Source of the DNA: Sclerodactyla briareus
Taxonomy: Eukaryota > Echinodermata > Holothuroidea > Dendrochirotida > Sclerodactylidae
DNA length: 64,000 bases
Reading direction: 5' to 3'
NCBI GenBank assembly: GCA_026419785.1
Contig: JAODTK010000333.1
Location: forward strand, 434,001-498,000
The number at the start of each line of letters is the position of its first letter. Position 1 is the stretch's first letter. A program made the translations under genes and the position numbers. Positions 1 to 64,000 of this stretch are shown one piece after another. Under the pieces are notes generated by a model. That model did no database searches. It was not told where the DNA came from and saw only the letters and a program-made list of their open reading frames with translations.

Positions 1-166
1 TGATCCCTAAAGTTGATCAACTCTCAATGACTTAGAAAACCTGACAGTGATGAGGAAACTAATCTCTCATCCCCAGATTGTTCATTTTACCATTTTTCAT
101 CCTGTGTGCATGATTTTTTTTTTTATAAACTATGCTAACCAAAAGTTATTTCTCTTCTTTTTGAAG

Positions 167-275
167 GGACGAATGGGGACGGAGGGAGACAGAGATCGTT
201 GCGATAGATGCGATCCCACCGAAGATGACCTCACAGCAGTACCAGCTGCCGCAACTAAGGAGAGAGCTTGATAAG
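167..275 (+). CDS. PARG: PARG (poly(ADP-ribose) glycohydrolase), internal exon a
   Basis: PARG hydrolyses the ribose-ribose bonds of poly(ADP-ribose) in nucleus and cytoplasm. A polypyrimidine tract and AG end at 166. The exon begins with the third base of a split codon, reads 36 codons, and ends GATAAG before GTCTGT at 276. The peptide carries DEWGRRETEIVAIDAI and, at its end, RRELDK. From memory these match the vertebrate PARG stretch that contains TEIVAIDAL and RRELNKAYCGF, where RRELNK is followed directly by AYCGF. The next exon here starts with AYCGF, as expected. The GGG and QEE catalytic signature lies upstream, outside the window. Bases 1-166 are the 3' part of the preceding intron. 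The family call is firm; orthology is inferred. Confidence 0.93.
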
Positions 276-1354
276 GTCTGTAGAATGGTCTCCAAATTCT
301 GTAGATTATTAATATCCCCAGGAGAGTGTCCCAGAATGATTGTGGTGCCACCACTGTCTATATAGTGCAATAACTAGGCACTGCTTAGTTCAATTTACTT
401 GACACTTTCAGACCTGTCCAGGATGTCTCTGTGGCAAACACTTGGCACACATGTCCTTGCAGCGATCATCTTGGACCTTTTCAAGAGTGGGTACTGCCAC
501 TTGACTAGAGGGCTCATAATTTGCAATTAGAAAAAAAGTTTGTCTGATTACATTTGGTCCTGACAGACATGGAGGTCATTTTGAGGTCATTGAAATTTAC
601 ATTGCAATATTCCAATGCTCTTTCCAACCTGGACCGAATTGGACAAAATTTAGTGGATGTAGAGGATATGAGGTGCTAAATTTGCTGGGATATAGCGTTC
701 GCACAGCAAATTCATGTCTATTTATACTGAATCTGTACTGGTTGATCCACGGTGGTGCTATGTAACAGACCAGTGTTGATGGTAGGCGCTTCCATCTATC
801 CCAGGAGGTGACAAAGGAGTATAAAATGTGAAAGTCATAGTGTCAGCCCACCCATCCTTCATGAGGACCCCATTCATATTGTCTTTTGCCCACATGAAAC
901 ATGGTTCTCCACTGCTTTTCCCCCGCCCCCTTCCCTCCCCCCTCCCCCCTCCAATCTCAACTTTCAGCATGTGGGGACACCCTTGATTTAAATGGCAGTT
1001 CTCCACTTTTGATGGGCTAGATTGTTCATAGCTGCACAAACTGAGGCGGCACCTCTCATTCAATCAGTAGGTGGAATTTCCACTCAATAATTGATGTTGC
1101 AATCCACACCATGTTTTCCTTCATCCACCTTTTCCTCTTCCCCCCCTCCCCCTTCCCCACTATTCTAGATGTATGTTAGTTGTGAGTGCTCAGTACAGTG
1201 GCCCCCAAATCTACCTTCCTTCTGCCCCCTCCCCTCCCACTCCACTATTGTAGATGTATGTTGGTTCAGTATAGCGGCCTAACTCTACCTTTCCTTCATG
1301 CCTCGAGAAACAGCAGCAAGTTCCAACTTCATGTATGATTCCTCTTCTTGACAG
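276..1354 (+). other. PARG intron
   Basis: This 1.08-kb intron lies between two matching PARG exons and has a GT donor and an AG acceptor. It contains C/T-rich tracts (about 905-955, 1130-1165 and 1205-1240). Two imperfect copies of a segment containing ACTATT-TAGATGTATGTT sit about 85 bp apart (about 1155 and 1240). I see no further coding sequence in it. Confidence 0.75.
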
Positions 1355-1471
1355 GCCTACTGTGGTTTCCGTGGTAACTGCATATCCAAGGGAGATCTCC
1401 CTGCAATCGCGACCGGCAACTGGGGTTGTGGGGCATTTGGAGGAGACCCTAGATTGAATGAACTAACCTAT
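1355..1471 (+). CDS. PARG: PARG exon b (conserved GNWGCGAFGGD core)
   Basis: The acceptor is CTTGACAG at 1354. Thirty-nine codons follow in phase 0: AYCGF..., then the family hallmark ATGNWGCGAFGGD, then PRLNELTY. In PARG structures this loop contributes to ADP-ribose binding, with the Phe of GAF at the ligand. The end at 1471 is set by alignment: RLNELTY is followed by LMAAA in the next exon, just as human RLKALIQ is followed by ILAAA. Oddly, the intron then begins TTATAAAA, not GTATAAAA, so the expected GT donor is absent. No other in-frame GT nearby keeps the alignment. Confidence 0.93.
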
Positions 1472-1988
1472 TTATAAAATAGAAACTTTACGATTATTTG
1501 AACTGATCATATGGTCAAGTTTTGGTGATTGCAGGCAACTTCTGTGAGGTGGACTTGGTGAAATTAGTGGCACCATATGGAAGTTCTATTGGAGTGGGGC
1601 AAAATGAAGTGAATAACCAAAATGGTGTATCGAGAGAGACAGTAAGAGGTGATTGACTACGCCATTGCAGTTTGACAAGTCCCACTAAAGGTCAAGGGAA
1701 TATCAGAAGAGTGCTTTGGCACGCTGTATAAGAAACTTATTACTATTACCAATATTGCACTGTAAATTCTCTCAATTGCCAAGACTTTTTTGAAGAACAC
1801 AAAACTGGAAAACGCCCATGTATGGTATGTCTTGGATTGCTAGTTGCAGGGTGAGTAGCACAGAGTTTACCTAACACCATATTCCTGTATGGATATCCCC
1901 CCTGTATTTATTTGTTTTGTGAAATTCAAATGTTTTTTTTCTCTTTTATTTGTAACAACCTCTTATTTGTAACGAGCTCTGTTTGCAG
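1472..1988 (+). other. PARG intron with non-GT 5' end
   Basis: This 517-bp interval lies between two exons whose peptides join without gap. It ends in a normal acceptor (CTCTGTTTGCAG) but begins TT. I see no coding sequence or recognisable repeat in it. Confidence 0.7.
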
Positions 1989-2106
1989 TTAATGGCAGCA
2001 GCAGAGGCTAAGAGGGAGATGGCATACTTCACATTCTACGACAGCGATCTGTGCCGGGACATTCACAATATGCATCAATTCCTCCAATCACAAGAGTGTT
2101 CTGTTG
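1989..2106 (+). CDS. PARG: PARG exon c
   Basis: The exon follows CTCTGTTTGCAG and reads LMAAAEAKREMAYFTF, then DSDLCRDIHNMHQFL, ending SQECSV plus one base. The donor is GTGGGT. The order matches the PARG segment that runs from AAAAAERDVVYFTFGDSEL to MRDIYSMHIFL and TVGD. It holds 39 codons plus 1 nt. The next exon supplies two bases, making Gly. There is no indel or stop in it. Confidence 0.93.
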
Positions 2107-3745
2107 GTGGGTACTTTGTCTGTCAGTCATGGGTGGGGGAGGGGTTATGGAGGTATGTCGGTAAGTCATGATGGCAAGGGTGCAGATTCGGAAACTGCAC
2201 TTTTTGATTCCTTGACGAAGTCGGAGGAATCTATGCAGTCATGCCAGTGTGTGGGTATGTATGTATGTGCGTGTGTGTGTGTATGTGTGTGACGCCTGGC
2301 TTTTGAACACAATAACTTGACCCCACCTGGATGGATGAAGCTCATACTTGGTATATGTGTTCCCCATGTGAGTACATGAACCCTATCGATTTGGGGTCAG
2401 TCAGAGGTCATCTGAGGCCCCAGAGGTCAAGTCTGAAAACTTTTTGAACACGATAAGTCCAGAATGGTTGGTCTGATCGGGTTCAAATTTGGTGTGTAGC
2501 TTTCTTATGGGAGTACGGAACCCTTAATTTTTGGTATAGTTTGGGATGAATTTTGTCAAAAACTGAAAATGGGTGAAAAGTCACTAATTCGGCCATTTTT
2601 GGCTATGAACACTATAACTCGAACCACCACCTGGATGGATGAAGCTCATACTTGGTATGTGTGTTCCCCATGATAAGTACAGGTCCCTATTGTTTTAGGG
2701 TCAGGTCAGGGGTCATCTGAGGTCAAACAGAGGTCAAGTCTGAAAACCTAGTGAACACGATAAGTCCAGAATGGTTGGTCTGATCGGGTTCAAATTTGGT
2801 GGTAGCTTTCTCTTAGCTTCCCTTACGGGGATAAAACTAACCCTCATTGTTTTTTTTGGTATAGTCGGGGGTGATTTGAGAAATTTGTCAGACTTATGTT
2901 TCCTCCTCCCACAATGAGCGGTACAATCCTCCCTGCCATTTGTCCTTGGGTCTGGCTTTAGGTTGTCAGAAAGGAGTCAAGGAATCTCTCAGCCTTTTTG
3001 GCTTTTCTGGTGTTTGTCAGCTGCAAATCCTTCACCAAGCCTTTTTGGCTCTATCTTCGATGTGGAGGTGTGAGTAATCACTCGCAGAAAGCAACTTGCA
3101 GATTGCTCACACCCATGTTTGTCTCTCCTCTAATCCCAAATGATGAGCGCCTAGCGGGAAGGCAACAGGTACCATTTCCACAGTCCTTTGTATGACTCCG
3201 TTGGGTTGGGGTTTAGATTACCTAATGTATTGCTGCTGCCCCTATGGCACACTGTGGCCTGTGAGGAATGGAGTATTCATTCAAATTAGTCCTGGGTAGG
3301 AGGAAGGTCCACTTATGCTTTCGAAATTAAATACTTAAGGAACTGGCAACAGCATAATGTCAAAAAAATGCAACTTTTGACTCACACGAACAAACTGGCC
3401 CAATATTCGCAAAAATCAGCTGCCAACCTTAAATTCTTGTATTCAATGTTTTCATGACTTTGGTCATGGACTCATGGTGGTGGTGGGGGGGGGGGGGGGG
3501 TGAGCTCCACACTCCCCCAAGGCAAGGCCACCAAAGTATAGTACCACTAGTCTACTAAGTAAATACATATATAAAATAAAAATATAGATCAGTCGGAAAT
3601 TTTAGTGTTGCCCCATTAGCACCTCTACCACAAACGTTAGCAAATGTTATGTTACCCACTTGGGATGCAGTCTGGTTTTGAACCTTTCATTCCCTCACCC
3701 CTAATCCTCATTGGAAATCAGAATATTTTGGATTTTTTTCTACAG
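2107..3745 (+). other. PARG last intron, repeat-filled
   Basis: This 1.64-kb intron runs from GTGGGT to TTTTTTTCTACAG. It contains a (GT)n tract (about 2255-2291), two tandem units of a dispersed repeat (2.20-2.88 kb) and a 16-base G run (3485-3500). I see no coding exon in it. Confidence 0.75.
2198..2880 (+). repeat. Dispersed repeat R1, two ~303-bp tandem units
   Basis: A segment with GAACAC-ATAACT and CACCTGGATGGATGAAGCTC, followed by a 'CATACTTGGTAT' block and several GGTCA motifs, occurs at about 2304 and again at about 2607. The leading piece (TTTTGATTCCTTG...GGAATCTATGCAGTC, then GT-rich) recurs at about 50110. A reverse-oriented copy is at 8.16-8.59 kb, so this is an interspersed family, not a unique intron sequence. 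Confidence 0.75.
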
Positions 3746-3933
3746 GTGAACTGTTATCCGTTCTATGCAAGTACAGTGATCACGTACAACACAGGCAGAA
3801 GAAGTACCACCCTAAACTGTACCCATTCATCTTCGAAGTATTCACAAACTACGATTCCGACACCGACGATAATGGTGCCCCTTCTGATCAGCAGAACACT
3901 GGAAGCCCTGATTACAAAGTGGACACTCCTTGA
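3746..3933 (+). CDS. PARG: PARG terminal exon d, with stop
   Basis: The acceptor is TTTTTTTCTACAG. The first two bases complete a Gly codon. Sixty-one codons follow (ELLSVLCKYSDHV..., KLYPFIFEVF, then an acidic Ser/Asp tail DSDTDDNG) and TGA closes at 3931-3933. VGELL and KLYPFIFE align with vertebrate VGDVYKLLL and KLYPFIYHA, close to the PARG C-terminus. The tail after LYPFI is unique to this protein, as is usual for PARG. A +1-frame ORF overlapping this exon is a shadow. Confidence 0.92.
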
Positions 3934-5387
3934 AACCAGACTGGCAACCCAAGGTTTCTAGTCGAGTAAAGTCAGACCACTCCTTGGAATTTGCTCATCA
4001 GCACATACTGGAAGGAAGTTCATACAAATCCCACGATTCTCCTGACCTATCCAGACCACTGAGGAGTGTTCGATTGTCAAGACAGTTTAGGTCTGAGTTG
4101 GTACTCGAGTGGTTTTTCCTGCCTATCGTAAGGAATTGTTCAGAAATTTCACTTCTTTATGAGTTTGGAAAAACAACAAATGAAATTAGGGTAAACATTC
4201 AGAGGAGTGTGACAGATTTCCAAATGTATATACTCTGTATATTTATTGCCCCCTTCCCCCTCCTTCAAGAGAACTACACAGACCCTGTCTGGGGTCTGCT
4301 GATCCCCTTATTTTGACTGTAAGGTCAAGAGGTTCTTGGAGCAATGTGACTTACAGTGGGGAGGCCGGGGTTCTTTTCCTGGTTGGGTCATACCCAAAGA
4401 TGAAAATGGAGCCTGCTGACATTGCGCCTGATGCTCCGGCAGTAGGGAAAACCATTCACTGGCTCACAACTGGAAGGAGGAACCTAGTGGGTGCTGCAAG
4501 TTCACCTAGTTGGGTGAAAACTGAAACAATAATGCTTCTGATTTTGCTAACTTCATTCCCATTTCCTTGGGTTTTTATGTGCCCAAATTCCTGGCGTGAC
4601 TCTATATATTACATACTTGTAAATCTCTCCTTATCATAACATGCTGTTCATCGAACAGGTGTTATACCTAGAATTGATTTTCATGTCTGCTGCACAATCA
4701 CGTGCAATACAACATTCAGCAACCAGAGGTGACTTCATGTAACCTGTGCAACCCAGCATTCTACTTTAGTTTCCTTTCGATTGTGGATTCAATTTCTCTT
4801 GGAAGAATCCATCAGTTTCGAACAGGGTTCACTATGATGAGTTGGTATTTCTTGCCATTTATGAGGCAACTATGAGGAAAAACATTTCGTTTGTGCAATG
4901 TAAAGTTTTTTGAGCATCAAGAAAAAATATGATACATCAAGCATTGTTAGGTTGTCCAGCAAGAACATCCTCGCTGTGTGCTTGAGATCCCCTATTACCA
5001 CCTCTGAAATGGAATGTCCATCGAGCCTGGCTATACAAGACTTGTGGAAACTGTAAAGGGAATTGAAGTGAAGAAAGGCAAACTAAATTGATGTATGAAT
5101 GCCTGAGTAATGAGTTACTCATCTTTTTTGTTATCTGGAAATGGTAGAGACTAATACTGCACAGTCAATACTCATATACATATTGACTGTTGGGGGAAAG
5201 AGAATTTACCCATCATGCATAATGTGCAATAATATATTTCGCGGCATCACGTTGTAATAGTGAGTGATCACCAATATTTGCCATCATTTTGGTTTTTATT
5301 TGTGAAATTCACTCTGGAAATGAGAAGAACACGAAAGATGGTTTGTATTCATCAGTTAGTAGTGTTCTGAAGTTCTGCTATTCCTGA
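3934..5387. other. PARG 3' UTR / intergenic, unresolved
   Basis: This follows the PARG stop. I found no AATAAA or ATTAAA between the stop and about 5.3 kb, so the UTR end cannot be placed. Overlapping ORFs of 108-128 codons (3930-4639) show no family resemblance and no exon signals. Confidence 0.5.
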
Positions 5388-5530
5388 GGCAGTGGTTTGG
5401 CAAGTTGGTAAGCATCGTCCTTCCCACCCGGGAGACCGGGTTCGATATCCCGGTCGGGTCCATACAAAGACTTGTTTGCTGGGCCTTGAATAGGAAACGA
5501 TCCCTCTGCTCGGCAATATAATCAGAAACA
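5388..5530 (+). mobile_element. tRNA-derived SINE-like element
   Basis: A tRNA-like head contains an A-box-like TGGTTTGGCAAGTTGG and a B-box-like GGGTTCGATATCC at about 5438. It is followed by CGGTCGGGTCCATACAAAGACTTG. The T-loop has one extra base and the acceptor ends do not pair, so it is not a working tRNA. The 'CGGGTC-ATAC-AAAGACTT' junction is one I recall from marine-invertebrate SINEs. The 3' limit is approximate. Confidence 0.55.
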
Positions 5531-6719
5531 AAAAGGATGCAAAGTTTAACTAGAGGTTTATGAACCCCTAGTCCCCCCCCCGCAATCTGATCGTCTTGTT
5601 AAGGCTCATTAGCTCAAGCAACCTGATCATGAAGAGTTCAAATTGTCAGCAGTAGATGATAACAGCCAAATCTAAAAGCATATTTAGCCCCTAATTGGCT
5701 TCAATTATAAGATGGAGCTTCTCAGTGATCAATTTCACATTTCATTGCTGGACCAACAGAGTACCAAAGTTTTCATAGGCATGTGACAAATAGGCACATT
5801 ATAATACCCTAGTGACTCTGGATCGTTCTCTGTTGAATAGTCCCGGCCAACCTGGATCAATGCCCAATGTTCCATGGAAATCCCACGAAACCTAAAAGTT
5901 GGAACTATCAAATGACTTCAATGACCCACGTATGTTAACATTTTTTTAGGGCTAATGGTGGCCCATCCCCCAAGTTCCACGAAATTCCATCAGACTTTGA
6001 AGTTTGGCATGAATTATGGGCAGATTGGAGATGCCTATTGGATCACATGGATGATCTCCAGTGCCCAATTTTGGGACTAGGTTGATTGTGACTGTAAATG
6101 TACGGCCAACTGACTGAGGAATTAAATCTTGGGCACTCATACCATTTGTATGCACTGCCAGTATATAATGAACTGCTTCATATATGAATTAGTTCACAAT
6201 TGACAATTGGAATGTGAGCTCTATTGTTGTTGTTTGGGGGGTTCGGTCACTTTTAGATCAAAGGTCAATCCCCTTTTGGAGTCAAAGGTCATCCATCTCA
6301 GTTTCGGTTTCTTTGTTTGCTCATACTGCCCCCCTCATCCCATTATTTCAGAGATTACACACCGTACCTTGTCTGTCATAATGACAACCACTGTAAAACT
6401 GAGAGATGTTATTTAGGTTTGTATATGTGTGTTGTTACCTTCCCACTGGATTCTTTAGGATTATACTTGGAATTAATTGGTGTACTGAAATTCTAATACC
6501 TGTGTGTTATAACAGATGCGAATGGAGCTTGTGAGTTGTTGTGATGTCTGTGATTGTCTCTGATCAAGTTCCTTATGAACGTGCACGACATTCTTACCAT
6601 GAGATCGTGACAGATAATTGGACGTCTCATTTGCTGGTTGTTTGGAGCATGCACGCAGTGCGTCTGTGTACAAACATTGCTGTCTGGAATGTTTTTCATA
6701 CGCCCACTTCCTTACTGTC
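5531..6719. other. Intergenic, nothing recognised
   Basis: I see no conserved peptide, splice-flanked ORF or clear repeat between the SINE-like element and the minisatellite. Short ORFs on both strands look random. Confidence 0.5.
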
Positions 6720-7095
6720 AACTCAGTCGGGTATACCTCTCCTGCCAATCCATCAGATAAACACACTTTAGGCCTCCTTCTGCAATCAAGTAAGGTATAC
6801 CTACTCGAGCCCCTTCTGCCAATCAGTAAGTTATATCTAACCCAGCCCCTTCTGCCATCAGTAAGGTATAGCCTACTCAAGCCTACCTCTGGCTAGCATA
6901 AGGTATACCTACCAATACACTCACCAACCAAAAACGAAACACAAAACCACCTCCCCCCGCCCCCTCCTGCCGTTCATTCGGGTATACTTACTCCAGACCC
7001 CTCTGCCGATCAGTCGGGTCTACCTACTCCCACCCCCCTTCTTCCATTCATTCGCGTATACTCCCACACCCTTCTGCCAATCTGTCAGGTATCCC
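6720..7095. repeat. ~40-bp minisatellite (GGTATACCTACTC...CTTCTGCCAATCAGT)
   Basis: Eight or nine diverged units of about 35-45 bp repeat GGTATACCTACT, a C-rich stretch, CTTCTGCCAATCAGT. Units are clear at about 6728, 6792, 6833, 6864, 6898, 6980, 7017 and 7053. Small ORFs here (for example with LYLTQPLLPS) are by-products of the repeat. Confidence 0.75.
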
Positions 7096-7289
7096 TAATC
7101 ATACCATTGTCATGACTTTTAATGGCAGCAGTAACAACTCTTTAGAGAGGGTCTTGTATAGCTCCAATTTGGACTAGGATTTTCAAACAAGGCGATCGCC
7201 CCCATGTCTCCTTTCTACTAGGAACCATGCAAACAATTACAAGGCCTCCATGTGTCGCTCGGTATTAGCATTTAACAGAAACAGGCTAC

Positions 7290-7855
7290 TACTCAGTGAC
7301 CAATTTCAAGTTTGAAAGGACTGATTATGGACAATATCTACTAAAGGAGTAAAAGTTTTTTTTGACTCAATTATGCACATTGTAGGCAATTTGCCAAGTT
7401 CACGAAAATCTGGCAAATTATGTACGTTGAATGAAAGATTTTGGATGAGTTATGACAAATTAGTACGTTGAATGACCCAGAATCTTTGTTAAAAGTTTTT
7501 TAAATTTCGCATAAATTATGCAAATTAGGCGACTTAATTACCATATTTTACGCTGAAAATCTAATCAGTTAATTTACCTTAAATTCCGCATCTATGTGCC
7601 AACCAAGTCACCATAGCACCTACGGTTCATTCGTAATCTTGCTAACGAGCCTAAACAATAAATTACATAAATAGGCTAATTACCTTACTTAATTAGTGAC
7701 TTTGGTGCCCAAACCTAATCAGATTGTGTTCACCCACCCCGGAATTTTGTCGCAATTGCACTGACCGTTTGAAAGATATCCTGCTAACGAGAAAGTGTGA
7801 CAAACGCCCATAGTGAACAATTAATCTCCTCCGCAATTTCATTCAGGCGAGACAA
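7290..7855 (+). repeat. Dispersed repeat R2, copy 1
   Basis: Blocks such as CTGAAAATCTAATCAGTT, CGTAATCTTGCTAACGAG, TAATTAGTGACTTTGGTGCC and GAGAAAGTGTGACAAACGCC occur in the same order here and at 15.3-15.65 kb. Both copies end near CATTCAGGCGAG. A copy on the other strand starts at about 42019. Confidence 0.75.
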
Positions 7856-8159
7856 AAATCATAAGAGTGGATCTGGTTGGACATGTTTGTTTATTAAGGT
7901 TGCCATCTTATTCAACAGCAATAAATATATATTTGATCTCGATGCTGCAATGAAAATAGCAGATGTACGAGAAAGATTTTACAAGAACTTCATGTAATAT
8001 CAATGCAAAAAAAGCTGCAATGTTATGGGGAAAATGTCGTATTGATTGCAAATTTGTGGCATAATCGAATCGATACCCGTTAGGAAACAATGTTTTCTTT
8101 GGAAATCAGCTTTTAAATTACTAGAATGATAGCGAAAAGGCTTGGAGATTCCTTGACAG

Positions 8160-8590
8160 ATTCTGAGCATACTTATCGTGACTTATCATGTTCACAAGAA
8201 TACATACCTCAACCTCAGATGACATTTGATGGACCCCAAAACAATAGGTTTATGTGCTAAATTAGGGGGCTCCCACATACCAAGTATGAGCTGATCTATC
8301 AAGTGGTGAGGGAGTTATTGTGATCACAGGCTAAAATATCTACACAGAAAATATTAGGGTTCTTGAACTCCCCATTAAATTTGCTTGATCAGACCAAGAA
8401 TTATGAGGAACCTGTTCACTAAGTATGAGCTTAGGTTTTGAGGATGACCTCTGAACCTGACCCTAATACAGCAGGGATCAGGAAACTGTTACAGGGCACC
8501 CAACGCATATCCAGTTGTATGGGCTAAATCCATCCAGGTGAGGGTCACGTTATCGTGTCACCAGCCAAGTTTGGCAATATCAATTTTTCC
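8160..8590 (-). repeat. Dispersed repeat R1, reverse copy
   Basis: Read on the minus strand this shows GACACGATAACGTGACCC, CACCTGGATGGAT and 'ATACTTGGTATGTG' blocks like those at 2.3-2.7 kb. It is diverged. Confidence 0.6.
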
Positions 8591-9674
8591 CAAAAATGAC
8601 CCCAATCTACACTAATAATATAGTTCTTGTGTCCCCCTCCCTCTGTAAGAAAGCTTCATATTGAATTTTAGGTAGTATAGACAAAGCAATTTAGCCGAGT
8701 CATTCAGTTCTTCTCCTTCTCTTGACCCTGCTATGAGGTAAGGTTGCTGCAGCCTTGCAGGTCTAGGTCCCACGGGCAATGCATCATGTTTTTTTAATTG
8801 TAACATGACAATTTCTCTGAGGATATTTGGGAAATTATTATGATATGAATAAACGTCACCAAATCCTGGCAGTGAAAGAGCTGAAATCCTTATGATATTC
8901 TATAGTGTGTAATATACACATTGTTTCTTTCCATGAAAATATTTGAAAAAAATAGTATTTTGTCAATGTGGAATACATAGTGAAGAGACAACGGGTATGT
9001 ACCAATATCCCTAGAAGCAGACAATTGTCCATTACGAAGAAAAAAAATCATGGTGCATTCAGCCTCACACATAGACGAGAGCAAGTTTGCTGCTCTAGAT
9101 TTGACAGCTGAAGGTATCATCCCTAGATTCAGTATACACGGTATATTCAGACGTCCAGAATGATTGGTCCACATATCGCTGTAGCTGCATTATGGTGTTT
9201 ATGGCGATTGACAAACTTAAATTCCCTGTAGATTATTGTCCTATTTGGTCATTTGACTTGATTGCCCATGCTTTAGGCGACACATACAAGTATGTTAATG
9301 ATGGGCATATTTCAGGGCCCGAGTTATCACAGGTTTTGGGAAGGTTCTATGAAAGAAAAGATTGGGCGAGTTGTTGATCCTAACAGAATTTTAAGGTGCT
9401 GAGCACCGAATTACATGAACTCGGGCTTAGAACCAGAACACAAGATTAGGCAGCCTCTCTGTGGTATGACTGCATGGTGAAGGATGAAATGAATTCAACC
9501 TTCAAAGGGGAGCAATCCGGATAAATACCTTGCTCCATATGGAATGTGAACTCAACTGATCAGGTTACAAGATCTCTGAGTGATCTATGAATGTATAAAG
9601 TGCTATTTCAGGGAGACACAAAGTGCTGGTATATTCCTGTAGAAATTACTGGTACAGTGTCGACAGCTTGTCAA
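8591..9674. other. 3' flank of the GST gene
   Basis: This is the likely GST 3' UTR plus intergenic DNA. I found no TTTATT (AATAAA on the minus strand) close to the stop. ORFs at 8890-9377 show no recognisable family. Confidence 0.4.
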
Positions 9675-9841
9675 TCAGAATGGTGTCTCTGGTCGCTTCT
9701 TAAGCCAGTCAGCCAGCTCCGGTATAGCTTTCATATCCTCTCGAGATGCGCTAGCAGCTTTGGCTCTGTCACCTCCAGGCCAGGTACATGGCTCACGTAA
9801 TCAAGGAGGTAGGACACGGCATCCAGGTCCGCCAGTGACAC
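9675..9841 (-). CDS. Sigma-class GST, terminal exon (1-nt frameshift)
   Basis: This is the C-terminal all-alpha domain of a sigma-class glutathione S-transferase, the family of haematopoietic prostaglandin D synthase. On the minus strand, after ACCCCAG, it reads VSLADLDAVSYLLDYV, PGLEVTEPKLLAHLERI, then with a frame change KAIPELADWLKKRPETPF and TGA (9677-9675). VSLADL corresponds to the N-capping-box/hydrophobic-staple region (family TWADL), and AIPELADWLKKRP to the family end AIPAVANWIKRRP. The exon is 167 nt; one more base would give 56 codons in phase 0. The missing base lies near GAGAGGATATGAAAG (about 9728-9737). A sequencing indel or a real lesion are both possible. Confidence 0.88.
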
Positions 9842-10856
9842 CTGGGGTAAAAAGGGGTAGACCTGAGTGATCAAACTATTAAACGACCAATTGTTCAAAT
9901 GCTCAAACCGGAAAAAGATTCATGATGTAGTAACTAGTGAACTGTTGTGCATTGGTTTCAGTTATACTGCTACACAATTGTTCATTCGTTGAGGTAGAGC
10001 AGTCCATACTTTTAAAAAGGTTTATATCCCTTTGGCCTGTGATGATTTCTGTTAAAACGAGATTGAAGAATTATTCTTCAGATATAAACAAGCACTGCCC
10101 ATGGAAGATTCTGATCTAATTTTCAAATTTCTGTGAGCAACTTTCATGGGAGGAATAATGTTTTACATTTTCACATGTAACAGCTTTCATGCCCCCTTTC
10201 AAATGCCTTGACCTTGAATTCTTGGACCCCCCACATGTAACACTAGTAAATGATTACGCTGATGAAGAAATACCCATGGCAATCTAGTCACTCTGTAGCA
10301 GAAGTAGCAGTTAAGATTTTGGGCAACTTTTCCACACAATTGCCCACTATGCCAGCTTTTGATGACCCTCGAACCTTCAATTTCCAAACGTCCCCCCCCC
10401 CAAGGTACACTATCAATGAACACTGAGCGAGCATCATGACAATCCAATTTTTACCTCCTGTAATGACCAGCATGACCATTTGGTGGCCAAACAGGCAATT
10501 CACCAGACTGGATGGATAGATGAATGGATAGATGATGCATGCATCTAATTTTTTTTTTGTTTTACATTTTGTTTTTCTATTCTATTGGAGGCAAGAGCTG
10601 ATCCCTTGAATATTTTACACCATTAAAAGTTGGAATAATCTCGGAATAAAATGGCAATATTGCATCTAGTAAAATGACAATATGGGACAAACCACATATA
10701 TGGGGGGTACATTAATTCATGGGGACAGTTAAACAACCTCAAGTGATTGAATCCTAGTACTACAAAACTTCTAAAAAAACCACAAGTTTAGTAAACGAGA
10801 GAACCCTGAATCTGCATCTGTTAGCATTCAAAAAACAGCTATCTATTTCAACTTAC
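9842..10856 (-). other. GST intron
   Basis: This 1,015-bp intron has a donor GTAAGT (minus strand, at 10856) and an acceptor ACCCCAG. It contains an imperfect GGATGGATAGATGAATGG simple repeat at about 10510. No exon was seen. Confidence 0.75.
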
Positions 10857-10963
10857 CCCTTTTCCGACGAGATCCGTCCACCCCCATTGTCCTCCAGGAG
10901 TTTGGTCAGGTTTGCGAAGGGTTTGGAGGCGGTATCTCTAATAACTTCTTCAAACAGTGCGGC
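10857..10963 (-). CDS. Sigma-class GST, penultimate exon (1-nt frameshift)
   Basis: On the minus strand, after TTTTTTTTCCAG, it reads AALFEEVIRDTASKPFANLT, KLLEDNGG, then one base out of frame WTDLVGKG, ending at GTAAGT. The family has ...YLGGREWLIGNSVTWADF here, so WTDLVGKG joined to the next exon's VSLADL is the right continuation. The frame change falls in a five-C run (plus strand 10881-10885), and a sixth C restores it. The exon is 107 nt and would be 108 with that base, in phase 0 on both sides. A homopolymer deletion in the assembly is the simplest explanation. Confidence 0.87.
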
Positions 10964-11429
10964 CTGGAAAAAAAAATAATTCAGAGATAAAGAAAGGCCT
11001 GTGAGTCTCCCATGCCGAATTGGAATGTTACCACTCGAGGTTGGAAATTAGCTCAAACAGTGCCAACAAATGCACATCCCCCAATCATTGCGGCATTGAA
11101 AAAATGCATAATATGTGGCCTTTTAATACACACTAAAATAGCACCATTCTGCCTCTTGACCCTCCGTGAGAAATATTTTCAAATGAGCTACAGTAGTGAC
11201 CAGTACTGGGAAAATTAACACCCAATATAATATTATAAAACCATGCGATTTCATTTACACGAAATGTGAAACAAGTCCAGGAATCAACAAAGCCAACGGA
11301 TCTGGATTCAAGTTTTATGAGGTAATGACTTAGCTTTCTTGAACAATTAGTACAGGTGAGACAAAAATGCAGTAGACCAACTAAGCAGCAATGATTCATA
11401 CACCTAATTAACCTAAAAACTTCACAGCC

Positions 11430-11840
11430 AAGCCCAACCGTTCTTTATCTTTATGGCCAAGGATCTGCTATAGACATGGTTATTGTACTCAGAATGAATC
11501 TAAGGAGCTACCTTTATCGGCATAGGGGATTTTTCTAGACCATCGTGAACCAAGAGCGCGTCCAATGGGGACATCTTGGATTTCTGCACTGGACCATTTT
11601 CCTAGGAGAAGACTGAGTCTTGGGAAATACCGGTACCATGGCTTAGTATGTTGCCTAAGCCAAGGATCTTACCAGACATGTCCCTAGAAGGGACCTACAG
11701 TAGCTTAGGACCAAGGATTTGCTGGGACGTCGTGTTGTAACCAAAAGTTAGTCTGAAAACTGACATTTGTGGCCGGGATCTTGCAAGACATGTTGCTTTT
11801 GAAAGGTTTAGTTTAGATGAACCTACCCTCATGGCCAAAG
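11430..11840 (-). repeat. Intronic minisatellite R3, distal block
   Basis: Diverged units of about 55-75 bp repeat GGACCTACCTTTATGGCCAAGG, ATCTTGCTAGACATG, CCAAGA-TTAGTCT. The same unit occurs beside the GST donor at 15835-15985. On the minus strand each unit can contain AAAGGTAG, a 5'-splice-site-like string. Confidence 0.65.
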
Positions 11841-11999
11841 ATCATCTGAACGTGAATTTTCACAGTAGCATACCAGAGATTGTCATGGGGGGAGGGGGGT
11901 TTGAGGTCGGAACAAAGGGGAAGTGCACCCTCATGAATGGCCATGAGGCAAAAGTCGCCCCAGAGAAGAATTCGCCATTCCTTGCAATGACGTAGTGAG

Positions 12000-14990
12000 T
12001 TCATGGCAGATCTATGCCGCTGTTTACGGAGGACAATGCGCTGGAAGGTAAAAAGCGAGATTTTCCTTGATGGTTGAGACTCTTATGACTGGTCCCGAAC
12101 AGATTTAGGACCAGACACGGTCAACCTAGCACGCGCCCCCCCCCCCCCCTTAAAATTCTTGAGATTTTTTTTTTGCCGGCATGAGCCAGTGAAGTTAAAG
12201 TTTGGACAAAAGCCCCATCTGCAATCTGTCCACAGTCAGAAGGCACCACGATGCGGGATGGGTTGTATTGTAGGTATTTTTAGCTCCTAAAACGCGATTG
12301 AATATCTAGAACGGCCCAAAACTTTACAATTAGTACAGACCGATGAGTGGCTTGTCCAGGCTATAATGATTGGCGATGACATGTGGTTGATTTACCCATT
12401 CGAGCGGCAACGCGCTCTGGATGTTGTTGCGGCGGAAACAAAATCTGTTGATGATGAAGAGAGGCAAACATTTCCGGTCGGCAGATGGCAGATTTGTAGC
12501 TACATGGTTAGTTGTCAAGGCGTTGGGTAAAAGGCCCATGAGGATCCTCCGGTCGTAGATTACCTACGGCTTGTGAGACGAATAGGATTTACGGTTTATT
12601 TGGCTCATGTTCTCACCAGGATTTTACCGGTTTGCATGCGCGCACATAGGGATTGGTTTGTTCTGTACTCGATTCACCTTCACGAAAATCGCCCCACCCC
12701 TCTTGGAGAAATCTGTATCCATGCTGGTCAAAGTATTGTGCTATAAGGTTGCCACAATCAATTTTACCTACCATGGGGATTGAGAGGCAAACGTACAATG
12801 GCCTGTTGGTGATCCCGTGTTATCCGTATATTTATACATACACGAAAATTAACAAAATAGTAAACTTTTTTCAATATTTTTCGTCTAGTAATTGTCCTCA
12901 TTCTACTCAACAGGATCCTGTCCCGCAGTAGGGAAGGTTTAAGCCTTGAATCAGCGTTTCAGGGGCAGCTTCTGATACTAATCCGATGTTGGCGGAAATA
13001 ACATTCCTCCCAATACTTCTTCTTGTATACCCCCCCCCCCCCCCCCCCCCCCCCCCCGCCCTCCAGAAGCCCTACACGTCCATTTAGCCTTGAGCTCTGG
13101 CAATTGATGCTGTACTCGTTTTGTGTGCAGTGGTAGAACCTCTCGTGATCTCAGATGACTTTCAAATTCATCCATAACATTTGTTCATTTTGCACTCAAT
13201 CGCGATTGCGGAGTATGTATGAAAAGGGTCAAATTCCATTCGCGCAGTGGAACATCTTTTTGAAGACTTTGTCCTCAATGGTACTCAAAACTGTGTATAT
13301 TTGGATCACTACTTGACCAAGTACAAAACAAAAAACGCGATCATGGTTTCTTCCTAATTCCCATGCAAATACTTATAAGTCAATATATCTAATCTGTTGT
13401 TTTCGGTTTTGGTATTAGCCTTCACCATGAACAGCCTATTATCAGTGGGAAAAAAAAAAAAAAAAACAAAAAACTTAAAACCCCCCCAAAAAAAAAATTT
13501 TTTCAAATTCATAAGGACTGATTATTGTACCATGTCTATCAGGGCTTATATACGGTGTGTGGAAATGAGAATAAAAATTCCTAAATTATATAATTTAGAC
13601 ACAATACTCGACTTTCAAGACCCATTTTCTCAGGACAATGTGGACCACACTTAATACGTTTCATGAGAATCCAACAAACTTGAATGTTTTGCATGAATGA
13701 TGTAAATTATACAATTGAATAAGCCACAGTGACTGGAGCAATGTTAAAATTTGTGGGGACTCCAGGCAGACCATACCCATGAAGTTTCATGAAAATCGCA
13801 CAACACGTTGAAATTTTGAATAACCCATGCCAATAGAACACTGAATTATCTCTAGTGACTGCCAGTCTATGTTAAGAATGAAATTTGTCGTTAGTACTCC
13901 ACGTTTGAGTGGTGTTGAATCCATGAGCTATTCTTAATGGACCACCAGTGTTCCTCTAAAATCCATGAGACAATCATTTCATAATTTTTTGGTTATGCTT
14001 CGTGCAACAAAATACAGGAGAAATGCCGTTTCCGGCCATCTGGGAGGTCCTCAACCGGAAATTTTCTCTGACCTGACCTTAGGTGTCAACGATGACCAAT
14101 GTAATCATCAATACATTGTGACCAAGTCGGTGGAAATTCATCGAAGCATGAACATTTGATGGCCCAAAAACCAAATCGTTCAGACGAGATGGATGGATGG
14201 ATTGATGGATGGATAGATAGATTAATGACGCTGGGCATCACATAGCTCACCCAACCTTCATGGTAGCTGTTTGAGCTAGAAAAGATTATAATCCGATTAA
14301 TCCAAATCTTCTGTATTTGTTCTGGTTGGTGATTGTATGTGTTACAACAGGAGGACTAAATCATAATCTTTCAATCTTGCACATTACACATGTATCAATC
14401 TCATAAATGAGGCTGACTGGCTACTTTCTCTGTTACAATTATCAGGTGTGTTGTCTATAGAGTCTAGACCTCTATCAAAAGGAAAAAAGGGCGAAAACTC
14501 ACTTATTTCATAGCCCCCAATTAATCAGCAGTTGGATATTCGGTATCGATTACTATATTGTGCACCATAATCAATTATTTAATCTTTAGTTGGAGCACAC
14601 CCTCAAAATTTTTTGGGGGGGGGGGGGCAACATCACTGTTCTTCAGAAAAGCAGCAACAGAGCAGTCCGCATCACCATCACAGGAGCTATTTGCGCATGG
14701 CCTCATCCTCACTATTGGCAAATAACACATAATACAACACGTCCCCAGGTAAGGAGATGAAAGAAAAATGTTACAGTATTTTTGTAGGTCTAATCAACCT
14801 AATCAAACTGGTTGGGTAAGAGAGCGTTTGCTTGAGGGCAGCTTATAACAGCAGTAAAATTGTCACGGAGCTCTGTTTAACTCTCTACCACATCTCTTTA
14901 ACCCTCCGTCCTCAGTGCTTTATTCCACCAGGGTCTATTTATTAGAATTCAATCAAATTCATGAACATCAAACACATCAGATCCAGAAAA
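12000..14990 (-). other. Middle of the long GST intron
   Basis: No exon was recognised. It holds C runs (12136-12149; 13030-13057, 28 bases), an A-rich/C-rich patch (13451-13503), a GATGGATGGAT/TAGATAGAT tract (14190-14222) and a 13-base G run (14615-14627). The 12330-12539 minus ORF has no family resemblance. Confidence 0.5.
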
Positions 14991-14999
14991 TGATAACAG

Positions 15000-15655
15000 G
15001 CCATACCTACTTAGTTTGGCGAAATTCTTACCAAGTTGGAAATTGAATAAATTATGCAATTAGGCACATACAATGACCTCTAATGACCCCCGCTGTACCT
15101 TTAAAATGATCAGGATCAAAGGTGGATCACATCTACCAAGTTTTGTGGAAATCCAACACTTTCAAAAATTGCATAATTATGCAAATTAGACACATTTTTT
15201 TTAATTCCTCGGCGAACCATGGGGAGGGGGGGACCACATCCACCAAGTGCGTTGAAATCTGACAAACTTGAAAAATTCGCAATTAGAAAAATTAGACCAC
15301 TTAATTGCATATTTTGAGGCTGAAAATCTAATCAGTTCATCTATCTGTCATCAGGTCCTACATGCCAAACTACATCACTGTAGCACATACGGTTCTTGCG
15401 TAATCTAACAAGCTTAAACAACGAATTACATAAAACAAGCTAAATACCCAACTTAAGTAATGACTTTGTGCCAAAATCCAAACAGGGATCATGTACACCC
15501 AACCCTGGTGCTACACACAAAATTTCTTTATAATCAGCCTCACGGTTTGTAAGAAATCCTGCAACCGAGAAAGTGTGACATACACACACACACGCTACAC
15601 ACACGCCATAGTTGACCATACGTCTCTGCCCTGAATTTCATTCAGGCGAGTTAAA
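15000..15655 (+). repeat. Dispersed repeat R2, copy 2
   Basis: This copy is collinear with 7290-7855 over about 310 bp at its 3' end (CTGAAAATCTAATCAGTT ... GAGAAAGTGTGACATAC ... CATTCAGGCGAG). It carries an ACACACAC tract where copy 3 (42 kb) has a GTCT/GTCC tract. Preceding sub-units contain CACCAAGT...GAAATC...AAATTAGAC. Confidence 0.75.
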
Positions 15656-15834
15656 AAAAGTACAATTCATGGGCTCTTAGATACATGCTGCTGAAATATT
15701 TGCTAAATAACAGCTGCGAAACTTCTAATGAACTGCAAAAACTCAGTTTTTGTGTTTAATTTTTTTGATCACTTGGTCATGGGGGGGGTCTCCAGGGGAG
15801 GGGCTCACGCTTTTCTGATGTGCCCCCATAGTTA

Positions 15835-15978
15835 AGAACGAGTCTGAGGGCCTATCTTTATTGCCTAGGATGATGCTTGACAAGTTCTTTGAATCAAGAA
15901 TCAGTCTAGGACTAACCTTTATGGCAAAGGATCTTGCTAGGCATTGTCCTCAAACCAAGAATAAGTCATAGGACCTAC
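15835..15978 (-). repeat. Minisatellite R3 abutting the GST donor
   Basis: Read on the minus strand from the exon end: AAAG|GTAGGTCC, then AAAGGTTAGTCC about 65 nt on, then AAAGATAGGCCC about 65 nt further. These are three units, each starting at a donor-like sequence, immediately downstream of the real donor. Confidence 0.7.
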
Positions 15979-16094
15979 CTTTCTGTCCTCATCCTTCTCA
16001 TGAACTAATGCAAGTAGGTCATTTCCAAAGTCCACCAATGTCTCACACACTTGATCAATCTGGGCTGCCTCCCACTCAGTGTCACCATACAGAT
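15979..16094 (-). CDS. Sigma-class GST, internal exon (N/C domain junction)
   Basis: The acceptor is TACCCACAG and the donor GTAGGT, both on the minus strand. Two bases complete a codon with the A that ends the upstream exon (Asn). The exon then reads LYGDTEWEAAQIDQVCETLV, DFGNDLLALVHEKDEDRK: 116 nt, intact. The family has LAGNTEMEQCHVDAIVDTLDDF here, start of the helical domain. Phase fits both neighbours exactly. It is the only GST exon here without an indel. Confidence 0.9.
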
Positions 16095-18620
16095 CTGTGG
16101 GTATTGTGGAAGTAAAACTCAGATAACGCATTAGGAATGTAGACCATTGACCATGTTCAAACCATTTTGCTCTGCTACTCCTGCATGCTGGATAGGCCAG
16201 GTCACAGAGTTGCAATTAATACTTACAGTAGGTGAGGTCACAGTAATATGTGATGTCAGAGGTCAAACAGTGTTCAGAACAAACTCATGGAACTCCTCTG
16301 AACAAGTTGACTCGTTCTTGATGGATGCTATTCAAGAGAAGCGAATTGGTCAAAATTGGAGGGCCCCTTTTTTCCCTTGGGTTACTGTGTGGAAACTAGA
16401 CAATTTGTAAATTGTAGGAGGGGGACCCATACTGCCCCAGCCCCTCGCAGATACATACACAGGTACCCTTCCACCTTTCCACTCTTGATGATTCGATATC
16501 AGGTCATCAATCAAGGTATCGATGTTCTAGTCCCTCAATGTTTGGAAAATTGGCTAATATTACTTCACAATAACATGTGACCTATGTATGTGGGAATAGC
16601 GTGTACACGTGAATATAATCAGTTATTATTCTGATACTAAACACCGGCTGACCAAATATGAATGGGGCCCCTGACACCCAATGCCTTTGCGTTTACCGTA
16701 AACGCGCACAGTCATCGCGCGCGCCAAGCAATTTGACCGGGCAGTTGAGCCTCGTAAACAACGCTATGCGATACAAGTTGCCCACGTGCGTGTAGCTAGC
16801 ACATTCATCGAACACTTTCGCCTGCTGAATTTTAGAGGCTATTATTACACTTTTCATAGAAAAAGTGAATTTAAGTTTTGAAGTGATTGGGTACCAATTT
16901 GAATGAAAAGAAAGCCCTCCGGCTGCCCTATTAATGACACAATGTTTGGTTTTAAATTCTGTAACTAAAAGGCAATCTTATCTGTTCATTATGCGCTAAA
17001 TCAAAACAACTTTGTGCACTAGCTAACTAACCATCCTGTGTGATTTACAACATCTGTTTCTGTATGATGGAGTACATGCCCAAGTCACCACACGGATCTG
17101 TGCATTCTACATTGCTATGGTTCAGGCGCGTGATGCAGCAACTACTTGATTTTTTAGTTGATTCAACCAGCTGCCTGCTATGGCACAATACTGATTTTTG
17201 TTGTCAGAATTAAGAATGACCATATGATTGAAAATCATGAATAGCTTGGGGTTGTAGAATGATCCACTGTACTCTATAGTCATTATAACATCAACATAAT
17301 ATGGATGTATGCCAGTCAGATACCTAGATAACATGACATCTGGTTCACAGCATCAATTTTTTCACGCCATCTTGGTAGCATCACCATGATCAGTGGGGTG
17401 GTGGGGGGGGGGGGGGGGGGCGCCTACTGCGGGGGGGGGGGGGGGGGGGAAGGGGGGAGGGTCTGAGCCGCTGAGGCATCTTTGAATACTTGTGGGGCAA
17501 TTTTCGTTATCAATTTACTGCTTGGACCAGTTCACTCCTGTACAATTGTCATGTTATAAATTAAAGATTCATGGATATATGCTGTAAACCTTGGGGGCCA
17601 TACTAATATCACCAATAGAATTTGAGGATCTTGGTGTATCTCTATGTCAGATTAACTTTTTGTTCCTGTTATTTCTCTACCCACCCTGCTATGACAGTGG
17701 TATTTTTTTGTGTAGAAAGTGATTACTCAGCTCCATTACAAACATCAATATTGGCAAACATGTTGATGTTAGGAGAAATGAGAAACTGAAAAAAATCATG
17801 GTTAGTTTTTGTTATGTTATTTCATTACAATATCATTAACAATACTTTATGTATATATGGGAAATTTTCTTAGTTTTCTACATATTCAGCAGAGGTGGTC
17901 TGACTTGTTCCTTTGGCTTTTGTAACTATCACATACAATGAAATCCTTGTTGTGAGCTAAACTAAACAGTACCTACTCAACAGATAATATGTTTTTGAGT
18001 TGCTCAATTGTCGTTTTTTTAATATAAACAACAATTAACACCTGCTACAGGATTTTTTTAACCCCAAAAGTAGCATTTTTTTTTCGTTTATTCAATACAA
18101 AATTGCAAACAAACTTCAAGAAAGTTGAACAAGCTCTTACACCTATCTTCTTGTACTTTGTAAGAGCAACATAAATATTTGAAAATGTTAGTGCTGCATG
18201 AACTGTTTAAGGCGGGAATTGCCCCACCCATTATTAGTGAAATGGCTGCCTAGTTTACCCACCTCTGGATCCCAACGGCCTTTTTTCCTCTTCGCATCTT
18301 ATCTGATTTCCATTCCACATTTTTCCCTCATCCTTCATTTGCGAGTCTTCAACACCCCCCCCCCCCCCCTCTCCCATCTAATCATGCTCAGAGGCTTTCC
18401 TCCCCAGTGGAGTAGGTGGCCCCACCAGTAGTGTCACGTGGTTCGCTTGGCCACTAGCAGTCCCCTCTCAATAACCCATGCATGCTCGTCTTTCACTGTT
18501 CAATCTTGATTTTAATGCACCAATATCTCATGGAAATTAAGATTGCTTTGAGAGAGAGGTGAGAGAGCAAGTTAGCCTCTATATTGGTAACCGACAGACA
18601 ATACACATAGTGCACTTAAC
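16095..18620 (-). other. GST intron with CpG-rich patch and G runs
   Basis: A 2.5-kb intron. About 16685-16830 is rich in CpG (GTAAACGCGCACAGTCATCG, GCGCGCGCC, CACGTGCGTG), unlike its AT-rich surroundings. G runs occur at 17403-17420 and 17431-17449, and a C run at 18355-18369. No exon was seen. Confidence 0.6.
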
Positions 18621-18719
18621 TGAGCTTGCGAGCCAGGAATGCTAGATGGCGTAGCTACTGGCCAGCTTGCCTCCTTCCCACCACTTCATCCAGGGCTGGC
18701 AGCTGTCCATGCTTAATTG
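18621..18719 (-). CDS. Sigma-class GST, N-domain exon (compensating indels)
   Basis: This exon encodes the second half of the thioredoxin-like glutathione-binding domain. On the minus strand, after TTTTCCTGCAG, it reads IKHGQLPALDEV, then in another frame GGKLASSYAI, then back in the first frame FLARKL plus A, followed by GTTAAG. GQLPAL holds the cis-proline, and SSYAI corresponds to the family QSLAI whose Ser contacts glutathione. The last A plus the next exon's AT makes Asn, giving ARKLNLYGDTEW, as in family YLTKNTDLAGNTEM. A +1 change near the GGGAAGGAGG run and a -1 change near ATCTAGCA cancel, so total length is unaffected. The preceding exon, with the Tyr active site, was not found up to the window's end. 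Confidence 0.8.
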
Positions 18720-20100
18720 CTGCAGGAAAATTAAGAAACCGATAATAATAGGTAATAGTATCGTAACAAAGCACCCTGGTCGGTTGTTCGCCAGGGCGGA
18801 AGTTTTTTTGGACCAATTCCCTCCCCCACTCACAATTTTTCGTAAATTGAACTGCCTCCGTATTTTGGGATAAAACCTGCAAAAAATGAAGGGCAGAAGA
18901 CAGCCAATTCAATCCATGGGAGAAAAGCATTCTGCTCATATGTGACCCTCAAAATGACCACCTAGAAGACCTGGATTTCAATCTCTGAACACCCATGTAA
19001 CTTCATCTTGAGGCCAACACTGACCCCACTCTTTTGTGATATCCGGGCTAATTTGCCCCTAGATACCGTTGACCTATATTCTTCAAACAGCCTAGATTTA
19101 CTTGTCATCAACCTAGATGACCCTTTAACTTTTGGTCATCATTGTGACCCAAGTTTCATCATGATTCATCAAGGATGAAGGAGGGGTTGCAATTTGAATA
19201 ATTGTAAATGGATGATTGGATTGATGGATGGATGGATGATGGATGGATACAGTATATATGCATGAGTCACCTGGCTGGTGAGCTAACATCTTAATAACTT
19301 GCAGAATGATCAGTATGGAGTAACATGTCACAGTTTGGTATAACTACACTGAGTAACAAACCACGCGACAATAGAGAAAACAAAAAATTTTTCCAAACCG
19401 AGATCTAAAAGACACAACGAAGACCATGGTGCTTTAGCTCCAAAACTGCACATGAACCAGATACAAATTAAAATACATGTGTTATACAGTGGTTCGAGAT
19501 CATGAAAGTCATAGAAGGCAGGTCCCGAGCAAGTGACCATGATCTTCAGTGGCCCAAAGTGCCTCACATTCAATAATTTCCAATAACCAATGGGCTACAG
19601 CCCATCGTGACACTGGGCCTGGGTCCTAAATCCCAGGGCACACTGGAGGTATATATCCTGCCTTGACCATCATTATAACCGAAAATCAGCACTGTGTGAA
19701 CAACAGCACAGAATTTGAGGAGAAACAGATTTTTGCGTATTTAATATGGAACCTTGGCCTAAAAATTCCAGAACCCCAAAGATCCGGTGTTTTAAAATTA
19801 TCTTTAATGTCAGGGCACTGTGTGACTGAAATATGTTGAGAGAGAAGCATTTTACTGAGCCCAAACATGTCCCATCGCTCGATGAACATTGTGTCTAACT
19901 TTGGTGGACATCCATCACAGAATGACTGTTTGGGCGCCAGAAAGGCAATTGTTAGCACACTGGATAGATAGATCTAGATAGATGGAGTGACATCAGATTC
20001 CAATAGCTTCAAACCAGCACAGCTGGGGTTAGCTAAAACAGCTAAGGGGTTTGTATTACTGCTGCTGATAACCGAAATCAGGACATCCACCAATCAAGAC
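18720..20100. other. Upstream GST intron / unassigned
   Basis: This stretch should be GST intron if the first exon lies farther right. It holds GATGGAT-type repeats (19205-19250) and an AGATAGAT tract (19965-19982). Overlapping 60-94-codon ORFs are unconvincing, apart from the real exon at 18621-18719. Confidence 0.4.
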
Positions 20101-21610
20101 ATTGTACGTCAGACAATAATGTTTAACTCACTGATCCGAGATATGGCTCATCCATAAATAAGGGGTCCAATAGGAATTTCACGGATTTTCAATAGATATG
20201 CTGAATTCCAAATGATCAGGACCAGGCAATTTCAGCATGTGAGGTATATTTCTTAGTGCATAACAAATGGGGCTTTCTGGCAACATATGACTTGGAATGT
20301 CAACTCGTATGATTTTTGAGTTACGGACATGATTTGTGTTGGTGTCCCCCCTGATTTTTGGGGGTACAGCTTTGTGACGTCTAAATATACACCTTGATCG
20401 AATTATCTGATATGATTATTTTCAATGTCCTGAACCCCTTGGCTCATAATATAGTGAGCTTATCACCAAGAGGAACACTGTCAAGAAATTAGTACTAACA
20501 CTTAATAGAATAATGGTCGACCAACATAACTGTTTGGTGTCCCCCACTAGTTAGCAGTACTGTGGTTTTACCCAGTTTCCTGGCAGCATTCTCATGAATT
20601 CAGGTATCCTTGTTTTTTTCTTGAGTGGAAAAAGGTAATCTAATCCAAGGATCAGGTCAAATTGTAATAAAAAAAATGCCCAGTTGGAAGAATTAGACAA
20701 TAATTCATTGAGTCCCCAAACTAATATACTCTTGTCCATGAATTGGGTCCCCCCTAGTGAGTTATGCTGGTAAGTCGGAGGGCTCAGAATTTTACCCAAA
20801 ACAGATGGAAGGAATTATGGATTGGGTTTTAAGGAGTGAAGGTGACCAGAATGTTACAATGCAGCCATGATAACAGGCCTTCTGAACAAAGTTTCTCTCG
20901 TGAGGGGCCATTTGAATTGGTGGGGTCCCCCTTCGTAGCCATCGTTATGTTGGTCATTCTTCAATATGGAAGACCCAAAAATTCATAAAAACTGGTATTT
21001 GTAACAACGCTGAGTAGTATGCAAAAAGTGAACAAAGTTATGTTGGAGCATCTCCATGGCCAATTCACCATTCCAACAATTGCATTGCGGGGAATGGAAT
21101 ATTTATGTCCGGGTAAGGGGACACCAATTTGTGGTGTCCCCCGTAACACGTGACAAGATTTTTGGGGAGTAAAAAATGGTACATTATCACAAATCTCGGT
21201 GGGGAAACATCATCAAATGTGTTGTCTGATGAGGGCCAATGCATTCCTACAGAGAATTTGAACAATCGGTGGCTATTTTTGCTAATTTCATAGCCAATGT
21301 CCAGTTTTTCTCAAAAAGAATTTGCTCACATTATTAAGGTTGTAAGCGGTATTCAAATATGACTAGTCACTCATTTTAAATCAACCTATTCTTTCCATTG
21401 GGACCTGGAAGATGCTTCAGGGTCCGTTATTGGTCAATTTACACAATACATGGGCACAGAGTGTGTTCGCTTTTGGTTACACGCAATGCAATGAAATATG
21501 GATATTTTCAATAACTTCTGATATTACTCTTCCAATAGTATCATTTCCATCAAATAATGAATTTGAATTTAGTAATCAGGTCACACTATTGGACCCTAAT
21601 TTATGAGTGA
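20100..21610. repeat. Decayed ~195-bp tandem satellite
   Basis: A GGTGTCCCCC / GGGGTCCCCC landmark recurs at 20341, 20536, 20745, 20922 and 21133, with weaker matches near 20162, 21420 and 21590. Spacings are 177-211 bp. Other phase-locked pieces are a 'GTTATG' block before it and AATTC-rich blocks after it. Copies are strongly diverged. Confidence 0.7.
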
Positions 21611-22454
21611 GCCATATGCGCAAAATGGCCCAATGTCCACAATAGCAAAACACCACCTACTGACGTCACTAGTTGTGAGCAAGAGCTAAAACCTGTAGGC
21701 AACGGGCGAAAAAAACTCATTTCATATGAAGCAGTGGTTTGAGCTGAAAAACCAGCTGTGCTGGTTTAGCTATTGCGCAATCTGCATGTTACTCCATTAT
21801 CTAGATATATCAACCCAGTGTGTCAACAATTGCCTTTTTTGCCCACAAACACTCATTTTGTCATGGATGTCGACCAAATTTAGACACAATTTCAATTGTG
21901 TTAGATACAGGGGGAAAAGAGTGATAATGTTCTCATTTTCTTTTCATTCCTTTCCCTCTTTGGTTTGGTTTAACTGTTGCTGCCTTGCTTTTTCAGATAT
22001 GGCACTGCTGCAATGTGTATAGCGATTGCATTTTCCTATCTTGTAGAGGAGGCAGAGGTACTCTCTCCGATAATCCCGGACACCTATTGAATCATCGATT
22101 TTTTGAAGATTCCAACTAGCAAATACAGAGAAAATGCACTAATGGTCCAACGGGTGGTGCAAGTGTATACAAGTATATATAGATCGATCAACTTTCAAAA
22201 TGATGAATGACAAGAAGGATTTCAAGACTTTCCAGGCCGTTCACGTTGGGACAGCTGATCCTAAAAATGGCGAGAAAAGTGGATACGTTCCACACTTATA
22301 TGCATCTATATGCATTCCATACATCAGACATATTAAGTTCGATACGTGAGCAACATGCTACGATGGACGGTCATTGTCAAATGCGAGTCTAAATGCCCTC
22401 ATTCCCCCATTTTTAAACTCACACAGCATATGTTTGGGTGATCTATTGTCTGTG

Positions 22455-22525
22455 AACTCTATCTATCTATCGTATCATCATCTATCTATCTATCTATCTA
22501 TTTATCTATTATCTACTCTACTATA
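22455..22525. repeat. (CTAT)n microsatellite
   Basis: CTATCTATCTATC repeats with interruptions. Confidence 0.95.
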
Positions 22526-22599
22526 GTATTCGGTCTGTCAACAATTGTTTCAAATTGCTACTCCTGCAGTGTGCGTGGATCATGATGATGAAACTTGGT

Positions 22600-23100
22600 C
22601 ACAATGATTACTGAGTAAAGGGGCATTGGTGATGTTAGGGACGTTGAAAGTCAAAGGTCATCTCGGGGTCATTTTGACTGATGAAAAGGTCATTTTGGAT
22701 TTCACATCGAAATGCTTCTTTTCCACACAGATTGATGGATGATCATGATAGTTAGTAATAATATCATGACCAATGGTACATAGGGTGTTCAGGAAGTGAG
22801 GGAAAAGGTCATCTTTCGGTCAATTTCAGCCGTTTCGCGAAAGAACTGCAAAATGATTCTCATCTTTTGGCCAAAAAGGTCATTGTTTTGGGTCAAAACG
22901 CTTTTTATCATACAGTTCAAATTCGGCAGGCGCATGAAAAACTTGGTCAGTAATATCAAGTGCCGATGGTTAGAGGTGGTCTTGTTCAGGGAAATGCAGG
23001 TCAAACCGGTCATATCTATAGGGTCATGTTTGGCCAACGAGAACCTTGCAAACCGGAACTTCCATTTTTCACTTTGCAAGACAATTTTTATTTTAAAATA
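22600..23100. repeat. GGTCA-rich dispersed repeat
   Basis: Several AAGGTCA and GGGTCAT motifs, with GATCATGATGATGAAACTTGG as in R1-like repeats (AACTTGGT...). ORFs here on both strands (124 and 96 codons) look like repeat by-products. Confidence 0.5.
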
Positions 23101-23119
23101 TTACAAAGGTGTGGGACCA

Positions 23120-24035
23120 AACAAAACGATAATTAGAGTTTTTTTAATAAATGATTCCAAGAGAGTATGACATGTCAATACAAAATCAATTCTGATGCAC
23201 ATTGGTGAATGACAATCAAAACACACATTTATTTGTAATAGCCATACTCTCAGGACTGATATATCAGCAGGTGAGCTTCTGTGCCAGTGGCACTCTTGTT
23301 TGTGTAAGTATTCACTCGTAATCGGCCCATTCCACTGGAAAATAATCCCCCCCCCCCGCATTAGTTCCGTGATGAAATGTTCTTTAAACGTTGGCCTATT
23401 AAGTAAGTTCGATCGGAGAAGCGAAGCAGTGTCTTGCCTATTTACCCAGTGGTATTCCGGGGACTTATTCCAGGTAATTATAATGTGTACACGCACGAAC
23501 AAAGTTACCAACATCATCGTCTGATCTGGCGTATTCTGGAGAACCATTTCTTTATTTCGGCGCGTTCGTAAGATTCCGATTGGTTAGAAGAAAAAACGTA
23601 ATCTGTGGTCTCATTATACCTTCAATTTCTATATACTGTGAATAATAGCTCCATACTGAGCATTCGCCGATTATATACAACTGAAAGAAGTAAAGGTTAC
23701 AGGATTTTCAGATCTGCGAATTGTATTCATTATTCAACCACCCAATTACATCCATACCATGCACCCTAACCCCATACACGGTCCAAGACAAAAAGACGGC
23801 GAGCGGGCTAGGTACAAGACAGTCTAGGCCTACCTCTACCATTTACGACACAAAACAACCTAAACGAGTTATATTTCCACCCTTTGGAGATGATATATTC
23901 ATGGTAATGAAGTTACAGTAATTTTATTTAATGTAAACTGTCTCGGCAAACCTAAACAATCGGTTCCATTGGGAAGTAGCACTGTAGTCCTTGCAGCAAT
24001 CACAACAGAATACATTGTAATTATGCCAAATACAA
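23120..24035. other. Unassigned
   Basis: The longest minus-strand ORF (148 codons, 23547-23101) has no domain I recognise and overlaps a plus-strand ORF. It may be chance. No splice signals mark an exon. Confidence 0.3.
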
Positions 24036-24039
24036 TATC

Positions 24040-24180
24040 AATCATACATCATGGTGGCGATAGTCAGGATACCCCACAATATATGAAATATCATGATTTT
24101 TTCTGGCTTGCTCTCTCGACTGCTAACATAACACAAAGTGCCCTATAAAATGAGTTTCGCACATGCCTATCTGGTCATGG
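24040..24180 (+). repeat. Dispersed repeat, pair with 44.53-44.69 kb
   Basis: TGAAATATCATGATTTTTTC, GGCTTGC, ACACAAAGTGCC, AAATGAGTTTCGCA and TGCCTAT occur in order here and at 44575-44690. Confidence 0.65.
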
Positions 24181-27100
24181 GCAGTATTTTTTGACATTGC
24201 ATAACAAACTTTTCAGATAGGTCCATGAACCATTTTTTGTCCAGTCGCACGTAGCTGGAGATTTTTTTTGTCATATTATGTAATTTGAAAAAGAGAAAGA
24301 AAAGCAACACCATCACTAAAAAGACGGGAGTAATTCGACTGCAGAAGCTGAGGATGAAGCTCTCCAGCGTGTGACGAATACCATTTGGCCACTGTGCGTA
24401 AGGCCTACACCACTGACTAACAGCGCATCCATGATAACCATATCGGAAATTGGCTAGAGGGTGCTTTCGCAGCAACTCCCTCCATCGGAAATTAGGCGTC
24501 ACACTCTGACATGTGATATTAACCACGGAGTTGACAGTTCACGGCTAATGTCCCGTGTTACCAAAGCAAACATTTTGTACATGTGAAAAATAAGGAATAA
24601 AAAAAACATCCTTCCCATCATGCAGTGCGCAACAGTATTGCATAAGTCCTATTCATGGATCCGAGAAACGCGCTAACGACGTCACTTCCCACTATTTCAA
24701 AATCAACCACAGACATAACCGAGTGTAAATCTCTGTACAACTCAATAGACTTTTTGCAAATAGCCACTCGCAATGCAATTTGTGGTCTAGCTCAGGGGGC
24801 AAGTTGGGGCAGTCTATGGAAGGCCACCAATAGAATGTCATTGGATATAATTGATTTTTTATGTCAGATTAGCACATTTTAGTCAGATTTGTCACGATAA
24901 AGATGTAAAGAAATTCAGGGACAAATAATAAATTTTGAGAGAATAGATATGCTCGGAGAATGAGGAAGATTAATTACAAGTTTTCCCAATACTGCTAACA
25001 CAAATCTGCCCCTGAAGTATCCCAGCATGCATCAAAAACAATACCACAGTGCCACCGCAACATGCTATTGCGGAAAGGCTAATGGGACTCCTTCGTTTTC
25101 AAATTTCACACAATTTTATTGTATCAGTCCTCCAGTGAATAACAGCTGAATATGTTTCATCAATATTTGTAGATTGCTGTTTTGTTAGATGTGCATGAAT
25201 TTTGCAACACGTGCAGTACAAAAAGTGAATGCATCCGACAAAGTTTAGATAACCCCTTCAGGTGCACCGAATAACGTGAGGACCACAGTGCGTACACGCG
25301 CTATTCCGTATCAGCGAATCCGTGAGTAGGCCCTCTTACAAGTATAAGTAGACTGTCCACAATATAATGGATAACTCAAAACCACTTTTTTTAACTTCGG
25401 CCAATCCGCTCTTGGAACTCGAAAATCTTCGTACTTCTGATTTATAACAGCGAACAGAATCTACTGTTTCACCCTTTACCCTTCCCATTGAAATAAATGA
25501 GCTTGACGAAGACAATCTGGAGTTAGAAAATACAGCTAGCGCTAGCGTAGCTAATAATTCAGGATCCACGTGAGCTTGACTCAAAAGCCGTACGCAAAGG
25601 GTAAGACATAACTTTTGCATCGTCTTTCATCATAATACTCATTCGGCATATTATACCGTGACTTCACATGTCACTACACGCTAACAGGAGAAGAACAATC
25701 GAACCACCTCATTGAACCTTCGGAGACGTGAGCAGGTGAAGGGCCACAGTGACGGTTCTGCTCTGCTCGTTTTCACCTCATACCTGAACTATCGCCTACG
25801 TGCATGTTCCCAGTGTGCTTTCGCGTGTGCTTGGGACTTGCAACTTGATTGTAGTGCAACACTAAAGGCGCAGCCGGTTGAATTCGAGAGGAATTGTGGT
25901 CGTCTTTGTCGAGCTACACTAAAATATACTAGCCTAGAATTGGGACCAGAGTCTGGTTCTATGGCGACCTGACCATAAAATATGGAGGATTTTAATCGGA
26001 TAAGAGAACCAACGCGGCATTCGGGTTTCAATTGCTATGCCTTTTTACATTTGGATTTTCCTTGTCTAGTGACACATGGCAGATAACCTGTCCGAGTTAT
26101 CAACCTGTGGAATTCGTATAATTCTATCATTAAATTCAAGATAATTCACTAAAGAATTAACGAAAAAAGGGGGTTTCATGAATGAAAAATGAACCAAAAT
26201 ATGCAGGTTATGGACTGAACGAAGAAAATTTCTTTATAGGCAATGCTGCAAGCGGTGGAACTCGTTCCGCTATCCGTTGCTAAATCATGTAACCTGCATT
26301 GCGACTGAAAAAGCATCGAGAAAAAGGCTTGTTAGCCTACATCGGTGCCTCATTTATTAAATTAAAAAACCAATTTACTGACTAGATTTCCAGTCCTAAG
26401 TTGAAGCGCAAAATTTCAATTGCAATACTAGTTGTGGACTCATTACCCACATTATTGTACATTTGCCTATTAAAGCATCGGAATTGTGTGAGGGTGACAA
26501 TAAGCACGTTAAACACATGCCAACTCGCATTGGTCGCAAGATAAGAAGACAACGTCATTTTGCTTCACAATATTGCAGTGCGTGTAAGTAGTTGATCCGA
26601 TTGAATGAAGCAATTTACAATTTTAACGCCTAACCTGCCTGCGATTGCATAGCGGTGAAATTTGATATTATGGCGAACCCATTATGGGTCGTGCTGGGTA
26701 TAATTTCAGATCACCTCCTCATGCATATTGGTTTGTGGTCATTTAGGGTTCAATGGTTTGTAAATTGGGTACAAAAAACCTGGCCTATAATATAGGTCTA
26801 CTGCGTTTTTTCCATCCCTGACATTGTTAATTACCCAAATCTGCCAATTTCAATGCAAGATATACCGGACTATAAATGTATGCGGGAATCCATTGACCAA
26901 AGGTTTCCACCGTTACAGGTGCCTTATATTAATCTAGTAATGTAGCTCCGCTTATATTTGCATATTTCCAGCATACAAGTCACAACAAGGAGTATGCCCT
27001 TCTTTCAGTTAATTGTCCTATCCCTGCAGTTATCCCATCAATGGGTATTTGGTTCTCCACAGCTGGAGCTTTACCAACAATAGGTATCACAGGGTTTTCA

Positions 27101-29510
27101 CGAGGATTACGTACCTTTTGGTACCGGTACCCCCAACCCCCCGCATTACCCTGTCTTTGCAACATTGGTCCATTAATACCCTGGTGGGCTGTAACTTCCG
27201 ACATGCAATGGATATACGGTACAATCATTCAGTCACATGTGACAATATGTGTAGATTACCTTCTAATGTCTGAATTGTTAGACACCTAGAACGTTATCAC
27301 CCAGTGCATCAAAGAGCAATTTAGTCTGTTAACATTGGCAGACCGATGCTGTTCATACGAGTCGGCAGTTGATTCGCGTATTAATTGCCGTGCCCCAATT
27401 TTATTGGAGAGTTCATATGATCAGTATTATTTTCCGTACAATTACTTATCCCGCATTGATCTAAGAGGCATATCACAATTAAAAGTAAATTTCTCTTTAA
27501 CCGAGGATGCTGAGACAATTGCAGGCCATGGAATGCTTCGAGACCAAAAATTGAAAATAATCTCAAATAAAGACTTTAGAATTCACAAAAAGCATACTAC
27601 CATGGGAGACGTTGCTACTGGTTTGGTTTTCACCAATTTATACAACTGCCAGGTTTTTGTGTAAGGCTTCTAGCCTATAGTATTCAGACGGAGTTTAGTC
27701 CGTTCACAAAGTGGTCCCCCAGCTGGAGACCAAATACTGTTTGGAGGACCTGGCAGACCCTTCTCTATGCGATCCCTTGGAATTCATTTACTTAAGAAGT
27801 GTTACGACGGCCTTCAGAATAAATGTCATTTGTTATAATCCCCCAACCCTACTATCAGGGAAGTAAATAAATCATATTTTGCCCAAGGCTAACGCTTCTT
27901 TCCAGAAAGGCAGCAGTTTGTTTGGTAAATAATTCTGCATGATAGTCCGACTCAAATTCGATACTGCGATCTTCTCGAGTACGAAATATTGTAAGTGTAA
28001 AGTTTCCGGGTTGTTCTACACGCCCATACACAGTAGCTATATGCCAATATCAGGAGCCAGTCTGCATGTTTTTTGGGTGCGCACATAATCGTCAAAACTG
28101 ATCCGCTGGCTGTGTCAGGTACGCTTACCGAGAGTGAATTTGCTTTTAGATAGGCAATGTTCTTGGTTTTAAAAAACGCAGTGGATTAATCCTGAAATGT
28201 TTCTCAAGATGGATATTCACCGTAATAAACGAGCCGTTTGTAGGGAGGAGGAAATACTCTTTTGTTGCTGGCCGCCTGCTTGGTTGTTTGGCTTGATTGC
28301 CTGACCAAATGGCGCGACATACAAACTTGGCAAACACCTTGAATTACAAGGTTATAGGCTTATATACAGAACCATACGGGATGCCTATCCCACATACGAT
28401 ATATAGATGACATATCATCTGCAACATTAGCGACCAGTAAAGCTTTTTCGGGGTTCCAACACTACTGAATAAATTTAGAGTTTTGTGAATAGGTAATCAT
28501 TAAACCATTTCTCAGCATTTGGCATCTTTTCTATCAAAGAAGCTAATTCCCCATGGCTGACCAACCGTTGTCCATTTGTCATACAGTCTTCCATGGAATT
28601 AAATTTGTGCATGTCCGTTCTTGTACGCGATTTTGATCGATTGTCGTTGTGTAACCCAACGATTCTCCCTACAGTTGAGCTTTACCTGGCACGGGGGACA
28701 TTCTGTTGCGATAATTACTTCAGTAATCTGGTGGATTCGTTCACATGACAAGTAACCCACATGGACCGGGCCGTTCTCCGTGTCTGCCTGTACACTTTTC
28801 TCTGTATGACATGTATGATCGGTATATCAGAATAATGACTATATACGCCAGCTATTTCAAGGATGTAAACTTTGCCTTTGGGGGTAGTGACTATGGCTCA
28901 CTGTATAATCTTATTTCACGAAACCAGTTTAAATTTTTGTATGAGTAATACGGAACAAATAACGGGTAATTGTGTACCCCTTTTCTAATTTAAGTGAGTC
29001 AATAACATAACATAAGATCCTCTCAAAAGGAAGTTGTCTGCTTCCGGCCGCTAAAAAAAGTTTTAAACTGTTGCTTGCTATAGAAAGATTCATTAAACTG
29101 ACATCAGTGATCCTTGCTGTTAATTCGTGTAGTTTTCATACTTTAAACACAGATGTCAATAGGAGCTTGCTCATTCAAGTCAGCAGCAGTGGGCCCATAT
29201 AATTATGTCCAATCGCTATTGGCTATGGGGCCATATACTAGCAACCGTATATGCGTTCGCATCATTTGGTGCAAACCAGAATATAATAATAAACTGAACT
29301 GACCACAGTAAAAGATGTCCTTTTGCAATGCATATTGTTTTTGCTGGACGTTTGTATTCATTACTTCGGATAATCTTATCTGTCAAGCCGCTATATGAAC
29401 ATACCAATATATAAAGTAGATCAGGGACGTAGCTGTACTTCATATGGTACTTCAGTGTCCTTTTACCGGTCCACTCCAGCAGCTTTGAATACTCCTGTTA
29501 GAGTGATGTG
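24181..29510. other. Low-repeat, slightly CpG-richer interval without a recognised gene
   Basis: I found no family match. ORFs worth noting are 24526-24167 (minus, with a hydrophobic segment ITPVFLVMVLLFFLFF), 25620-25336 (minus, ATG start), 25712-25972 (plus) and 27335-27664 (plus, 109 codons). None has convincing exon boundaries. A 12-bp palindrome GCTAGCGCTAGC lies at 25534-25545. Confidence 0.35.
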
Positions 29511-29516
29511 ACGTGT

Positions 29517-29524
29517 GACGTCAC
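29517..29524. promoter_or_regulatory. Perfect CRE palindrome TGACGTCA
   Basis: TGACGTCA lies directly next to the MITE's left end. It is the canonical CREB/ATF site, but no gene is placed beside it, so function is unknown. Confidence 0.3.
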
Positions 29525-29788
29525 GGTATAATCCTAATTAAACGAACGTAGTGAAGTTTGGTTTGGATTATAAAACCGGTACTTCACACTACTGAAGGGA
29601 TAACAGGCCCTCCCTTCTGTACTGTATTTTGGGTCACCCGCCCTTCAGATGAATATTGCTGTCGTGACTTTTTGTTGGCTTTAAAATACGAGGTGGTTCG
29701 ATTGTTCTTCTCCTGTTATCCCGCCGTTAGTGTGAAGTAAACGGTATAATCTATACCAAACTCACTCGTCGTTTATTTAGGATTATAT
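29525..29788. mobile_element. MITE-like element with ~80-bp terminal inverted repeats
   Basis: The left arm (29525-29608) starts TATAATCCTAATTAAACGAACG, shares GAAGTTTGGT, a CGGT-ACTTCACACTA block and GGGATAACAGG, and pairs with the right arm (29711-29788) read backwards, in the same order. About 100 bp lie between. There is no coding capacity. A TA target site (TA|TAATCC ... GGATTA|TA) would fit a Tc1/mariner-type MITE; that is inferred. Confidence 0.75.
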
Positions 29789-30585
29789 AATGGATAAGTT
29801 TGGTGTGCAAAACCAAACATTTATTGCCATTTTAGCCAAGTAACAACTGACAACTGCCCCTTGAAGGCATTCTCCATTATCCAGTCAACACTCCTTTAAT
29901 GAGTATGTTTCCATTTGAATACGGTCCTTTGAAATTAGGAGCCCTTCGCGTCCTCTACACGGCAAGATTTTTTGAAGGATTGTGTGTTCGGACGGAGCAG
30001 TCACTGCCCCTTTTTTTTTTCACCCAAACAGTTTTCACCCCACTACCATTTTACCCCAGCTACTACCGTTTCACACCCCATATCCACGACCACACATGAA
30101 GCAGGAAGGCACAGTCTAGGTCATTGAGCGAAACCTCGAAGGAGGGCACAAAATGCAATGAGCGTGCTGACACTGTGTATGACGTTGAATGGACCGTCCC
30201 TTGAGTAAGGCCCCAATCACCTTCGATTATTACACCCTATTATCTTACTGTACAATTCCAATGTGGCAAGTTCAAATGTTGGGGTTTATATTCTGGGAGT
30301 AGATAAATCATCATATTAACTTGTTGGTTTCCAGTTTAGTATAGGCCTGCGGGCTTACCGGGCGGCCGTACGTGGAAGAGGTCTTGGCTACCGACGAGAT
30401 CGGAAGGTTGTTATTGTTGTGGATTAAAATTTCCAACACAAAAAACATGACTTTCAAATTCCTTTATTATTGATATTTTGAACTGAAGCGAGATGAATAA
30501 ATAAACTAGATTAATAGATATAATAATCAAACTTCTGGAAATGAAGTTGTAAGCACGTTATGAAAACGGATTTGCACGTAATGGG

Positions 30586-30610
30586 CTTAACATAATTTAG
30601 TTATGTTAAG
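30586..30610. repeat. Short hairpin: 10-11-bp stem, 5-nt loop
   Basis: GCTTAACATAA-TTTAG-TTATGTTAAGC is perfectly self-complementary. A smaller AT-rich hairpin (CCATTTTTAAATGG) follows at about 30700. Confidence 0.8.
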
Positions 30611-31952
30611 CGTTTGCACAAATATGTTATTAACATTCTGTTTCGTAGGTCTGCTGTAACATATAAAAATAAAAATGTTTCTAAAATATTTTTCCGAACC
30701 ATTTTTAAATGGTTTGGGAACATTTTTCCGAAACATTTATATGACACTCACACAAAAATGCTCTTCAGGCACATATAAATTACATAAAAAAAAACAATAT
30801 CGCAAACAAGTTCCCTGTGTAGTTCATAGCCCATCTTTGACAGGAAAAGAACCCAATTGACATGTGTTTTTCTTTGAAATTCTCAATCGTGAAACGATGG
30901 GTCAACTCAATACATCCGTATTTTCTGATATGCTGTTCGAATCCGGTACTATCGGGTTTCCGTAAACCCAATTATATTCAATTGTATTTCATGTTTCGGA
31001 CGAGTATCACTATTATGAGGAACGAAACGAGTATCAGTCACTATATGAAGAACGATACATGTTGTAGGAATGCTTTCTATTTGCCATGAAGAATTTATGG
31101 CAGGTGATGGTGTCAGCTAAGTCCTCCGCCCTTCGAGAGAATCCCATTTCAGAGATGGTCATGACTACATTTATGCATCATGCAGCACTCCTGGTATATC
31201 GTTCCATCGACAATAGGGACGTTGCTAGGGTCATATGATTGTGGGGGGGGGGGAGTTGTGAAAAAGTAAAAATTCCAACTATCTAGATTCATATTTTTCC
31301 AACTCCCCTACCCCCCAAACTGAAATGTTCATTTTGGGCGTCCCCCATTTTTTCGTGTCCTTTTTAGGTGCCTCTTCCTTTAAGAAGCTTTGAAAGTTTG
31401 TGAAAATGGATCACCACACGGACCGGAGTTTTCACAGATATGTCAGTGAGTCAATTGAGGCCGCCACAAGCTCACGACTGATACACAGCACTTGCAGCAA
31501 GTGCCGACTCTGAAGTAACATCATGGGCGTTCGGAACGAATTATTTTTGATTGGTTGTGGGGAGGGGGGTGAAGTTTGATGACGTATCTGCCTGGGGGAG
31601 GGGTCTAATACCTAAGGGGAGTGGGTTGTACTCTCTCCCCTCACAAAATTGTTGCATTTTCCGGCCTTAGATGCATTTGTTTATTTTTGTCAATTATAAA
31701 GCCAGTGTATTTATACGGGTCGCGAGCCGGGGGGGGGGGGGGGGGGAGGTGCCTCACCCGCCCCCAAAATGGTCAAGCGACTTGCAGTTGGAATGTTCGA
31801 ATATCCAGTTGGAATTTCTGACATCATCAGATTGTATATGTTTTACGAACTGAGGTCATAGTCCAGTCAACTTTTAATTTCCAACTTAACCCAAGAATAT
31901 TTTTCGTGATGTAACACGGTGAATACAAATAACACGAAGAATTGTAGTTACC

Positions 31953-31991
31953 TTTTTTTTTTTTTTTTTTTTTTATTATTTTTTTTTTTTT
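31953..31991. repeat. Poly(T) tract
   Basis: About 35 Ts broken by ATTA. A CGCG-rich inverted motif (TTTCGCGCTTCGCGCGC) follows at about 32022. Confidence 0.9.
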
Positions 31992-32784
31992 ATCATACCC
32001 GTTTAATGCGCACAAGCCAAAAATTTCGCGCTTCGCGCGCATTCACGACAATCCTTCCTTAATTAACACACACGCTCTCTCGGCAGCTTCTCCGCATACT
32101 TCATGGAATTTCTGGGCCGCGTTGACACACCCCAGATTATACATATCTGTGGTAGTTAATACAACTACATTCTCTTCGATTCTTGAAAACTCCAATCAAC
32201 CCGTCTTTTAAGTTGATTTACTAACCCTTTCGCCTCCGTTCCGTTTCCTTCCTCCTCCTCCCTCGACCAACGGGCGAATTTGGAACCTGCCAGTTACGCA
32301 TGTCACCTAGGCTATCAGACTGCTTGGATGGTAACGCATGTTTTCTCAGGTATGCTTTCTTGGAAGTTTCCCTGCTCTCTCATGCATGACGCATATCATG
32401 TTGGGACATAGACTGAAATCAGCTATAATCTCAAAGATCTGACCATGAGATTCCCCTGTTTTTTTCCAAATATGCCTGGAAAAAACCTGGGGGAAAAAAT
32501 GCTCGCCCTCGCGCGCACTGGTGAGCAGTAGTCTATGGAGCAACACATGTTGAACATTATTGTCCCACAAAGCGGGGCCACATTGTCAATTTTTCCACCG
32601 ATTACAAAAATTTTGTGACGAAGAAGGTTTCCATGGTCCCCAAATGAGACAAGAGCGAAATGGATATAAAACCTTTTTGGGAGAGAGTACCTAAGCAGAA
32701 ATTAAGAAAAAAAAACTTTGAACCACAAATGAGAAATTCAGGAAAAGATGAGGCGAAAGTAATTTTTTTAGCCTCGAACCCACT

Positions 32785-32850
32785 ATCTACTATCTATCTA
32801 TCTATCTATCCTATCTATCTATCTATCTCTTCTATCTACTATCTCTCCGT
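32785..32850. repeat. (CTAT)n microsatellite
   Basis: CTATCTATCTATC repeats with interruptions lead into the R4 repeat family. Confidence 0.95.
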
Positions 32851-32869
32851 GTGTCAACAATGCCTCGTT

Positions 32870-34740
32870 GGCCCCCCCAAACAGTCATTCTGTCTGCGAT
32901 GGATTCGAAACAACTTTGGCACAAGTTTCCCTAACCCATGGGACATTATTTGCCCTGTTAAGGTCAAGGTCAAAAGAAAGGGGCAATATAGCCTTCAGTT
33001 TGTAACTTTCAAAAATGTATCTCCCTTACAAATTGTGCTGCCAGCGCCGATGGTTCGGTCATAATATGGTCTATCAGCCGTACCTTGGGTGTTCAGGAAT
33101 TTTTGGTCCAAGGTCCTCCTTGGGCCCATGGGCCCCCATTTTATGAAATTTCACACAATATCTTGAAATGCATCTCCTCCCACAGTCTTCAATGTATTTC
33201 TTCAAGTTACATGTAATGTTTCTTTCTTGGGTATAGGGCCATTGGATCCCAAGGGCCCATTTGTTAAATCCACAAAATCTTGTATCTTCTTTGAATGTTG
33301 TTGCACAGTGCTGATGTTCGGTCATAATGATGTCATCAGCCGTACCTTCGGGGCCTACGTCAGGAATTTTTGCAGTCCAAGGTGCCACTTGGACCTGAGG
33401 GCCCATTTTATGAAATTTCACACAATAGTATTGAATGCATCTCCTCCCACAGGCTTCAATGATTTCTTACAAGTTACTGTAATGTTTCTTGGGTATAGGG
33501 CCATGGGCCATAGGGCCATTCTGGTAAATACCACAACATCTTGTATCTTCTGCAAATGTGGTTGCACAGTGCCTGATGTTCGGTCATAATGTGGTCTAAG
33601 AGTATACCTTTGGGGTGTTCAGGATTTTTTGATGGTCAATGGTACCGACTTGGGCTCGAGGGACCCAATTCATGATAAGTACACAATGGTGCTGAAATGC
33701 ATACTCCTCTCACAAGCCTCAACTGATTTCTTCGAAGTTCATGTAATGGTCCTTGGGTAGAGGGCATTGGTGGGGTTCAGGAATGTTGGGCCCAGGGCCC
33801 AGTGTGGCCGATTATGGAAATACGCAAATCGTTTGTATCTCTGCCAAATGTAGTTGCACAGTGTGAGTTCTTCGGTGATAATGGTGGTCGAATAGCCATA
33901 CTTGGGGGTGTTCCGGATATTTTGGTCCAGGTTCCGACTCGGGCCAGAGGGCCCATTTTATGATATTTACACAATGGTGCTTGGAATGATCTCCACCCAC
34001 CACAAGCTCCAATTGATTTCTACAAGTTACATGTATAATGGTCCTTGGGTAGAGGGCATTGGAGATGTTCAGGGTTGGGGATCAAGGCCCAGTTTGGGCC
34101 CGATGCTCCATATATGAAATACCGCAAAATCTTGTATCTCCTACGAAATTTAGTTGCACTTGCACCATGTTGATGTTCGGTCATTAAGATGGTCAATGCC
34201 ATGCCAGGGTGTCAGGAATTTAGGACCCAAGGCCCAGTGTGGGACCGAGGGGGGCCCCATCATGTGGAATTATTGCAAAAATTTGCTCCTCCTCTTTTGG
34301 GCACAGTACTGACAGTCGCGTCATAATGATGGTCCAAAACGTGTACCCTCCGGGTCAGGAATTTATGCTCCAAGGTCCCACTTGGGACCGTTGACATTTA
34401 AGAAAATTCATGGAATTTCACCAAATGGACTTCAAGGCCCGATGTGGGCCCAGGGACCACAGATTAAATCACGAAAATGCTTATACAAATTTTGATGCAA
34501 AGTCAGTGTTGATGTTCGTTCATAACCTGACGTCTGATAGCCGTACCTTCAAGGTCCTCAGGAATTTTGGACTGAGACCCAGTGTACCGAGGGACCATCC
34601 TGCTGCCCTCACGTTAAAATGCTTCGCTCCTACATATTTTGGGGCACAGGGCTGATGTTGATTATAATGATGGAATAGCCATACCTACAGGCTTGTCAAG
34701 AAATTCTGGTCGAGGATCCACTGGCTACTACAGCCTTCTA
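32870..34740. repeat. R4 tandem array, units of ~260-310 bp
   Basis: The landmark GATGTTCGGTCATAATGATG recurs at 33053, 33316, 33578, 33867 and 34175, with decayed copies near 34315, 34513 and 34652. Each unit also carries GCCGTACCTT, CAGGAATTTTTGG, CAAGG-CC, TGGGCC, TTTATGAAATTTC and CTCCTCCCACA. Spacing is 262-308 bp. ORFs of up to 134 codons in the array are repeat shadows. Confidence 0.85.
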
Positions 34741-35200
34741 CCCTATCTGTGTCAACCAATTGCCTTTTTTGGCCTCCAACAGTCATTCTGATGACGGCCA
34801 ACTGTGTCGACCAAACTTGGACACAATGTTAATTGACCCATGGGACATGTTTGACTTTGTGAAAGGGCAGGGTCACAAGGGGTCATTTAAAGGGGCAATA
34901 AAGAGTCATTAGTGTTATAATTTCCAAATGGTCTCTACTCCTACAAACTACATTAGAGGTTCTTGAACCTGTGTCATAGTTGTTTCTTTTTCAGGGTGTT
35001 GCAAATTTTAGACTCTTTGCAAATTATAGTTGCTTTGTCAGTAGAATGAAACGAGTAACATCTGATGAAATGAAAAGAGGCCAAAACAGTCATTCTTTGA
35101 TGGATGGGTGATCAAACTTGGACCCATGTTCAGCACCTTGGGACATCTTTGACCACGTAAGTCAAGGTCACGCATTAAAGGGACCAACAATAGGCCACTG
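34741..35200. repeat. R4-family flanking unit
   Basis: CAGTCATTCT...ACCAAACTTGGACACAATGTT, TTGACCCATGGGACAT, GTCA-rich, AAGGGGCAATAA blocks occur here. The same blocks appear near 32880, 38520, 39530, 39830 and 40080. Confidence 0.7.
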
Positions 35201-35279
35201 GTGGAAATTGCCTTGTTCTCTCTCAATTTGGTATTGTTCGAGGGCGTTACAAGGGTTACAATAAGACAATTGTTGTTGG

Positions 35280-36570
35280 AACGCTTGAACAACATCGTCT
35301 TGCGTAAATATAGCGGTTTTGAGCTACCGCACCATTGGTGCTCTCATTGTGTAAATTCAAAATATCACAAAATCGGCGAAAAGCGAAAGTTTTGGCGCGC
35401 TTTCCGAACGCACTATCCTCGGTGTATTTACGTGCAGTCATCTGAGATCTAATGAAATTCAAGAACTTTATTGATATTGGGCAATCTTTTTTGGAAAGAT
35501 TACGTCGGAGAGAAGCGGGGAGGAAGGTGCCCCAAAGAAAAATCTTGGGCCATCGGAAATGGACTCGTCTCGGTTAATTCGGTTGACATCGACCGATATG
35601 CGCTTTCCTGCTGTGTAACCCCAATTTTTTCAACATTTCTGAGGTGCGCCCGCAGTAACATGAGCAGTGTTTTAACACCCGTACAACGTCTTGTCCGATG
35701 GCAGGGGCACAGCGGGCCTCTTAAAGACAAGTTGCTTCCAATCTTGGAAGGAGCCAATCATGAAAGATAGATACACACCCCCAGGATACAGTAGCTTCAC
35801 TGGACGAAAAATATGTGATGGCTTCCAACTTAACTACCGTATTATTTCCAAAATTTGTTTATGTTTTTTTTTCAGTCTATTCGAATCGTTCCATGGTAAA
35901 CTGCCTATATTCACGCGGTAACCACATATATGCAGCTCTGCTCGACTAACATAAATTACCTACTCCGAAAAATGTAGACGAAAAAACTAATAATAATAAT
36001 AATAATAATAAGAACAATATATTATAATATAATAATAATAAAATAAAATAATAATAATAATAATATAATAAAACAACATGCGCAAAAAAGTCATATAAAT
36101 ATATATAGTAATATAGGACAAAATATAGAAATGTTGATTGCGAGTTGTGAAAACTGTTAGAAATTCTTACGCATGAAACAGAGGGTTCATTTCCCAGTTC
36201 CGAGTTCATAAGTCGGAAATACCAATTGCAGGGACTAATTGCCAATCGTTTGGATGTGCAATATAATGACAGAAGAAAAGGACCAGACGACATACAAACC
36301 ATTATCGCCCACAAGGTCAATAGCTAAGTAATTCTTTTCTTCGAACAGGTCAGTTCTGCTTAAAACTGAATATCGTTTCTCCAAAACCGCAATACGGTAC
36401 TCAGAGATAAGCGGAGTTAGGCGACCCCGACTTCCTTCTGATGTTTGAGTATCGGGAAAGGAATGTTGAAGTTGATAACTACGTGCACAATGAATATGAA
36501 TTATGGTTTGCAGATATTGAACACTGTACACGTACTGTTGGCCTACTTGACAGGCTATTGTCAAAATCAT
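35280..36570. other. Unassigned, with (AAT)n microsatellite
   Basis: This contains a somewhat GC-rich patch (35390-35760) open in both directions, an (AAT)n tract (about 35988-36075), and a minus-strand ORF at 36570-36235 discussed as a finding. No established gene. Confidence 0.35.
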
Positions 36571-36983
36571 GTGGACTTCACTGATTGATTAGACCGTGTT
36601 CTCCTCATTTGAGTTGCGTGAGTTTTAGTTTATTTTATGTAATGCAGTGTTTCCCAGAGTTATATTTATAGAGTCAACGAATAACAGAATGCGTCCCAGA
36701 CCGACGGTGAATGCCTATCCAGAAGTTCATCAATTGTTCTTAACTGTTCCCGCACTACATATTAGGACTACTATAAGGAGAAAACAACAGAAAGCTGAAA
36801 GGCTCGTGATTCCATGATAAATCTTAAGGACCGTCGTCGTCATGCACTCAAAATGAGGACCAAGTATGAATAACATCCATATGGGTAAGTTATCGTGTTA
36901 AACCCAAGTTTACTGGTCCGATATCCCACTATGTTACGCCTGAACGCTATAGTATAGGCCTCTTACCGTGTTAGGCTAGTATC

Positions 36984-37138
36984 TTAATAATCAGAATCGT
37001 ACAACAGGGGAGAATCCTGAGCCGCCGGCTCGACATTGCTGCCTTCACTGTCAGCGTCGCCAACAACACGGGCGAAGGAGTCATTCTCCAGAAACAGGAG
37101 GGCTAAGCCTCATCATCACTGTACAATCTTGTCGACAT
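36984..37138 (-). pseudogene. Possible transposase N-terminal fragment (piggyBac-like style)
   Basis: The minus strand reads MSTRLYSDDEA, then one base shifted LALLFLENDSFARVV, GDADSEGSNVEP, and ends LLYDSDY with TAA. Acidic N-termini starting M-x-x-R-x-Y/F-S-x-E-E-A occur in piggyBac-derived proteins. That resemblance is only stylistic, and no catalytic domain follows downstream (36.0-36.98 kb). It could equally be a broken host exon. Confidence 0.22.
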
Positions 37139-37559
37139 TATAGAATACAAAATAGCGTTGCTTAACGAGTGCATGTGATAGCTTGCAGTCAACGCACGTT
37201 TCAACAAGCTAAACTTAGCTAAATATAATTTTTCCCCCAAAACGACTCCATGTTCTCCACAAAATGATTCCCAGTCCACATCAAAATGAATAGAGTTCAT
37301 GTACCCGTCCCCTCATGAGGGCGCGGCAGGCCAAATTTCAACCTGACCGACCAATAATTCTGGCACTGTATTGTGTTACCAAGACATTAATGACTCGACT
37401 GGCTACGACAATAGGATCATGTACTCATCATGGAGAACTCACAGACCAAGTACGAGTCGTCATCTATCTTTTTGGGGTCCAGTTATTGTGTTATTCAAGT
37501 AATAGTGGTCAGTGAATTCTTATTGTGTACAAGGTTACACTACTTGACTTCGTTGAAGT

Positions 37560-38270
37560 TGTATAACGGCCACTTACGACCAAAGTAGTGCAGGGTACCA
37601 TGCTCACGATTTTTTCAGATGTTGACCTCCTGTTGCGCTCGGAGAAATTTGGAGCTCACTCAGACCCATAGGGATACCAAATAACTCTTCGGCCCAAATA
37701 TGAGCTTTCTACATCATTTCGTGCACATTCTCACGCTCACCTGCTCACATGATCGTTAGATTTTGACCTCTGTTGACCTCAGGTGGCCCTTGATTGCAAT
37801 CCCTTTTGCTAAGTATTGACTGTATACTTCATTCCGTTGCACAGTCATTGTGCTCACAATTAGCTCTTCAGGTGACCTTGTACCTGACCCTTAAACCGTA
37901 GGGATAATCTATTCCAGATAGCAACCTCTCGTACCAATTATAAACCTCTACATCCCTTCGTTACACACAGTTATTGTACCACAGTGTTTTGAAACGCGAC
38001 TCTGTTAACCTCAGCGACCTTGGACATGACTCTATATAACAACCCTTCATGCTAGGTGATATCGTTCTACATTGTCCCCTGTGCCCAGTTATCGTGTCAC
38101 AAACTTCTTCAGATTTTGACCTCTGTTGACCTTAGGTGACATGAACTCTGAACAATAGGGTCTTTCGTTTTATAACTGTAACCTACATGACTAACTTGAA
38201 CTCAATAGTTGCCATGGCATGCTTGCGTTCTCCATTTATCGTGCTCACGAGTAGCGTCACATACACACAT
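37560..38270 (-). repeat. R1/GGTCA-like dispersed repeats, reverse
   Basis: On the plus strand TTGACCTCTGTTGACCTCAGGT and CACGAT/CACAAT 'TATCGTG' blocks alternate about every 150-170 bp (37620, 37760, 37990, 38110). This is the complement of the AGGTCA-rich pattern elsewhere. Confidence 0.55.
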
Positions 38271-38479
38271 CCACAAAAACACACTGCTGGACTGCATGGA
38301 TTCCCTTTGCCAATAGGCAAAGGAATAATTACATCTGGATTGTTTTGCGTGGCGGTTCCTAGTGTTTGTCTCTCTTCTGAGAAGTTAAAGACTGGAAATA
38401 GATGAAAATTCCTCGTTTTTAAGGCTCAAACCACATGTGCTGGTTGAGCTATTTCAATCAGCTATGGCTATCCATACCG

Positions 38480-41160
38480 TCAACATTTACCTTGTTTTGC
38501 CTGAGTTTGCTCGTCTTGGATGGAGGTTGAACCAAAATTGGACCAATGTTCATCGCCACTGAGGCATCTTTGACCTCGAGCAGGTCATGGTCAAAGGTCT
38601 TCAAAGGGGCACAATGGGCCAATCTGCAAAATTTCAAAACGTATCTCCTCCTACAAAGTGCATCAGATTTTCTTGAAAAACATGTCATAATTTCCTTTTA
38701 TAGTGCTCAACATTCCCCCGGCTGTACACACATTTTCGATTCAATCTCGTCTGAGGTAATGATGGTTCAAACAGTGAACTACTCTGTAACTGTTGCCTTT
38801 TTTGCCCTCAGAGGCTCATTCTTTCATGGATCTCCACTATAAGAGTATATATGTATAATGGGCAATGGGCCATCTTCACCACATGGAAGGTCCAGGTCGA
38901 AGGTTATTAAAGGGGCATAATGGTCCAATATGTGTAATCTACAAATTGCATCTTCTGCTACGAGAAGCCATTGGATTGTTGCCATATTGCATCTTAATGT
39001 TCTTGAGCAGTGCCTTTAAAGCATAGGTTTGCCACATTTACATGCTAAGTCTTTTGAGGTACTTTAACGATGACTGCCGCTGAATTACTTCTATCTATTT
39101 GAAAGATGTCTGTGGAATACTTGGCCTTGATGGCCTGAAGTTTACTTGTGTGCTACCACTTTGTTTTTGTAGTTTTCTGGGTAATACATCACATGCATTG
39201 TATAGGTGCTGTAAAACCTGTAATCATTTGAAATATAGGAGTGTCAACATAGGGTAATGGTGCTGTCGTGCTAAGTGTTGACGGATTAATAGTTCACTGG
39301 TCCCAGCTCTGTTGACCACGAACTTCTCAATCATGATGATTGATTAGGGTTACTGGGTGTAAAGCTGTCTTAAACCATGGAGACGATTGTGTGTTGTACC
39401 ATTCAAACTGTAGACTGTCTGATTGACTTGTGGAAATGAAGGAAAATCTCTCCCTATGGTTGTTTGCAGATTTTGGATACAATGTTGTTAGGGTTTAAAA
39501 CGTAACAACATTCGTATAAGTATATGGGCCCCAAAATTGATTCTTTGGTGGATGTTAATCAAACTTGGACACAGTGGTTATTGACCTCTGGGACAACTTT
39601 GTCCTTGTGAAGGTGAAGCTTAGAGGTCATTACAGAGCACAATAAACCATTGTGTGTAAAATGTCCTATAAAATGCATTTGATTATTTTGAAAACTATGT
39701 CATAATGTTCCTTGGGCAGTGGTTTTCTTTCAGTTTTTACAGATTGTGATGTAGCCTGGTATAATGCCATTGGAGTTAAAACAGTAACATTTGGTGGGAA
39801 GTAGTATTATGGGCCTCAAACAGTCATTCTTGATGGTTGTCAACCTGACTTGGACCAATATTCACGACCCCTGGGCCATCCCCCTTTTGACCTTGTAAAG
39901 GGAGTCGATAGGCTTTTGTGTGATTTTTTCACTCCCCCCCCCCCAGTTGGTTTTTTCCCTTGATGATAATACAATGTCCATGGACTGGCCACTGTCCATG
40001 ACCATCCTTGACCAAACTAAGGCCAAAGGTCGTTGAAGGGGCATCATCAGTCACTGGGTGATATTGGCGTTTTGGCCCCGGACTGGTCATACGTTGATGG
40101 ATGTTAGCCGAACGTGAGACATCCTTGACTTTGTGAAACTCAGGATCGAAGGTCATGAGATGGGCACCATAGGCCATTGTGGCAAATGCCTTTTTCACAT
40201 GGACCGAGTTGGTCGTCTTAGCTCGGATCCAGAGAGATGTCAAATTACATGTCACTGCACTCTATCAATCATTGTGTCAACATTGCCTTTTTGGCCCCCC
40301 CCCCCCTTCCAAACAGTCATTATATTCCCGCAACACTAAAGTGTTCGGAGATATTTATTGTAGCCGTCGCCGTCTTCGCCGCCGCCGGAAACTCTAGCCG
40401 TTAGTGTAATAACTCTTTACCGCTCTATCGCTTGATCTGAAACTTGGTACACATGTCCAACCTGTGAAATCTCGGGACGGTTCGAAGTTGAAAGTGTGGC
40501 ATCACACATGTTGCTGCCCTCTAAGTTCGCAGGTTCACTAGTAAAATACTGAGTTTCATATCACACGACCTGAGGGGGACCAAAAGTTGGTTCCGAAAAC
40601 ATGACGGGGATTTCGAAATCACCGGAGGTCAAATTTGTGTTTCTTCGGCGAAAATACAGTTAGTCTGATTCACACGAAACTTGGTGGGTGGGGACAAAAG
40701 TTGGTCCCAAATAACATGACGTTGATTCAAAAGTCCCCAGAGTGTGAAAATTGTGGTTTTCACAATTCCTATTAGGCTTCGTGGACTTGAACAAACTTGA
40801 TGGATGTGGACTGTCGTTAGTCCTAAAATACGTGAAGGTCATTTCAAGGTCACGGTTGGTCGATTTAACACAACTTTGAAGTCCTGGAGTTCAATTGACA
40901 TGATTTAATGTGCTTCCTCTAAACGAGGTCCTCAGGCTGTACACGTCGGCGGTTACCCCGCCTGCACATGTCTTGTTGTGTGATGAATGTTGACTCAAGC
41001 GTGAAAACAAGGCTTAGTGCCCATGGGGACATGTTTCACTTTTCGAAAGTCAAGGGAAAATGTCATTAGGTGAAATAATGCCATTGGCGTAAAATTTCAA
41101 GCTTGATATCGTCTCCTACAAATTTCGGTGCAAAGTGCTGATGTTCGGTCATAATGATGA
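38480..41160. repeat. R4-family scattered units
   Basis: Partial R4 units at about 38490-38720, 38800-38960, 39530-39690, 39810-39900, 40030-40330 and 41030-41160 (with GATGTTCGGTCATAATGATG at about 41140). Between them lies unassigned sequence. Confidence 0.6.
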
Positions 41161-41561
41161 CTCTCGAAATAAAATAGCTCCTTGTAAGAAATAAATGCGC
41201 GATGAAATATCTTAATTCATTATTTATTGTCGCGTGTCCGTGTAGTATAAACAATTTTCCTCGAACGCCTCTCTAAAGTGGTTCGTTGTTCGTCGTGCGC
41301 TGGCAGTATTGACACTTGTGGGCAACTGGGTATAATAAAACAGTGTGTAAAAATAAGCGAATTTCGCTAGACTGATTGCCCTTGGCCCGTTGACTCCTTG
41401 GTGCCATCACCCGAGGGCATACCTATGTACCAATGTAATTACCCATCAGCTGATAAGACGAGAATTTTCTGATAGAAAAAGTACGGGAGAGAATATTCAG
41501 CACAATGAATGGTAATACATGGATAGGCCAATTGGTTAGGATATAATACCGTGATATGCAG

Positions 41562-41769
41562 ACAGGGAAATGCTACTCTAACAGGAGAGGCAACTCTTCA
41601 ATTTAACGACCTTCTGCCTGGCCCTCTATCCCTATCAGCTTTACTTAACCCTGGGCAGCGAGCGGCCGAGCTGCCTCTCTTGGGAGTCGTAATGGAGCCC
41701 TTTGAAGACGGCTCGAATTGCGACACGGATCAGGCCGCCCTCTACAGTTTGTTCGATCGGAGCTGTAGC
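41562..41769 (+). CDS. Orphan exon candidate (extracellular-looking peptide)
   Basis: An acceptor-like CGTGATATGCAG and a strong donor GTGAGT bracket one base plus 69 open codons. The peptide starts QGNATLTGEATLQFNDLLPG and ends SNCDTDQAALYSLFDRSCS. It has an NAT glycosylation sequon, two Cys near the end, and higher GC than its surroundings. I do not recognise the family. Flanking exons were not found, so strand and frame rest on the splice signals and the coding-like composition. Confidence 0.4.
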
Positions 41770-42009
41770 GTGAGTAGAGTTTGTTTCATACATGGGATCT
41801 ACCAGAAACTCATGCGCAGTTGATAACATACCTCCGAAAAATCACAACCGTTTGAAGTGATGTGCAGTTTGTTGAGCAAGTTACTATTTATTCGAGGCGC
41901 CAAACATCTCGAAAATCGGAGTCCTCCTTGGTACGTTCTCAATGTTTTAGGCCATACACACTCGGACATTTGGGTCAAAATATTGCTGCGAAATTAAAAA
42001 ATTTCATCC

Positions 42010-42560
42010 GTTTTTTGGTCTCGCCCCTGAACTTTGTTCAAGGAGATGACTATGGTCACTTTGGTGTGTGTGTGTCTGTCTGCCCTGTCGGTCGGTCCGT
42101 CCGTCCGTCTGTCGGTCTGTCTTCTGTCTGTCCGTCCGTCTGTCTGTCTGTCCAACTGTCTGTCTTCTGTCTGTCCCTGTCCTCCTATGTGCGGTTAGAT
42201 CATCTCCTAACCCGTGGAAGCCATCATCTGGTACCTTCTTGTGGAGGTGCCTGTGAAGAGTTGCCGATGTGCAATCCACTTTCGTCCCAAAAGGAACATT
42301 CTCTCATTTGCCATAAATTTCATATTTAATGAAAATGGCCTGGAGCTTGTGTACAAGATATTTATTGATCGGTAGATGCAATGGTAAGCCGTTTTCAGGG
42401 TATATAACACTAGAAGAGTACAGAAATCGATCAGATTCCTGCCATGATATATGCTAATAAGTAGTCTAATTTGGCATAATTTATGCAATTTTTGAGTTTG
42501 TTGGATTTTGACGAAACTTGGTGGAGATTGTTTAATCTATAGTCCCATTGACTTTTACAG
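42010..42560 (-). repeat. Dispersed repeat R2, reverse copy with (GTCT/GTCC)n
   Basis: It starts GTCTCGCC-CTGAA, GGAGATGACTATGGTCAC, then a GTCC/GTCT tract (about 42066-42180), and ends with AATTTATGCAATTTTTGAG...GACGAAACTTGGTGGAGA. This is the complement of 15.1-15.65 kb and 7.3-7.86 kb. Another start (TCGCCTAAACTTTGTTAAAG) lies at about 43088. ORFs through the tract are low-complexity artefacts. Confidence 0.7.
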
Positions 42561-43697
42561 TAGGGACGAGGCCCCAGAGGTCATTCATAATGTACTAATC
42601 TGTCATTCAAGGTCAACTTAGTGGTCAAAAACTTGTTTTTCTGGCCATACTCGGAGAATTGATATCTGTGAGGAGCTTGGAAGGTTCACCATTGTTATAT
42701 AATTGTTGACGCCTGCATGTGTGTGACCTCGAAAAAACCTCAATTGACCTCTGTCCGGTGGTCATGTGGTACAGTTGAGTCTTGAATAAGTGCTTATTTA
42801 AGAGTTACGACGGCAAGAAAAATAGAAACGGTTTATTTTGGAATGTGATAGACCTTTTGTGCTTTACTGGAGGGGACCCAACTCCCGCTTCGATCGGGTA
42901 CTTTACTTTGGTATTACAGGTCAAATTTTTATTTAATAGATTTTCGCCATAACATTGGGCGTGTTCATTGGAATGCAATATGCTTTCTAGGCAGTGATGC
43001 ATCACATGGAGGTAACAATTTTTATAAAAACCAACCATCCAATGTCATTGAAGGTCTCAAAGGTTCACTAGGGGTGTCAAATCTGATTTTTGTTTCGCCT
43101 AAACTTTGTTAAAGGAGAGTCATAGTGGTTACTTTGAGGTGTCACCTGCAGTAGGTCTGGTGTGTGAGATAGCCTGGGGGGGGGGGGGGGGTGAGGGGAG
43201 TAATCCCTTGGATGGCTGGTAATAAAGGAATTTTAGGGTGACAACGGAGGATCCCCGACAACTTTATCAGATAGGACCAGTTTCACTATAATCTGTGGTC
43301 TACCCTTAGTCTCGCCAAAATTGGTTAACATGAATCAGGTCATAGGGGTTATGCCGTGTGTATAAATTGCTTCATTCATGCCAATGTTCAAGTTTGTTAA
43401 TTTCCATGACATGTATTAAGTGTGGTTCACAATCGGTCCTGAGATAATGTGAACTGATAATGGGTCAACAGAAATTTGATTATTGTCTATTGCATATTAG
43501 CAATCTTAGTCACATTTTTCCCCACAAAACTTATATGGTAACAATTGTCATAATCAGTCCTTATGGATTGAAATTGGTCACTGAATTAGTAGGGTGTTTT
43601 CTGGTCAAATGCTAATACAGAATCTTAAAAAAGCACTCATTAAATGCTTGTAATTGTTCGCATGGTGACTAATAGATGAAAACCCTGATCGCGTAAC

Positions 43698-43791
43698 CAG
43701 ACAGGCGAGACACTGGGGCGTCGCCTTGGTTAGATAAGTTCTCCACAGAATCGGCAAAAGAGTCCTGTTCACATGGTGTATTAGAATCCAT
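43698..43791 (-). CDS. Possible first coding exon (acidic Ser/Asn-rich)
   Basis: The minus strand reads ATG (43791), MDSNTPCEQDSFADSVENLS then NQGDAPVSRLS plus one base, followed by GTTACG. The ATG context (AAGGTATGG) is good. There is no family resemblance and no matching downstream exon, and the donor is weak. It could be chance. Confidence 0.18.
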
Positions 43792-44529
43792 ACCTTCTAT
43801 AATCACGGGACCACATGCGCGACGAAATGGCTACGTAACAGAGTAAACTTGATTTTTTCGGAACCCTATTTTACGAAAAAATCCTGTCGTCCAGAGCAAA
43901 GCTAGCACTGCAATACATACGCAGCGTCGTGACTACTTTTTGCAAAGATCACTGGGACTACATGGCCGGTTTGTTATGGCCTGCAATATCTCTAATTTTC
44001 AAAGTGAAACTAGGCCTAGGCAAACCTGATAATGTTTTTATCTAATTAAATAAACCTACGATTGTTGATGTATACCCATGTGAACCTAAATGTACTATGA
44101 GATTAGTGTTAGGGGTTAGTAGTAGTGGGTGTTACTTTAGTGTTGGGATATGATTGCATAATGAATAGGCAATGTGCAAAACCATTCATAATAATATGGA
44201 CCCTTTTGTGTTAGCAGTTTAAGAACAAGCCCAGAAAATTACGATATTATACCGCATTTTTTGTTGATCACCACCGAATTCCCTGATATTTTGTTTCTTG
44301 GTATTCTACTCCACATAAAAATTTGCAGAAATTCTGATTGAAATCCCAATTTTCAAACTCAAATGAGAGGCCATTTTAAACCGATCTCCGACAGTCCACC
44401 ATCCTGTAAAAAAACGGTGAAGGCTCAGGTCATCATGAATGCATATTGGGCACAAAAACCAAAATGATTGCTCTATTTGATTGAAAAATCATATTTCAAT
44501 CAGACAGTTTATGTAAAGTGAAGTGGGAA

Positions 44530-44690
44530 TACAGAACAGATTTTCAGGATTTTGTGCAATACACCCACAAATGATGAAGTATCAGATTTTTTTTTGGCTT
44601 GCCTTTTTTGCCCCCCCCTTCCATTGACTGGCTAGTGCTACACAAAGTGCCTCCTTATGAAATGAGTTTTGCATGTTGCCTATAACCCAG
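44530..44690 (+). repeat. Dispersed repeat, pair with 24.04-24.18 kb
   Basis: See the partner: AAATGATGAAGTATCAGATT, GGCTTGCC, ACACAAAGTGCC and AAATGAGTTTTGCAT are shared in order. Confidence 0.65.
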
Positions 44691-46734
44691 TTACCTGGAG
44701 TTATACGATATTGTTAGCGATTAAGGGGTGGGGTAAGGATTCGTGAGGTTTAGGGGTTCCTGAAGTTTTTATGTCTAGTTGTGTTAACGACACTTATTGC
44801 CCACAATTACCACGTTTAAGATTGCCATTTTATTTGCCTTGAACTATTCGCCACAAACCAACTTTGGGCTGCTCAGAGCCCAATCACTTTTTGTGACTGA
44901 TAGACCCAACTTTTTTTTTCTTCTCGTAAGAGTATGGCTTTACAAACCTCCCCACCCTCCTGGGCTAATCGTGGGGGCAATCGTTTAGCACTTTGAAGGT
45001 CCCCATTAGTGATTGATATTGTATTGTTCTGCACAATGAACCACGGAATACTGCACTACAGTATGCACAGGTGTATTTTACCACCAGACCCTCTACAAAA
45101 GATTTGAGCTTGGCTACATGTAGATGAATTGTCAGCATATAGTAGCCTACTGTATATAATGGGTTTTCATCTTGTTGTTAAAATTAAAAAAAAAAAATAG
45201 ACAGGCTGATACAAACAATGGCGTTGGTGTGAAGTTTTGGTCCTCTGTATATGTGGAAATTAATTTTTTTGTAGATCATGCAGTTGATATATACAACCCG
45301 TCCCCCGCCCCCCCCTCCCCAACCTGAATTATAGTTATCTACACCTAGGAATTGCACACAAGTAACGGAACGACATTTGTTTCAGACCATAAAATGTTTT
45401 CCTGTCCTGTCGGTTACATTTCAGCTCTTTGAGAATTTGCATGAGCATGTGCACCTCCATAATGAAATGACATCGGTCATCCATTGACAAAAGCAAACTT
45501 CCTGGGACAATCTCTGGCATGTCAGACGACAACTATGATGCTCAGAGCCAAATCTCAATCTTCGTCCCATCATATTACAGCTGTTGGTGAATGCATGAAG
45601 GTAAAGTGAATAATGAACCATAACTTATCCAATGAGTATATTTTTTCATACTCGGTGTCCCTCTTCGAGTGTTGATCAATGCTTTATTGCCACACATGAT
45701 CACTGCATTTTGATCAATTAGAGCATAGGGACCTAGACCCCAATTGTGCTCTGTGTTCTCTCCCCCTTTGAGCCTGGTGACTCAATAATATGATGTCTGG
45801 TCATATACCTACTGACTGCCGGGGTGGGGGTTGGGGGTCGGCGTGCCCTGCCCCATTTCACCTATTATGAGTGACTTGTCCACCCCCCCCCCCCCCACAC
45901 CCACAATTATCATGTGCATCGGTTTTCCCCACTGTTCTATTGTTCCTTCAGATACTGTACCCTTTAACAAAGTCATCATTTCATCTGACTTCTGGGGGAA
46001 CTTAACAGTGGTGCTTGCTCCACTGCATTCACTGTTTAATAATTATATATACAACATAAAATTCCGTGTTCAGCAGCGAAATTTTGGTAAATTTTGGTCA
46101 TTGTGCGACATGGTTTCTCCTGTTCAAAATTCTAAAAGTTTTGTCATGGACGAATTTACACACGGATTAGCAACTCCCAGCAGGATCATCATACCAGTTC
46201 TACTACAAACCTACTTTGCATTGGAAATTATGTGACAAAATTGGAAGACACGACTATTTGTTTCAACGTCTGTTGGTTGAGACTTACTCTGTTTTACATT
46301 TGTTGTTGAAAGCATACTGTTTTATTTTCAGTCTAGGTGTGGTCCAGTTAAGAGACGTTATTTCCAAGGCGAGCAGACTTTTGAAATTTAGCTTCCGGTT
46401 TAACTGTTTGAGTAATTCCTGGATTCCTCCACCAAGTATGTGAGTAGACAACAGGAAGTAGCAGTAATGATTGCCAGTTCATATGAATGTTGTCAAAGAA
46501 ATAGGCATTTATGACTTGTTCCTGATGATTCCATTATGTCAACCTGAAAGTAATCCTTCATTCGAAAATGGAAATAGCTTCGAAGAATATCGGGCAGTCA
46601 GAAATAGATATAGCTCATCTGCATTTCTTTCTGTGATACTTTCAAGACACAATAGAGTTTGGAGACATTCAGTGTAACACATAAAGTTTTTTTTGCTTTC
46701 CCAGTTTCGGGGGACCTGTTACAAATTATTCGTA

Positions 46735-46965
46735 GTCGCATCATTGTATTCAACTTCAAAGAACTTGAGACTTGACCTTGGGGACTTGCTCATACATGGA
46801 CTTGATACTTGACTCCAGACTCGACCCCCCCAAGACTTTAGACTTGACTTGGATATCTGGCGTCCAAAATTTTCAAGGTGACTTGATACTTGACTTGAGA
46901 CTTGCTTGTAAACTTTCCGACTTGAACTGAGCCTTGCAGCAATAGGGACTTGTTTTGACAACTCT
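46735..46965. repeat. Degenerate GACTTGA minisatellite
   Basis: GACTTGA / ACTTGAGACTTGAC units recur about 20 times over 230 bp with C-rich interruptions. The minus-strand 83-codon ORF here (rich in SSQVSS) is a repeat product. Confidence 0.85.
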
Positions 46966-47035
46966 GACAATTACCTTAATGTAAAGAAAAAAACATTAGG
47001 TACTTGTTATCACCAAGCTTCCTCTTTTTGTTCAG

Positions 47036-47167
47036 GTGAAGTCCGGAATCCTCTGGTGGTGTATAACCCCCATTGTTCTTCCCATCGTCATCGAGGCCTG
47101 CAAGGTGTTCTGTGAGGATGGAGTCCCGCCTCTCTGGCTCATTGGCAACATCCTCCTGGAGCTGTGA
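47036..47167 (+). CDS. Candidate terminal exon of a membrane protein
   Basis: The acceptor CTCTTTTTGTTCAG precedes 43 codons and TGA: VKSGILWWCITPIVLPIVIE, ACKVFCEDGVPPLWLIGN, ILLEL. There is a clear membrane-helix candidate (ILWWCITPIVLPIVI) and a second hydrophobic stretch. In the same frame after TGA another 62 codons remain open to TAA at 47351. I do not recognise the family, and upstream exons were not found. Phase 0 at the start is assumed. Confidence 0.4.
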   Translation: MKSGILWWCITPIVLPIVIEACKVFCEDGVPPLWLIGNILLEL

Positions 47168-47353
47168 ACGCCCTTTAAATTAGAGGGGCTCGTCGATGAA
47201 CTCCTGATGACCCCCTCAGGACAATTTGCAACATTGCTGCATTTTATCTTGTTAGGATCTTGCAAAAACAGTGATGAAGACTGTGCACAAAACAGGTGTC
47301 CACATACTCTCAAGGCATTCCTGTATAAGTTTCAACAAATCATCACACCCTAA

Positions 47354-50100
47354 CTCTAACCACTCTAGCAGTACGGTTGGTTCTTTCTGAATCGAGCGAT
47401 TAGAGGCCAGAAGTACTCCTCAGGTGTCTTTTTTGCGTTTTCTTCTGCATTCTTGCAGTGTGTTTCCTCGGTCTGTCTGGCTTTAATTTGCAATTCGAAA
47501 CACTATACATCAGAACAAGCCTCCTGTCCTTGTATGAGATTTCCATTGCTTTGCAATTTGATCATATGTTTAAATGTTCTTGCACAGATGACATGGCAGA
47601 GATGTACTGAATAATTTTCCCATCCTTCACAAAGCAATCAATTTCAAATGTTATTTCCACATATTCTTTAGCAGAGTTCTGATTTGGCAGGTTGTCTCTG
47701 CAGGTTGTCACTCTACCACTATATTCATCATATATATATATATATATCGTTCATTTGGGTTTTTGAGGTGCTCAAAATATCCCTGCTGAGTTTCAATGTC
47801 CATCCGTATAATTATACATCATAGACAGAAGATATATATCCCTACTAGAATCCTACCCAGCTCACCACCTCCATTCCAAATCTATGTTGGTTCTTAATAG
47901 AAGAGAAATATATGCCCGGTAACAAGGTAGCCCTGACTTTTGGTGTAATTATGGTATAAACTAACTAGGCATAGTAAATCCCGTCATTGTAAGCTGTACC
48001 CTTTCGAGTTCACTCCCACCCTCCGTGGCGTACCAAGAGATTTTTCTTGGGGGGGGGGGAATTTCTGAGGTTCAAACCCATGGGAATTGCGCCCTCATAG
48101 CCTAATTCACGCATCAAGTCGCGGCCCTAGCCGAATTTGCTATGAAAGAAAACCAGCAGCTTGAAGTTTGATACAGGTACATCACCCAACATTCTTCTTA
48201 GGCAATCACTATATTTTGATACTAAACTTTAGGAGCAAGCTTAGGCTCAATGGCCGAGTTCATAAGAGGGAATCCTGCCCCAGCTTCTTGTGAGAAGAGG
48301 GAAATGGGATGTAACCGCAGCGTACCTCGCCTTCTTTCACAAAATTTACTAAAGCATGCTCTCAAGTATACTGCATGCACATTGAATTTTTTTTTAAACT
48401 TTCATATTGTCCTCCTTTTTCGCACTGGAACCACTTGGTAAGATTGCGCCACATCTGAGTAGTTCTACACCCATGCGTAAGATTTTTTTATTTTTTATTT
48501 GATTGCTACGGGTTCAGGAAGCCAATTTGCCTCATCAAGGAACCCCTAACCGAATTTTTTGATCGTGGATGAGCACCGCGACACTGCCTTGCTCTTCTCG
48601 ACACTAGTGCTCAGATGATATCGAGGCAGGAGTGGTACCAATCCCTGCTCCTGGGATCGCAATTTTTCATCCCCATCCCGACGGACATCAGTTGAAAACC
48701 CAGACCTGACACTTTCCTCAGAACCTGGAGGAAGCGGAAGATGTTCGACGCGACTGCCACACCGACCGACGAGACCTATTGCCGTTCCCTCCGAAACACC
48801 CCCCGAAATTACCAATCCCACTGCTCAACAGCAGTACCAGAACCTAAGACCCGACACGCCAGTCGAACTGCAAGTACACGCCACTCTGGAACACGCCTCG
48901 GTGCTGATCGCTGGAATTCGAACCCGGGGCCTGTTACATGCAAGCGAACACTGATACCGTTTCTACTATTCTCGCCGCTCTTTTGTGTAAAAACGAATAC
49001 CCTGTGTTGCGCCTTGTCCCCTCACCTGGAGTAGGCCGGGTCATTGAAACCGACAGATAGACGTGGCTAGGTGCCTTAACATTCCTGACTGCTGTATAGA
49101 AGAGGCTTTAAACGCCTCAATTCATAACGGATTTCGTAAATACGGAAGGCGCTGCTGTATGCTTGGGGTGGATAGAAATTGGATAAGCTGTCTCTTCTTG
49201 CAAGTGTTTAGAGAAATTTAGCGTCCTCAAATCCGATGACATAATGCTTTCTTTCAACGTGCAGGCCCTTCCATAGAGGAACTGGGCCAAAGAAAATAAG
49301 TGGTATTGAAAATGTGTGACCACTTTGAGCAATTACACCATAAACTAATCATACATCCTAGGAAGAGATTGGGGGAGGGGGAGGGCCAAGTAATCACACT
49401 GATATGCTAGATTGCCCTAAGGTCTAGAATAATGTGTGGGCCCAGTTTGGGAGCTGATTATACAGATACTATTCGAAGTATTTTTTCATTTAGCAAAGAA
49501 TAGGCCTAATGTGGCTATCTTGTCCACGATTTCATGAAGTATTCGAAGTGTGTAGTTTACTACTGTGCTGTTCTATCTATGCTGGCGTAAAATTGAAACT
49601 TATCAAATTATTTTGGACTCAAATTCCGATGCAATAACATCCCGATTCACTTTCTAAGTTCTCATCAGTGTGTATATCAGTACACACATTTAAGCGTGAT
49701 ATCATTCCGCGACAAAAGTGATGCACCATGAAGTTGCCTGGAGCCACGGTTTCGTGTTTTCGGATAGTACTTCAGTGTCTTCACACGAAATTTTATCGTA
49801 ATCTCGAAAAACTTCCATATGTTGTACTGACGGTGGGAATCAATTTGCCCTTCCGTTTCTTCCCACCGTTTTTTTGGAAATGGACAATAACTGTTTCTAT
49901 GATTTTTTCCATCCATATTCTATCTATCTACATTTATATTCATGAAAAAGTAAAACGGAGTCAGAACATTGGACAATCTGGGGTAATGATATTCGTGTGC
50001 TGGTATCCGACAGGTGGGACTTTCCTTCTTTCCAACATGTTCACTGAATTGCTCGGAAATGGGGATTGTTATCTCGACAATACTTATTGGCTATTGTTGG
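47354..50100. other. Unassigned; GC-richer patch and tRNA-like piece
   Basis: This contains (TA)n at about 47730, a 10-base G run (48049-48058), a GC-rich patch at 48540-49050 with ORFs on both strands, and a tRNA-like piece at 48880-48935. The 165-codon ORF starting at 49728 ends in a (GT)n tract and is not convincing. Confidence 0.35.
48880..48935 (-). mobile_element. tRNA-like (SINE-type) remnant
   Basis: On the minus strand CCCCGGGTTCGAATTCCAGCG is a B-box/T-arm-like sequence, preceded by CTTGCATGTAACAGG in the place of an anticodon arm. No complete cloverleaf forms. The limits are rough. Confidence 0.3.
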
Positions 50101-50167
50101 AACATTCATTTTTGATTCCTTTGGCGAATCCAAAGGAATCTATGCAGTCCACGCGTGTGCCGTGTGT

Positions 50168-50200
<33 letters not shown>

Positions 50201-51965
50201 GACACTTCGTTCCAGCGATATCTAACAACGCAAGCATGTATTATGTTTCATATCAGGTAGGTAGGTGTCACCCATGTAAGGGATGACCCCTATTGTTTTG
50301 GTACGCAATCGAATGGTCGTTCAAGGTCATGAGAGGTTAAACTTTGAAAAGTGTTTTCGCACGATATCTATGATCGCAAGCAGGTAAAGAAATTCATATT
50401 TGGTAGGTAGGTGTAACCCATTGAGGGGATGACCCCATGTTTTGTGTGAGGTCAAGGTCATTTAGGGTCATTCATATGGCAATTTATTTCTTGGCAACGA
50501 AACATTTTAGAGTGATGTCGTAATGGAAGTTTTGTTCGTCTGTGCGAGTTACATCTGGTGGCCCAGTTTGACATCATTGACTTTGGACCTCATTCTGACC
50601 ATTGAACGGTGTTACCGAGGGCTAAGATAATTTTTTGTGAGGCAGGATTTGTCGTGTTAAGACGAAACAAAAAGTCAATTACACTAAAATGCTACGATAT
50701 TCCTGATCAAAGTTATGAACCTTTTTGAAGGTCGAGACGGCGGAAAACGCTGAAATGTAGGTTATTTTGACATTTGGCCTGAGATCTTGGCAATGAAACG
50801 TTTGGGAAATACTGTAACTGGAAAGTTGTGTTTGTCTATGCGGAACTAAATTTGGTGACCTACTTTGATTCCATGGACCATTACCTTATTTGACCGTTGA
50901 CCTGTAACCTGAGGAGTACGTTTTTGATTCCTTGGATAAGCTATCCTTTTCCAAGTGGTATCTACGAGCGCAATATCCTGGTAGGTGGGATGCCATAATG
51001 GTGGAGTCGATCCCTATTGTTTTGGTTAATTTGATGGAAGTCAAGGTCATGGAGGTCACAGGTGAAAAGTGTTTTCACACGATAGCCTTCAGAAGGGAAG
51101 CACGGATTAAAGTTCAAAACTGGGACTGTGGTGCTGGTATGAGGGAGGGCCTTAGTGATTTCACGTTAGTTCAAGGTCATTCAGGGCACAAAATAGGGAA
51201 ATACGTACCAATTTGGGATAAAGTGCAATGCAATTGGTAGGAATGCGGAAATGTATACAAGATCGTTATTAGGTAGGTGGGATGCCCTCATGGTGGAGTC
51301 AACCCCTATGTTTTGGGATCATTTGATGGCTGTCAAGGTCATGGGAGGACAAATTCAGAAAGTTTTTCCAAAACAAATCTGCAGAAGGGAACAACGTATG
51401 CAAGTTTCAATCTGGTATTATGAGATTGCAGGTATGAAGAGAAAGAAACTATTGTCTTTAGCGTGAGGTCAAGGTCATTTTAAAGTCATTTTGAGGTCAT
51501 ATAGAACATCCTTATTTCTTGGCAACGAAACATTTTAGAGGAGTGTTGTAGTGGTTTGGTTCGTATGGCAAACGACATTTGTTGACCTAATTGACCTCAT
51601 TTGACCTCATGGGACCTTTTAACCTGGCGACCTAACGTGGTAATTTTTTTGTGATGACCAGTTTACTTGGAGGTTGCAGGTATGGAGAGATGAACCCAAT
51701 CGTCTTTAGCGTGAGGTCAACGGGTCATTTAAGGTCATTTTGGGTCATTATAGAACAATCCTTGTATCTGGCAATGAAACATTTTAGAGGGATGTTTTAG
51801 TGGAAAGTTTGGTTGTCTGTGGAAAACTACATTTGGTGACCTACTTTGACTCAATTGACCTCATGGACCTTTAACCCGGTGACCTCACAGTGGTAATATT
51901 TTGGATGACCAGTTGACAGTAAGAAAAACAAAAAAGTCCATTACACTACCATAGTACGATACTCC
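50100..51965 (+). repeat. GGTCA-rich higher-order tandem array
   Basis: Units contain TTTTGATTCCTTGG, a 'GGTAGGTGGGATG' block, GTCTTTAGCGTGAGGTCAAG, GGTCATTTTGAGGTCAT, TTGGCAACGAAACATTTTAG, GAGGGATGTTGTAGTGG and TTTGGTGACCTACTTTGAC. The 'GGCAACGAAACATTTTAG' landmark lies at about 50495, 50790, 51522 and 51770. A (GT)n tract is at about 50163-50200. The array is also related to R1 (2.2 kb). Tandem ORFs inside (102 and 71 codons) are repeat products. Confidence 0.8.
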
Positions 51966-54960
51966 TATCACAAGCTATCTTACGGTATAAACCTGTCCAA
52001 ATGGTTAATTGATACCCTTAAGCTCTGAAATTAAAATCGGCATTTGACATTGGCATCTTGTCAGAGGCCTACATTGTATTTTCCATGAAGAGAACACACA
52101 CCAGAGCCAACTCCTTGAACAAATGTCAACACATATGGGCAGTCATCGGTGACAAAAGAAATCGCTGAAAAATCTTTTCATCCAAAATAGATTTAAAAGT
52201 CTTAGGATATTCTTGACTGACTGGGATTTTTAAGCCCACCAATTCCGTGACCATTGCACCGAGAGATCTGTCAGGGGGGGGGGGGGCAAAATTAGGGGGC
52301 AGGACGGCCCCCATAAGTTAGTAGTACCCCACATATTAGCACTTGGGTCTGTGGGGGGGGGGCAGTTCTGACCCCCTAACCCCCAGATGACCTCTACCGT
52401 GAACCCAAAGTAATGAGAATATGTACCAGAAACTATTATCCCCGATCGCTTCTCAATTGTAGCCGACCACGAAAAAATGTGAAGAGACATTTTATCGAAC
52501 TCAATCAACCAGGTACTGATACACTAACAGATTTTGGTAGGGACCCCCCCCCTGTATCATCCTCATATAATTTTAGTGATACTGTCTAATCTAGCCATGT
52601 CATCGAATGCATTGCTGTACAACTCTGTAAATGATGTACTTGTGATGCAACTTTTTCTCAACCCTCAGCAAAAGATTATATGCATACAAATTCCCCCATC
52701 TATAGGTACCAGTCTAACCTTTCTTGGTCGGGATATGTTTGATGACGGATACATGATGGTGTTTGCAACATGTTGACCTTACTGCCCATAGCAACACACT
52801 GCCCTGACTTTGGATAGTGTAATTACCCAGGCAACGGGTACAGACATTTTGTTCATGAGCTACAGCCCTCTAGCTGGCTGTGTAGCAATCATCAGCTGGC
52901 ACTAGTATAGGGCACTCTATGCCACAGTGCAGTTTATTTGGGTACCACGGTACCAATACTCATATTTACTGCCCCAATGTGTTCATTGGCACTGCATGTT
53001 AAAACTTCAAACAACTACGGATTCGAGAATTTGTTTCAAAACAGGACCACACAGGTTTCTTGATGATTCAGGTAATTATATTATCTACATTGAGAGGAGA
53101 ATGATATTATTATTAGGGTAAGGTGCTAGCCTAACAATGACATCCAATGATGACCTGGTGCATGGTGACATATATGCCAGATGTTTGTTTGTTATAAATG
53201 ATCTTGTTGGAATATTGTTCCTTTCACTTTCCAGAACATGTTATGCTGGTTACTGGCATGTGATTTGGTGTCGCAGTAAACAAAGCCGAGCAATTGCCAA
53301 AACAATCCTGTGGGGAACGGGAGGGGGAGAGAGTTGATGATATCTACTGCGATCCATTGCACAATACCCCGCAACTCTTCCAAAACTGCATCGTTCTCAA
53401 TAGAGCGACATCTTTGAGTGTACTCCATGTGTGTAATTTTTTTTTTTTTTTGTTGTATTGAAGTCGGAAGTTGAAGGGTATTCAGCATGCTCTTTTTACG
53501 GAACTATTTATTATTTTTTAAATGTGTTTTTAGTTTGTTGGAATTGGTGTGACAGTGACATGTGCAGAAGAATAGCTCTCAGCCAATCTGTGCAAGATGT
53601 CCGCTGAAATTATGCACTGCAATGTATGATGCACCACTATACCCCGAACAGGGTGAGTCATTTCAAAGGTGGGTCATGCAACTCTTGTAAATTGACGCAC
53701 CCATCAGTTACAGTTTTCTTAAATATGACTTACAATCCTTGAAAATGAGCAACAGAATGTAGGATTTACTACTACTTTCTAATAATCCGAGTAAATGGAC
53801 ACACCCATCATTTGTGACCGACCATTTAGAGAGACTGATTCACATGTGATTCATTTGATTTTGACAATGACCCACATTTGGACAGACCCCTGCTCAGAGT
53901 ATTGGGGTGCATCGACAATTAACAAAATGTTGTGCATTATCAACTGTTTGTTATAAATGTTCTGTTTGAATAATGTTTCTTTCATTTCTGTGGGGAAGGG
54001 GCAGGGGCGGGGGATAAAATGAGTGATATTTTACTGAACTATTTATTCCTGTGGGGAAGGGAAGGGGTAGGGGGGGAGTGGAGTTCTCCACTAGCCATTT
54101 TGTCCGGGGCTGCAACCCGGACAAATTAAAAATCACGCTTACCACCCGGACAAAAATGACACCAACCGAACAAAAATCTGGACCACCCGGACAAGAATGG
54201 CAAGAGAATCAACATAAAAAGATAGAAATAGGGACTTCTGGCAGTACTTTGAGGATAAATCTACCACAAAATGCCCAATAGCACCATTTGCATTGAACTT
54301 CTACTCTTTCCCGAGAGGGACGAGCGCTATCGTGGACCAATGGGTTGTTCGCTTTGGTGTGCATGCAACATGTCGTTTTTATTCGTAAACTTTGCTTAAA
54401 ACTGGTTCCAAAAGTGTTTTAGGAAAGGAAAACCGGTTTCTACTGCTTGCAAATGAGAGGAAGCATTTTTGGACTGTTGTGTGACCTCTAGCGGGGACAT
54501 CACTCCTCAAAATATAAAAAATAACAAAGGCTCCTCCTCATTGCAGGAAGTCATTTTGTATGTGAATATGTTAGATACATCGCAACTATGGGCTTTTCGG
54601 GCTGTTTTCCGTATAAATGAAAATAATAAAGCCCACTCACGCTCCTTTTTTATAAAAAAACGGACGTGAAACATATATTTGTTTACTTGGCTAAAGATTC
54701 CGGCGGAGACGGGGCGGCTGCGGACAGCCCCAAAACCATAATACCCCCGAACGTTATAGCAGCGCGGGGATATAATGACTAGGTAGTACTTAGTAATTTC
54801 ATATTTATCAACAAACAATTTTTTCAAAACTACATTGCCAATGTCTGATGGCCGAATTGATCTATTCAATGCTTAAGGCTAATGTCTTGACATTTCAGAA
54901 GGGTCAATAACCTAAAATACCGTGAGAGCAGCATATAAGTGGTTGTAAGGTATGTTGGAT
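51966..54960. other. Unassigned stretch between GGTCA blocks
   Basis: It holds G/C runs (52274-52285, 52353-52362), a poly(T) (53438-53451), three copies of a TGTGGGGAAGGG-type purine block (about 53309, 53990, 54050), and four spaced CCCGGACAAAAATG-like motifs (54110-54200). Minus ORFs at 53488-53192 and 54869-54507 have no recognised family. Confidence 0.4.
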
Positions 54961-54984
54961 CAACTCAACAAAACCAATCTAGTT

Positions 54985-55215
54985 GACAAAACCTAGGTAA
55001 ACACTAATTGTCTTTAGCGTGAGGTCAGGTCATTTTGAGCTTCATTATACAACAATCTTTATATTTCTTGGCAACGAAACATTTCAGAGGGATGTTGTAG
55101 TGGACACTCTGGTTCCTCCTGGCAAACTACATGCGTGACCTACTTTACCTCATGTGACCTTCCAACCTGAAGACCTCACGTGTACTTTTTTTGTGATGAA
55201 CTGCTATCGTATAGA
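54985..55215 (+). repeat. Isolated unit of the GGTCA array
   Basis: GTCTTTAGCGTGAGGTCAGG, TTGGCAACGAAACATTTCAG, GAGGGATGTTGTAGTGGACA and TGTGACCTTCCAACCTGAAG match the 51.46-51.92 kb units. Confidence 0.8.
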
Positions 55216-55246
55216 ATAAACCTTATGAACACGATCCTGATGATGG

Positions 55247-55485
55247 TCAATGAAACTGATCCACAATCATTACCAAAAGATGTTTTGTGTCCCAAATGAG
55301 GCACGGAGTCACTAGCATTCTTGCGTGCTTGTTCTTGCCATAGTTCCTGTACAGGGTCGTGTTCCGACCAACAGCGAACAGACCATCATTGTTTAGTAAG
55401 GCAAAAACGTCAGCAAGCACGCCGCCCCAGCTCTGTGCATTTTCTCCACTCTTCCAATTCTCCCAATTCATTCTAGTTCGCTCAA
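55247..55485 (-). CDS. Candidate exon 2 of a secreted, lectin-like protein
   Basis: The minus strand after ...GGTATTAG has two bases, then 78 codons and TGA. It starts VERTRMNWENWKSGENAQSW, continues GGVLADVFALLNNDGLFAVG and RNTTLYRNYGKN. The pattern W-x-x-W ... D-V-x-A-x-x-N-D-G-L-F-A-V-G-x-N-x-x-L-Y resembles one blade of PLL/AAL-type beta-propeller lectins. This is by eye only. The first two bases complete Val with the last G of the upstream candidate exon. The end after KNKHAR may be frameshifted. Confidence 0.35.
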
Positions 55486-55817
55486 CTAATACCGTCAATT
55501 GTTTTATTTTGCGAATGGGAATAATACACTAAGCATCGTCAACACAGCAAGAACGTTGTTCGTAAAACTAGGCCGTAGCTAGTTCGCCCCTTACGTATCA
55601 AGTAGTCATACAGTCCGATAAGTATGGAACGCCGAATGGGCCAAAAATTATGTGGTTACTCGTTCTGATACGTGACTCTTAAGCGGAATAACGACCTAGG
55701 AGTCATTATTCCATAAGGTGAATATGGAAATCAGAAATGTCACTGCATGTTTATGCCCACTCCTCGCATGCAGGCTGGTGACTGTGAGATAAATCTGACC
55801 CGACTCTATAAATTTAC

Positions 55818-55902
55818 CTTGGTTCCATATGCCAGAGCCCACTACCCTGGAGCCAGAAGCGATCAATGCGATGAGTGTGATGGCGGTACACGCATCTGCC
55901 AT
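55818..55902 (-). CDS. Candidate exon 1 with signal peptide
   Basis: Minus strand: ATG, then MADACTAITLIALIASGSRV, VGSGIWNQ plus G, and a perfect donor AAG|GTAAAT. The hydrophobic stretch TAITLIALIASG looks like a secretion signal. Phase 1 fits the next candidate exon. The difficulty is that this lies inside the segment that seems to have inserted into the fold-back element (55713-59023), while exon 2 lies outside it. Both readings cannot be simple. Confidence 0.3.
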
Positions 55903-56109
55903 GGAGGGAAACACTAATTAATTATGAAATTTGGGAACTCAAACATATCTTGGATGTGTTGTAATTGTGTTATGCCAAATTTCAGTACCACCCTTTTCTC
56001 ACAGTGGTCGCTCGAACATCTAACAGCTTTGTAGCTTAAGATTCTATCGGCGATAGTCATATGACCCCCAATGGCGACCTCTTCTCCTAAAACCGTTTTA
56101 ATGAACTAA

Positions 56110-58905
56110 TGGGTGAAACCATGTACCGTACTTTGAGGGCCATGGTTGTGAATTTTCCACAACAGCGTGAAAACAAGGTACCTGATCTGGCGGCTGGCCT
56201 CGAACGCCACTAACCGGACATGGTGATAGGTACCTGAGACTTGGCTGAACCCTAATAACATCACAGATAATGAAATATTCCTGAGAATATGCTCTGATTA
56301 GGAAGGATAGAAAAGACGGTTATGGTGGTGTTCTGATTGCTGCAAAAGAGATCGAGTATGACACCGAATTGGTCAACCCTGATACAGACTGTGAAATTGT
56401 GTGGTACACAAATCCAGCTTGTTGGTGGCAAACGTGTACATTGGTGTCCTTATTACCGCCCACCAAACAAAACCTGGTCTGAAATTATCTAAATCGCACT
56501 TAGACATTCCTTGTCTCAATTGAATATCACTCACTGCTTCCGATACTGTTTGGTTGGTTGGAGAGCCTTCACTCTTCCTGTAAGGACTGGACTTCTCCCA
56601 CTCAGTTTACCCAACTCACAGAAACTTGAGTCAACAATTGCTAGATATTGTGGAAGACTTTTGATCTAACTCAGCTGTTTTCTGACTCCACAGGAGACGG
56701 CAATATTCTTGACTTGTTTTTCACAAACAACCCCCCTCGTTGAAAAGTCTACATTAATTCCCCTGTCTGGATTGACCATATGGAATTCCAATGCATACCA
56801 TCAGCCTCACCCTAATCTGTCATCTTAAAACATTAAAGTCTACCTCTACAATAAAGCTCACACTGAAACATGAAGGAATGATCTGACCATTCAGTCATGA
56901 CTTTATTGAAAGATTAACCCCCCAACCAGGGAATGTTAGCATATTGGAGAGATTTCAAAAAACCAAGCTCAGGAGATCAATGACTAATTCACATCCCAAC
57001 TAAAATGATTACTATTAAAAATAAGCACCCATGGTTAATCAGAAATAAGAGTCTCTTAGGAAAAAACAAAAGCCTAACACCAGGCTTTGCAGCCAGTCAA
57101 AATCCTGAGATTGGGATTTTTTAGAGATCTTAGGAGATCGACCCCCAAAATCAATCACCAACAGCATCGGAACTATATTATTAAAACTTGCATGGACTCA
57201 AAAAAGAAGCTGGTCCCGTTTGTTAACAACTGAGGAAAAACACAACTGGCATTCCCACACTGAAGGACCAGGGAGTTTTGGGCTCTGACAATATACAGAA
57301 GGCCGTGCTTCTGAACTTGCAATTCCCTTCTGTCGTCACTAAAGAAAACATGGAACCCCTGCCAACTGTGGTTGATAGATCTCCATCCATGCCCAAGATC
57401 TTTTTACTGGAATGGGGGTGAAAACTTTTGCTAAATTAAATCCCATAAGCTACTGCCCTGACGATTAACCATTACCACCACGGGGTCTAAAGAGTACGCC
57501 ACCTGAATTAGCCCCCCAGTGTTGGACCATTAATTTTTCATCTCTTTGGACACAGTGCACTCCCTGCTTACTGGAGGGAGGCAAACATTTCCCCCATTCA
57601 TAAAAGGGGCCTCGTGAGATGCACTTACGACCCATTTCCTTGACTTCAGTCACGAGTAAACTTTTAGAGCATATTGTTCACTCGCACATAATGACTCATT
57701 TCTTGACACCCATATTATTCTCACAGACACACCACAATCAGCCCCGGTTTATGACAATACTTCCTGTGCAACTCAACCTGATTCATACGTACCATGATCT
57801 GGCTTTCTCTCTACACGAGCAAACAGAGTGATGTCATCATCATGGATTTCAAAGTCATTGACACCGTTCCACACAACCGGCTTCTCGAACTCGACCAGAT
57901 GGGGTTGATGGCACAATGACTAGGTGGATATCCTGCTTTCTCACAAACCGCAAACAGCGTGTGTGTTTGGGTGGGGAGTTTTCTCAATGGGTAAGTGTTG
58001 ACTCTGGTGTTCCACAAGGTACCGTTTTAGAGGCCGCCTTGTTTGTTCAACGCCTATATAAATGATTTGCCAACCACCACAACTCAACTGTTAGGCTGTT
58101 TGCTGACGATTGTGTTCTTAATAGAACCCTTAATTCCCATACTAACTCTGATCTGCTACAAAGTGACTTGAACCTCTATACCGCCTGGACAAACTGGCAA
58201 ATGAAATTCAATGCTGAAAAATGCAACGTTCTTCGTATCTGCTAGTAGATTCCTCCTAATATTTTACACCACTACAACCTTGGGTAGCACATTCTTAAAG
58301 CCACTGCTTCGCATACTTACCTTGGTATTGACATAAACATGATCTGAATTGGAATAATCCCATAAACCAATTACACTTGCTGCTAACAAAACAATTGGCT
58401 CGTTTCGTCGGAACCTAAACTCCTGTACTGAAGACACCAAAGCGAGGTTTAATAGTAAGACCCGCCTCATCCGTCCAAGCATTGAATACGGTTCCTCTGT
58501 TTGGGACCCGTACCCTGTACAGCTCACTCAGAAGCTTTAAAGGGTTCAGAGACGTGCAGCCAGTATGGTACACAAACAAACTATGATTGGGACCACAGTA
58601 CATCGGTCTGCCCTTGTTCAAAACCTTCAGTGGGATCATGTGACCACTAGGAGGGAGATTACCAGGCTCTCTACTTTTCACAAGCCATATGTAGTCACCT
58701 TGCCATTCTATTCATGATCACCTTTCAAGCCCCCAACGTTAACCCCGGCCGCTCCAACTCGAACAATCATATAATTGAGCATCACACACTTCGGACTGCT
58801 ACAAATACTCCTTCATTCCAAAACCAAAAACAAGGGACTGGAACAACTTGCCCACATGAGATTACAAGTATTGTTAACCCAGCGAACTTCAAAGCTGCTG
58901 TTTGA
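56110..58905 (+). pseudogene. LINE ORF2 (endonuclease + reverse transcriptase), heavily frameshifted
   Basis: This is non-LTR retrotransposon ORF2 for target-primed reverse transcription. The order is right. Endonuclease: ETWLNPNN at about 56236, then GYGGVLIAAKE, then YRPPNK at about 56450. Linker: KTFAKLNPHKATAP (about 57430). RT: LRPISLTSVTSKLLEHIVHS (57620-57680), GVPQGTVL (about 58006), AYINDLPTTT (58051), LFADDCVLNR (58097). C-terminal: NWNNPINQL, ARFNSKTRLIRPSIEYGSSV, WDPYPVQLTQKL, then RAATNTPSFQNQ... to VNPANFKAAV and TGA at about 58905. There are many frame changes, so it is dead. The clade (CR1/L2/Jockey side) is judged from motif style. Confidence 0.88.
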
Positions 58906-59031
58906 TCGACACCTGAGGCTTCAGCATCGGGACAACCTCCCCCTGTTTAGTAGCACTGCACACCCCAACCCTGCTCGTTTGTTCCTGAGGAATTTTGGGC
59001 AGTTTCCACCAAAGAGAGAAGAGATTATTCC

Positions 59032-59855
59032 CCTAACTGTTCCAAGCTCACATAAGTGAAAAGTTCTCGTTTATCGCCCAATAAAAGCGGGTGGAACGAA
59101 AAATGACGCCGTTTGCGCCAAAATTCAAGGCAGTCCGGTATTACCCGTCAGTTTTCAGTGCCGTAATAATGAGTTCCTTAGTCATTATTGCACTTCTCAT
59201 GCTCTCATGCCGGAATACGACTGCTTTTCTCATTATTCGTCTAGTTTCGGAAGGCATAATAATGACTTACTGCTCGTTATCCCCGCCAATCCCCATTCAG
59301 CATAATGACTTAACTGGGTCCTTATTCCTCCTCTCTCATTCCATAATAATGACTTAGTTTCTCGTGAAATTTCTGGGGCCCTAACCCGATTAATAAAAAT
59401 GACTTATTTACTCATTATTCCACCCTTCTCGATCCATATAATGCTCGATTACTCATTATTGTGGCCTTGCACGTAGACGCATTGATTAGTTTCTTGGTCT
59501 TATTTCCCGCTTACGCGTTTCGGTAGAAGTGTGAGCTGCTCATGTAGAAGTAAGTCCTTATTGCCGTAAAATTGGGGCGCCCTTCCAGATATTGGCGCTC
59601 TTCCAAAATTGAGGCGCTCTCCCCGAATGAGAAGAGGACGTGGAGAGATTTTTTCACTGCTCACTTTTCCTATCAGGGGTCCAGTTTGGTGTTTTCCGCT
59701 GCCCACGATGGAAAATTTGCGTTTTTTCGTGTGGAATTCGTGAAAAATTTGAAGAAAACGCAAAATCACAATTTGGCTTTATTTGAGTGTTTCTATGCTA
59801 TTCATCCGAGCAATATTTCATTCCATTCGTTGTCCGATTTGGCTTCGGTATAGCC
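59032..59855. repeat. Fold-back left arm, main piece with ATAATGACTTA motif array
   Basis: It pairs with 61680-62400 on the opposite strand, for example TTTTTATTGGCGATAAAACGAG against CTCGTTTATCGCCCAATAAAAG. It holds repeated units of about 60-65 bp built from CATAATAATGACTTAGT and CTCATTATT. Confidence 0.85.
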
Positions 59856-60618
59856 TGTTGAACAGGCGTTTGACTTTGTTCACCTCGTTCAGCCCATTCA
59901 CTCCTCTGTGCAGGGTGGCCCTTTTAACCAATAGGTGATGTGCCTAACCAAACCCCTGTTCGACTTCGTTCTGCTCGCTGTCGAGCTGTATCATGGGCGG
60001 GACTATGGGGCGGTGCGACGTTAACGTTGATTGCGCAATCGGACATTCTCTCTTTCACTAGATTACGGGAAACGGCCTGGTCTGAAGGAAAATACCCTCA
60101 TGGGTTCTGATTTAAGAATTGTTTAGAAACCAAGTTTTGCATACTTAGATGGATATTCTTTTTATTTGCCCATGAAGGATTCATATTTTCTGAACGGCTG
60201 GCGGCGATACCAAACAAGCTGCAATATCTGCGCATAGCCGCCCGAAACAGTGGCTCCGGTCAAGTTTAGGCTTCAAATACATCTTTCTTCGATAATTTCT
60301 CATTTTCGGTGTTGTTAAAGGTTATTGAAAGTCTTCTGTAAATATTAATGACCTATATATTGGGCGACTTTCCGCGGAGCGAATCTTTAAGGGTTGCTCC
60401 CTTCCATATAACGCCAATGTGCTACTGATGACTGACATCTACGTCACCAGAACTTTAATGAGCAAAATCCCAATTTTTCTGGAGATTCGTCAAACGAAGG
60501 TCTTGGCCCCAGACAAATGTTGGTGAGGATTCGACCCAGTGCCGGATATTTATACTACAAGAGCGATAGCCCCCTCTATTTTAGGGATGGCTTCTCCCAA
60601 ACGTCTATTCGCAAGCTA
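59856..60618. mobile_element. ~760-bp insertion in the fold-back left arm
   Basis: The segment is absent from the right arm and flanked by GCTTCGGTATAGC (59842) and GCTTCGGTATGGC (60619), a 12-13-bp duplication typical of target-primed insertion. Near its right end a reverse tRNA-like B box (GGATTCGACCCAGTGCC, about 60527) suggests a SINE-like origin. No ORF of note. Confidence 0.6.
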
Positions 60619-60764
60619 GCTTCGGTATGGCTTCCTGGGGCCCCAGTTCCTCATGTTCTCTCCATGTCGGGCATCTGAGTAGTCACCTTCAGTGGCGGCG
60701 GAAGCACAACAAATTGTGAGAGGAGGGGGGGGGGAGGGACGCCGACCAAACTTGTGATGAATTG

Positions 60765-60978
60765 TTGTTGTTACTATCTAAGCGGAGCCGCCACCATTGG
60801 TTGGCGCAGGATCGTACCAGGAAAGTTGGTCGTTTTATAAACTCATAGATGGCCGGAAACGGCACTTTCTGAGCGTGTGTGAGCTATTTGTACTCAGTCA
60901 TAAAACTGGGGTCATGTCTGCAAAATCGTAGTTATCAATAAATGTATGTATGAAGAATGTTAATGCATATCAGATGGG
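60765..60978. mobile_element. ~215-bp insertion in the fold-back left arm
   Basis: The right arm reads continuously GAATTGTTGTGGGCTTGGAG where the left arm has 214 extra bases between GAATTGTTGT and GGGCTTTGGAG. No clear target duplication and no coding content. Confidence 0.55.
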
Positions 60979-61090
60979 GCTTTGGAGACGCAAATTCCCG
61001 CTGAGTAGATCCCGGGGAAGGGATTCACAGGGTGGGGGTCTTCCACCCTCGTCCGCCCCCCCCATCTAAGAAAAATCGATTTCGTTATTT

Positions 61091-61399
61091 TATATTAATA
61101 CGTCGTTTAAAAGCCACCAATTTGTCCCACTTTTGGTGCTTTTTAAACGTCCGTAATAATTTTGCACTTATTTGGTCAACTATTGTAAAATTCGGAGGGA
61201 ACCAAGTGTTAAAACATGTTAATCTTTCAGTTGTTTCGTTCGCCCCATCCTCCCTTAAACGGGAGTCGAACCTAAACCCCTAACCAGAAATGCACGTCCG
61301 CCTACGCTCAACCACGTACCACAGTGTGATGGCCCTGGGGCGGGAAAGGGGCTACCGGAGTGAGCATCATAATTACTCAGTCTCGATCATGGCACTGGA
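61091..61399 (-). other. Loop of the fold-back element, with tRNA-like boxes
   Basis: Unpaired centre. On the minus strand (about 61319-61258) TGGTTGAGCGTAGG is followed 42 bases later by GGTTCGACTCC, the spacing of tRNA A and B boxes. No cloverleaf forms. This may be a SINE remnant or an internal pol III promoter. Confidence 0.4.
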
Positions 61400-62503
61400 A
61401 ATTCACCGTAATGAGGACGGAATCGATTTTCTTAGATGCGGGGGGGGGGGGGGTGCGAAGGTTGTGACATCCCTTTCCCCGGGCTCTCCCTCAGCGAGAA
61501 TTTGCGTCTCCAAGCCCACAACAATTCATCACAAGTTTTGTCTTCGTCCCCCCGCCCCAAATTTGTAGGCTTTCGCGCCGCCACTGAGTTGACTACATCA
61601 GATTCAGACATGGATAGAATCTTGAGGTGACTGGGTCTCCAGGAAGCCTTACGAAGCCAAATCGACAACGAATGGAAATGAAATTATTGCTCGGATAAGT
61701 AGCGAAGAAACACTAAAATAAGCCAAATTGTGATCTTGCGTTTCCTTCAAAATTTTCCAGCCAATTCCACACAAAACGCGAATTTTCCATTCTTGGGCAG
61801 CAAAAACACCAAACTGGCAACTCTGATTCCCGGTGAGAGCGCTTCAATTTGGAAGAGCGCCAACTATCCTTGGAAAGGCGCCAATTTTACGTGCAATAAG
61901 GACTACTTCTAGTCATTATGCAGCTCACACTTCTGCCGACACGCGTAAGCGGACTAACGACCTAGAACTCATTATGCTGTCTACGTTCCAGGCCACATAA
62001 CGAGTAATCGAGTCATTATTATGGATCGAGACGGGCGGAATAATGAGTAGTTAAGTCATTTTTATGAATCGGGATTGGCAGAATAACGAGAAACTAAGTC
62101 ATTATTATGAATTGAGAGAGGAGGAATTAGGACCAGCTAAGTCATTTTGATGAACGGGGATAGGCTGGATAACGAGCAACTAAGTCATTATTATGCCCTC
62201 CGAAATAGACGAATAATGAGAAAAATATTCGTTTTTTACGGCATGAGACGGTGCAATAATGATTAAGGAACTCATTATTACGGCACTGAAACTGACGGGT
62301 ATACCATGACTTGCCTTGAATTTTGGCGCAAGCGGCGATCATTTTTCGTCCACCGTTTTTATTGGCGATAAAACGAGCAATTTTCTCATTATGTGACTTG
62401 GAACATAGGTGGAATAATGAATTCTAGGTCGTTATTCCGCTTAAGATTAAAGTATCAGAACGAGTAAAGGCAGCATAATTTTTGGCGCATTCGGCGTTCC
62501 ATA
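61400..62503. repeat. Fold-back right arm (uninterrupted)
   Basis: The complete ~1.1-kb arm. It includes a 14-base G run (61440-61453), the ATAATGACTTAGT motif array (61905-62290) and the terminus CGCATTCGGCGTTCCATA. ORFs here are shadows of the inverted copy. Confidence 0.85.
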
Positions 62504-62509
62504 GATAAG

Positions 62510-63798
62510 CCATGCTCACTGCATTACTAAAGACGACGTACGAAAAATCCGGAGCTTCTACGAACAGACAACCAGTAGCGAATACTCAACTTCGGGCAAT
62601 ACCGAAGTCCGAGGAATGACTACGGAGGATCCGATGCAGTGCTCTGTCCTGATTGGCTACAGCAGGTCGCGGGAAGTTTGACAGCTTTATGAGCATGGGG
62701 CAGCAATTTTATGGCTTTAGCCTTGGCGGCAAGAGCATGACTTCAAAGGAAGGGCGAAGTTGCTATTCCTGTTAGAGTAGCATTTTCCCTGATGCATACG
62801 AGCGGCACGCAGTCCTGCATTCACGCGAACGCGTGCAATTAAACATCAGGAACGTCGTCGAAAGTTCATCTGGGCAAATAATAGGCTAATAACTGGATGA
62901 ACTGGTTCGCTTCTAGAGACATGAGAGAGTAGTGATTATGTATTCAAAAGTTCACCCAATAAAGCAATTGGGATAGTCACTTCTTTCCATATAGTCTGTT
63001 AGACAGCCTGGTTACGAATGACGTGGGATCCATTCCTAACTGAAAGGTTTTTTCCTCTTCCTCAACTGTAGTACTAAGTCATACCTTTGAAAAGTAATGT
63101 TTTTGGTGCGAAAATAATCATCTACCACAGTCAGACAAATAATTAGTCAAAAGTAATTATATATATGAATATATATATATTAGAGATGAAATCCGTGTAT
63201 TGGTCGTTGAAAATTGAACAGTGCGATACAAAAGAATGATAAGTTGACCATCGAAATATAATTCGTATATTTCGACCTCTCCTCGGGTCTCTCAGTCGCC
63301 AGACAGGCGCCCCAGCATTTCCTTCTTTGCGTATTTAAGTCCTGCTACTTTTTCTTTCAACCATTCACGCGCTCATAGTATCCCGTACTTTATTTACAGT
63401 CTCGTATATTAGTGTACTACACGCGCGTCTATTATTTGTGCGTCTTCCTTTCAATCTCTTTCACGCTCTAGTATACAGCCAGCGCTTACAACTTGACTTA
63501 ACATCTACCCAATGGTTTCTCTTGTTTCGCACACATAGCAACGCGTACGTTGATTAACGGTCTCAGGAGTGTTTTTGTATGATTTTCAGTGTTTGCAATG
63601 CATGATAAATTAAGTGTTCACTCATTGTACAGTTGACAAAGTGACCAGGAGGGTCTCGTTATCGAAATTTCTCTTGTAATACGTGCCTCTTGATTACATC
63701 CGTTTGTTGAATTTTGAAAAAGCACTACTGTTTTCTTCTATTATATTGGAGGATTTTCTTTTAGCAATTTGAACATTCAACACGCTGATCTTACAATT
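62510..63798. other. Right flank, CpG-richer, no recognised gene
   Basis: 62520-62860 is CpG-dense (GACGACGTACG, CGAGCGGCACGC, CACGCGAACGCG) compared with the AT-rich remainder. No exon with clear boundaries was seen. Confidence 0.4.
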
Positions 63799-63799
63799 T

Positions 63800-63833
<34 letters not shown>

Positions 63834-63838
63834 ATATC

Positions 63839-63870
<32 letters not shown>

Positions 63871-63876
63871 ATATAT

Positions 63877-63920
<44 letters not shown>
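63799..63920. repeat. (AT)n microsatellite
   Basis: About 120 bp of AT dinucleotides with rare interruptions, able to extrude as a cruciform. Confidence 0.97.
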
Positions 63921-63922
<2 letters not shown>

Positions 63923-64000
63923 CCGCAACTTTGATAGTTACCAGCACCGTGGCAACAATCATTTGTATCAAAGTCATTTGCTTGCCTAAACACTGATGGC

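Follow-up and report, generated by a model that had tools for sequence, protein, structure and literature searches.

Which kind of mobile element gave rise to the large inverted repeat in this stretch of Sclerodactyla briareus DNA, and can it be placed in a known transposon superfamily? By direct reading and self-alignment the inverted repeat spans positions 55623-62503 of the window (the whole 64-kb stretch that was analysed) and forms one unit of ~6.9 kb. An earlier sequence-only reading had described a fold-back element with arms of ~1.1 kb, a loop of ~300 bp and GATAAG on both sides. Our measurements agree with this description, as the right arm is 1087 bp long, the left arm pairs with it in four blocks, the loop measures 331 bp and GATAAG can be read directly at both borders (Table 1). 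The termini carry TATGGAACGCCGAATG at both ends, identical at 16 of 16 positions, and TATGG begins at 55623, while CCATA closes the element at 62503.

Table 1. Positions of the fold-back element, its arm blocks, half-site pairs and left-arm inserts in the window.
Feature	Position	Strand	Remarks
Left target-site duplication GATAAG	55617..55622	.	direct reading; pairs with right flank
Left arm, broken up by inserts	55623..61085	+	four blocks pair with right arm
Loop, 331 bp	61086..61416	.	between paired arms
Right arm, 1087 bp, without the two inserts	61417..62503	-	self-alignment
Right target-site duplication GATAAG	62504..62509	.	direct reading; pairs with left flank
Arm block 1	left 55623-55713 / right 62503-62410
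Arm block 2	left 59032-59847 / right 62409-61652
Arm block 3	left 60626-60768 / right 61651-61518
Arm block 4	left 60977-61085 / right 61517-61417
Terminal-proximal inverted half-site pair	55688..55709	+	66-87 bp from left end
Terminal-proximal inverted half-site pair	62414..62435	+	69-90 bp from right end
Array of eight units ~43 bp apart	61954..62278	+	half-site pair heading each unit; 226-550 bp from right end
ATTATTCC duplication, left copy, 8 bp	55705..55712	.	flanks insert 1
Insert 1, decayed non-LTR retrotransposon (presumably CR1/L2-like), 3311 bp	55713..59023	+	lacking in right arm
ATTATTCC duplication, right copy, 8 bp	59024..59031	.	flanks insert 1
GCTTCGGTA duplication, left copy	59842..59850	.	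flanks insert 2
Insert 2, 768-bp element	59851..60618	.	own duplication; left arm
GCTTCGGTA duplication, right copy	60619..60627	.	flanks insert 2
Left-arm-only segment, 208 bp	60769..60976	.	neighbouring blocks contiguous in right arm at 61518/61517

Among flank duplication lengths of 2-11 bp, only 6 fits at this one insertion. Beyond the ends, the 300-bp flanks align no better than shuffled sequence, with a local score of 19 (200 shuffles: mean 17.6, maximum 24), and BLAST found no other match to the element in the window outside 55623-62503 at E values up to 1e-3, nor in a second run at 1e-6. Identical 6-mers are found at the spacing of the element at 31 of 57107 window positions, so the GATAAG pair might be a coincidence beside a palindrome rearranged from an older repeat, and no unit transposon with a 6-bp duplication would then be present. 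Since TA stands at both outer ends of this single copy, a Tc1-like element with a 2-bp duplication, formed by the TA of TATGG, is also conceivable. Against such readings, the similarity of the arms ends on either side exactly where GATAAG begins, and we regard a reading of this kind as very improbable.

The ends and the duplication point to a particular superfamily. IS3EU elements are described with TA..TA termini and duplications of usually 6 bp (PMC10045372), and rust-fungus families of IS3EU/GingerRoot with TAYGG..CCRTA ends and terminal inverted repeats (TIRs) longer than 30 bp (PMC10045372, PMC12730594). In the excerpts of these papers the TAYGG signature is stated for the rust-fungus families, and for IS3EU at large only TA..TA is given. 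The fold-back element has TATGG..CCATA ends, which fall within both patterns, a 6-bp duplication (GATAAG, in one copy) and ~1.1-kb arms. The sequence-only reading had found no family that it could name, but TATGG..CCATA together with a 6-bp duplication is the published IS3EU signature. Because of this match the element is likely to be a gene-less passenger, that is, a non-autonomous fold-back IS3EU/GingerRoot transposon whose movement would depend on an integrase-like DDE transposase acting in trans. The transposase would be supplied by a partner gene elsewhere in the genome, and it is expected to cut at the TAYGG ends and to join them to the target with a 6-bp stagger.

No reading frame of more than 99 codons was found in the arms or the loop, i.e. 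outside the LINE insert, and the longest arm frame (59554-59850) has one Pfam match, which lies below its cut-off. The loop was also examined for a tRNA or SINE, and this reading was rejected: ARAGORN called no tRNA and no Rfam family reached its gathering score in the window, loop included, and two Rfam matches in the loop are below threshold (E 1.1 and 1.7). Near 61250 the loop contains a stretch that resembles a B box on visual inspection.

Other superfamilies with similar duplication lengths have to be weighed. Dada elements make 6-7-bp duplications, a range that includes the 6 bp of our one copy, and insert in snRNA or tRNA genes. Dada-U6 and Dada-U1 are without terminal inverted repeats. 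With terminal repeats of 1.1 kb, and with no tRNA and no Rfam family at gathering score in the window, we rejected Dada. Duplications of 6 bp are also given for hAT6, in the title of a reference, and for Polinton, and the single copy has the 6 bp of hAT6. The termini of hAT (CAG/TAG) and of Polinton (AG..CT) are however both unlike TATGG. The P superfamily would account for long arms, as the TIRs of Galileo reach ~1.25 kb, but Galileo duplications are described as 7 bp long (PMC3688188, PMC3573991) and 7 fails here. Taken together, an origin in hAT6, Polinton or the P superfamily seems quite unlikely to us.

A non-autonomous MuDR/Foldback-type element of the Mutator superfamily, with an atypically short duplication, is a further candidate. 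Long TIRs are typical of MULEs (PMC5225508), and IS256/MuDR have jointly been given duplications of 4-10 bp. MULE duplications are nevertheless put typically at 8-10 bp (PMC5225508), and lengths of 8, 9 and 10 all fail at this locus. The fold-back elements Tetris, with 8-10 bp (PMC4079207), and Tm1, with mostly 9 bp (PMC3169594), also speak against a Mutator origin, which we consider unlikely.

Returning to the IS3EU/GingerRoot assignment, the arms contain a motif array, as the sequence-only reading had noticed. The inverted half-site pair ATAAYGA-N8/9-TCRTTAT has 8 matches in the 64 kb, and 8 of 8 are inside the element, with 0 in 100 shuffles. Among the pairs heading the array units, four are exact, three have one mismatch and one (62126) is more degenerate. 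Single half-sites are not specific to the element (27 of 56 are outside it). Strict 23-bp dyads, with at least 18 of 22 positions matching, are absent within the element and number 33 outside, and therefore the motifs are paired inverted half-sites and not full palindromes. By analogy with the arms of Galileo, for which it has been proposed that many binding sites in long arms confer transposase specificity, the array probably represents putative transposase-binding sites. Each arm would then offer several of them, which may help the ends to meet.

The left arm was presumably interrupted after the element landed. Insert 1 contains remnants of an endonuclease and a reverse transcriptase with many frameshifts, and we take its family label to be CR1/L2-like. 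In the LINE protein search, a Branchiostoma belcheri protein covered 49% of the query at 38%, and stronger matches reached 39% over 86%, 50% over 95% and 31% over 84%. The search thus points to animal-like DNA and to nothing narrower. Insert 2 is bounded by terminal inverted repeats of 21-22 bp that match imperfectly (TAGCCTGTTGAACAGGCGTTTG / TAGCTTGCGAATAGACGTTTG), and its duplication is 9 bp long, or 10 with the element's first T included. Of the three insertions claimed earlier, these two hold, with 8-bp and 9-bp duplications. The third, the 208-bp segment, does not hold in the same way: no duplication around it was found by eye, and for this reason it may have been either gained by the left arm or lost from the right one. 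Two shorter segments, of 27 and 16 bp, likewise occur in the left arm alone. The intact right arm had been expected to date each event. It does reveal which DNA was inserted, but it gives no dates: neither of inserts 1 and 2 lies within the other, and all that follows is that both came later than the fold-back. The LINE and the 768-bp element with its 9-bp duplications would thus have struck an element already in place, which is now probably dead.

With the four blocks pooled, the arms are identical at 962 of 1050 ungapped positions, with 71 gap events and a K2P distance of 0.089. The inner arm blocks are 89 and 91% identical, compared with 92% in the outer two. We also considered whether the innermost arms, with CAGTGGCGG at 60692 and 61588, form an element of their own, and dropped this reading, as no duplication was visible by eye and the identity was similar. 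Depending on the alignment settings, 88-106 substitutions and 62-75 indels separate the two arms, and for this reason a simple assembly fold-back artefact, a concern raised earlier, does not fit. Under the first of the five settings compared, single-base indels make up 58 of 75, and 34 transitions stand against 54 transversions. Per substitution there are 0.60 1-bp indels in the main arm block, against 0.00-0.52 in ten further repeat pairs from the window. Because this pattern is unusual, sequencing error may be a contributor to the arm differences, and it need not account for all of them. Arm divergence is not a reliable clock for the events at this locus, and the arms of such elements might already be non-identical at insertion.

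A search for similar ends returned 0 matches to the element-end pattern in a viral contig collection and 2 in a genome contig collection of prokaryotes; two arm-internal strings gave 1 and 0 matches in the viral collection. The three matched loci align to the window over only 19-24 bp at the pattern, and are therefore read as chance matches; other matches are short, unrelated and have E values of 0.01 or worse. Since the collections comprise prokaryotes and viruses, they have little bearing on further copies in animals. The window holds 1737 TAYGG/CCRTA pairs 0.1-12 kb apart, 2 of them with identical 6-bp flanks, so that such ends together with such a duplication are rare here, which favours the IS3EU assignment. 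One of the two is the fold-back element. The other, at 1821-13775, was rejected because its terminal similarity does not exceed chance, its score being reached by 364 of 500 shuffles.

If the IS3EU assignment is true, an orphan fold-back gains a place in a superfamily that can be tested, with the prediction that further copies show 6-bp duplications and TAYGG ends and that an autonomous partner combines TATGGAACGCC ends with an integrase-like transposase. One more type of transposase would then be associated with kilobase-long, internally repetitive arms. Galileo has been linked to chromosome inversions, and long-armed elements therefore bear on genome rearrangement.

Several known fold-back elements can be compared with ours. 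Sea-urchin TU elements have long inverted arms with internal repeats, but their 8-bp duplication is a length that fails at the present element. Galileo of Drosophila resembles it in that the arms of its non-autonomous copies are long and internally repetitive, and differs in its 7-bp duplications and THAP-domain transposase (PMC3688188, PMC3573991). Tetris of Drosophila virilis is likewise a fold-back with tandem repeats within its arms, for which an autonomous copy is not known, but its duplications are longer and its arm repeats are ~220 bp as opposed to ~43 bp (PMC4079207). The Mutator/Foldback element Tm1 of root-knot nematodes shares composite arms (on average 93.15% identical over 61 elements), short internal repeats and, in some copies, nested inserts, and differs in its mostly 9-bp duplications and 13-15-bp repeats (PMC3169594). 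Among the literature matches listed, we found no fold-back member of IS3EU. It is a serious though tentative possibility that the fold-back form, so far mainly of Mutator and P type, arose independently in IS3EU/GingerRoot, and that kilobase arms with a regular 43-bp array of inverted half-sites might be a multi-site transposase platform, a convergent solution of unrelated transposases. With IS3EU/GingerRoot our element shares the TA..TA (TATGG..CCATA) termini, the 6-bp duplication and TIRs of more than 30 bp (PMC10045372, PMC12730594), but it stands apart in its ~1.1-kb arms, which make up nearly its whole length, in its half-site array and in being without a transposase gene.

Self-alignment of the window resolved the element as a single inverted repeat, in which the left arm pairs with the right arm in four blocks and a loop of 331 bp lies between them. 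The terminus at each end is TATGGAACGCCGAATG, and GATAAG stands immediately outside both ends. A fold-back with arms of about 1.1 kb, shared termini and flanking GATAAG had already been read from the sequence alone, and it is borne out here, 6 being the only duplication length between 2 and 11 that fits. Taken alone the duplication is good but not overwhelming evidence, because identical 6-mers occur at the element's spacing at 31 of 57107 window positions; we infer that what makes it convincing is its precise placement where the kilobase-long palindrome stops. Beyond GATAAG, similarity between the left and right flanks was not above that of shuffles.

Features of the fold-back element and of neighbouring repeats (window coordinates)
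Feature	Position	Length	Remarks
Fold-back element	55623-62503		Inverted repeat
Insert 1	55713-59023	3311 bp	Flanked by ATTATTCC
Insert 2	59851-60618	768 bp	Imperfect 21-22-bp terminal repeats; 9-bp duplication GCTTCGGTA
Left-arm-only segment	60769-60976	208 bp	No duplication visible
Loop stretch, minus strand	61240-61340		No tRNA or Rfam family called
Right arm	61417-62503		Without insert 1 and insert 2 (self-alignment)
Tandem array	33053-34073		Units of ~262-292 bp
Repeat, several direct copies	50440-51917	~100-250 bp	Near 50-52 kb
Repeat, one further copy	55007-55199		Just upstream of the element

Three later insertions had been proposed for the left arm. Two of them, insert 1 and insert 2, have their own duplications and postdate the fold-back; neither sits within the other, so either may have come first. 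The third could instead reflect loss from the right arm. Insert 1 holds endonuclease and reverse transcriptase remnants spread over several frames. Two of its seven single pieces gave weak RVT_1 matches, both below the cut-off (E 0.0043 and 0.042), while the joined piece passed it (E 1.6e-8); with E values of at most 0.001, this piece also matched 2639 of 3162 candidate proteins. Among the 120 protein matches listed, several have accessions for PHD, endonuclease and RT domains, and we take insert 1 to be CR1/L2-like. Insert 2, with the imperfect terminal repeat TAGCCTGTTGAACAGGCGTTTG, looks like a separate family of its own. Its duplication, 10 bp if the first T is counted as shared, would suit Mutator-like elements; at this site the right arm is one G shorter. 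In the inner arms, CAGTGGCGGCG is present at 60692 and 61588. It resembles the termini of other transposon families, so the palindrome may have captured an older element from which the inner arms descend.

The arms are identical at 962 of 1050 ungapped positions (K2P 0.089). The substitutions in this alignment comprise 34 transitions and 54 transversions, and it contains 71 gap events; alternative settings gave 88-106 substitutions and 62-75 gaps. Under the first of these settings, 58 of 75 indels are single-base and transversions exceed transitions. The ratio of 1-bp indels to substitutions is 0.60 in the main arm block, against 0.00-0.52 in ten other repeat pairs of the window. Dating by arm divergence is not safe given this pattern, and the suggestion that the intact right arm could date each insertion is not supported.

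The loop stretch contains, by eye, an exact B-box-like GGTTCGACTCC and, upstream of it, a sequence that resembles an A box less closely. Since neither a tRNA nor an Rfam family was called, the idea that this is a decayed SINE of tRNA origin is no more than a guess. Elsewhere in the window, the tandem array copies share 88% identity over ungapped positions, with many indels.

The half-site pair ATAAYGA-N8/9-TCRTTAT has eight matches in the 64 kb, all within the element, and none in 100 shuffles. Counted from the right end, the terminal-proximal pair spans 69-90 bp; counted from the left end, its counterpart spans 66-87 bp. An array of eight units, spaced ~43 bp, occupies 226 to 550 bp from the right end, its pairs being exact in four cases, with one mismatch in three and more degenerate in one. 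Two results caution against reading much into this: single half-sites are frequent elsewhere (27 of 56 outside the element), and a strict 23-bp dyad test found 0 inside versus 33 outside in the window, so the symmetry is confined to the half-sites. PMC3688188 describes the Galileo THAP domain as binding ~70 bp inside the terminus and once more within the internal repeats of a 1.2-kb arm. By this analogy, the half-site pairs are likely transposase sites. The transposase would act in trans, because arms and loop contain no stop-to-stop frame over 99 codons; the longest frame there matched no Pfam family above the cut-off.

The clue to the superfamily is the end pair together with the duplication length. 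As a control, among TAYGG/CCRTA pairs spaced 0.1-12 kb in the window, 2 of 1737 have identical 6-bp flanks; one is the element, and the other was rejected, its terminal repeat being not beyond chance. Fold-back comparisons were drawn from PMC4079207, PMC3169594, PMC3688188, PMC3573991 and PMC5225508, and no fold-back IS3EU appeared among the papers listed in a survey of open-access literature. An excerpt of PMC8268682 has IS3EU annotation in animals also, as a DNA/IS3EU label on two oyster satellites. Judged by its ends and duplication, the element fits every IS3EU/GingerRoot trait cited. According to PMC10045372, TA..TA termini are found in all complete IS3EU families and 6-bp duplications in most; GingerRoot, of the same lineage (99% bootstrap), has 6-bp duplications and mostly TA..TA ends; the element likewise combines TA..TA termini with a 6-bp duplication. 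It also matches the rust-fungus IS3EU families, as described in a section of PMC12730594, in its TAYGG..CCRTA ends, TIRs over 30 bp and 6-bp duplication.
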